A stretch of 37,064 nucleotides of DNA from Deltaproteobacteria bacterium. GTDB lineage: Bacteria > Desulfobacterota > Desulfomonilia > Desulfomonilales > Desulfomonilaceae. The DNA lies in NCBI GenBank assembly GCA_016875095.1, contig VGSG01000038.1, positions 1-37,064 of the forward strand, in the 5' to 3' direction. The position numbers and the translations under genes were made by a program. Shown piece after piece: positions 1 to 37,064 of the stretch (within the stretch, counting starts at the first letter, position 1; each line of letters starts with the position of its first letter). The notes under the pieces are model-generated. The model ran no database searches. It had not been told where the DNA came from and was given only the letters and a program-made list of their open reading frames with translations.

Positions 1-455
1 CTAACAGTAGGAGGCCGTTCATCAAAGGTGACGTCTAGCACCTCATAGCCTTGCGAACGAAAAGTGCTCTTAAGGCACTCCTCGATTCTCGTCTTCACCC
101 TTTCAATCTCGTCATCGCTGAACTCTCCCTCCATAGAGAAATCCAGATCGATAGAGGACCTGAATTCTATTGGGTAAGCTATATCAAGAGCGTTGCCGCC
201 CTTGAGGACGAGGCGGTTCATCAGTTCGTCATCGGAGAACATCGCGATGATTCCGAGCTTCCCGATCTTTCTGAAGAAGCGATCCCTCCTGTCCTCGAGA
301 TCCGTCTCACCGATCTCTCCTCTCGCGATCAGTTTCTTCAGAGTAGCTCTGAGTTGCCCGTGGCTCAGGTGATATTTGTCCATAAGCTCTGCATCATCGA
401 CACCCGCGCGAATATCAGCGACCAACCGTCTGTGATCGAGCCGCTTTCTAGACAT
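1..455 (-). CDS. AbiEii/AbiGii-type nucleotidyltransferase, N-terminal part (runs off left edge)
   Basis: This frame is open from an ATG at 455 to the window edge (151 codons read, C-terminus missing). The start has a GGGAGGGCGG ribosome site just upstream. Residues 84-106 read LKGGNALDIAY, then RSSIDLDF, matching the Gly-Gly plus S-x-D-x-D nucleotidyltransferase signature of the AbiEii family (DUF1814); Asp103 and Asp105 would bind metal. Residues 12-48 (from LVADIRAGVDDAELMDKYHL onward) look like a helix-turn-helix segment of the kind seen in other deltaproteobacterial proteins. Characterised AbiEii proteins are toxins of type IV toxin-antitoxin and phage-abortive systems and normally follow an AbiEi antitoxin gene. 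No AbiEi-like gene lies upstream, between 456 and gyrA. The frame is well supported; the toxin role is inferred from the family. Confidence 0.8.
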   Translation of the reverse strand, partial: MSRKRLDHRRLVADIRAGVDDAELMDKYHLSHGQLRATLKKLIARGEIGETDLEDRRDRFFRKIGKLGIIAMFSDDELMNRLVLKGGNALDIAYPIEFRSSIDLDFSMEGEFSDDEIERVKTRIEECLKSTFRSQGYEVLDVTFDERPPTV

Positions 456-602
456 CTCCGCCCTCCCGATATGTGTGCCAAAATCGGGGCTTTCTCAACC
501 GCTCTCCGGGCACCATAGCAAATCGGACATCAAGAGGTGAATGCTGAAGTGAGTCAATCCTGAAACAGGTCCGATCCGTCTGCCCTCAAGCGTTCCCTGT
601 CC

Positions 603-631
603 TTGAAAACAGGCTGCATCCGAAGTAGAAT
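603..631 (+). promoter_or_regulatory. Predicted sigma-70 promoter for gyrA
   Basis: TTGAAA at 603-608 and TAGAAT at 626-631 are separated by 17 bases, close to the sigma-70 consensus. Transcription would start near 638, about 105 bases before the GTG start of gyrA. Called by eye only. Confidence 0.5.
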
Positions 632-645
632 CCGTGTGTTTTGAG

Positions 646-667
646 GGCGGGAAAACCTATTCCCGCC
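646..667 (+). promoter_or_regulatory. Leader hairpin upstream of gyrA
   Basis: GGCGGGAA and TTCCCGCC form a perfect 8-bp stem around the loop AACCTA. The hairpin begins about 8 bases after the predicted transcription start, so it would sit at the 5' end of the gyrA mRNA. It could stabilise the message or act as an operator in DNA; there is no U-run, so it is not a typical terminator. Confidence 0.45.
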
Positions 668-742
668 GGTTGTCATTTCATACGAGTCGTGTCCATCGCC
701 GCCACAAGAGAGCGGGACGGTCCGGACAGGGAGGAACAAGAC

Positions 743-3220
743 GTGGCCGGCCTTCAGGAGAAGCTGACCGTAGGGATCGAAGAGGAGATTCAGAAGTCAT
801 ACCTGGATTACGCTATGAGCGTCATCGTCGGCAGGGCCCTGCCGGACGTTCGGGACGGTCTCAAGCCGGTGCACCGCCGCATACTTTACGCCATGCACCG
901 AGGAGGCAACTTCTGGAATAGGCCCTTTCGGAAAGCCGCCAGAGTCGTTGGCGATGTGATCGGCCAATATCACCCTCATGGCGATCAGGCCGTGTACGAC
1001 TCGGTCGTGCGAATGGCGCAACCATTTTCCATGCGATACGTGCTGATCGACGGGCAGGGAAACTTCGGTAGCGTTGACGGCGACGCGCCCGCGGCCATGC
1101 GATACACCGAAGTCCGCCAGCATCGTATCTGCCAGTCCTTGCTGGAAGATCTGGACAAGGAGACCGTCGATTTTCAGCCCAACTATGACAATACGCTTCA
1201 AGAGCCGCTGGTTCTGCCGGCCCGCTTTCCTGTGCTCCTCGTGGAAGGCTCGCAGGGGATCGCGGTGGGCATGGCAACCAACATCCCGCCGCACAATCTC
1301 GGCGAAACCATTGACGCGACCATTCACCTGATCCGGAATCCCGGGGCATCGATCGCGGCATTGATGGAGCTTTTGCCCGGGCCGGATTTTCCCACCGCGG
1401 GATTCATTCAAGGTCGGCAGGGCATTATTGACGCGTACACCAAAGGACGTGGCTCAATCAAAATGAGAGCCAAGGCCGAGATAGAAGACGCGGGCAAAGG
1501 CTACCAGCGCATCGTGGTGACCGAGATACCCTATGCGGTGAATAAGGCCAGGGTCGTGGAAGCGGTCGCAGAACTCGTTCGAGAGAAGACCATCACCGGC
1601 ATCAGGGACCTAAGAGACGAATCGGACCGGCACGGCATGAGGGTGGTCTTCGAGCTGAAACGAGATGAGAACCCCGAAGTGATCCTGAACCAGCTCTTCA
1701 GACATACCCAACTCCAGACCACGTTCGGGGTGAACCTTCTCTGCGTGGACCACGGGAGGCCACGGCAGATGGATCTCCGAGAAATGCTTCGGAGATTCAT
1801 TGATTTTCGTCGCGAAGTGGTAACCCGTCGCACGAGGTTCGAGCTGAACCGATCTCGAGAAAGGGCTCATATCCTGGACGGCCTCAAGATCGCGCTCGAT
1901 CATCTTGATGAAGTCATCGCAACCATACGGCGTTCTGACGATCCCCAAAGCGCGCGTCAAGCCCTGATAGCCAACTTTGGGCTCACGGAAGTTCAGGCTC
2001 AGGCTATTCTTGACATGCGCTTGCAGCGGTTGACCGCTCTTGAACAGGACAAGATAATCAAGGAGCTGGCCGAGGTCCAGGCACGCATCGCGGAATTGGA
2101 GGGCATTCTCGCATCGGAACATAAGGTGCTGGACATCATTGTTGCGGAACTCACGGAGGTCAAGGAGCATTTCGGCGATGCTCGTCGGACTGCTATTGTG
2201 GAAGACCAAGGTGAGGTGGTGGATGAGGACCTGATCGCGCACGAGGACATGGTGGTCACTTTTTCCGGCAAAGGGTATGTGAAACGGGTTCCCGCCAACG
2301 TCTACAGCGCCCAAAGGCCGGGAGGCAAAGGAAGGATAGGGACGAGGGTCGGCAGCGAGGACGTGGTCCACCAGATCATCTACGCGTCTACCCATGATCT
2401 GCTCCTTTGCTTTTCCAGCAGAGGCCGAGTCTATTGGATGAAGGTCTACCAGATTCCCGAAGAGAGCCCGTACGGCCGAGGCAAAGCCATCATCAATCTT
2501 CTGAGAATAGAGCCGGGTGAGCGGATCAGGAAGATCCTTCCCACACCGGAGTTGACCGCGGAAGGATACGTGGTGATGGTATCGGCCAAAGGAAAGGTGA
2601 AGAAGACAGCCATAACCGAATTTTCGCGGCCCCGAGCGTCCGGGCTCATCGCGCTCACCATCGATCAGGATGACGAGCTGATTGATGTCGCGTTCACTTC
2701 AGGGGAAAACGATATCCTTCTGGCTACCCGCAGAGGAAAAGCCATCCGCTTTCACGAGAGTGACGTTCGGCCTATGGGGCGCCAGGCGCGCGGCGTGACG
2801 GGGATCAGGATGAAGCCCGAGGATTCCGTGGTGGGTATGGTTCCGGTTTCAGATGAGAAGCTGACCCTGTTGACCATAACGCAGAGCGGATTTGGTAAAC
2901 GCTCCGCTCTGGCCGACTATCCGGTGCACGGCCGGGGGGGACAGGGGGTCATCACTATAAAGAACGCGGCAAAGACCGGCGATGTGGTTGGTATTCAAGT
3001 CGTGGATGACAGCGACCATCTCCTCATAGTGACGTCAGGAGGCCGCATTATCCGCCTCAGAATGGAAGAGATCAGCGTTATCGGCAGGAACACCCTTGGC
3101 AGAACCCTGGTGAGAATGAATGAAGGTGAATACGTGGTAGACGTGGCACGCGCGGAAACGACGGACTTAGGCGACGTCTCGGAATCTGAGTCACCATCCG
3201 ATCAGAAAGAGGACGAATAA
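743..3220 (+). CDS. gyrA: DNA gyrase subunit A
   Basis: Type IIA topoisomerase subunit that breaks and rejoins DNA; with GyrB it introduces negative supercoils in the cytoplasm. The frame stays open upstream, but the GTG at 743 has GGGAGG 8 bases before it and gives 825 aa whose N-terminus aligns with E. coli GyrA, offset by one residue. The catalytic tyrosine is Tyr121 in AAMRYTEVR. The quinolone region reads [10 protein letters not shown], with Gln82 where E. coli has Ser83 and Asp86 conserved. The C-terminal half has the beta-pinwheel repeats and a GyrA box, QRPGGKG, which separates it from ParC. The protein ends in an acidic tail. Archease follows after 8 bases, suggesting cotranscription. 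gyrB is not in the window. Confidence 0.97.
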
Positions 3221-3228
3221 CCGGCGCC

Positions 3229-3669
3229 ATGACTCTGCATGGGAAAAAAAACGGCCGTGGATGGCGATTCCTGGAACATACCGCGGACATAAGGATCGAG
3301 ATGTGCGGCACGGATCTCAAAGAAGTCTTCGTCAACGCCGCGTTCGCGCTCTCTCATCTGCTTGGCGCAAAATCGGATCTCCCCACGTCGGACAAACTTG
3401 AGGTAGACCTGGAAGCGGACGGGTACGAAGATCTCCTGGTTGAATGGCTCCGCGAACTGCTGTACCGGAATCAGACCAGCGGCTTCTTGGTGGCGGAACC
3501 GCGCATCACGACCCTCACGCCGACGAGAGTAAAGGCCACCCTGCGCGGTCGCCATGTGGATATGGAAGCGGTCGGGCCGGATTTTGAAATTAAAGGCGTC
3601 ACGTACCACGGCCTGTCCATCAGAAAAGACGACAACACCTACACCGCCACGGTGGTGTTCGACATCTAG
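3229..3669 (+). CDS. Archease (RtcB cofactor protein)
   Basis: Small (146 aa) archease-family protein (PF01951). In archaea and humans archease speeds guanylylation of the RNA ligase RtcB and widens its nucleotide use. Family hallmarks visible here are HTAD at residues 17-20, the WLRELLYR helix near 74-81, and IKGVTYHGL near the C-terminus, where conserved acidic and histidine residues form the metal-binding face. It lies 8 bases after gyrA and two genes before rtcB, which supports the functional link although a phosphatase gene and a palindromic repeat lie between. The start has only a weak ribosome site, as expected for a translationally coupled gene. Confidence 0.92.
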   Translation: MTLHGKKNGRGWRFLEHTADIRIEMCGTDLKEVFVNAAFALSHLLGAKSDLPTSDKLEVDLEADGYEDLLVEWLRELLYRNQTSGFLVAEPRITTLTPTRVKATLRGRHVDMEAVGPDFEIKGVTYHGLSIRKDDNTYTATVVFDI

Positions 3670-3721
3670 AACCGCTTCCAAAGGCGAGGAACTTCTTGAG
3701 GAGTAGCCGGCGGGGCCTTTC

Positions 3722-3799
3722 AAATCCCCCCTTGCCCTCCTTTACTAAGGGGGGATTACGCAAGTTCCCCCTTTTCTAAAGGGGGACACAGGGGGATTT
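3722..3799. repeat. Palindromic C-run/G-run intergenic repeat
   Basis: Two nested hairpins. AATCCCCCCTT (3723-3733) pairs perfectly with AAGGGGGGATT (3747-3757). TCCCCCTTT (3766-3774) pairs with AAAGGGGGA (3778-3786). The outer ends, AAATCCCCC and GGGGGATTT, are also complementary. This is the layout of REP-like or MITE-like intergenic palindromes. It separates archease from the PAP2 gene and could attenuate transcription. Confidence 0.75.
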
Positions 3800-3835
3800 C
3801 TCTCGGACCGAACTCGTCTCGGAGCGCCCTATTCC

Positions 3836-4618
3836 ATGATTCGGCCAACTGCTACAGCTCTGATGCTCATACTGTTGGGGTGTCTTCTCATCGCGTTTGT
3901 TCTGGTGCGCTCTTCTGATCAGCGCTATTTCCTGCTCCTCAATGAACTGCACTCCCCGGTGTCGGACCGACTGTGGTTGGCTTTTACCTCCCTCGGCGAC
4001 GGGATGGTGCTTGCTCTGCTCCTGGGCGCGTTCCTCGTGGTCAACCCGCGGGTGAGCGCTCTCGGAGTGTTCCTCATTGTCGTATCGGGCATCGCTGTGC
4101 AGATTGCAAAAGGGAGCATGCCGGCATCGCGGCCCGTGGAGCTGCTCAACTCGGTTCATGTGGTGGGCCCCCTGCTCAGGTCAGGATCTTTTCCCTCAGG
4201 ACACGCAACCTCCGGTATGGTGGCTGCGCTCGTGGTGGTTTACTACTCCGGCTCGCGGCTCGTGTCGGTGAGCGCAATGATCTTTGCGGCGCTGGTGGGT
4301 GTTTCTCGGGTCTTCGTGGGCGCTCACTTTCCGGGAGATGTCTTGGGCGGGATGATTCTGGCTTCGTGCATATTTTTCTTCGTGATTTCGATAATCTGGC
4401 CCCGCTGGGAACGGCATATTCCTGCTCGGCCCAAGATTGAGAAGTCCGGCTTCCGGACCCTGCTCTATCTGGAGTTCTTCGCGGCTTTGTTCGTTTTGTC
4501 CGTGTATGCGCCTTTTTTCTCGGACTTCCCCTTTGTTGCCGGCAGCGTGGGGTTTTTGGTTGCGGCCTTTCTTGCGTACGCATGGTTTCGGACCGGCCAC
4601 GAAGGGTCCGCAACCTGA
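3836..4618 (+). CDS. PAP2-family membrane phosphatase
   Basis: Integral membrane acid phosphatase/haloperoxidase-like protein (260 aa, about six transmembrane segments). The three catalytic motifs are present: KGSMPASRP (92-100, the K-x6-RP motif), PSGH (120-123) and SRVFVGAHFPGD (157-168, the SR-x5-H-x3-D motif), with His123 and His164 as the expected catalytic histidines. Relatives dephosphorylate undecaprenyl pyrophosphate, phosphatidylglycerophosphate or other lipid phosphates at the membrane; the substrate cannot be told from sequence. The C-terminal 60 residues add two hydrophobic segments. It sits between archease and rtcB without an obvious functional link. The ribosome site is weak (GGAGCG about 10 bases upstream). 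Confidence 0.88.
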   Translation: MIRPTATALMLILLGCLLIAFVLVRSSDQRYFLLLNELHSPVSDRLWLAFTSLGDGMVLALLLGAFLVVNPRVSALGVFLIVVSGIAVQIAKGSMPASRPVELLNSVHVVGPLLRSGSFPSGHATSGMVAALVVVYYSGSRLVSVSAMIFAALVGVSRVFVGAHFPGDVLGGMILASCIFFFVISIIWPRWERHIPARPKIEKSGFRTLLYLEFFAALFVLSVYAPFFSDFPFVAGSVGFLVAAFLAYAWFRTGHEGSAT

Positions 4619-4742
4619 AAGACTCTTGCCTTTCCTGCGGCCTGTCTTAGTTTTTGTTTAGAGTTTGTCCGGCTCAGCAGAGCGGAATCCGCAGGGTATG
4701 GCCCGGGGTTCCGCTTTGTCCTTTTCATGGGGAGAATCAGCC

Positions 4743-6194
4743 ATGACCGAGAAGAAACCATACAAACTGCTCAGGATCGATGAGGTTCGGTGGGAAATCC
4801 CAAGGACCGGCAAGATGAGGGTCCCCGGGCTGATCTATACCGATGCGCGAACACTGCCTGACATTGAGAAGGATCAGAGCGCGGACCAGGTCTACAATGT
4901 GGCGCACTTACCGGGAATCGTAGGTCGATCGATCGCGATGCCGGATGTGCATTGGGGCTACGGGTTCCCCATCGGAGGGGTGGCTGCGTTCGACCTTGAT
5001 GAAGGGGTCGTCTCACCCGGTGGCGTGGGATACGATATTAATTGCGGCGTGAGGCTCGTGACCACAGGGTTCCGGAGAGCAGAGGTTCAGCCGCGTATTC
5101 GTGAGCTGATCGATGCGCTCTTTGCCCGAATCCCGTGTGGGGTGGGCTCACGCGGAGGCATCCGGCTTGGTCGGACCGAATTCGATTCGGTGCTCAAACT
5201 GGGCGCTGAATGGGCGGTTCTCCAGGGCATGGGGGAGGATTCCGACCTGGAGAAGATCGAAGATCGCGGCAGCCTCCCCGAAGCCGACCCCTCTACGGTG
5301 AGCCAAAGGGCGTACGAACGAGGAAAAGACCAGCTCGGCACTCTCGGTTCGGGGAACCATTTCCTGGAAATAGGCTTCATCGAGGAGATTTTCGACAAGA
5401 CGGTAGCGCAACAGTGGGGTCTGGAACCGGGCCAAGTAACCGTGATGATTCATACCGGTTCCAGGGGATTCGGGTACCAGGTGTGCGACGAATTCCTTGC
5501 CCGCATGGTGAAGAGTGTTCACCATGAGGGCCTGGAACTCCCCGATAAGCAACTCGCCTGTACCCGCCTCGACAGTGCGCTGGCCCGTGAGTACTTCGGC
5601 GCGATGAACGCGGCCGCAAACTTTGCCTTCGCCAACCGCCAGATCCTGACGCACCTTGTCCGCGTAGCGTGGGAAGAAGCTCTGGGAGTCTCTCCACGAC
5701 AACTCAAGTTCCGGCTCCTCTATGACGTGTGCCACAACATTGCAAAGATCGAAACGCACACCGTCCATGGCAAGAGCAAGAAGGTTTGTGTCCATCGAAA
5801 GGGCGCGACCCGGGCGTTTCCTGCGGGTCATCCGGCTCTGCCGGCTATTTACCGCTCCACAGGTCATCCGGTGCTGATACCGGGGGACATGGGCCGGGCT
5901 TCCTATATTCTGGTTGGGAGATCGGGGGCCATGGACGAGGCCTTCGGGTCCACGTGCCACGGCGCGGGCCGACTCCTCTCCCGACATGAGGCTATAAGGC
6001 GAACGAAGGGCCGGGCCATTGAGAGAGAACTTCAAGACATCGACGTGTACCCGAGATGGACCGGCAGAAAGACGCTCAGAGAAGAGGCGCCCGAAGCCTA
6101 CAAAGATGTGAGCCTCGTGGTGGACGTGGTCCAAAAGGCGGGCCTCGCAGACAAAGTGGCAAGAATCAAACCCATGGGCGTGGTCAAGGGCTAG
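4743..6194 (+). CDS. rtcB: RNA-splicing ligase RtcB
   Basis: GTP- and Mn-dependent ligase joining RNA 2',3'-cyclic phosphate (or 3'-phosphate) ends to 5'-OH ends. The start at 4743 is chosen for GGGGAG 8 bases upstream and gives 483 aa, the usual length. Metal and nucleotide residues are visible: Asp98 and Cys101 in GYDINCG, His206 in GSGNHFLEI, His237 in HTGSRGFG, His331 in CHNIAK, and the guanylylated histidine His406 in STCHGAGR. The protein therefore looks catalytically complete. Archease, its activator, is encoded about 1.1 kb upstream on the same strand. No rtcA or rtcR was seen, unlike the E. coli operon. In bacteria RtcB repairs tRNA or rRNA cut by toxins; a damaged toxin gene lies just downstream, but that may be coincidence. 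Confidence 0.96.
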   Translation: MTEKKPYKLLRIDEVRWEIPRTGKMRVPGLIYTDARTLPDIEKDQSADQVYNVAHLPGIVGRSIAMPDVHWGYGFPIGGVAAFDLDEGVVSPGGVGYDINCGVRLVTTGFRRAEVQPRIRELIDALFARIPCGVGSRGGIRLGRTEFDSVLKLGAEWAVLQGMGEDSDLEKIEDRGSLPEADPSTVSQRAYERGKDQLGTLGSGNHFLEIGFIEEIFDKTVAQQWGLEPGQVTVMIHTGSRGFGYQVCDEFLARMVKSVHHEGLELPDKQLACTRLDSALAREYFGAMNAAANFAFANRQILTHLVRVAWEEALGVSPRQLKFRLLYDVCHNIAKIETHTVHGKSKKVCVHRKGATRAFPAGHPALPAIYRSTGHPVLIPGDMGRASYILVGRSGAMDEAFGSTCHGAGRLLSRHEAIRRTKGRAIERELQDIDVYPRWTGRKTLREEAPEAYKDVSLVVDVVQKAGLADKVARIKPMGVVKG

Positions 6195-6252
6195 AGTACA
6201 ATAGTTTAAGGAATTATCTGGCGGGCTTGCAAAATAACATGGACAACGTACA

Positions 6253-6591
6253 TTATACAGCAACTCCATTGGATTCAGGCGCGTTTTCCGGCACGAAACG
6301 AACCTCGACTCTCTTGTGAAGGACAGCGGCTATCCTTGACGCCATCAAAAGAAAGTCTGCTTCGTAATCTGCTTGTTCGATATCCTCTATGACCGATGGC
6401 GTCGTGCCGGCGAGATCGGCGAGCTGTTCATGGCTTAGACCGGCTTGACTACGAAGGTTATAGACCGCTTGGGCGATGTCGGCCTTGACACGTTCTTCTT
6501 CGTATAGAGCAATTTCTTTTGGGTCATTACCGATGTATCTATCATAGGCCCATTGGAAAGCGTCAGAACTGAGTTTCTTCTCCTCTTCCAT
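6253..6591 (-). CDS. HigA-like antitoxin, XRE-family HTH protein
   Basis: Small cytoplasmic DNA-binding protein (112 aa from the ATG at 6591). Its middle carries a helix-turn-helix of the XRE/Cro type: LRSQAGLSHEQLADLAGTTP followed by a recognition helix (VIEDIEQADYE). The gene order toxin then antitoxin, with the toxin stop codon one base from this ATG, is that of HigBA-type type II systems, in which the antitoxin binds the toxin and represses the operon. GGGGAG, inside the end of the toxin frame, is a good ribosome site. An ATG 18 bases upstream would overlap the toxin and is less likely. The antitoxin frame is intact although the toxin is not. Confidence 0.85.
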   Translation of the reverse strand: MEEEKKLSSDAFQWAYDRYIGNDPKEIALYEEERVKADIAQAVYNLRSQAGLSHEQLADLAGTTPSVIEDIEQADYEADFLLMASRIAAVLHKRVEVRFVPENAPESNGVAV

Positions 6592-6592
6592 T

Positions 6593-6967
6593 TTAGGGCT
6601 CCCCTTCAAAAGTGTGTAGGGCGGGATCGCTCTCGAACTCGGCTTTCCTTTCTATAGCCCTGTCAATTTCCTTTGGAGGCGCCTTGTGAATTTTCTTGAT
6701 CAGGCCGTGAGAAATCACTACAGCGCGGCGCTCATGAAAGAAATAGAGGATTCGGTAGTTGACGTTTCCACTCTTAACCCTTAGTTCATAAATATCGTCC
6801 CTCAGATAGGCAGCAAGAGGCCTATTCAGTTCATGTCCCTGATTTCTCAAGCGTTCGATACGTTCCTAGCACTTGCGCCGGCCCTTTGCCTTCAAATTCT
6901 CCAGCCAGTCTTTCATGGGAATATTGCCGTCGGCTCTCTTGAAAAATATGACCTGGACTTGCGGCAA
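6593..6967 (-). pseudogene. HigB-like (RelE/Gp49 family) toxin gene with an in-frame amber codon
   Basis: From a TTG at 6967 (after GAGGGTGAAC) the frame reads through FFKRADGNIPMKDWLENLKA (residues 8-27) to a TAG at 6868-6866, then continues in the same frame with ERIERL, GHELNRPLAAYL, IYELRVKSG and NYRILYFF, all hallmarks of phage Gp49/HigB-type ribosome-dependent mRNA interferases (PF05973). Without the TAG the product would be about 124 aa, the normal family length. The part after the stop could restart only at the TTG at 6850, giving an 85-aa protein without the N-terminal strand and helices. Likely inactivated by a nonsense mutation; a sequencing error or stop readthrough is possible. 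The antitoxin downstream is intact. Confidence 0.75.
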
Positions 6968-7038
6968 CAGTTCACCCTCAGCAAGCCTTTATCAAGGAAT
7001 TCGACGAAAAGGTCAAGAGACACTTCCCGGAATGAGCC

Positions 7039-7707
7039 ATGATGGCCATTCAGATTGCGGGTTTCGCTTACTTGGGTTACCATCTGAAGCAAATACACCA
7101 AGCTATCGAGGCATTGGGCAAGGACATCAAAAGAATTCTGGACCATGTGGAAATCATTAGGGAGGAAGTGTATCTACAACCACTTAGCCGGGTGCGTCAT
7201 GGAATCGAACATCTCCACGATGCGGCGCACCGACTCCCACTTCTTGATGAAGCGCGAAATTCCTTTCGAGAAGCGAGAGGCGAAATCAACTGGTTTTTTC
7301 AGCGTCAAGAGCCGACGGCGTTGGTGGAGTTCATGCCTCAAACAGAACAGATGCTGCAGGGCCTCTGTGTGTCGTTTGCCGGGGAGTACGTTTGTCTGAA
7401 CAGGCAGCGAGCCGAATTCGTCGAAATGGAGCACGCTTGTAGCCGCTATGCAAGCATCATCTCGGAAACCCAAGAGAAGTTATCTAATTCGCCCCCTATA
7501 AGCAAGATCGCGCCCAGCAGTCGGTACCTTGAGAATTACCGGAGCCTGCGTCCCCTCAAGCAGGAGTTCGCCGAGATTCAGAAAAAACTCCTTACTGAAA
7601 AGGAACTTATCCGAGCACTGGACGCGATCGGACGCAACCATGTGGCGGCCGAGATCGAAAACTTGCCTCCCGAAGGAGGTAGAGCGGTGATAGTGGTTTA
7701 TCCCTGA
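7039..7707 (+). CDS. Hypothetical protein, helical, orphan
   Basis: I do not recognise a named family. The 222-aa product starts at tandem ATG codons (7039 and 7042) after a weak GGAA site. It opens with a short hydrophobic stretch (IQIAGFAYLGYHL) followed by a helical, probably coiled segment (LKQIHQAIEALGKDIKRIL), then a mixed helical body and an Arg/Val-rich end. The opening looks as if a longer hydrophobic N-terminus could have been lost. It runs divergently from the toxin-antitoxin pair, has lower GC than its surroundings, and ends just before a strong hairpin. Probably an accessory gene of the same small island; function unknown. Confidence 0.65.
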   Translation: MMAIQIAGFAYLGYHLKQIHQAIEALGKDIKRILDHVEIIREEVYLQPLSRVRHGIEHLHDAAHRLPLLDEARNSFREARGEINWFFQRQEPTALVEFMPQTEQMLQGLCVSFAGEYVCLNRQRAEFVEMEHACSRYASIISETQEKLSNSPPISKIAPSSRYLENYRSLRPLKQEFAEIQKKLLTEKELIRALDAIGRNHVAAEIENLPPEGGRAVIVVYP

Positions 7708-7743
7708 ATTGCACTGCTAATTCCGATCGCGTGCAACGAAATT

Positions 7744-7784
7744 AGACGGGGGAAAGCCATTTGCAAGAAGGCTTCTCCCCGTCT
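7744..7784 (+). terminator. Rho-independent-like terminator after the 7039-7707 gene
   Basis: AGACGGGG (7744-7751) pairs with CCCCGTCT (7777-7784), with an inner AGCC/GGCT stem. The following bases, TACTTCTTT, give a partial U-tract. It lies about 40 bases after the stop codon and may also serve the minus-strand gene. Confidence 0.5.
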
Positions 7785-7912
7785 TACTTCTTTGACCGCG
7801 TTTTTGGAATTACTGGAGGGCAGCGTCGATCATGTCGCCGATCCGATCATTTTTGAAGTAGCGGACTTGTTCCGCCCCCGCTAACCCATCAATGATCGGA
7901 AATGCGCAAGCG

Positions 7913-8770
7913 TCAGTAAATATAGAGAACGTCAAAAAAGGGCGCGTTCCATGTCATATCCACGGAAAACGGCCCTTCGGTCAGGCTTACGGTGGTGTAA
8001 CGCCATCCTCCCCGTACTCCCATTGTGCCCATCATGGTCATGGGAAACTTGATCCCGGCTGCTACCTCTACTTCATTCAAGCCCGCGTCCTTCACCACCG
8101 ACGTCCGCCACCTTGCCTCGCAAGACGCGGAGATCGTTCCCAAGCACACCGGGTTGTACGCCGCATGCACTCCCAGGGTGATGGGTCGGTCTGTGCCAAA
8201 AGCCACCACACCAAAGACGTTGTTTGAAACCGAGAACTGAGGCGCTAGCGGATAGAAATCAAAATCTCCGCCGAACCGGAAACCCTCGCGGTCGATGATG
8301 TCAAAGTCCAGGCCGAGTCGAAGCTCGGGCCAATCCAGTCGGCTCGCGTTGCCGGAAAGCGTGCGGAGGTAGCTGTCATAATGGACCCTCAATGAGATTC
8401 GACTGAGCTGCGCTCTGAACATGCTTTCGATCATCATGGCATTTTGGGGATATCCAAGCTCAGACACGAATTCATGCTTTTGATCGGTATCGGTTCTCTT
8501 GAGCGACCCCGAAGTCAATAGGAAGAGGAATCTGAATCTGGTTTCCGCACGAAAAACCGGTGGAGCGATCGCAGGCGCGTAAGGATCCGTAATACCCGGT
8601 CTATCTTGTTCGAGAAAGCCGAAAAGCCTCTGTAGAGGAGCAAACGGGGAGGTCGGCATGCTGGGAGGGGGAGGGAGCAACTGGGCATGAACGGGGCAAA
8701 CCGCGAGGAGGGTGAATGCGAGGAAGGCCGCGGCGCTCCGAACGAGATAGTGGGATATTATTTCTACCAT
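7913..8770 (-). CDS. Predicted outer-membrane beta-barrel protein
   Basis: 285-aa exported protein of no family I can name. Residues 1-29 form a Sec signal peptide with a VHA cleavage site followed by Gln. A proline-rich linker comes next, and from about residue 70 the chain alternates hydrophobic and polar residues as amphipathic strands (RFRFLFLL, ELRLGLDFDI, GFRFGGDFDFYP). It ends in LYIY, an aromatic C-terminus typical of substrates of the outer-membrane assembly machinery. Length suggests a barrel of 8-12 strands. AAGGGG upstream of the ATG is a plausible ribosome site. It stands alone, with an AT-rich promoter and two palindromes directly upstream. Confidence 0.7.
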   Translation of the reverse strand: MVEIISHYLVRSAAAFLAFTLLAVCPVHAQLLPPPPSMPTSPFAPLQRLFGFLEQDRPGITDPYAPAIAPPVFRAETRFRFLFLLTSGSLKRTDTDQKHEFVSELGYPQNAMMIESMFRAQLSRISLRVHYDSYLRTLSGNASRLDWPELRLGLDFDIIDREGFRFGGDFDFYPLAPQFSVSNNVFGVVAFGTDRPITLGVHAAYNPVCLGTISASCEARWRTSVVKDAGLNEVEVAAGIKFPMTMMGTMGVRGGWRYTTVSLTEGPFSVDMTWNAPFFDVLYIY

Positions 8771-8786
8771 TACAACCCCTTAAAGA

Positions 8787-8831
8787 TAACACAGATTGTG
8801 TTACTTTAGGTTATGATGTTATCATATTATA
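8787..8831 (-). promoter_or_regulatory. Promoter and paired palindromes upstream of the outer-membrane protein gene
   Basis: On the minus strand a perfect TATAAT -10 box lies at 8831-8826; no good -35 box is seen. Immediately downstream are two short perfect palindromes: TATGAT-GTT-ATCATA (8812-8826) and TAACACA-GAT-TGTGTTA (8787-8803), the second ending 17 bases before the ATG. Both would lie at or just after the transcription start, where a repressor would bind; the weak -35 fits an activator-dependent promoter. Confidence 0.45.
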
Positions 8832-9159
8832 AATGCTCACAAAAAGCAACTATATTCCACAGGAAACCGTATGTCGTAGACCTTGCACAGGGAAATCCCC
8901 CTCCCCTCTTGGCCGCCAACCTAACGGATCGGCCATGTGATTTCACGCGCTTGCCTTAAATCGTGGGCCAAACTCCGTCGAACCATCAATCCCGGTCCGG
9001 GGCGGGCGCCGGAATGGGGAACGAAGCCGCAGCGCATCCTTAAGTGAACGCCTATGGGAGACAGGGGGCTTTTCCCGGTGATAAGCGGCGGGCGTTACCA
9101 TTGGGGCGATTCCATCGCTCCGCGTGGCCGAATGCTTGCGTCCGAGCGTAGAATTCCGA
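8832..9159. other. Intergenic stretch with no recognised feature
   Basis: Gap between the minus-strand outer-membrane protein gene and the livK promoter. A minus-strand open frame crosses it but has no family motif and overlaps the start of livK. I see no convincing gene, repeat or RNA here. Confidence 0.5.
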
Positions 9160-9189
9160 TTGACTTTCCGGCCTTGCGTCATGTAGATT
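9160..9189 (+). promoter_or_regulatory. Predicted sigma-70 promoter for livK
   Basis: TTGACT at 9160-9165 and TAGATT at 9184-9189 with an 18-base spacer. The transcript would start near 9196, giving a leader of about 57 bases before the ATG. Confidence 0.5.
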
Positions 9190-9252
9190 GCGGAGGGTAA
9201 CAGGCCGAAATCCTTTATTATCGTATTTTTCATCGGGGAGGTGACAGTTATC

Positions 9253-10554
9253 ATGGCGCGCAAGTCTCTGATACTGGTTTCAGTGGCTGTTCTTGCCCTG
9301 GTCATGGCAGCGCCGGTGTGGGCCGCGGATGAAATAAAGATCGGCGTGCTCTATCCTTTGACCGGCGGAGCCGCGGCCGAAGGGAAAGAACTGCGGGACG
9401 GCGCGGAGCTGGCCGTCGAGATCATTAACAACGCGAAACCCGAGTTGAGTATGGCTATCGCGAAGAACGCGGGGATCAAATCCCTCGGCGGGGCCAAGGT
9501 GAAGCTCATTATTCAGGATCATCAAGGCAATCCGCAACTTGCCGCGGACCTGGCTAAGAAGCTTATTCAGGATGATAAGGTCGTCGGCCTCATGGGCGCT
9601 TATCATTCTGCGGTCACCAAGACCGTTTCAGCCGTGGCCGAGCGTTTCGGAGTGCCCATGATCAACGAATCCTCCACCAGCCCGGCCCTCACGAAAGAGG
9701 GCTACAAATGGTTCTGGAGGACCACTCCGCACGACACCACCTTCACGAATGACCTCTACGAGTTCTTGGACGGGCTGACCAAGGGAAAGGCCAAGGGCGT
9801 GAAGGCGTTCGACCCAAAGGAGCTTCTGCCCATTGTTTCCGCTTGTGAAAAGACTGAATGGGGGGCCAATGTGGATCTCGCAATCAAGGAGATCGGCAAG
9901 GCCAGAGCGGTACCCGTTCAGTTGAGTCTTCTGTATGCGGCAAAGGCCCCGGATCTGTCCTCCGAGGTGCAGAGCCTCCTCGCTCCGAAGCCCGCGACCA
10001 TGCTCTTTGCGGGCTACGGCGCGGATGCAATCCTGATGGTGAAGACTCTCAAATCCATGAAGGCCCAGCCCAAGCTTATTTGGGGCCAAAATGCGGGATT
10101 TGAGAGTCCCGAGTTCTTGTCCGCGCTTGGAGACGATGTTAACGGAATACTGACCCGCACCGTGTTCAGCCCCAGAGTGGGACAAGTAAAGAAGGTTGCG
10201 GCCGAGGTCAACGGGCTCTACAAGGCGAAAACCGGGCGTGATCTGAGCGGAGCTTCAGCCAGGGCTTTTACCGCCACTCAGACGTGGGCCCACATCCTCG
10301 AGAAAGCCGGCTCTACCAAACCCGAGGCGCTTCAGAAGGCTGCCAACGAAATCATGATCGGCCCGGATGAGCTTATCGTCCCGTGGAAGGGCGTCAAGTT
10401 TGCCACCACCGGCTCGGACATCGGCCAGAACGAGCTTGGCACAGGCATGATCGGCCAATACCAGAAAGGTAAAGACGGCAAGATCACCCTGGAGATCATC
10501 TATCCGTTCGAACTGGCCACCGCCGACTTGATCTATCCATTCAAAGGCTGGTAG
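9253..10554 (+). CDS. livK: Branched-chain amino acid-type ABC transporter, periplasmic binding protein
   Basis: Periplasmic type I solute-binding protein (433 aa) of the Leu/Ile/Val and amide/organic-acid importer class. The ATG at 9253 follows GGGGAGG and starts a clear signal peptide (LILVSVAVLALVMAAPVWA, then ADEIKIG). The mature N-terminus IKIGVLYPLTGG, the GAYHSAVTKTVSAVAE segment and the INESSTSPALT segment are typical of the family. Family members bind amino acids, amides, urea or aromatic acids, so the ligand is not fixed by sequence. It is separated from livH by 295 bases with a strong hairpin, a common way to make more binding protein than membrane subunits. Confidence 0.9.
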   Translation: MARKSLILVSVAVLALVMAAPVWAADEIKIGVLYPLTGGAAAEGKELRDGAELAVEIINNAKPELSMAIAKNAGIKSLGGAKVKLIIQDHQGNPQLAADLAKKLIQDDKVVGLMGAYHSAVTKTVSAVAERFGVPMINESSTSPALTKEGYKWFWRTTPHDTTFTNDLYEFLDGLTKGKAKGVKAFDPKELLPIVSACEKTEWGANVDLAIKEIGKARAVPVQLSLLYAAKAPDLSSEVQSLLAPKPATMLFAGYGADAILMVKTLKSMKAQPKLIWGQNAGFESPEFLSALGDDVNGILTRTVFSPRVGQVKKVAAEVNGLYKAKTGRDLSGASARAFTATQTWAHILEKAGSTKPEALQKAANEIMIGPDELIVPWKGVKFATTGSDIGQNELGTGMIGQYQKGKDGKITLEIIYPFELATADLIYPFKGW

Positions 10555-10596
10555 GCCGACCTGGAGCGAACGGCATTGAAGTCTGCGCCAACGATC

Positions 10597-10673
10597 GCCC
10601 TCCTCCAGCCCCCTCCCATTAAGGGAGGGGGCTGCAAGAATCTCTTCCCGCGGGACGCGGGAGGGGAGAGGGC
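10597..10673. repeat. GC-rich palindromic repeat after livK
   Basis: AGCCCCCTCCC (10607-10617) pairs perfectly with GGGAGGGGGCT (10623-10633) around the loop ATTAA. A second stem, CCCGCG-GGA-CGCGGG, follows near 10648-10662, and GCCCTC/GAGGGC close the outside. There is no U-tract. It resembles in style, not in sequence, the palindrome at 3722-3799 and probably attenuates readthrough from livK into livH. Confidence 0.65.
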
Positions 10674-10849
10674 AGAGTGAGGGGGATTCCAGCTTCGTTC
10701 ACGGGCGCGGATCCCAATGCGGCTCGTAGGGGAATTGCCTCTGTCGTAGGGTTTGCGCTCCTCTCCTCGCGTCCACTGATGTTTTCTCGGCGGTGGAGTC
10801 GTGCCTTAGACCGGAAATCCTTGTATGCAAGAGAGATCGTGGGCGAACA

Positions 10850-11782
10850 ATGACCGTTGAAACTCTTCTGGCGCAGGCGCTCAAGGCGTTGGTTTCAGGG
10901 CTGACCATGGGTATGGTCTTTGGTCTCGTGGCCTTGGGACTCACCATTATCTTCGGCGTGATGGACATCGTGAACTTCGCGCACGGTGAGTTCCTCATGA
11001 TCGGCATGTATTGCGGCCTGCTCACGTACTCCGGTCTGGGGGCCGATCCTCTCTTCGGCCTTCCCATAGCGGCCGTGGTGGGTTTTGCTCTTGGGGTCGG
11101 GTGTTATTACGGCCTCGTCCAGTTCTTGTTGCGTGGGCCGATGATAGCCCAGTTGTTCGGGACATTCGGCCTGATGCTCTTTCTTCGGAACTTGGCCTTG
11201 TTGATTATGGGAGCGGACCCCAGAGGCGTTCATCACGGCGCTCTGGTGGGCAAGTCTTTTGTCATGGGCCCGGGGATCGTGGTTGAGCTCACCAAACTGA
11301 CTGCGGGGATATTCTCTCTGCTTGCCTTTGCGGCGGTCTGGTGGCTGATGAACAGGACCCGAATCGGTTTGGCGCTTACCGCGACTGCCCTGGATGGTCA
11401 GGCCGCGCGATACATGGGCATACCTACGGAAAAGATGAACGCATTCGCGTGGGGTCTTGGAGGGACTACGGTTGCGGTGGCGGGGGCGTTGTTGGTCAAT
11501 TTCTGGCCCGTTGATCCGAACGTGGGCCTACTCTTCACCATGATTGCGTTTACCACGGTGGCTCTGGGAGGCTTTGGATCCATTCCCGGCGCGGCTTTTG
11601 CCGGGTTAATCGTCGGATTGTTGATAAATCTGCCTCCGATTTGGGATGCGATTTCGGCCTTTTCCCAGTGGCCTATTCTTACAGCAGGCGAAATGCATCA
11701 GTTCAAGTACTCCTTTGTGTACCTTGCATTTTTCCTGATCATGGTCCTCAGGCCGCGAGGGTTGTTCGGTTGGAAGTACTGA
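10850..11782 (+). CDS. livH: Branched-chain amino acid-type ABC transporter permease
   Basis: Inner-membrane permease of the LivH type (310 aa, about eight transmembrane segments). The ATG at 10850 is preferred because MTVETLLAQALKALVSGLTM is the usual family N-terminus; an in-frame upstream extension lacks membrane character. ALGLTIIFGVMDIVNFAHGE is the LivH hallmark, and the GGFGSIPGAAFAGLIVG loop near the C-terminus contacts the ATPase. Its last 13 bases overlap the next gene. Confidence 0.93.
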   Translation: MTVETLLAQALKALVSGLTMGMVFGLVALGLTIIFGVMDIVNFAHGEFLMIGMYCGLLTYSGLGADPLFGLPIAAVVGFALGVGCYYGLVQFLLRGPMIAQLFGTFGLMLFLRNLALLIMGADPRGVHHGALVGKSFVMGPGIVVELTKLTAGIFSLLAFAAVWWLMNRTRIGLALTATALDGQAARYMGIPTEKMNAFAWGLGGTTVAVAGALLVNFWPVDPNVGLLFTMIAFTTVALGGFGSIPGAAFAGLIVGLLINLPPIWDAISAFSQWPILTAGEMHQFKYSFVYLAFFLIMVLRPRGLFGWKY

Positions 11783-12774
11783 AGCGGACTTTCGACTTTT
11801 CGGATTTTCCCCGAACCGACCTGTGCGTGGCCGGCGCGGTCGCGCTTTTTCTGCTCATATTTCCGTTGCTGCCTCATTCCAGCTTTGCCATGGCCACCAT
11901 GATCCAGTTCCTGATGTTTTCCGTATACGGGATGGGTTGGAACACCATCGGCGGTTACGGAGGTCAGGTGGATCTGGGAAAGGCCCAGTACGTCGGCATC
12001 GGAGCTTATACCACCGCGGTAATGATGATCCGCTGGCAGGTCCCTTTCTGGGTCTCCCTTCCTATAGGAATGGCCCTGGCTGTCGGATGGAGCTTTATAC
12101 TCGGATATCCGTTATTCAGACTGAGAGGCCATTATTTCGCGATAGCCACAATCGCTGTCTCTCTGGTGCTGAAGGATATCTTCGAAGCCTGGTCGTTCGT
12201 GGGCGGAGCGAGGGGCCTTAAGATCCCGCTCAGGACCGACATGCCCAGTTTCTTGTACCTCCAATTCCGTGAAGATTATTATTACTATTACGTCATACTC
12301 GGACTCTTTTTTGTGGGCTTATTTTACATCAACTGGTTTCGGCAAAGCAGAATCGGGTACCAGTTACGGTGTATCAAGGATAATGAAGAGGTGGCCAAGA
12401 GTCTCGGAATCGACGCGCACTGGGCCAAGATTAAGGCCTACGCGGTTGCGACAGCCTTTGTCGCGGCGGTCGGGTCGTTTCATGCCTGCTACAATTTCAA
12501 TATCGAGCCTGAAGACACCATGAGCCTTGACCTCTCGGTTCTTATCGCTCTCATGGCCATGTTGGGCGGCGCCGGCAGTCTCTGGGGCCCGATTATCGGC
12601 GCGGCAGTGCTTGTTCCTATGAAGAACTATTTGGGCGCGTGGTTTGGCGCGAAGGCGGGCCTGGTGGGACTTGACCTGATTATTTATTCGACCATCATCA
12701 TGGTTATTGCCGCATTTGAGCCTCGTGGGATCTGGGGCTTGATCACACGCCTTCGCGAGTCCCGGAGGAATTGA
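11770..12774 (+). CDS. livM: Branched-chain amino acid-type ABC transporter permease
   Basis: Second inner-membrane permease, LivM type (334 aa from the TTG at 11770). The TTG has GAGG 9 bases upstream and overlaps livH by 13 bases; the longer open frame upstream only shadows livH. Family features are GWNTIGGYGGQVDLGKAQYVGIGAYT and the C-terminal MLGGAGSLWGPIIGA loop. It would form the heterodimeric channel with LivH. The stop overlaps the livG start (TGATG). Confidence 0.92.
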   Translation: MEVLKRTFDFSDFPRTDLCVAGAVALFLLIFPLLPHSSFAMATMIQFLMFSVYGMGWNTIGGYGGQVDLGKAQYVGIGAYTTAVMMIRWQVPFWVSLPIGMALAVGWSFILGYPLFRLRGHYFAIATIAVSLVLKDIFEAWSFVGGARGLKIPLRTDMPSFLYLQFREDYYYYYVILGLFFVGLFYINWFRQSRIGYQLRCIKDNEEVAKSLGIDAHWAKIKAYAVATAFVAAVGSFHACYNFNIEPEDTMSLDLSVLIALMAMLGGAGSLWGPIIGAAVLVPMKNYLGAWFGAKAGLVGLDLIIYSTIIMVIAAFEPRGIWGLITRLRESRRN

Positions 12775-13535
12775 TGGCTCTGCTTGATGTGCAACACCTG
12801 GGAATGCGATTCGGCGGCTTGCAGGCCAACGTTAATATCTCATTTCAAGTGGAGCGCGGGGAGATGGTTGGGCTGATCGGACCAAACGGGGCCGGCAAGT
12901 CCACCTTGTTCAACTGTCTGGCCGGGGTTCACAATCCCACAGAGGGCCGAATTCTCTTCAAAGACCGGGATGTGACCGGGTCCAGGCCTTACGCGATGGC
13001 TCGTATGGGATTGGCTCGAACTTTTCAGGTGTACGTGGCCACTGGAGACCTGAATGTTATCGAGAACATCATGGTCGGCGGATTCATGAGGTCCCGATCG
13101 CCTCGCGTCTCAAGAGAAAAGGCCGAAAGCTTGGCAGACAAGATGAACCTGGCGGGCCTGGCCCAAGAGCGTGTAGCCAATCTGCCCGTTGCGGCTCAGA
13201 AGCGAGTGACTATGGCTACCGCTCTGGCTACCGCTCCGGACCTCCTCCTGTTGGACGAAGTTGCGGCAGGCCTAAACCCATCGGAAATCGAGCAGATGAT
13301 CGACCTGATCCGTTGGGTTCATCACGACCTGAAGGTGACTATACTCCTCATCGAACACGTCATGGAGCTGGTGATGAAGCTCTCTCACAGGGTGCTCGTT
13401 CTGGACAGCGGCCGGCTGATCGCGGAAGGTGAGCCCGCGGCCGTGTCCAGAAGCCCCGAAGTCATAAAAGCGTACCTCGGTGAACGATACGCGGCGGAGC
13501 AGAGGGGAGATATCGGCCCTCGGACATCGGTATGA
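12774..13535 (+). CDS. livG: Branched-chain amino acid-type ABC transporter ATP-binding protein
   Basis: Cytoplasmic ATPase (253 aa) that with LivF powers the permease pair. GGAGG precedes the ATG, which overlaps the livM stop. Walker A is GPNGAGKST and the Q-loop is in LARTFQVYV. Walker B is LLLLDEV, and the switch histidine follows in LLIEHVMELV. The signature segment reads NLPVAAQKRV instead of the LSGGQ-like or LAYGQQ-like form, so one of the two ATP sites of a LivG/LivF dimer may be weak. Related LivG subfamilies also have diverged signatures, so this may be normal for the group. Confidence 0.93.
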   Translation: MALLDVQHLGMRFGGLQANVNISFQVERGEMVGLIGPNGAGKSTLFNCLAGVHNPTEGRILFKDRDVTGSRPYAMARMGLARTFQVYVATGDLNVIENIMVGGFMRSRSPRVSREKAESLADKMNLAGLAQERVANLPVAAQKRVTMATALATAPDLLLLDEVAAGLNPSEIEQMIDLIRWVHHDLKVTILLIEHVMELVMKLSHRVLVLDSGRLIAEGEPAAVSRSPEVIKAYLGERYAAEQRGDIGPRTSV

Positions 13536-13554
13536 CGCAGCATGAGAACTCTGA

Positions 13555-14280
13555 ATGAATAGGTCTGAAAATCCCATCCTGAAGCTCGAAGACGTGTGGG
13601 TGCGCTACGGGACGGCTCCCGTGGTCCAAGGGGTGAGCCTCGAAATCTACCCGGGTGAGACCGTTTCGGTGGTGGGCTCCAACGGAGCAGGCAAGTCTAC
13701 GCTCTTGAAGGCGATTATGGGCGCACGAGCCGCGTACAGCGGACGGATAATCTTCGAGGGGAATCAAATCCAGAAGAAGCGAACCGAAGAGATTGTTACA
13801 ACGGGAATTATCTATGTCCCCGAGGATCGTCGGCTGTTCAGGCCGCTCTCCGTGGAGGAGAACCTGTTTCTCGGCGCATATGCCCTGGATGATGAGGAGC
13901 GTAAACAAAAGAATCTGGAATTCGTGTACGATCTTTTCCCCGTCTTGCACAGCCGCCGATTTCAGGCGACTGCGACCATGTCCGGCGGAGAACAGCAGAT
14001 GGTCGCAATCGGTCGAGGCTTGATGAGCAATCCGCGGCTCTTGATGCTGGATGAGCCATCTTTGGGGCTCGCGCCGATGCTGGTGGACGAGGTGCTTGAT
14101 ACGGTTCGCAAGCTGAGAGAACGCGGCTTGACGATTTTGCTGGTAGAACAGAATGTAAGAGAAGCGCTTGAGATATCCGACCGCGGCTACATCCTGCAAA
14201 CGGGGCGAATCGCCAAGCACGGGTCTGCGAAAGATTTGCTCGAGTCCGATGAGATCCGGAAGGCGTTTCTCGGGATGTGA
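13555..14280 (+). CDS. livF: Branched-chain amino acid-type ABC transporter ATP-binding protein
   Basis: Second ATPase of the importer (241 aa). Walker A is GSNGAGKST, the signature is canonical (MSGGEQQMVAIGRGL), Walker B is LLMLDEPSLGLAP, and the switch region is LLVEQNVREAL. The segment YVPEDRRLFRPLSVEENL is typical of LivF. It follows livG by 19 bases and precedes the kor genes by 37 bases on the same strand, so transporter and oxidoreductase are probably cotranscribed. Confidence 0.94.
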   Translation: MNRSENPILKLEDVWVRYGTAPVVQGVSLEIYPGETVSVVGSNGAGKSTLLKAIMGARAAYSGRIIFEGNQIQKKRTEEIVTTGIIYVPEDRRLFRPLSVEENLFLGAYALDDEERKQKNLEFVYDLFPVLHSRRFQATATMSGGEQQMVAIGRGLMSNPRLLMLDEPSLGLAPMLVDEVLDTVRKLRERGLTILLVEQNVREALEISDRGYILQTGRIAKHGSAKDLLESDEIRKAFLGM

Positions 14281-14317
14281 GCGCAATCGTGCCGGGAGTG
14301 AAGAATAGGGCGGAAAG

Positions 14318-14680
14318 ATGGCCGCTAGGAAAAGAAAACAAAGCCCACAGCATGAGGATCAGCGTGAAAAGGTAAGATTCTACCCGGCCTGGTGCAAACG
14401 ATGTGGCAACTGTGCGGCGTTCTGTCCGCAGCATGTAATCGAGATGGACCAATGGGGCTATCCGCACGCAGTGCGAACTCACGACTGCATCAGTTGTCAT
14501 ATGTGCGAAAAACTCTGCCCTGACTTCGCTGTCACGGTCGGCGAGGAAACCCCCTCTTCGGTTTCCAGGCGAGGAGCCGCCGGGCCGTCCCCCGGAACTG
14601 AGGGTTCTCTTGTCAGCCAGGATCACAGCCCGGAAAGATTAGCCAAGACACCACACCCCGATGAGGAGGAGCATGATTAA
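14318..14680 (+). CDS. korD: 2-oxoacid:ferredoxin oxidoreductase, delta (ferredoxin-like) subunit
   Basis: Ferredoxin-like electron-transfer subunit (120 aa) with two 4Fe-4S motifs: CKRCGNCAAFCP and CISCHMCEKLCP. It would pass electrons from the thiamine-diphosphate site to free ferredoxin. The order delta-alpha-beta-gamma matches other KorDABC operons. The C-terminal 45 residues, rich in Pro, Ser, Glu and His, are a flexible tail without recognised function. The end overlaps the korA start by 8 bases, indicating translational coupling. Confidence 0.9.
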   Translation: MAARKRKQSPQHEDQREKVRFYPAWCKRCGNCAAFCPQHVIEMDQWGYPHAVRTHDCISCHMCEKLCPDFAVTVGEETPSSVSRRGAAGPSPGTEGSLVSQDHSPERLAKTPHPDEEEHD

Positions 14681-15809
14681 ACGTCAGGCGCGCCTCCTGC
14701 AAGGAAATGAAGCAATCGTCCACGGGGCGCTTGCGGCCGGCTGTAATTTCTTCGCCGGCTATCCGATTACCCCGTCCAGCGAGATCATGGAGTTGATGAG
14801 CCGTGAGCTTCCGGTGAGAGGGGACGTGTTCATTCAGATGGAGGATGAGATCGCTTCGCTGGGCGCGTGCATAGGGGCCGGCCTCGCGGGTCGCAAAGCC
14901 ATGACAGCTACCAGTGGTCCCGGTTTCTCGCTCATGCAGGAGAATTTTGGTTACGCGTGCATGGCCGAGACACCGGTGGTGGTGGTAAACGTGATGAGGG
15001 CCGGGCCCTCCACCGGCATGCCCACCAATGTAGCTCAAGGGGATGTGCAGCAGGCGCGATGGGGCACTCACGGGGACCATCCTTGTATAGCGCTGTGCCC
15101 TTCCACTGTGGCTGAATGCTATGAGCTGACCGTGGTCGCGTTCAACCATGCGGAACGATTTCGCACTCCTGTCGTGCTCCTGTCTGACGAAATGGTGGCT
15201 CATACCCGTGAGAAGGTTGTCCTGCCTCACCCCGAGGACGTGGAGGTAATCGACCGGCGCCGACCTACGGTTCCGCCCGATTGGTATGTGCCGTACAAAA
15301 CCGACGGGAGTCTGATCCCGCGGCTTGCGGATCTCGGCGAAGGGTACAGATACCATGTGACTGGCTTAACCCACGACGAGCGAGGCTTCCCCACGCGCAG
15401 GCTCGACGAGGTCCAACAGTTCTACACGCGTCTTTTCGCCAAGATCAGTCGCCAGTTCCACTACCTTGAAAATGTTAAAGATTACTATCTCGACGATTGC
15501 GAGCTTCTCATCATTGCGTACGGGTGCTCCGCGCGCTCGGCTCGCGCGGCCGTTCGTCTGGGTCGAGAGCGAGGGTTGAAGGTTGGCTTGCTGCAACTCC
15601 TGTCTCTGTGGCCTTTCCCAAGGAGGCCCGTTTCTGAAGCGCTCAACGGTAAGATCGCGGTCCTTGTGCCGGAACTCAACCTGGGACAGCTTCGCAGAGA
15701 AGTCCTTCGGGTCAATGATGGGCGAACCGCGGTGATCGGGCTGAACAAACTCGATGGAACCATGATAACCCCTGAAGAAATCCTTACCAGGCTGAGGGTA
15801 ATAAAGTGA
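14673..15809 (+). CDS. korA: 2-oxoacid:ferredoxin oxidoreductase, alpha subunit
   Basis: Alpha subunit (378 aa) with the pyrimidine-binding fold of thiamine-diphosphate enzymes. The start at 14673 has AGGAGG just upstream; an ATG 12 bases earlier has no ribosome site. LLQGNEAIVHGALAAGC followed by FFAGYPITPSSE is the usual N-terminus of 2-oxoglutarate-type subunits, and EDEIASLGACIGAGLAG and TSGPGFSLMQENFGYA are conserved. The enzyme makes acyl-CoA, CO2 and reduced ferredoxin, or runs in reverse. 2-Oxoglutarate is the commonest substrate for this subfamily, but branched-chain or aromatic 2-oxo acids cannot be excluded. Confidence 0.9.
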   Translation: MIKRQARLLQGNEAIVHGALAAGCNFFAGYPITPSSEIMELMSRELPVRGDVFIQMEDEIASLGACIGAGLAGRKAMTATSGPGFSLMQENFGYACMAETPVVVVNVMRAGPSTGMPTNVAQGDVQQARWGTHGDHPCIALCPSTVAECYELTVVAFNHAERFRTPVVLLSDEMVAHTREKVVLPHPEDVEVIDRRRPTVPPDWYVPYKTDGSLIPRLADLGEGYRYHVTGLTHDERGFPTRRLDEVQQFYTRLFAKISRQFHYLENVKDYYLDDCELLIIAYGCSARSARAAVRLGRERGLKVGLLQLLSLWPFPRRPVSEALNGKIAVLVPELNLGQLRREVLRVNDGRTAVIGLNKLDGTMITPEEILTRLRVIK

Positions 15810-16657
15810 CGGTCCCTTCAACCCAAACGGTCGTTTACGAGTGGCTCCGGCACGACAAGAAATTCCCGCATGTCTGGTGTCCCGGCTGCGGGCTCGGGAT
15901 ATTGCTGGGCGCTCTGGTCAGGGCGCTGGCCGCAAGCGGCCTTACCAAGGATCAAGTGGCCCTGGTCTCGGGCATCGGGTGCGCGGGCCGACTGCCGGTG
16001 TACGTTGATGTTGGGAGCATTCATACGACTCACGGTCGAGCCCTTACTTTTGCCACCGGAATAAAACTTTCCAAGCCCGAGCTGACCGTGGTTGTAGTGA
16101 TGGGCGATGGTGACGCAATGGCGATCGGGGGAAACCACCTCATCCACGCGGCCCGAAGAAACCTGGATCTTGTGGCGGTTGTTGTCAACAACCGGACATT
16201 CGGGATGACCGGCGGGCAATTCAGCCCGACCACGCCCATGGGCGCCAAGACTACCACCGCGCTCTACGGTCATATAGAACCGGAATTTGACATTGCCGCG
16301 GTCTGCGCCACCGCAGGAGCGGCTCTTGTCGCTCGTTCCACAGTGTACCACGTGGACCGGCTTGAGCGCCTGCTTCTTCAGGCGCTTCAGAAGAAGGGCT
16401 TCAGCGTCGTTGAGGTGATGTCACCTTGTTATACCAATTTTGGCCGCCAGAACCTCATGGCTTCCCACGTGGTCATGATGAAGCAGCTCAAGGAACAAGG
16501 AATTCCGGTGGAACGATGGCAAAAGATGAGCGAGATTGAGCGTCGGGGCTCCTTTCCCCTGGGAGTGCTGGTAGACAGGGACCTGCCCGGATATTTGGAC
16601 TCGTACCGCGAAGTCTGCAAAACAGCCGCGAAACTCCGGAGTGAGGGTAAAATATGA
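15806..16657 (+). CDS. korB: 2-oxoacid:ferredoxin oxidoreductase, beta subunit (TPP-binding)
   Basis: Beta subunit (283 aa) that binds thiamine diphosphate. The GTG start overlaps the korA stop (GTGA) and has GAGG 8 bases upstream. WCPGCGLGILLGAL is the conserved N-terminal motif with a cluster-related Cys pair. GDGDAMAIGGNH leads the diphosphate- and Mg-binding motif, completed by VVNNRTFGMTGGQ. Contains the catalytic cofactor of the complex; the korC start overlaps its end by 4 bases. Confidence 0.93.
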   Translation: MTVPSTQTVVYEWLRHDKKFPHVWCPGCGLGILLGALVRALAASGLTKDQVALVSGIGCAGRLPVYVDVGSIHTTHGRALTFATGIKLSKPELTVVVVMGDGDAMAIGGNHLIHAARRNLDLVAVVVNNRTFGMTGGQFSPTTPMGAKTTTALYGHIEPEFDIAAVCATAGAALVARSTVYHVDRLERLLLQALQKKGFSVVEVMSPCYTNFGRQNLMASHVVMMKQLKEQGIPVERWQKMSEIERRGSFPLGVLVDRDLPGYLDSYREVCKTAAKLRSEGKI

Positions 16658-17268
16658 CCAGGGCGTCGCGGCCGCGACTGCCTCATCCTCGGGTTGAGCT
16701 CAGACTCGCCGGCTCAGGGGGTCAGGGGCTCATTCTTGCGGGTTTGATTCTGGCGGAGGCCGCGGGGGTCTATGATGGGAGAGAGGTGGCCATGGTGCAA
16801 TCATACGGTCCCGAGGCCCGCGGCGGGGCGAGCAAAGCGGAAATTATCCTCAGCGACGAGCCCATTGATTACCCCCTCTGCGCCAACGTGGACCTCTTCC
16901 TCGCCATGAATCAGGAAGCTTCCGATTCATACTGCTGGGACCTGAAGCCCGGAGCTTGGATTGTGGTGGACAAGGACCTGGTGAACCATCCGCCGAGCAG
17001 TCGCGCGGTATCGCTTGCCTTCACCACGGTTGCCCATGAAAAGCTGGGCAAGAGAATGGTCGCCAACATTGTGGCGCTTGGGGCCATTTCGGCGATGACC
17101 GGCCTGGTGAGCAAGCGCGCGCTGGAAAAGGCGCTCTTAAGCCACGTCCCGCCCGGGACCGCAGACATCAACCGGCGAGCGCTGGCCCTGGGGATCAAGC
17201 TCGGCGGGGCCCAGGCAGGCAAGCCGCCCTCGGCCGAAGATGAGGAGTACGACGAGGAGTCCGATTAG
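16654..17268 (+). CDS. korC: 2-oxoacid:ferredoxin oxidoreductase, gamma subunit
   Basis: Gamma subunit (204 aa) of the same complex; the ATG overlaps korB by 4 bases. LAGSGGQGLILAGLILAEAA and QSYGPEARGGASKAEI are the family hallmarks, involved in CoA binding and subunit contacts. It ends in an acidic tail (EDEEYDEESD). The set delta, alpha, beta, gamma is complete, so the enzyme is probably functional. Confidence 0.92.
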   Translation: MTRASRPRLPHPRVELRLAGSGGQGLILAGLILAEAAGVYDGREVAMVQSYGPEARGGASKAEIILSDEPIDYPLCANVDLFLAMNQEASDSYCWDLKPGAWIVVDKDLVNHPPSSRAVSLAFTTVAHEKLGKRMVANIVALGAISAMTGLVSKRALEKALLSHVPPGTADINRRALALGIKLGGAQAGKPPSAEDEEYDEESD

Positions 17269-17347
17269 TCCCGAATTCCCCCGACCTGCCGCAATGATCA
17301 CCATTGCTCTTGGCAAGACTACAAAAGCCTTTCCGAAGACAGACGCC

Positions 17348-18049
17348 ATGCCAAAACTGTATCCTGAACCCATCTTCCGAGTGATGGGCGATCGCGGTCT
17401 GCTTGTTGAATACGGCGACGCGATCTCCCCGGAGATAAACCTGAAGGTGAGATCCATGGCTGTGGCGCTGGATCGGGCTCGGGTCAAGGGTATCGTGGAG
17501 ATAATTCCCGCGTACCGGTCGTTCCTGATTCTCTACGAACCGCTTGAGACCGATGTGGAGGAGCTCAAGCAAAGTGTCGCACGCGTGGAGGTCGGTCTCG
17601 AGGACATTGAAATCCCGCCGCCTCGCACGATTGAAATCCCGGTCGCGTATGGAGGAAAATTCGGACCGGACATCGAGTTCGTGGCTCAAACACATGGCCT
17701 GAGCATCGATGAGGTCATCACGATACATTCAGGAAATGCGTATCAGATCTACATGATTGCCTTCACTCCCGGGTTCTCGTTTCTAGGAGGATTGCCGGAA
17801 ATTTTGCACTCTCCGCGGCTCCCCACTCCCCGGGCTTTTGTCCCTGCGGGGTCCGTGGGAATTGCTGAGAAGCAGACAGGCATATATGCGATCGAGAGTC
17901 CCGGTGGATGGCGTCTCATCGGCCGAACCCCTTTGAAACTCTTTCAGCCTCTCGCGCGAGAGCCTTTTCTCTATTCCGCGGGCGACCTGATCCGCTTCGT
18001 GCCCATTTCAGCGGAAGAATATAATCAAATCGCCTCCGGGAGCGCCTGA
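17348..18049 (+). CDS. pxpB: 5-oxoprolinase subunit B (KipI family)
   Basis: Cytoplasmic protein (233 aa) of the PxpB/KipI family. In E. coli and Bacillus, PxpA, PxpB and PxpC together hydrolyse 5-oxoproline to glutamate using ATP; KipI also inhibits the sporulation kinase KinA. YPEPIFRVMGDRGLLVEYGD is the typical start, and the C-terminal half has IAFTPGFSFLGGLPEIL and AGSVGIAEKQTGIYAIESPGGW. The ATG at 17348 is chosen to match family length; an ATG at 17294 and a start inside korC are possible but have weak ribosome sites. It follows korC closely and overlaps pxpC, so it belongs to the same transcription unit. Confidence 0.9.
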   Translation: MPKLYPEPIFRVMGDRGLLVEYGDAISPEINLKVRSMAVALDRARVKGIVEIIPAYRSFLILYEPLETDVEELKQSVARVEVGLEDIEIPPPRTIEIPVAYGGKFGPDIEFVAQTHGLSIDEVITIHSGNAYQIYMIAFTPGFSFLGGLPEILHSPRLPTPRAFVPAGSVGIAEKQTGIYAIESPGGWRLIGRTPLKLFQPLAREPFLYSAGDLIRFVPISAEEYNQIASGSA

Positions 18050-19011
18050 TGGAGACCTTCTTTGTCCGTGAACCGGGCGCATTCACGACCGTTCAAGATG
18101 CGGGAAGGTACGGTTTCCAGCGATTCGGCGTGCCGGTTTCCGGGGCTCTGGACAAATTCGCGTTCGTGGCCGCGAACCTGTTGGTAGGCAACCCGGAGAC
18201 CTCAGCCGCGCTGGAAATAACCTTCACCGGTCCTCGGCTCGAGGCCCTGGCGGATGGTCTGGCCGCTGTCACGGGCGCGGACATGCCGGTGGCGCTCAAT
18301 GGCAAGCCTCAACCTCTCTGGGAATCCTTTCGGTTCCGCAAAGGGGACCTTATCGGCTTCAAACCTGCCGCAAAAGGTGTGAGGGCTTATCTTGCCGTGT
18401 CCGGAGGCATACTGGCGCCGGGCGTGATGGGAAGTCGATCCACGTGCGTGCTTGCTGGCATAGGCGGGTTTGACGGCCGACCCTTGCGGAAGGCTGATGT
18501 GATCTCCACCGACTCCGCAACTTCCATTTTCCGGCTCACCTCTATCCCTGAGCAGTTTAGGCCGCAGCACTCGAACTCAATTACGCTGAAATCCGTGGCC
18601 GGTCCTCAAATCGAGACTTTCCGAGACTCGATGGAACTCTTCTTTCAATCCCAATATACGGTGACTTCAAAGGCCGATCGCATGGGTTATCGTCTGGAAG
18701 GGCCCGTGATTCCTTTTGCCTCCGACGCGGCTAAGAGCATTATCTCCGAGCCGAGCGTCCCCGGCATTGTTCAAGTTCCCGCGGATGGATTGCCCATCAT
18801 TATACTCGTGGAACAGACAGCAGGCGGGTACGCGAAAATCGCCACCGTGATCAGCCCCGATCTGGACCTGGTGGCCCAGGCTCGACCGGGGGATCTGATT
18901 CGGTTCTCTCCCTGTGATATCTTAGAAGCGCGACGGATCCATCTGGATTATCGCCACAAGCTCCTTGACCTCAAGAACGCTATCGTTGAGCGAGATCGCA
19001 TGGAGATTTAG
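18049..19011 (+). CDS. pxpC: 5-oxoprolinase subunit C (biotin-dependent carboxylase-like, KipA family)
   Basis: Partner of PxpB (320 aa; start overlaps the pxpB stop as TGATG). FVREPGAFTTVQDAGRYGFQ and GVPVSGALDKFAFVAANLLV are the standard N-terminal motifs of KipA/PxpC; YLAVSGGI, GSRST and SDRMGYRLEG-like segments (here SKADRMGYRLEG) follow. In some bacteria the two proteins are fused as urea-carboxylase-related enzymes. No pxpA (LamB/YcsF family) is present in the window, so either it is elsewhere or the pair has another role. Confidence 0.92.
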   Translation: METFFVREPGAFTTVQDAGRYGFQRFGVPVSGALDKFAFVAANLLVGNPETSAALEITFTGPRLEALADGLAAVTGADMPVALNGKPQPLWESFRFRKGDLIGFKPAAKGVRAYLAVSGGILAPGVMGSRSTCVLAGIGGFDGRPLRKADVISTDSATSIFRLTSIPEQFRPQHSNSITLKSVAGPQIETFRDSMELFFQSQYTVTSKADRMGYRLEGPVIPFASDAAKSIISEPSVPGIVQVPADGLPIIILVEQTAGGYAKIATVISPDLDLVAQARPGDLIRFSPCDILEARRIHLDYRHKLLDLKNAIVERDRMEI

Positions 19012-19084
19012 AACGCCTGCCCGGTCCTCACTTCACATACAACTTCAGTTAATCAACTTAACATGGCGATACATACCAATTTTC

Positions 19085-19114
19085 TTGACTACATACTGCT
19101 GGCTGTGGTATGAT
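19085..19114 (+). promoter_or_regulatory. Predicted sigma-70 promoter for the AMIN-domain gene
   Basis: TTGACT at 19085-19090 and TATGAT at 19109-19114, spacer 18 bases: one of the best matches in the window. Transcription would start near 19121, about 75 bases before the GTG start. Confidence 0.6.
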
Positions 19115-19195
19115 GCCCGTGAATTCATGCCCTTTTGTGAATCTTGAAACGCATCGCAACCGCCTCCCTTGGCTCGGCGGCGTTTCGGAGGAGAC

Positions 19196-20230
19196 GTGAA
19201 GACCTACCAGTACTTGCCGTTCATTGGCGAGCCACACGAGCGCGCGGGATGGAGCCACACGCCTCGCAGTTGGGCTCTGGTGACTTGCGGATTGCTTTTG
19301 GGCGCGCTCCTGGGAGTGACTTCCGCGCATGGAGGAGGAACGGTTACCGACGTGAAGCTCAGCGATGACGCTCAGCGAATCATCATTCAATTCGAGGGCG
19401 ATGTGGGCGCGCACAAGAGCCAGGCCCTCCCTTCGTCTTCTCGGCTGGTAATCGATGTGAATTCCGTGCGAGCTGATTCATGCCCTCAGACACAGCGCTT
19501 CCCGAACAGGCCGGTTCGTGAAATCCAGGTTGACGCCACTCCGAAAGGCTCGCAGATCGTCGTGGATTTTGGCGAGCATGAGGCGCCTCAATACAAGATA
19601 CGGCGAATGGATAATCTCCTGGTCGTCTTTTTCGGTGAATACAAGAAATCCGCTCACGCGCCGACCGAAGAACAGCATGGGCGAGTCAAACATGCTGCGG
19701 AACGTCCTCTTGCCAGAGCGAGGGCGATGCGTCCGCCCAGACCTTGGACCGTGTCGGCGGCCAAGGAATCTCGACCTGCGGCCACAGAAACCCCTCCCAT
19801 TACGGCCGATTTCCCATCCTCTTCCGAATCCGGGGATCTTTTCGTGAAGCAGGCTTCCTTAGACGACGGCGCGCTCGTTGTGGAACTGGCCCGCAAAAGC
19901 CGTCCGGGAACCGGATATCTCATCCGGCTGGGAATCGATTTGACGCGTTTAGGCATTCGGATGGCCCGTGTCGACGAAATTGGCCCCGTCCCTCGGAAAC
20001 AGGCGTCCCAAGCCGTGGTCGCCCAGGTTACGCCTCGCTTGCCGTCGCCTCGGCGCATGGGCCCCGGACCTCGGCGTGGGGAGGACCACCTTGGTAATGT
20101 TCGCACCGTTGAGGCTACAAGAACCGGCCCGCGACGATACTTGCCGGAACCCATCCAACCGGGCAATTTCGTCGCCACGTGGAATGCCATTCTCGCGAAA
20201 TGCGGCTTTCAACCCTCTGAGGTCCACTGA
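19196..20230 (+). CDS. AMIN-domain periplasmic or membrane-anchored protein
   Basis: 344-aa protein from the GTG at 19196 (GGAGG just upstream). A short cytoplasmic lead is followed by a hydrophobic segment (WALVTCGLLLGALLGVTSA, residues 26-44), a signal or anchor. Residues 49-148 fit an AMIN domain (VTDVKLSDDAQRIIIQFEG, SRLVIDV, REIQVD, IVVDF, LLVVFFGE), a beta-rich module that localises amidases, secretins and type IV pilus proteins to the cell wall. The rest is low-complexity, rich in Arg, Pro and Ala, with no enzyme domain. In this phylum AMIN proteins often act in envelope or pilus assembly; a specific role is not visible. Confidence 0.75.
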   Translation: MKTYQYLPFIGEPHERAGWSHTPRSWALVTCGLLLGALLGVTSAHGGGTVTDVKLSDDAQRIIIQFEGDVGAHKSQALPSSSRLVIDVNSVRADSCPQTQRFPNRPVREIQVDATPKGSQIVVDFGEHEAPQYKIRRMDNLLVVFFGEYKKSAHAPTEEQHGRVKHAAERPLARARAMRPPRPWTVSAAKESRPAATETPPITADFPSSSESGDLFVKQASLDDGALVVELARKSRPGTGYLIRLGIDLTRLGIRMARVDEIGPVPRKQASQAVVAQVTPRLPSPRRMGPGPRRGEDHLGNVRTVEATRTGPRRYLPEPIQPGNFVATWNAILAKCGFQPSEVH

Positions 20231-20362
20231 TACTCTGTGCCTTGGAATATGCGCACGCCGCTCAATACGTCTTCAATTCACCCAGGGAAAATCAGGGGGT
20301 AACCGGCGGAGCGATTCTCTCGCCCCGGGTGACTGAAGGCTCACTCCCGGGGAAGACCACGG

Positions 20363-20391
20363 TTGCACGGCTCCCCAATTGAGCGTATACT
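20363..20391 (+). promoter_or_regulatory. Predicted sigma-70 promoter for the glycosyltransferase gene
   Basis: TTGCAC at 20363-20368 and TATACT at 20386-20391 with a 17-base spacer, about 98 bases before the ATG at 20489. Confidence 0.55.
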
Positions 20392-20488
20392 AGGCGACAG
20401 CATTCTTATCTGAATTGATGCCGGGCCGTGGGACAAGGCGTGCATCGCGCATCTTCATCGATTCGCCCAGGTTCTAGGGGATAAGGCT

Positions 20489-22000
20489 ATGGCAGACCCG
20501 CTGTGGCTCACATGGCTGTTGATACCTTTTGGGTTTATGGTGGCCTATGGGGCGATCCCTCACATGATGGCGGTCGCGGCGCGCTACGGGTTTATGTCCG
20601 CGCCCGGAGGTCGAAGAAGCCATCCCCGACCGACGCCTCTGCTTGGTGGCGTGGCCATATATGCGCCGTTTGCGATCGTTTTCCTCTGTTTTCTCATACT
20701 TCGCTTGTCAGGCGCTCTCGTTTTTGAACAGCCCTCCGTTGCTAAAATGGTAACACTCTTTGTGGGGGCCACCTGGATACTGATCCTTGGGACATTGGAC
20801 GACCGAGAGCAGATCGGATGGCCCAAGAAGCTCATCGGACAGTTTCTGGCCGCTCTTATCCTTGTCTTGGGAGGGCATACGGTCGCGGTGGCCACGGTGC
20901 CGTTTGCCGGCCCGGTGGACTTTGGTTGGTTTGGGCCGCCTCTCCTGATAATGGCTGTGATCTTGCTCACCAACGCCATTAATTTGATTGACGGGCTGGA
21001 TGGGCTGGCAGGCGGGATCTGTTTCTTTGCCGCTTTGACCAGTGGTGTTATCGCAGTGGTAAAGGGTGACGCGTTCACCGCGACCGTTGCGTTCACGATA
21101 TCGGGAGCCCTGCTGGGTTTTCTCGTTTTCAATTTTCCTCCTGCGTCTATTTTTATGGGAGACGGTGGGAGCATGATGACGGGCTTTGTTTTGGCTACGC
21201 TGGCCACCAGTTCAGCCGCGGTCTCTCCCGGACAGCGACTGGGGACCATTCTCGTGCTCGTGGCGCCGTTCCTCCCTTTTGGCATCCCTGTCTTTGAAGT
21301 GGGCCTGTCGATCACGCGGAGGTGGATCAGGGGTCAGGCCATATTTCTCGGAGACGGAAACCATCTCCATCATCGGCTGATTGGCAGGATCAAGAATCCA
21401 AGGCTCACCGTGGGTGTGTTCTATTTCTTCAGCGCGGCCCTGTGCGCGTTGACTCTCTTCATCGTCCTGCAGATCAAAGCGCCCTCTCTGACGATCGTAG
21501 CCGGCTTGACGGTCCTTATCCTGTTCGGGGGAGCGCTCGCGTCTCTTCGTCTTTACCGGATAGAGAATCTGGTGGACACGATCAGAAACAGGCGGCACTT
21601 CAAGTTCCTCGGTGGATTCTTGGGGTTCATGAAGCAGCGCCTGAAACGAGCCGGGTCACTCAGCGAACTCCTGGAACTGCTTGAGTCCGGGGTGAAGGAT
21701 CTGGCCTTCGACAGCGTGGAAGTGCTCTACAGGGGGGAAACCATCAAGAAATGGTCAAATCCGCGGCCTATCCATGTGGGCAGCCCCAGGATCCACTCCG
21801 AAGAGACCTTCGACGAATCCCACCTTACCGTGAAATGGGCTCGGCCCGCGCACGATGACGATTGCTATAACGAATACCTGATGCTCACCTGGCACCGGTT
21901 CCTGAACGCATTCAAGGACGAAATGGCTCTTCACACCGGTGAAGTCTCCCGCCCCGCGAGCCGCAAAGTGGTCGAATTTACCAGCAAACTTCCCAAGTGA
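20489..22000 (+). CDS. Polyprenyl-phosphate sugar-1-phosphate transferase (MraY/WecA family) with C-terminal extension
   Basis: Integral membrane enzyme that moves a sugar-1-phosphate from a UDP-sugar onto undecaprenyl phosphate, starting a surface polysaccharide or O-antigen. Motifs of the WecA/TagO branch are clear: GTLDDRE (Asp pair near 103), NAINLIDGLDGLAGG, IFMGDGGSMMTGF and HLHHRL. About ten transmembrane segments fill residues 1-365. The remaining ~135 residues form a soluble tail (from RRHFKFLGGFLGFMKQRLKR onward) that typical WecA proteins lack; I do not recognise it. AGGGGATAAGG is a good ribosome site. Separate from MraY because no peptidoglycan genes surround it. Confidence 0.9.
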   Translation: MADPLWLTWLLIPFGFMVAYGAIPHMMAVAARYGFMSAPGGRRSHPRPTPLLGGVAIYAPFAIVFLCFLILRLSGALVFEQPSVAKMVTLFVGATWILILGTLDDREQIGWPKKLIGQFLAALILVLGGHTVAVATVPFAGPVDFGWFGPPLLIMAVILLTNAINLIDGLDGLAGGICFFAALTSGVIAVVKGDAFTATVAFTISGALLGFLVFNFPPASIFMGDGGSMMTGFVLATLATSSAAVSPGQRLGTILVLVAPFLPFGIPVFEVGLSITRRWIRGQAIFLGDGNHLHHRLIGRIKNPRLTVGVFYFFSAALCALTLFIVLQIKAPSLTIVAGLTVLILFGGALASLRLYRIENLVDTIRNRRHFKFLGGFLGFMKQRLKRAGSLSELLELLESGVKDLAFDSVEVLYRGETIKKWSNPRPIHVGSPRIHSEETFDESHLTVKWARPAHDDDCYNEYLMLTWHRFLNAFKDEMALHTGEVSRPASRKVVEFTSKLPK

Positions 22001-22040
22001 CCTGACCAATTCCACGAAATCACGGGTGAGCGCCCACGCT

Positions 22041-23033
22041 TCACGCTTGTGCCACGAAGCCGGCCTGTCTTACCATTTCCCAGTCTTTTTCAACGGGCCG
22101 TCCCGCGGTGGTCAGATAACCGCCGATGATCATGCCGTTCGCGCCGCTCCTGAGGGCCATGGCTTGGAAGTCCCCCAGGTTGGCTTCTCGGCCCCCTGCG
22201 ATCTTGATGGTGGCTTGGGGCAAAATGAGTCTGAAGAGCGCAACGGTCTTGAGGATTTCCAGCGGCTCAGGCGGCGCGGCGTGTTCCAGAGGAGTGCCTG
22301 GGCGAGGATTCAGGATGTTGATGGGTACGCAGTCCACGCCCAGCTTTGCCAGGGTGAAGGCGAGGTCAAGGCGCTGTTGAGGGCTTTCTCCCAGGCCGAT
22401 GATTCCGCCGCAACACACGGACATGCCCGCAGCCAGGACCGTGCGGACCGTCTCTACTCGTTGCTCGTATGAGTGAGTGGTGCAGATCTGGGGATAGTAC
22501 TCTCGTGATGTTTCCAGGTTGTGATTGTATCGGGTAACTCCTGCCGCACTGAGCTGAGCCGCACGCTCCTCGTTCAGAAACCCTAGTGACGCGTCCAAAG
22601 CAATGTCCACTTCCGAATGGACCGATTCGAGCGCCTGGATGAGCGCGTCGAATTCACGGTTCGAGAGCGCGCCGCCGCTGGTCACCGTGCAGAACCGTGC
22701 CGCGCCTGCTTCCCCGGCTTCCCGTGCTGCGGTGACGATGCTGTCTGAAGAGACCAGCGGATAGGCGGAAGCTTCTCCTTTGTAGCGGCTGGATTGGGCA
22801 CAGAAGGCGCAGTCTTCTCCACATCCTCCGGAACGGGCATTGATGAGTGAACACGAATCAAACGCGTTGCCCTTGAAATTGATCCTGATCCTGTCCGCGG
22901 CCGCGAGCAAACGCATCAGGTGTTCGGGCGGCGTATCAAGCAGGGATTCAGCCTCCCAACGGAGTATTGCCCTGCGCTCCAGGATTCTCTCTTCGACCGC
23001 ATCGATCAAGTGTCCGTAATAATTCCTCTCCAT
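22041..23033 (-). CDS. bioB: Biotin synthase
   Basis: Radical SAM enzyme (330 aa) that inserts sulfur into dethiobiotin, the last step of biotin synthesis. The radical 4Fe-4S motif is CGEDCAFC (Cys71, Cys75, Cys78). YNHNLETS is the biotin synthase hallmark, and conserved Cys residues in FCTVTSGG, QICTTHSYEQR and SVCCGGIIGLGE, with the Arg in IAGGRE, fit the 2Fe-2S site. AGGAGG lies 5 bases before the ATG. No other biotin gene is adjacent, so dethiobiotin must come from genes elsewhere or from outside. Converges with the glycosyltransferase gene. Confidence 0.96.
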   Translation of the reverse strand: MERNYYGHLIDAVEERILERRAILRWEAESLLDTPPEHLMRLLAAADRIRINFKGNAFDSCSLINARSGGCGEDCAFCAQSSRYKGEASAYPLVSSDSIVTAAREAGEAGAARFCTVTSGGALSNREFDALIQALESVHSEVDIALDASLGFLNEERAAQLSAAGVTRYNHNLETSREYYPQICTTHSYEQRVETVRTVLAAGMSVCCGGIIGLGESPQQRLDLAFTLAKLGVDCVPINILNPRPGTPLEHAAPPEPLEILKTVALFRLILPQATIKIAGGREANLGDFQAMALRSGANGMIIGGYLTTAGRPVEKDWEMVRQAGFVAQA

Positions 23034-23199
23034 GCAATCCTCCTGAGCAAGATTACTTATAGCGTGAATATGTTCCGAAATCCAGACCCACGGTCAGGCG
23101 GCGGGGGCAGCTTCGCATGCGAGGGAACAATATGATATTCGCGAAACTTTTCGGGACCCCGAGCATCAAATATGATGGTAAGACCTGATGACGGTCTGC

Positions 23200-23228
23200 G
23201 CATTGTTGTCACGAGCGCATAACAATGC
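23200..23228. promoter_or_regulatory. Inverted repeat upstream of rpoH (possible operator)
   Basis: GCATTGTT (23200-23207) and AACAATGC (23221-23228) form a perfect 8-base inverted repeat with a 13-base spacer, about 100 bases upstream of the rpoH start. It includes TTGTTG, a possible -35 box, but no good -10 box follows. The shape suits a dimeric repressor. The rest of the 293-base gap between bioB and rpoH shows no gene. Confidence 0.4.
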
Positions 23229-23326
23229 TAAAACCAATACCTGCGTTTTCGATGTTGGGCAGGGGGTAATGTGAAGAGGAAATCGGATCTTCGCCTGCGG
23301 AAAACCATCGTCGAGGGAGTGTGTAG

Positions 23327-24181
23327 ATGAATTACCCGGTCGTATCGAGTTCTCTGGATCACTTGCTCGGTCAGGTTCGCTCAATTAAGCCGCTCACCGC
23401 GGAACGGGAATACGAGCTGGCCGTCCGCTACCGAGAGACGGGCGACAAAGAGGCCGCGCACGAGCTGGTCGTCTCCCACCTTCCGTTCGTGGTGAAAATT
23501 GCATTTCAGTATCGGCATTACGCGATGCCGGTGCAGGACCTGATCCAGGAAGGAACCATTGGATTGATGAAGGCTGTTAAGCGCTTCGATCCGTACAAGG
23601 GATATCGCTTGGTATCCTTTGCGGTGTGGTGGATCAAGGCCTACATCAAGAATTTTATCCTGCGCTCTTGGAACCTGGTGAAATTGGGCACAACTCAAGC
23701 CCAGAGAAAGCTCTTCTTCCGCGTCGGTGACATTGGGGAGCACCTGGATGAAGAATCCCGGAACGAACGAATCAAACACCTGGCGGAGGAACTTAAGGTC
23801 AAGGAAGACGACGTCATCGAGGTCGAAGCTCGTGTCAAGGCCAGAGAATGGTCGCTAAACGACATGATCGGCGACGACAAGGACATCACTGGTATGGATT
23901 TGCTGGAAGACCCCGCCATCGATCAAGAAACCCAACTAATACAGCGGGAGACCGAAACCGAACTCTCCCACGTCACGAAGAAGGCCTTGGCCAAGCTCGA
24001 TCCGAGAGAGCGCTTCATCATCACGAAGCGATTCATGGAAGAATCGCCCTGGACACTGCAAAAGCTCGGTAGCCATTTTGGGACAAGCAGGGAACGAGTG
24101 AGACAACTGGAAAAGCGCGCTCTGGGCAAGCTCAGACGTGCGCTGCCACCTCACGCGGTAGAAGGCCTCTTGCCGGCTTAA
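23327..24181 (+). CDS. rpoH: RNA polymerase sigma factor RpoH (sigma-32 type)
   Basis: Alternative sigma factor (284 aa) that directs heat-shock transcription. Region 2 contains VVKIAFQYRHYAMPVQDLIQEGTIGLMKAVKRFDP and the -10 recognition stretch FAVWWIKAYIKNFILRSW. TQAQRKLFFRV corresponds to the RpoH box (Q-R/K-K-L-F-F) that separates RpoH from RpoD. Region 4 has the helix-turn-helix TLQKLGSHFGTSRERVRQLEKRAL. GAGGGAG upstream of the ATG is a strong ribosome site. An inverted repeat lies upstream and a hairpin terminator follows, so the gene is probably monocistronic. Confidence 0.95.
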   Translation: MNYPVVSSSLDHLLGQVRSIKPLTAEREYELAVRYRETGDKEAAHELVVSHLPFVVKIAFQYRHYAMPVQDLIQEGTIGLMKAVKRFDPYKGYRLVSFAVWWIKAYIKNFILRSWNLVKLGTTQAQRKLFFRVGDIGEHLDEESRNERIKHLAEELKVKEDDVIEVEARVKAREWSLNDMIGDDKDITGMDLLEDPAIDQETQLIQRETETELSHVTKKALAKLDPRERFIITKRFMEESPWTLQKLGSHFGTSRERVRQLEKRALGKLRRALPPHAVEGLLPA

Positions 24182-24242
24182 TGGATGACCCCGGGAACCG
24201 AGCGATCAGCGGCCTGGTTACAGTGATCGGTTCTTCAATACA

Positions 24243-24272
24243 CGCCTGGGACAGGGTTACAGGTCCCGGGCG
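24243..24272 (+). terminator. Hairpin terminator after rpoH
   Basis: CGCCTGGGAC (24243-24252) pairs with GTCCCGGGCG (24263-24272), with one G-U pair and a 10-base loop, about 60 bases after the stop. The tail, TTGTTG, is only a partial U-tract. Confidence 0.55.
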
Positions 24273-24363
24273 TTGTTGCGTACACCGGATTTCACCTGCG
24301 AGACCCCGTTCTAAAAGGCCGAGTGATTAACCCTTTATGCAGGTGATGACCTGAATGGGGTGG

Positions 24364-24482
24364 CGCCGACGCTATGCGTCGGCGTCGCGAAGCGACAGGA
24401 GGTTTATTCGGTCCCATATATCTGATTTCCCTATCTTGATCGACGTCCAACCAACAAAATGAGCCTCCTGCGCCTTCGGCGC
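24364..24482. repeat. Inverted hairpin repeats in the rpoH-DUF1615 gap
   Basis: CGCCGACGC-TAT-GCGTCGGCG (24364-24384) is a perfect 9-bp hairpin. Next to it GTCGC-GAA-GCGAC is followed by AGGAGG (to 24402). About 60 bases on, in inverted orientation, CCTCCT (24464-24469) precedes GCGCC-TTC-GGCGC (24470-24482). So two similar hairpin-plus-AGGAGG arms face each other, as in a small non-coding mobile element or its remnant. The rest of the 546-base gap (24182-24727) holds the rpoH terminator, weak GGCAGGC/GCCTGCC arms near 24590-24687, and no convincing gene. Confidence 0.5.
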
Positions 24483-24689
24483 CGGGACGTATCACGTTTG
24501 GGCCACCTGTTCTAGCGCCACCTTCTGCGCGCCAAAAATCCTGAGAAAGGGTCCGGGTAACCGCCCTGCTGTCGTGCATCTACCCATCTAGGCAGGCATG
24601 AAGCCCGCCCCTAAAGATGCTTCGGGCGACCGCAGGGTACAAGTCAGGTCTATCTGCCTCGCCTCTGACTGCTAGGAGCCGCCTGCCCA

Positions 24690-24719
24690 TTGACACGCGC
24701 AGGGGGTGGAGTTAAGAAT
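24690..24719 (+). promoter_or_regulatory. Predicted promoter for the DUF1615 gene, close to its start codon
   Basis: TTGACA at 24690-24695 is a perfect -35 box; AAGAAT at 24714-24719 (spacer 18) is a 4/6 -10 box. Transcription would start near 24726, two bases before the ATG at 24728, so the message would be nearly leaderless; no ribosome site is visible. Confidence 0.4.
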
Positions 24720-24727
24720 CTGCCTGC

Positions 24728-26209
24728 ATGCCGGATCGAAGGATTTATAGCTCTGCGTCTAAGACCCGGGGCTCGCGCGCGCGAGCCCTGATCTGCGTAG
24801 CCTGCCTGCTTGGAGCCGTTTTCTTCACGAGCTGCCCCCTTTGGGGCTCCGAAATATCTATTCGCTCGGACGAGGACTCGAGCCACGCGCAACCCGGTCC
24901 CGTGGAGCAACGGCCGGGGTCATCCCAGTCCCTGCCCTCGGGAACTGAGACCCTTTCAACCCTTGGCGAGAAGGCAGAACAAGCAGAAACCAATCCGTTG
25001 CTCCAGTGGCGGGCGGCCCAGATCCAGGAACTGGGATCCGCCGCATCGGAAGAAATGAAGCTCATGGCCGCCGCGGTTCAACTCTTGGACCGTGAAAGCG
25101 CCGCGCAATGGCTGTCCGGCTTCATGTCTTCGCCACCCCTCAATTGTCCTCTTTCCGAAAAGAAAAATTGGATTGACGCGATCCTGAATGCGGTGGAGCG
25201 CAATGGGTTGCCGTTGTCCAAGGAGATCACCGGGCTCGTGGCATGCATCATTTCCGTTGAATCCGGGTTCCGCGCGGATCCCCTCGCGGTGGACCCTTCG
25301 GGTCGGGAGACCATCGCGGATCTTTTGCGACGGGCTGAAGATCAGTTGCAACAGAATGCGGGCGCCATCCTTCAGACACAACCCCTGGCGGGTCTGTACG
25401 CGGAGTACAAGAACCGGTACTATTCGCGCCTCGTCTCTTGTCGCACGGAAGGAGACGTGGAAGTCGTTGCTCGCTCAATAGCCGGCCAACTGAGGCGGGA
25501 CGCGCAGAATCTCCCCCTCTTTGCGCGCAAGATCGTTAATCGGAATATTGATCGGCTCACTCAGGTGGTCCGAACCAAAGGCTCTATGCAGCTCAATTTC
25601 AATAGGGCCCGACACGTCATGAAGGAGCGCGACGAGCGTTTCATTGACCAGGAGCTTGTGGATTACATGTACACCTGCCAGGGCGGCGTTGACGTAGGTG
25701 TTGCCGCGCTCAAACCCATGTTTGTGCAGTACGCGGCAAGGTACGCCACCCCCGGGGATCTTTCATGGCTCTTCTTTGTGGGCATGGACTACCATTACGG
25801 CCCTTTTTCCAGTAGGAACATGATGGAACAGATCCGAATACGGGATCTCTCGGGTATCCGCATCCCTCTGGACGGCGATCTGCTTCACTATGACGAAGAC
25901 GGGGTAGCCGTCGACAAGGACTCTCAGACTCTAAGAGCCTTTCGGGCCGCGTTTCCCTCCATTTCTCGCGATGAGGTGTTCAGGGCATTCCTGCTCGAAA
26001 AAGACCCCCACTATATCTATACGGACGCGCACCTTCTCTTGAGAGAGGCTCATCAAGAGCGATTCGGCCGGACTCCCTTCGCAGTCATCGGCGAACTCTG
26101 GATGGGCCAGGAAGCGCAAGTGAAGCACGGATCCATGTGGAAGACAAAGGCCTACCTGAAGAAACTGGACGGGCGCCTCAACTCAATCCCCTGGGACTCC
26201 TCGCCCTAG
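24728..26209 (+). CDS. DUF1615-family exported protein, lytic transglycosylase-like
   Basis: 493-aa protein with an N-terminal export signal (residues 18-39, ALICVACLLGAVFFTSC), where Cys36 could be a lipid-anchor site although the lipobox (FTSC) is imperfect. The central part has IISVESGFRADP (Glu178) and KGSMQLNFNRA, which resemble the E-S and G-x-MQ motifs of lysozyme-fold lytic transglycosylases. This pattern fits DUF1615 (PF07759). Likely acts on or binds peptidoglycan in the periplasm; activity is inferred. A Ser/Pro/Glu-rich linker occupies about residues 45-95. No ribosome site is seen. No neighbouring gene shows a link. Confidence 0.7.
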   Translation: MPDRRIYSSASKTRGSRARALICVACLLGAVFFTSCPLWGSEISIRSDEDSSHAQPGPVEQRPGSSQSLPSGTETLSTLGEKAEQAETNPLLQWRAAQIQELGSAASEEMKLMAAAVQLLDRESAAQWLSGFMSSPPLNCPLSEKKNWIDAILNAVERNGLPLSKEITGLVACIISVESGFRADPLAVDPSGRETIADLLRRAEDQLQQNAGAILQTQPLAGLYAEYKNRYYSRLVSCRTEGDVEVVARSIAGQLRRDAQNLPLFARKIVNRNIDRLTQVVRTKGSMQLNFNRARHVMKERDERFIDQELVDYMYTCQGGVDVGVAALKPMFVQYAARYATPGDLSWLFFVGMDYHYGPFSSRNMMEQIRIRDLSGIRIPLDGDLLHYDEDGVAVDKDSQTLRAFRAAFPSISRDEVFRAFLLEKDPHYIYTDAHLLLREAHQERFGRTPFAVIGELWMGQEAQVKHGSMWKTKAYLKKLDGRLNSIPWDSSP

Positions 26210-26512
26210 TGATGAGATGGTCAACGGCGGCGCGTGTCTTCAGTGTCAGGTTTCGCGCTGCTCAATTCGACCCACCGGCCGCTTTTGCCTGAACATGATC
26301 CACTTTCAATGGACGAAGCAGCTCTTGTTTCGCGCCCCTACCGCTAATCGGACAAGAACTTAGGCAATCAGTGTATGCCGAGGCGCCGACAAGCGAGTGA
26401 GACCTGTGGTCCTTAGGACAGGCGGGTAATGTGTCGCGAGCGAGTCCGGTTCTGGCTTGACAATGCGTGCGAGTTATGGCAATTTGGAGCAAAGTCCGTA
26501 AGAGGGAAACCT
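26210..26512. other. Intergenic stretch, possible promoter at its end
   Basis: No gene or repeat seen. TTGACA at 26457-26462 is a perfect -35 box for the next gene, but the -10 position (CAATTT or AATTTG) is poor. Confidence 0.4.
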
Positions 26513-26770
26513 ATGGCAGTCAGGATAATTACCATTGCGCTTTGTGCGATTCTGCTCTTGATCCCGGCCGTGGGTTCCGCAGGTTCTCCCGATGCCCGGA
26601 GTTCCTCCTACTGGATGAACGTGGTCACCGAGGAGAATTCGCTGGCGGCCAGTCTTCTTTATATTCCATACTTGATCGTTATCGTCCCGATTCGGCTCAC
26701 CGACGGATTCATCAATCCGGCGCCCACATCCCAGTCCACGATTCCTCCTGCCGCCCATCGCACTCGCTGA
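26513..26770 (+). CDS. Small exported or membrane protein, unknown
   Basis: 85 aa from the ATG at 26513 (AGAGGGA upstream); in-frame sequence further upstream lacks a ribosome site. It starts with a signal peptide (VRIITIALCAILLLIPAVGSAG), then a short polar stretch with YWMNVV, a second hydrophobic segment (LLYIPYLIVIVPIRL), and a Pro/Ser/Thr-rich tail. The likely form is a periplasmic peptide or a small protein with one or two membrane segments. I know no family for it. Confidence 0.55.
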   Translation: MAVRIITIALCAILLLIPAVGSAGSPDARSSSYWMNVVTEENSLAASLLYIPYLIVIVPIRLTDGFINPAPTSQSTIPPAAHRTR

Positions 26771-26906
26771 GCCGGACCACTCGCTTCAGGAACGGATCTC
26801 TTCATCGCGCCCGCCGGTAAGCGGGTAGTTCCCCGTAGCTTTACGTCTTTTTTTTGGAAAGGGAACCCCGTCCAAGGGGGAGTAACAGGTCATAGAACTA
26901 CCACGG

Positions 26907-27188
26907 TCAATTCGCGGGAGTCCGAACGCACGGCAGGAAATTGAGCGCTTTGTGCTGTCCCTGGTCCAAGCGAAATTTGATGATCACGTTCTTGCCAAGA
27001 AAAGGGGCGGCTATCAACCTGTCCTGTTTGTCTACCTGAAAGACCATCTGCGTGTGGTCGCTCGCTCGAACCACAACGCTTTCAGGGCCGACCCTGATTA
27101 GGGTGCCGGCCATTTCGGACGCTGCACATGGTTGATACACCGCAAGAATGCCAACTAGTCCCACAACTCCAACCCAATACCCTTGCAT
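26907..27188 (-). CDS. Small periplasmic protein, unknown
   Basis: 93 aa from the ATG at 27188, chosen because GGGGAGGACC lies just upstream and the product then starts with a proper signal peptide (YWVGVVGLVGILAVYQPCAAS). The mature part (about 70 residues) alternates hydrophobic and polar residues (TLIRVGPESVVVRA, MVFQVD, NVIIKFRL), suggesting a small all-beta, perhaps OB-like, fold. No family recognised. It converges with the small gene at 26513-26770 and diverges from gcvH. Confidence 0.65.
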   Translation of the reverse strand: MQGYWVGVVGLVGILAVYQPCAASEMAGTLIRVGPESVVVRASDHTQMVFQVDKQDRLIAAPFLGKNVIIKFRLDQGQHKALNFLPCVRTPAN

Positions 27189-27362
27189 CTGGTCCTCCCC
27201 GGCGACAGAATCCGATCCCTCAGACCTACAAAAGAAAACAAGCCTTGCCGTTTGCGCCGGCTCGGCCTCATCCCCAAAATACACCTTTATGATAGCCGAC
27301 CGAGCGCGCTCATGCAACCCTAACAATGAGCTGCCTGGGACCCGGCGTTACGTTCAATGCGG

Positions 27363-27391
27363 TTGACAACAATGAGGAGACGGGCAATAGT
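27363..27391 (+). promoter_or_regulatory. Predicted sigma-70 promoter for gcvH
   Basis: TTGACA at 27363-27368 (perfect) and AATAGT at 27386-27391 (4/6), spacer 17, about 105 bases before the gcvH ATG. The gap 27189-27497 otherwise shows only the upstream region of the minus-strand small gene. Confidence 0.45.
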
Positions 27392-27497
27392 GGGCCCCGA
27401 TCCCTGCGAAGCTTTCGACCAGCGGTGTAAACCGGAAGCGCCGCAAAATCACTCCATTCGCCTTTGAGGCCGGGAAGATTTTGCCGGGAGGTCAGTC

Positions 27498-27890
27498 ATG
27501 GAATTCCCCCGGGATCGCCTCTATTCCGAACATCATCTCTGGGTAAAGGTGGAGGACAGTAGGGCCGCCATAGGCATCACCGATTATGCACGCGAAGAGT
27601 TCGGCGCCGTAGACTATGTGGAACTCCCCTCCGCGGATGAGAAGATCGTAAAAAACCGGCAATTTGGCGCTGTTGAAACCAGTAAAGCCGTCACCGACCT
27701 CATCGCGCCCATTTCCGGAGTGGTGATCGAGTCCAACGTGGCGCTCATTGAATCGCCGGCTCTTGTCTCTGATGCTCCATATGGCGAGGGCTGGCTGTTG
27801 CTGGTGACCATCCCCGGCGCCGAGGAACTCAAACAACTCCTCAATTCCGCGGATTATGAAGGTCTCCTGAAAAGTCAGTCGGAGGAATAG
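27498..27890 (+). CDS. gcvH: Glycine cleavage system H protein
   Basis: Lipoyl-carrier protein (130 aa) that shuttles the aminomethyl group between P, T and L proteins. The fold markers are present: LYSEHHLWVKVED, IGITDYAREEFGAVDYVELP, and the lipoylation site ETSKAVTDL with Lys63, followed by APISGVV. GGGAGG gives a good ribosome site. gcvP, gcvT, lipA and lipB are not nearby; stand-alone gcvH genes are common in sulfate-reducing and related bacteria, where they may serve lipoate transfer or other pathways. It converges with the TonB-like gene, with 12 bases between. Confidence 0.93.
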   Translation: MEFPRDRLYSEHHLWVKVEDSRAAIGITDYAREEFGAVDYVELPSADEKIVKNRQFGAVETSKAVTDLIAPISGVVIESNVALIESPALVSDAPYGEGWLLLVTIPGAEELKQLLNSADYEGLLKSQSEE

Positions 27891-27902
27891 ATATGGAACG
27901 AT

Positions 27903-28925
27903 TTACATGATTCGTCTGAAGAAGGATTCATTCACATAGATGAAATTGGCGCGCACGCGAAGTCGCTTGGCTTTGACTCGTTCCGGGAGCGGATAATAAG
28001 GCGCAGCGCTCTTGATCGCGTTAAGCGCGGACTGGTCCAACACGGCGTGACCCGAAGAATCCAGGAGATTGACTGAAACCAATTGTCCCTCGCGAGATAT
28101 GAGGAACTCGACCAGGAGCTTGCCCCCTATGCCCGCCTCCGCGGCCGCTCGCGGATACGTCCATACCCCCTGAATCTTGTGCTTCAGATAAAGCAGATAT
28201 GAAGCGAAGGTATTCTCTCTCGTATTAATGTCGACGACGACTTCATCAGGGTCGCCCCCCGGAAAGAAGTCCGGTGATCCCGCTCGCCCCGCGAGCACGC
28301 GGGCAATCTCTTGGGAATTAGGATTGACGTCCACATTACGCCGAGGTAGCCCGTTTTGGGGTTTGGACTGGGACGGCTTCTTTACTTCCGGAGCCGGCCG
28401 ACGGGACGGTTTCTTCTCTTCGGGTTCTTGCTTTTCTTCTTCGGGCTTCTCCCGATCGGCGTCTTCCTGGAATTCCGGAGCGGTGGGCGGGATGAGGGCG
28501 GCCATCCGGGGACCCATCGGCCCTGCCATCGGAGTCCCGGGCACGGTCCGAGGAAGCCTTTCCTTCTCGGCCGCATGATCCCTGTCCGAGATTGCGGACG
28601 CCTCCTTGGGCGGTTCCGTTTCCTTTGGCTCTCCCGCCCATTCCACCAACCGGATGGGAGTCACCGTTTCTCCCGGCCTGAGCAGCGATTGGGAAGGAGC
28701 GAGCTGCGCCATCTGAGGGATGGCTACCAGTATGGTGGCGTGGAGTACGAACGACGCAACGATGCCGTACCTGAACGCTCGATCTCGAGACGAGACCTTC
28801 GTATATTCCGCGGCCAGTATGCCGCTCAGCTCTTCCACCGGCGCGTCGAACCCGGAGTTATGGAGTTCCGTGTCGGACGGCTCGTCAAAGAGATCTGCCG
28901 GTAATGCCGGATACGGCTCAGTCAT
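27903..28925 (-). CDS. TonB-family energy-transducing protein
   Basis: 340-aa inner-membrane protein with TonB architecture: cytoplasmic N-terminus, one transmembrane segment (about 53-71, YGIVASFVLHATILVAIP), a long Pro/Glu/Lys-rich periplasmic spacer (about 95-195), and a C-terminal TonB domain (about 245-335) with YLLYLKHKIQGVWTYP, GGKLLVEFLISREGQLVSV and LDQSALNAIKSAAPYYPLP. It would transmit proton-motive force from ExbB/ExbD to outer-membrane receptors, or act in envelope integrity like TolA-type relatives. No ExbBD or receptor genes are in the window, so the partner is unknown. The ribosome site is weak. Confidence 0.88.
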   Translation of the reverse strand: MTEPYPALPADLFDEPSDTELHNSGFDAPVEELSGILAAEYTKVSSRDRAFRYGIVASFVLHATILVAIPQMAQLAPSQSLLRPGETVTPIRLVEWAGEPKETEPPKEASAISDRDHAAEKERLPRTVPGTPMAGPMGPRMAALIPPTAPEFQEDADREKPEEEKQEPEEKKPSRRPAPEVKKPSQSKPQNGLPRRNVDVNPNSQEIARVLAGRAGSPDFFPGGDPDEVVVDINTRENTFASYLLYLKHKIQGVWTYPRAAAEAGIGGKLLVEFLISREGQLVSVNLLDSSGHAVLDQSALNAIKSAAPYYPLPERVKAKRLRVRANFIYVNESFFRRIM

Positions 28926-29100
28926 AAACGTCTCTGCTCGTCAACAGACGTGCGTGCCCTTCCACCCTACGAATAGTAATCGGAACGGGCCGGAAACAAT
29001 GAATTCCCGGCTGTTGCGCTTCTTCTTATAACAGGCTTTGGGCCGTTTTCCCAGGGTGTATTGATTTCCCAGCCCTTTCCCGCAAGCGGACGCGTGTCGG

Positions 29101-30006
29101 TCACCTGTTCATGAAATCCCACCGAGGATCGAGGCACTCGGAGTCAGCTCGCACCAACGCCAGATTCCGTCGTGCGCGGTCCGGGTTCGAGTTTGCATAG
29201 CAGTACACGCATCCCTGAGCGCATGTGTCGTAAGCTCCAATATCCTTCGATGCTGCGCACCCGCAGCCGTTTCGACTCGGCGCGGTCTTCAGGCGCCTGA
29301 GCGCCTCTTGCCGACGGGTGGAATCAACCACGTGCGCCATCGCCTCCGCGTCTATGCACCGCGCTTTGCCGATGCGCTCGGAGACAAGGAAATCATGAGC
29401 GCACGATAAGAGCGAGATCTTCCGATCGCGGGCTATGTGCGCGAGCTCCTCAGCCATATCTCGGCATTCCGCCTCGGACGGCTTGATATGGTCGGGAACT
29501 CGAAGACTCATATTTCTTTTCGTCTTGCGATAGTAATCGCAGAAGCTGAAAATGCACTCCGAGGTAAACCCCGCAAGCGACGCGCACAGATTGCGAAAAT
29601 TGCTCGTGTGCCAACTGCGATCCAGTTTCTCGGTCATAACGATTGTGTCATAACGCCATCGCAGCCCGCGGGGACCGAGTTTCTTCGCAAGAGTCTCCAC
29701 TATCTTCATGGTGTGACCCAGTTTCGGCGTCCCAGGTTCCAGGAAAGCCGGATAATTGTTCACCGTGTACAGAAAAGAGAAGCAGTAGCCCCGGTTTCTG
29801 AGCTCGTCCAGATACTTGAGCAACGGCGCCGCGTTCTTGGTCCAAAAGACAATCCCGAGCACGTCCTCTGTCAAGAGAGAAATCTCGAAAACTCTCGGGC
29901 CGAAAGGAGAAATTACGCGCACGCGTCCCGCTCGGATGCGATTCATGAACCATGCCGCGTGTAACGCGGGGATGTCGGTGCGCCTGCTGGCGGAAATGAT
30001 GTGCAT
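29101..30006 (-). CDS. DUF1848-family protein
   Basis: 301 aa; the ATG at 30006 has GAGGCG upstream. ISASRRTDIPALHAAWFMNRI, WTKNAAPLL and the YCFSFLYTVNNYP-like segment are typical of DUF1848 (PF08902). The C-terminal region has Cys248 and Cys250, and C-x3-C-x2-CYA (Cys262, Cys266, Cys269), an iron-sulfur-cluster-like motif reminiscent of radical SAM and DNA photolyase-like repair enzymes. Function is not established. It is in the opposite orientation to recA; the 471-base gap between them holds only the candidate recA promoter. Confidence 0.85.
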   Translation of the reverse strand: MHIISASRRTDIPALHAAWFMNRIRAGRVRVISPFGPRVFEISLLTEDVLGIVFWTKNAAPLLKYLDELRNRGYCFSFLYTVNNYPAFLEPGTPKLGHTMKIVETLAKKLGPRGLRWRYDTIVMTEKLDRSWHTSNFRNLCASLAGFTSECIFSFCDYYRKTKRNMSLRVPDHIKPSEAECRDMAEELAHIARDRKISLLSCAHDFLVSERIGKARCIDAEAMAHVVDSTRRQEALRRLKTAPSRNGCGCAASKDIGAYDTCAQGCVYCYANSNPDRARRNLALVRADSECLDPRWDFMNR

Positions 30007-30341
30007 CTTCGCCTCGTCGTCCGACCGGGGCCGATAGCAGAGATTTCGACCCTTTCCAGCGGTTTACTCGAATAGTACAGGAGTGAGACCGGATGCTCAA
30101 GCGAGGAGACGGGTCGAGCCTTGGGAAGGCCGACTAGGGTTGGCTGTCTGCTGAAGGACCGAACCACGAGATAAGTCGGCGATTTCTTGTGCGCCGCGCA
30201 GGTCTTGGTTGTACTGTCTTGATTTTGATGCTCACTCTGCATATGACAGAGCGAGACGTTACGCTTGGCAAGGCGGCCCGCAAGGAACCAGCGGTCGTTT
30301 CCCGACGGCATGGCGCCACCGATGAGGGGAGAAATCCGTGA

Positions 30342-30347
30342 TATAAT
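30342..30347 (+). promoter_or_regulatory. Candidate -10 box of the recA promoter; rest of the 30007-30477 gap empty
   Basis: A perfect TATAAT lies about 130 bases upstream of the recA ATG; no good -35 box is seen. Directly after it, TGGTC-ACATG-GATCA is an imperfect palindrome that could bind a regulator. I could not recognise a LexA box. The remaining gap (30007-30477) shows no gene, repeat or RNA. Confidence 0.35.
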
Positions 30348-30477
30348 TGGTCACATGGATCATCGGTCGCGAGGACCCAGACGCGCCCGGGGACGGGTGT
30401 GGGCCTTTTCATCGTGATTGCTTTTCGCGAAGTCCGCGTGAGTGGCTTCGAGACTCAGTTCAGAGAGGGGAATTCCA

Positions 30478-31560
30478 ATGGCAAGAACAACCAAGGGAAA
30501 GGCCGATACTCCGGCGGGAACAGAAAAGGAAAAGGCTATAGATATGGCGATCAGTCAAATCGAACGCCAGTTCGGGAGAGGGTCCATCATGAGGCTGGGC
30601 GGCGACGAGGCTGTCCGGAACGTGAGGACAATCCCTTCCGGCTCTTTGGGTCTCGACATCGCCAGCGGAGTCGGGGGCATCCCACAGGGGCGAATCGTGG
30701 AGATATTCGGCCCCGAATCTTCCGGAAAAACGACTCTCTGCCTGCACATTATCTCGGAAGCCCAAAAACGTGGCGGGTTTGCGGGATTCGTGGACGCGGA
30801 ACATGCTCTGGACGTGCATTACGCAAGATTGCTGGGCGTAAATACGGACGAATTGCTGGTCTCCCAGCCTGATTCCGGCGAGCAAGCTCTGGAGATCACC
30901 GAGATCCTTGTTCGCTCCGGCGCCATGGACGTGGTGGTGATCGATTCTGTGGCTGCGCTGGTTCCGCGTGCGGAGATTGAAGGCGAGATGGGCGACGCGC
31001 ACATGGGTCTCCAAGCCAGACTCATGTCCCAGGCGCTCCGGAAACTCACCGCCGCCATCGCCCGATCTAACGCCGCCGTCATATTCACCAACCAGATTCG
31101 GCAGAAAATCGGGATCATGTTCGGGAACCCCGAGACAACCACGGGCGGAAACGCTCTGAAATTCTACGCCTCGCTCAGATTGGAGATCCGCCGTGTTTCT
31201 CAGATCAAGGAAGGAGAAAACGTCGTCGGCTCACGAACACGGATTAAAGTCGTGAAGAACAAGCTCGCTCCGCCGTTCCGGCAAGTGGAGTTCGACATCA
31301 TGTACAGTGAAGGGATCTCTTCGGCGGGCGAGCTGCTGGACATGGGAGTGGATCACGGTTTGATAGATAAATCCGGGGCTTGGTTCTCATACGGCGACGA
31401 CCGCATCGGCCAGGGCAGAGAGAACGCCAAGACCTTTCTCAAGGAAAACCCTGAGATCATGCAGAACCTTCGCGCGGCAATCCTCGCCAAGACGGGGCTT
31501 TCAGCCCAGCCTGGCGTGGAGGCATCCGGCGCCCGGGAGACAAGCGGCGCAGGAGAGTAG
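30478..31560 (+). CDS. recA: Recombinase RecA
   Basis: ATP-dependent strand-exchange protein (360 aa) for homologous recombination and induction of the SOS response. The ATG at 30478 has GAGGGG 8 bases upstream; an in-frame start 36 bases earlier is less likely. Walker A is GPESSGKTT (78-86). [31 protein letters not shown] and the L2 region [20 protein letters not shown] are fully canonical, as is the C-terminal IMYSEGIS segment. The pilT start lies 2 bases after its stop, so both are probably cotranscribed. Confidence 0.98.
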
Positions 31561-31562
31561 GT

Positions 31563-32666
31563 ATGGACCTTGATGCTGTCTTGAGGAAAGCAGTGGATAT
31601 GGGCGCTTCCGACGTCCATCTCAAGATACCCTTGCCCCCGGTGGTGCGGGTGAACGGCGTTCTCAGCCCTCTCAAGGGAGAAGAGCGCCTCAGCCCGGAT
31701 GAGCTCAAGCGTGTCGCGCTCTCGATTATGAACGAGCGCCAGAGGGAGGTATTCACCAAGACCAAAGAGCTTGATATGGGCTATGGGGTCTCGGGATTGG
31801 CTCGGTTCCGCGTAAACGTCTTTTTCCAGCGCGGCACCATTGCAATGGTCTTTCGCTCCATCCCCACCGACCCCCCCTTGATCAAAGACCTCAGCCTCCC
31901 CACGGTGGTTGAGAAGATAGCTATGGAGAATCGAGGCCTTGTCCTGGTAACCGGAACCACCGGGTCGGGGAAATCAACTACGTTGGCGGCCATGATCAAC
32001 CACATCAACGGGTACCGTAACTGCCATATCGTCACCATCGAAGACCCTATAGAATTCCTGCATCGCGACCGCAAGAGCATCATTAACCAGCGGGAAGTAG
32101 GCCAGGATACGCTCTCCTTTGCCAGCGCGCTCAGGGCCGCTCTGCGTGAGGATCCTGACGTGATCCTCGTGGGAGAAATGCGGGATCTGGAGACCATCGA
32201 GATCGCGATGCTCGCGGCGGAAACCGGTCACCTCGTCTTCAGCACCTTGCACACACTCGACGCGACTGAGACGGTCACGCGTATTGTTTCCGTATTTCCC
32301 ATGGAGCACCAGGACGCCATTCGACTTCAGCTTTCCGGCATTCTCAAGGGGATCATCTCCCAGAGGCTCCTGCCCAGAGACGACGAGGCCGGTCGAGTCC
32401 CCGCGGTGGAAGTTCTCATCTCAACCGCGCGAATTCGGGAATGCGTCGCCGATCAAAACCGCATCAGGGAAATCAGGGACGCGATTTCAGAAGGCCACGT
32501 GAGTTACGGGATGCAGACCTTTGATCAGGCCCTGATGCAGCTCTTCAAGGCCAAACGGATCTCCTACGAGACCGCGATCTTAGCCGCCACAAACCCCGAC
32601 GACTTCGCACTGTACGCTCGGGGCGTGACCGGTATTGGCGAAGGCAAGTGGGAGATGAACGCCTGA
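31563..32666 (+). CDS. pilT: Type IV pilus retraction ATPase PilT
   Basis: Hexameric secretion-type ATPase (367 aa) that depolymerises type IV pili for twitching or DNA uptake. MGASDVHLKIPLPPVVRVNG is the N-terminal PAS-like start; Walker A is GTTGSGKST (131-139); the Asp box (IEDPIEFLH), Walker B-like LREDPDVILVGEMRD and the His box (STLHTLDATETVTRI) follow. KGIISQRLLP matches the AGLI(S/T)QRL motif needed for retraction. No other pilus gene is in the window. The 2-base spacing from recA implies a shared transcript, ended by hairpins downstream. Confidence 0.95.
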   Translation: MDLDAVLRKAVDMGASDVHLKIPLPPVVRVNGVLSPLKGEERLSPDELKRVALSIMNERQREVFTKTKELDMGYGVSGLARFRVNVFFQRGTIAMVFRSIPTDPPLIKDLSLPTVVEKIAMENRGLVLVTGTTGSGKSTTLAAMINHINGYRNCHIVTIEDPIEFLHRDRKSIINQREVGQDTLSFASALRAALREDPDVILVGEMRDLETIEIAMLAAETGHLVFSTLHTLDATETVTRIVSVFPMEHQDAIRLQLSGILKGIISQRLLPRDDEAGRVPAVEVLISTARIRECVADQNRIREIRDAISEGHVSYGMQTFDQALMQLFKAKRISYETAILAATNPDDFALYARGVTGIGEGKWEMNA

Positions 32667-32706
32667 TCCAGGGGAATGAGGCGGATTCTTGTCAAGACGC
32701 GTAGGC

Positions 32707-32741
32707 GGCAAGGTCGCGAAGGGTAAGCGGAGCACCTTGCC
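32707..32741 (+). other. Inverted repeat downstream of pilT
   Basis: GGCAAGGT (32707-32714) and ACCTTGCC (32734-32741) form a perfect 8-bp stem with a 19-base loop, shortly before the stronger hairpin at 32768-32806. No U-tract. Confidence 0.4.
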
Positions 32742-32767
32742 CACAGGGCGGCGCTTTTTGCGGAGGG

Positions 32768-32806
32768 TGCGGGAACCGCTTTTTCACACGAAAAAGGGGT
32801 TCCCGC
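32768..32806. terminator. Long, nearly perfect bidirectional hairpin between pilT and acyl-CoA dehydrogenase
   Basis: TGCGGGAACC (32768-32777) pairs with GGTTCCCGCA (32797+1 to 32806), and the inner CTTTTTC/GAAAAAG stem closes an ACAC loop, giving 17 base pairs with one G-G mismatch. The A- and T-runs inside make it work on both strands. It lies between the converging recA-pilT unit and the acyl-CoA dehydrogenase genes. Confidence 0.7.
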
Positions 32807-32824
32807 AAATTCTGATGCGCTTTT

Positions 32825-33973
32825 CTAGTCCACTGCCAGTATTGATCGGCCCGCGACGAGGCGCATGATCTGGTTGGTTCCGGTATATATTTGTGTGAGT
32901 TTTGCGTCCCGCATCATGCGTTCCACCGGGTAATCTTTCATGTAGCCATACCCGCCCATGATCTGGACCGCATCCGTGGTGACTTTCATGGCCGTATCCG
33001 AAGCGAGAAACTTTGCCAGAGCCGCCTGTGTTTCAGCCTCTCTTGTCTTTCCCTCATCGAAAAGGGACGCCGCCCGGTAGGTCAACAGCCGGGAAGATTC
33101 GACCGCGGCCGCCATATCCGCAACCATGAATTGGATCGGCGCCAGCGCCGCGATAGGCTTATCGAACTGGACTCGTTCCCGCGCGTAAGCCACCGCATGA
33201 TCCAGAGCGCCCTGACCGATACCCACTGCCTGCGACGCGCAAAAAAGCCGGCTCATCGCGAGCGTTTTCATAAGGTTTAGGAAACCCTCTCCCTCGTTCC
33301 CGATGAGGTTTTCCGCGGGTACTTCCATATCCTCGAAATAGAGCTCTGAATTCACCGACCCGCGCATTCCCATCTTGTTCTCGTTCTTGCCGTGGACCAG
33401 TCCCGGGAAGCCTTTTTCCACCACGAACGCGCTGATTCCTCGGGCTTTCAGGCCCTTGTCCGTGTACGCGTAGAGCACGAAAAAGTCCGCGACAGAGCCA
33501 TTGGTTATGAAGCACTTCTGCCCGTTGATCACATACCGATCGCCGGAACGCACGGCTGTGGTCCTCATGGAGAGAATGTCCGAGCCGGCTGACGGCTCAG
33601 TGGCCGCGAGGGCCGTGAGACATGGAGAGTCTCCGGCTAGCCTGTTCAGGTATTTGTCCTTCAGCTTTTCGCTTCCACCGTGCAGAATAGGCAGCGTGCC
33701 GTCCGCCTGCGCGATCAGGAGGAGCGCGGAGGACGCGCACACCCGGCCGATTTCTTCGAGGATCATCGAGAACATGAGGGTCGAGGTTTCCACCCCCCCA
33801 TATTGAATGGGAAGCAATGGGTTGAGGAGTCCGTTCTCCGCGAAGACCCTATGGGAGTGATGAGGAAAAGCCGCGGTCTCATCCAGTTCCGCCGCTCTCG
33901 GGGCTATTTCTCGCTCCGCGATTCTGCGAACCGTATCGAGAATCATCTGCTGCTCGTCAGTAAGCTGAAACAT
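32825..33973 (-). CDS. Acyl-CoA dehydrogenase-family protein lacking the usual catalytic glutamate
   Basis: FAD flavoprotein (382 aa; ATG at 33973 after GGAGGAG). The family motifs are present: LAATEPSAGSDILSMRTTA, FITNGSVADFFV, GMRGSVNSELYF and the C-terminal GGYGYMKDYPVERMMRDAK. In the catalytic segment QIYTGTNQIMR residue 364 is Thr (codon ACC), where medium-chain-type enzymes have Glu. The alternative base position used by isovaleryl- and long-chain enzymes (segment TLAMSRLFCA) also lacks Glu. The protein could therefore be a non-oxidising member, use another base, or be one half of a heteromer with its neighbour. Substrate unknown. Fatty-acid or aromatic-acid degradation is likely. Confidence 0.88.
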   Translation of the reverse strand: MFQLTDEQQMILDTVRRIAEREIAPRAAELDETAAFPHHSHRVFAENGLLNPLLPIQYGGVETSTLMFSMILEEIGRVCASSALLLIAQADGTLPILHGGSEKLKDKYLNRLAGDSPCLTALAATEPSAGSDILSMRTTAVRSGDRYVINGQKCFITNGSVADFFVLYAYTDKGLKARGISAFVVEKGFPGLVHGKNENKMGMRGSVNSELYFEDMEVPAENLIGNEGEGFLNLMKTLAMSRLFCASQAVGIGQGALDHAVAYARERVQFDKPIAALAPIQFMVADMAAAVESSRLLTYRAASLFDEGKTREAETQAALAKFLASDTAMKVTTDAVQIMGGYGYMKDYPVERMMRDAKLTQIYTGTNQIMRLVAGRSILAVD

Positions 33974-34058
33974 GAACAAAAACTCCTCCCGCCTCGGCGT
34001 GGCGTCCGCCGCGATGAATCGATCTTTCAACACGGGATGGACCCCGATCAAGCCTTCA

Positions 34059-35204
34059 TCAGGCCATTTCTCTGAGTATCTCCCGAGCGATGACAAGGCG
34101 CTGAATTTGATTCGTTCCTTCGAAAATCTGGGTAAGTTTGGCGTCACGGAACATGCGCTCCACCGGGAAATCTTTCATGTACCCATAGCCGCCCAGCACC
34201 TGGACCGCATCGGTGGTGATCTTCATGGCTGCGTCAGAGGCGAAGCATTTGGCCATGGAGGCAAGTTTTGTATTGCTTTCACCCGCGTCGTACAGGGCTG
34301 CCGCCCGGTAGATCAAGCCTCTGGACGCCTCTATGAGCGTGGCGCTATCGGCCAGGATAGCCTGGATGAGTTGGTGTTCCGCGATAGGTTTGCCGAAGGT
34401 TCGCCGCTCCATGGCGTAACGGGTCATCACGTCGAACGCGCCCTGGGCTATACCCAACGCCTGCGCGCCAATTGCGGGCCGCGACATATCGAAATCCCTC
34501 ATGGCCAGCAAAAAGCCTTTCCCTTCCTCGCCGAGCAGATGGTCCGCCGGGACCCTCACGTTCTCAAGGATGACTTCCGTCGTGTTGGAGCCCCGTTGAC
34601 CCAACTTATTCTCGGTTCGGCCCACGGAGAAGCCGACCCGGTCACGCTCCACGAGAAAGAATGAGAGCCCGTCATGGCCCCCTTCTCTCGATGTGCGGGC
34701 CAGCGCCGAATAGAGTGAGGCTACCCCCCCGTTGGTTGCAAAGCACTTGGTCCCCGAGATCACGTAATCCGCGCCGTCCCGGATTGCGGTGGTCCTGATC
34801 CCCGATACATCCGAACCTGCGACAGGCTCGGTGACCAGGTAGCCCACCAGGGCTCGATCGTCTCCGATCCGCTTCAGAATTCGATCCCTCAGCTCCGGTC
34901 TCATCCCGTGAACCATCGGGAAGGAGCCCACCGCCTGGATAATCAAGAGCAGCGCCGAAGCGGCGCAGTGCTTGGCGATTTCTTCCACCGCGATACACAG
35001 GGCCGTGCCCTGGTCTTTCTCAAGGCCGCCGAACTCGGGCGGCAAAGTCAGCGTCAGCAACCCCAAGTCCCAACAAAGGTCTTCCACTTCTCGATCGAAA
35101 ACACCCGCCTCATCGATCTGCGCGGCTCGGGGCGCGATCCTTTCTTTTGCCGCGCGACTGACAGTCTCCCGTAACAGTCTCAACTCGTCCGAGGCTCCAA
35201 ACAT
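34059..35204 (-). CDS. Acyl-CoA dehydrogenase
   Basis: FAD-dependent alpha,beta-desaturase of acyl-CoA (381 aa; ATG at 35204 preceded by AGGGAGG; the in-frame extension upstream has no family sequence). YLVTEPVAGSDVSGIRTTA and CFATNGGVASLY bind FAD and substrate, and Glu362 in QIFEGTNQIQR is the catalytic base. It resembles short- and branched-chain acyl-CoA or butyryl-CoA dehydrogenases. It is the first gene of a tandem pair with the paralogue at 32825-33973, 85 bases apart on the minus strand, so probably one transcript. Electron-transferring flavoprotein genes are not in the window. Confidence 0.93.
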   Translation of the reverse strand: MFGASDELRLLRETVSRAAKERIAPRAAQIDEAGVFDREVEDLCWDLGLLTLTLPPEFGGLEKDQGTALCIAVEEIAKHCAASALLLIIQAVGSFPMVHGMRPELRDRILKRIGDDRALVGYLVTEPVAGSDVSGIRTTAIRDGADYVISGTKCFATNGGVASLYSALARTSREGGHDGLSFFLVERDRVGFSVGRTENKLGQRGSNTTEVILENVRVPADHLLGEEGKGFLLAMRDFDMSRPAIGAQALGIAQGAFDVMTRYAMERRTFGKPIAEHQLIQAILADSATLIEASRGLIYRAAALYDAGESNTKLASMAKCFASDAAMKITTDAVQVLGGYGYMKDFPVERMFRDAKLTQIFEGTNQIQRLVIAREILREMA

Positions 35205-35431
35205 GCCCGCCTCCCTGGGATAAGGGATTTTCTGAAAAGCGCATTCCAGGGGAGAACTTTTTGGCGCATAAAAGCTCTCCGCGAAGAACCCCTCTCCTAG
35301 AAAACACGCCACTTCCTGCACGCGCTTCCAGCGCTTGCAGGCTTTCGCGCCTGCCAGAAGCCAATGCATGACACCGAAGTGGTCGGGCGCATTTTGGCAG
35401 ATCAGAAAGGGTTTCGCCAGCCCCTATATTC

Positions 35432-35461
35432 TTGACTTCGGGCCTTACGATCCAGGATACT
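35432..35461 (+). promoter_or_regulatory. Predicted sigma-70 promoter for the phosphorylase gene
   Basis: TTGACT at 35432-35437 and GATACT at 35456-35461 with an 18-base spacer. Transcription would start near 35468, 21 bases before the ATG. Confidence 0.5.
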
Positions 35462-35488
35462 CGCCCCATTCTTAAGGAAGCCTTTGAT

Positions 35489-36325
35489 ATGTCCAATCTG
35501 TACGCACAGACGCAGGAGTCGGTTCAGGTCCTGCGAAGAGTGGCTGGAGTCATTCCCGATGTCGCCCTCATACTCGGGACAGGCCTGGGCGGAGTCGCGG
35601 AGCGCATCTCAGTGAGGGCGCGCATTCCCTACAACGAAATTCCCCATTTTCCCGCGGCCACTGCTAAAGGACACGAGGGCATGCTTCTTTTCGGCTCTCT
35701 CGCCGGACTCGCGGTGGTCGCCATGCAGGGGCGATTCCATTTTTACGAAGGATACGGCCCGGAGCAGGTGACTCTGCCGGTCAGGGTTCTCCGAGGGTTG
35801 GGCGCTCGGATCCTCATCATAAACAGCGCAGCGGGTGGATTAAATCCAACATTCGAGCCGGGAGACGTGATGGTTGCCACGGACCATATCAGCCTCATGA
35901 TGCCCAACCCACTCAGGGGCGTCGTCGATGAGCGCCTGGGACCACGCTTCCCGGACATGAGTCACCCGTACGATGCCGAGCTGATCCGCGCGGCCACAGA
36001 AGCGGCTGCCGCGCATAACATCGCCGTGAGGCAAGGTGTGTACATCGCCGTCCCCGGCCCGAGCCTGGAAACGCCCGCTGAAACCCGGATGTTGCGACTT
36101 CTGAAAGCCGATGCCGTTGGGATGAGCACCGTGCCGGAAGTGATCGTGGCAAACCAGGTGGGCTTCAGAACACTCGCGCTCGCAGCAATCACCAACGTGA
36201 ACGATCCTGACAAGATGGAACCCATATCCGTCCAAAAGGTTATCGACAACGCGGCAAAGGCCGGCCCGACAATAGGCCTGATCATCGAAGAAATTCTAAG
36301 ACGGATGAAGATGAGCCTTGCGTGA
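35489..36325 (+). CDS. punA: Purine nucleoside phosphorylase (trimeric, PunA type)
   Basis: Cleaves purine nucleosides with phosphate to base and (deoxy)ribose-1-phosphate (278 aa; ATG at 35489 after AAGGAAG). Motifs of the trimeric PNP class are GTGLGG, the phosphate-site GHEG and GRFHFYEGY, NSAAGGLN, YIAVPGPSLETPAE (Glu for the purine ring) and GMSTVPEVIVANQ, with the Asn of ITNVN completing a 6-oxopurine pocket. That favours inosine/guanosine-like substrates over adenosine. It is 17 bases upstream of a deaminase gene, so methylthioinosine could be the substrate; that is an inference from context. Confidence 0.93.
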   Translation: MSNLYAQTQESVQVLRRVAGVIPDVALILGTGLGGVAERISVRARIPYNEIPHFPAATAKGHEGMLLFGSLAGLAVVAMQGRFHFYEGYGPEQVTLPVRVLRGLGARILIINSAAGGLNPTFEPGDVMVATDHISLMMPNPLRGVVDERLGPRFPDMSHPYDAELIRAATEAAAAHNIAVRQGVYIAVPGPSLETPAETRMLRLLKADAVGMSTVPEVIVANQVGFRTLALAAITNVNDPDKMEPISVQKVIDNAAKAGPTIGLIIEEILRRMKMSLA

Positions 36326-36342
36326 GGAAGGCCGGTCTGCGA

Positions 36343-37064
36343 ATGTCCGATATCACACTTATCAATGGTTTGATCCTCGAAGGCCCTCACCGACCCAGTC
36401 CCGAACCCCACGCCATGACCGTGATTTCCGGAGCGAAGCTCTCTGTGGTCAATGGAGCGGCGGATTCCACGGTCCCGTCGGGAGACGTGATTGACTGCTC
36501 AGGCTGTCTGATCATGCCGGGTCTGGTGAATGCCCATACACACGCGGCGATGGCCATGCTCCGGGGACTTGCGGATGACGTGCCTTTGGACACATGGCTG
36601 AATGATTATATTTTCCCTGCTGAGGCTCGTTTTGCAGCCCCGGAATTCGTTTATCTGGGGGCCAAACTTGCCGCTGTCGAAATGATCCTCTCAGGGATCA
36701 CCTGCTGCGCAGACGGTTACTTCTTCATGGAACAATCCGCGCGGGCTTTCGTGGAAGTAGGAATCCGCGCGGTCGTGGCCCAGGGCATACTTGACGCTCC
36801 TGCGCCTGATGCGCCTCAGCCCGGATCATGGAAGGAACGAGTCGAGGTCTTTCTGAGAGACTTTCCGTCCGATCCGCTCGTTATTCCAGCTCTGTTCTGT
36901 CATTCGCCGTACCTGTGCAGTCCTGGAACGCTGCGCTCAGCCTGGGAGATGTGCGAAGCGCAGGATATGAGGCTCTTCATCCACGTTGCCGAAACCGAGC
37001 GGGAAGTTGAAGTTATCAGGTCTCGATACGGTCAGACCCCCGTGGAGCATCTGAGCCGCGTGGG
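36343..37064 (+). CDS. Amidohydrolase, MtaD-like methylthioadenosine/S-adenosylhomocysteine deaminase (runs off right edge)
   Basis: Metal-dependent hydrolase of the amidohydrolase superfamily; 240 codons are present and the C-terminus lies outside the window. It begins MSDITLINGLIL, and PGLVNAHTHAAMAMLRGLAD carries the metal histidines His65 and His67; WLNDYIFPAEA, HSPYLCSPGTL and IHVAETEREVE follow, all as in MtaD-type deaminases and chlorohydrolase-like relatives. Such enzymes deaminate 5'-methylthioadenosine, S-adenosylhomocysteine or adenosine to inosine forms. A GTG at 36322, overlapping the upstream stop, is an alternative in-frame start. The deaminase-phosphorylase order suggests a purine and methylthio salvage unit. 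Confidence 0.88.
   Translation, partial: MSDITLINGLILEGPHRPSPEPHAMTVISGAKLSVVNGAADSTVPSGDVIDCSGCLIMPGLVNAHTHAAMAMLRGLADDVPLDTWLNDYIFPAEARFAAPEFVYLGAKLAAVEMILSGITCCADGYFFMEQSARAFVEVGIRAVVAQGILDAPAPDAPQPGSWKERVEVFLRDFPSDPLVIPALFCHSPYLCSPGTLRSAWEMCEAQDMRLFIHVAETEREVEVIRSRYGQTPVEHLSRV

Follow-up and report, generated by a model that had tools for sequence, protein, structure and literature searches.

What would a branched-chain-type ABC importer, a 2-oxoacid:ferredoxin oxidoreductase and two 5-oxoprolinase subunits do side by side? The question arises from a run of genes in the window, by which we mean the whole 37,064-nucleotide stretch of DNA analysed here, from a deltaproteobacterium that is apparently anaerobic. 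A first-pass annotation had proposed that the run imports 5-oxoproline or a related amino acid, opens it to glutamate and oxidizes 2-oxoglutarate. This reading held up where it could be tested, namely in the kinship of LivK, the gene order of one relative and the presence of pxpA in the genome, while the Kor step is one we infer. We consider it likely that the block is a 5-oxoproline (pyroglutamate) utilization operon of an anaerobe, working with a PxpA supplied in trans and a glutamate dehydrogenase, and with KorDABC leading on to succinyl-CoA. LivKHMGF would import 5-oxoproline, PxpB and PxpC would use ATP to phosphorylate it, and PxpA, encoded on contig C9, would open the ring to give glutamate; glutamate dehydrogenase or a transaminase would then yield 2-oxoglutarate, which KorDABC would convert to succinyl-CoA and CO2, passing low-potential electrons to ferredoxin. 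Support is good for import and ring opening, and the Kor step and co-expression of the genes are presumed.

The run livKHMGF-korDABC-pxpBC comprises 11 intact genes, all on the plus strand between positions 9253 and 19011 and each with a single terminal stop in its frame (Table 1). Pfam and NCBIfam profile searches recovered the named families of all 11, confirming the co-directional importer, oxidoreductase and 5-oxoprolinase block described earlier. According to Pfam, the HAAT (branched-chain-type) importer is complete in one run, with a binding protein, two BPD_transp_2 permeases and two ATPases.

Table 1. Genes and RNA hairpins of the block, with window coordinates
Feature	Position	Strand	Product	Evidence and remarks
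livK	9253..10554	+	Periplasmic binding protein, probably for 5-oxoproline (pyroglutamate)	PF13458; nearest solved chain 8wch; supported clade
Two strong RNA hairpins	10606..10667	+		Between livK and livH; fold z -4.7, 0/200 shuffles as good
livH	10850..11782	+	Permease	PF02653; ATG 10850 picked by relatives' lengths
livM	11770..12774	+	Permease	PF02653; TTG start, 334 aa, same as G013
livG	12774..13535	+	ATPase	PF00005, PF12399; ATG 12774 (alternative TTG 12771, same frame)
livF	13555..14280	+	ATPase	PF00005; top NCBIfam model LivF, 256 bits, below cut-off 441
korD	14318..14680	+	Ferredoxin-like subunit	Fer4 families; two C-x2-C-x2-C-x3-C motifs
korA	14661..15809	+	2-Oxoacid:ferredoxin oxidoreductase alpha subunit	PF01855, PF17147; NF006412 553 bits, above cut-off 411; solved relatives 1yd7, 8ys5
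korB	15806..16657	+	Thiamine-diphosphate subunit beta	PF02775; top NCBIfam model 2-oxoglutarate ferredoxin oxidoreductase beta, 302 bits, below cut-off 364
korC	16654..17268	+	Gamma subunit	PF01558; top NCBIfam model general 2-oxoacid gamma, 188 bits, below cut-off 235
pxpB	17348..18049	+	5-Oxoprolinase subunit	PF02682; TIGR00370 200 bits, above cut-off 146; start uncertain, frame open from 17240
pxpC	18049..19011	+	5-Oxoprolinase subunit	TIGR00724 272 bits, above cut-off 230; nearest solved chain YbgK, 5dud

The overlaps and short gaps reported earlier hold for most joints, with livK-livH and korC-pxpB being looser. With the chosen starts, the genes overlap by 1-4 bases at livM/livG, korA/korB, korB/korC and pxpB/pxpC (1 base at the last), by 13 bases at livH/livM and by 20 bases at korD/korA; gaps of 19 and 37 bases separate livG from livF and livF from korD. 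The korC-pxpB gap measures 79 bases if pxpB starts at its ATG at 17348; a start at the ATG at 17240, from which the frame is already open, would produce an overlap with korC. Between livK and livH lie 295 bases containing two strong hairpins, possibly an element for RNA processing or differential expression. Conservation of these hairpins beyond the window is unsupported, since one 105-base part of the corresponding gap in the related genome G013 folds weakly (z -1.31). Scans revealed no convincing promoter or terminator (8 versus 4.5 expected; 11 versus 9.8 expected) and were left unused. The 11 genes are presumably co-transcribed.

The substrate is indicated mainly by LivK. Its best match in the PDB was 8wch (E 5.7e-86, next match 1.3e-14), an entry entitled 'SAR11_0655 bound to a co-purified ligand, L-pyroglutamate', and the same chain led in structure comparison (Z 51.1 at 39% identity, next Z 42.1 at 20%) and in Foldseek (2.1e-43 versus 5.3e-26 for the next). 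As controls, the paralogue LivK2 from the same genome showed no such preference (8wch 7.1e-25, next 1.7e-23), and the binding protein of a liv operon near pxp in genome G005 preferred 3i45 over 8wch. In a 26-row tree, LivK, SAR11_0655 and five plasmid binding proteins formed one clade with support 95/96; LivK and SAR11_0655, a protein from a different organism (SAR11 by name) that was compared by protein alone, are 39-40% identical and have a QNAG stretch in common. LivK pocket residues were read from alignments only. At about 40% identity, LivK need not share the ligand of SAR11_0655, and co-purification does not equal affinity. The assumption that a liv operon close to pxp must belong to this type was rejected, as the G005 liv genes lie about 3 kb from pxpABC and their binding protein is not SAR11_0655-like.

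Gene neighbourhoods point in the same direction. An oxoprolinase-family enzyme lies within 9 kb of three of the five plasmid clade members (PxpBC/PxpA, OplAH-type and HyuAB, representing two unrelated kinds), compared with none of 12 control importers. The remaining two members adjoin a YcsI-type 'putative hydro-lyase', and neither this type nor an oxoprolinase occurs at any of the 12 controls. Genes of the Bacillus subtilis pxp region are named ycsI, kipI, kipA and kipR. Fisher tests gave p 0.015 for oxoprolinase proximity and 0.00016 when YcsI, a criterion added after the regions had been inspected, was counted as well, values that overstate independence because the controls include the close pairs L123/L125 (Azospirillum) and L128/L130 (Deinococcus). 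The controls were those of 23 records that were listed by 'spread', with E <= 1e-25 as opposed to 1e-40 for the test set; some plasmid records were unannotated, and neighbouring genes were sought by tblastn. Two Cupriavidus binding proteins, found with the query from the Desulfobacterales genome bin36 and not with the window LivK, stand outside this count; tblastn of their regions found no oxoprolinase, and adding both records gives three of seven. In the alignment, for which the plasmid proteins were trimmed to their last 440 residues, a (Q/N)xAG(F/Y) stretch is absent from the bin36 protein and from both Cupriavidus proteins. Finally, a LivK orthologue (E <= 1e-60) was found in four genomes of the class, all four of which carry a native-type pxpB, compared with 7 of 18 family genomes overall (hypergeometric 0.011 for co-occurrence).

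This kinship suggests that LivKHMGF takes up 5-oxoproline, probably the ligand of LivK to judge from its sequence relatives. It seems improbable that the importer takes another amino or organic acid (branched-chain, aromatic or 2-oxo) while PxpBC and PxpA merely recycle internal 5-oxoproline. The binding-protein family does accept many ligands, aromatic and 2-oxo acids among them judging from structure titles, and Bacillus subtilis pxp mutants accumulate internally formed 5-oxoproline according to PMC13274462; however, LivK lies specifically near pyroglutamate-bound SAR11_0655 and the binding proteins with oxoprolinase neighbours, unlike the paralogue and the 12 controls.

For ring opening, the subunit roles of PxpABC were taken from PMC13274462. 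The window pxpB is the only copy found in the genome, and PxpC scores 222 bits in the equivalog model NF045499 (cut-off 500). The absence of PxpA noted earlier applies to the window and not to the genome: the genome search that had been suggested returned a single copy, on contig C9 (PF03746 336 bits; NF003814 PxpA 360 bits, above the cut-off of 226). This gene closes another liv operon, livK2HMGF-BKACE-aminotransferase. In the topology test on 17 rows, a clade of this PxpA with those of G013 and G015 was not rejected (p-AU 0.163), so the tree is compatible with kinship to the G013 operon copy. The trees themselves were built from hand-picked loci (28 PxpA, 31 PxpB and 31 PxpC rows), leaving out proteins of at least 420 residues and matches shorter than 190 residues. 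The C9 PxpA presumably works with the window PxpBC, and together they are predicted from sequence to form an ATP-dependent enzyme converting 5-oxoproline to glutamate. Against the proposed route, pxpA is tied to this second operon and may be needed there for other purposes. A conserved aminotransferase-BKACE-pxpA arrangement was considered and rejected, the aminotransferase having no relative (E <= 1e-100) in 41 other genomes of the class.

A PxpA-independent activity of PxpBC, on some other lactam or a carboxylation substrate, appears very improbable. The window has no pxpA, and a remnant at the korC-pxpB joint was rejected after tblastn with the G013 and C9 PxpA gave only short, chance-level matches; likewise, no pxpA was found within the 20 kb examined around pxpBC of bin36. 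On the other hand, the genome holds a single, lineage-compatible pxpA elsewhere, G013 keeps its copy in place between korC and pxpB, and pxpA adjoins pxpB in 31 of 39 sampled loci. The earlier doubt that a missing PxpA implied another substrate or reaction thus largely falls.

G013, from a second genus of the same family (locus L040), carries the full livKHMGF-korDABC-pxpABC run. Since it reproduces the window order with pxpA inserted, the objection that this order might be conserved in no relative does not apply. In G002, no kor follows livKHMGF and pxpABC lies on a different contig; the liv, kor and pxp modules separate freely among relatives, a point against the proposed route.

Kor is presumed to act within the route. 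All four KorDABC subunits are present according to Pfam, NCBIfam and translation, including the thiamine-diphosphate and gamma subunits and a KorD expected from its motifs to bind two 4Fe-4S clusters. The enzyme is a 2-oxoacid:ferredoxin oxidoreductase, perhaps acting on 2-oxoglutarate: KorA passes only the general 2-oxoacid model, and for KorB and KorD the top-scoring models are 2-oxoglutarate ones, with both scores below cut-off (302 of 364 and 39 of 125). Both substrate and direction would follow from the proposed route. One Gdh-type gene lies elsewhere in the genome, and a second Kor-type enzyme is represented by a KorA on contig C50.

Liv and Pxp could alternatively form a 5-oxoproline system, with Kor a housekeeping 2-oxoglutarate:ferredoxin oxidoreductase of central metabolism, oxidative or reductive, that came to lie between them by chance and has no dedicated role in the route; we regard this as unlikely. 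korDABC occurs without pxp in G014, G017 and all 12 further phylum loci, chosen by hand among the 137 matching genomes (the six top-ranking ones from beyond the class, at 70-77% identity, and six others), and native pxpB accompanies LivK orthologues in four of four genomes versus two of four for close KorA orthologues (78-100% identical). Kor as a specific pathway marker was therefore rejected, its relatives mostly lacking pxp in the loci examined. Yet two genera have Kor embedded in the run, with joints of 37 and 79 bases in the window, and oxidoreductase genes near pxp recur. Among the phylum samples (395 genomes from a larger phylum, in one of them at most four candidates scored per genome, 20-kb comparison by eye), pxpB lies within 20 kb of a KorA (E <= 1e-125) only in G000 and G013. 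Of 13 Bathyarchaeota loci, 12 have a KorA close to pxpABC, and bin36 links pxpBC, liv and an oxidoreductase of another type.

These recurrences tentatively suggest, with somewhat less than even confidence, an undescribed anaerobic 5-oxoproline route, recurring in Desulfomonilaceae-like bacteria, Desulfobacterales and Bathyarchaeota, that pairs PxpABC with a 2-oxoacid:ferredoxin oxidoreductase. It would include a dedicated SAR11_0655-like ABC importer in the two bacterial cases and oxoprolinase subunits shared by two import operons of one genome, with pyroglutamate serving as an energy substrate.

Uptake and oxoprolinase genes are combined in Corynebacterium glutamicum (pxpTABC) and Bacillus subtilis (pxp genes with YcsG), as described in PMC13274462. 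In both, as in the window, an uptake gene clusters with genes of the ATP-dependent PxpABC, pxpA being in trans in our case; unlike their secondary APC-superfamily carriers, the window importer is a branched-chain-type ABC system, with KorDABC built in. In the same source, the Bordetella pertussis TRAP receptors DctP6 and DctP7 likewise serve 5-oxoproline uptake by way of a binding protein, with a 5-oxoprolinase gene nearby, but the transporter class is unrelated and the oxoprolinase eukaryotic-type. KorDABC (OorDABC)-type enzymes (8ys5, 1yd7) also have four subunits in the order D-A-B-C; in contrast to the 12 pxp-free phylum loci, the window places kor between importer and oxoprolinase. Among the titles and abstract openings seen in part of the literature matches, we found no description of a SAR11_0655-like 5-oxoproline importer or of a liv-kor-pxp operon.

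Overall, the parts are already known, no description of the importer or of the combination was found among those matches, and the locus is most likely a variant on known 5-oxoproline utilization systems. From the operon, one particular substrate can be predicted for an importer of the branched-chain type, and within the large family of HAAT binding proteins a clade recognizable by sequence becomes a candidate for 5-oxoproline binding. The locus also provides a case, open to experiment, of an oxoprolinase one of whose subunit genes lies in a separate operon and, if the reading is true, pyroglutamate would be an energy substrate for anaerobes.

All eleven genes of the co-directional liv-kor-pxp block proposed by the first-pass annotation proved to be intact and to belong, by Pfam and NCBIfam, to the expected families. 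The contig is part of a 4.7 Mb genome (completeness 100%), whose host we infer to live anaerobically. Upstream lie gyrA, archease, PAP2 and rtcB, and downstream an AMIN-domain protein, a glycosyltransferase and a radical-SAM enzyme; these flanking genes appear unrelated to the run. Strong hairpins (z -4.7) and two DUF proteins were also recorded.

Coordinates of the gene runs and additional features
Feature	Sequence	Position	Strand
livK, livH, livM, livG, livF, korD, korA, korB, korC, pxpB, pxpC, one direction	window	9253-19011	
Pair of adjacent strong hairpins, livK-livH gap	window	10606-10667	
DUF1615 protein	window	24728-26209	
DUF1848 protein	window	29101-30006	
livK2-H-M-G-F, BKACE (beta-keto acid cleavage enzyme), class-III aminotransferase, pxpA (L012)	host contig C9	8249-16087	minus
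livKHMGF, butyryl-CoA:acetate-type CoA-transferase, HpaB-family protein, pxpABC (L042)	genome G005	593-11072	

Examination of relatives revealed the same gene order in G013, a genome of the same family but a different genus, where pxpA is included between korC and pxpB (livKHMGF-korDABC-pxpA-pxpB-pxpC). Between the two runs, the Liv proteins are 73-87% identical, KorABC 67-81%, KorD 49%, and PxpB and PxpC 59-62%. The missing PxpA had been raised as an objection to a 5-oxoproline route; its absence holds for the window run but not for the genome, which carries one pxpB, that of the window, and a single pxpA on contig C9. There, pxpA is the last gene of a separate livK2 run, 4 bases from an aminotransferase gene without a relative at E <= 1e-100 across the other 41 class genomes. 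The C9 PxpA is 61% identical to that of G013 and groups with G013, G015, G002 and others (92/95) in a tree whose inner order is not settled; a clade of host, G013 and G015 was not rejected (p-AU 0.163). In the PxpC tree, the host falls with G013, G015 and G012 (85/92). No pxpA remnant was seen at the korC-pxpB joint in the window. The simplest account is that pxpA moved or was lost from the window run and is supplied in trans. Across class and phylum, pxpA lies inside the 1.5-kb flanks of pxpB at 31 of 39 loci; among the other eight, L015 and L098 end at contig ends, L020 and L021 carry pxpA slightly further away, and L089, L094, L095 and L100 are known from the 1.5-kb flank only.

The closest solved relative of LivK, by a wide margin in sequence and in structure comparison (AlphaFold model, mean pLDDT 86), is 8wch, that is SAR11_0655 crystallised with co-purified L-pyroglutamate (5-oxoproline). 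Neither the paralogue LivK2 (no wide-margin preference) nor the G005 Liv protein encoded close to pxpABC shares this preference for 8wch. Window LivK, two orthologues, SAR11_0655 and five plasmid proteins form a clade (95/96), which is joined at 100/99 by LivK of the Desulfobacterales genome bin36 (by sequence, 8wch at 1.5e-68 versus 1.8e-17 for the next structure). Except for bin36, the whole clade shares a (Q/N)xAG(F/Y) stretch, where two aligned solved Liv proteins, 4n0q (with leucine) and 3td9, carry an acidic residue. Because this residue only presumably grips the ammonium group of amino acids, and a larger alignment gave no clean acidic column among control proteins, the difference is only suggestive as a ligand clue.

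The five plasmid records came from a search of 72,556 for LivK homologues (E <= 1e-40). Nearby genes encode PxpB, PxpC and PxpA in Azospirillum, a 1203-residue OplAH-type hydantoinase B/oxoprolinase family protein with a Glu/Leu/Phe/Val dehydrogenase in Agrobacterium, and HyuA-HyuB in Roseomonas, the weakest case, since hydantoinases and caprolactamase are likewise of HyuAB type. A 'putative hydro-lyase', which we take to be YcsI-type, accompanies the Azospirillum, Terrarubrum, Agrobacterium and Methylobacterium homologues. The 12 control regions, taken from the surroundings of other Liv-type proteins, contained no oxoprolinase-family or YcsI-type genes.

KorA scores above the threshold set for a general 2-oxoacid model, and its solved relatives are 1yd7 (2-keto acid oxidoreductase) and 8ys5 (2-oxoglutarate synthase). 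Among 395 sampled phylum genomes, 137 hold KorA (E <= 1e-125) and 90 pxpB, with both within 20 kb only in the host and G013, as matched by eye from listed positions with at most four KorA candidates scored per genome, so that a weaker KorA near pxpB would escape. Twelve further korDABC loci chosen for inspection all lacked pxp genes; a distant livK (28%) lies near two. Within the class, window-type korDABC has no pxp genes beside it in G014 and G017, and in G002 no kor follows livKHMGF; in G012, liv and pxpBC each reach contig ends, and a search found neither a close KorA nor pxpA.

One bin36 stretch (L022/L070, CP070746.1) combines pxpBC, aldehyde ferredoxin oxidoreductase, livKHMGF, a CaiB-type CoA-transferase and a Vor-type oxidoreductase, with no pxpA in the part examined; a caprolactamase-alpha-like gene lies ahead of pxpBC on the opposite strand. 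In Bathyarchaeota, 12 of 13 loci have KorA no more than 10 kb from pxpABC, and the remaining one is a short contig; as all were collected via PxpB in a single phylum, they amount to about one independent case. Together with the other loci, this linkage suggests at least three separate arrivals of Kor-superfamily oxidoreductases in the vicinity of pxp. The surroundings of pxpABC in Bathyarchaeota are a conserved archaeal neighbourhood. At L024-L035 and L038, a 2,4-diaminopentanoate dehydrogenase-like gene precedes pxpABC (11/13), which faces HdrA-like genes (12/13) and kor genes (12/13). The L042 run, whose HpaB-family protein we assume to be 4-hydroxybutyryl-CoA dehydratase-like, possibly serves another lactam or amino acid route.

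LivK kinship and the neighbourhoods point to LivKHMGF as a putative 5-oxoproline importer. PxpABC would phosphorylate the substrate and open its ring, in line with the subunit roles described in PMC13274462. Glutamate would be converted to 2-oxoglutarate by a Gdh-type enzyme (one gene in the genome; best NCBIfam match glutamate dehydrogenase, 516 bits, below the cut-off of 750), and Kor may then oxidise 2-oxoglutarate. Whereas the known 5-oxoproline systems covered in PMC13274462 use an APC-superfamily or TRAP importer, the window pairs a branched-chain-type ABC importer with a 2-oxoacid:ferredoxin oxidoreductase encoded in the same run, a combination that, as far as our searches of a literature covering few subscription journals show, is undescribed.
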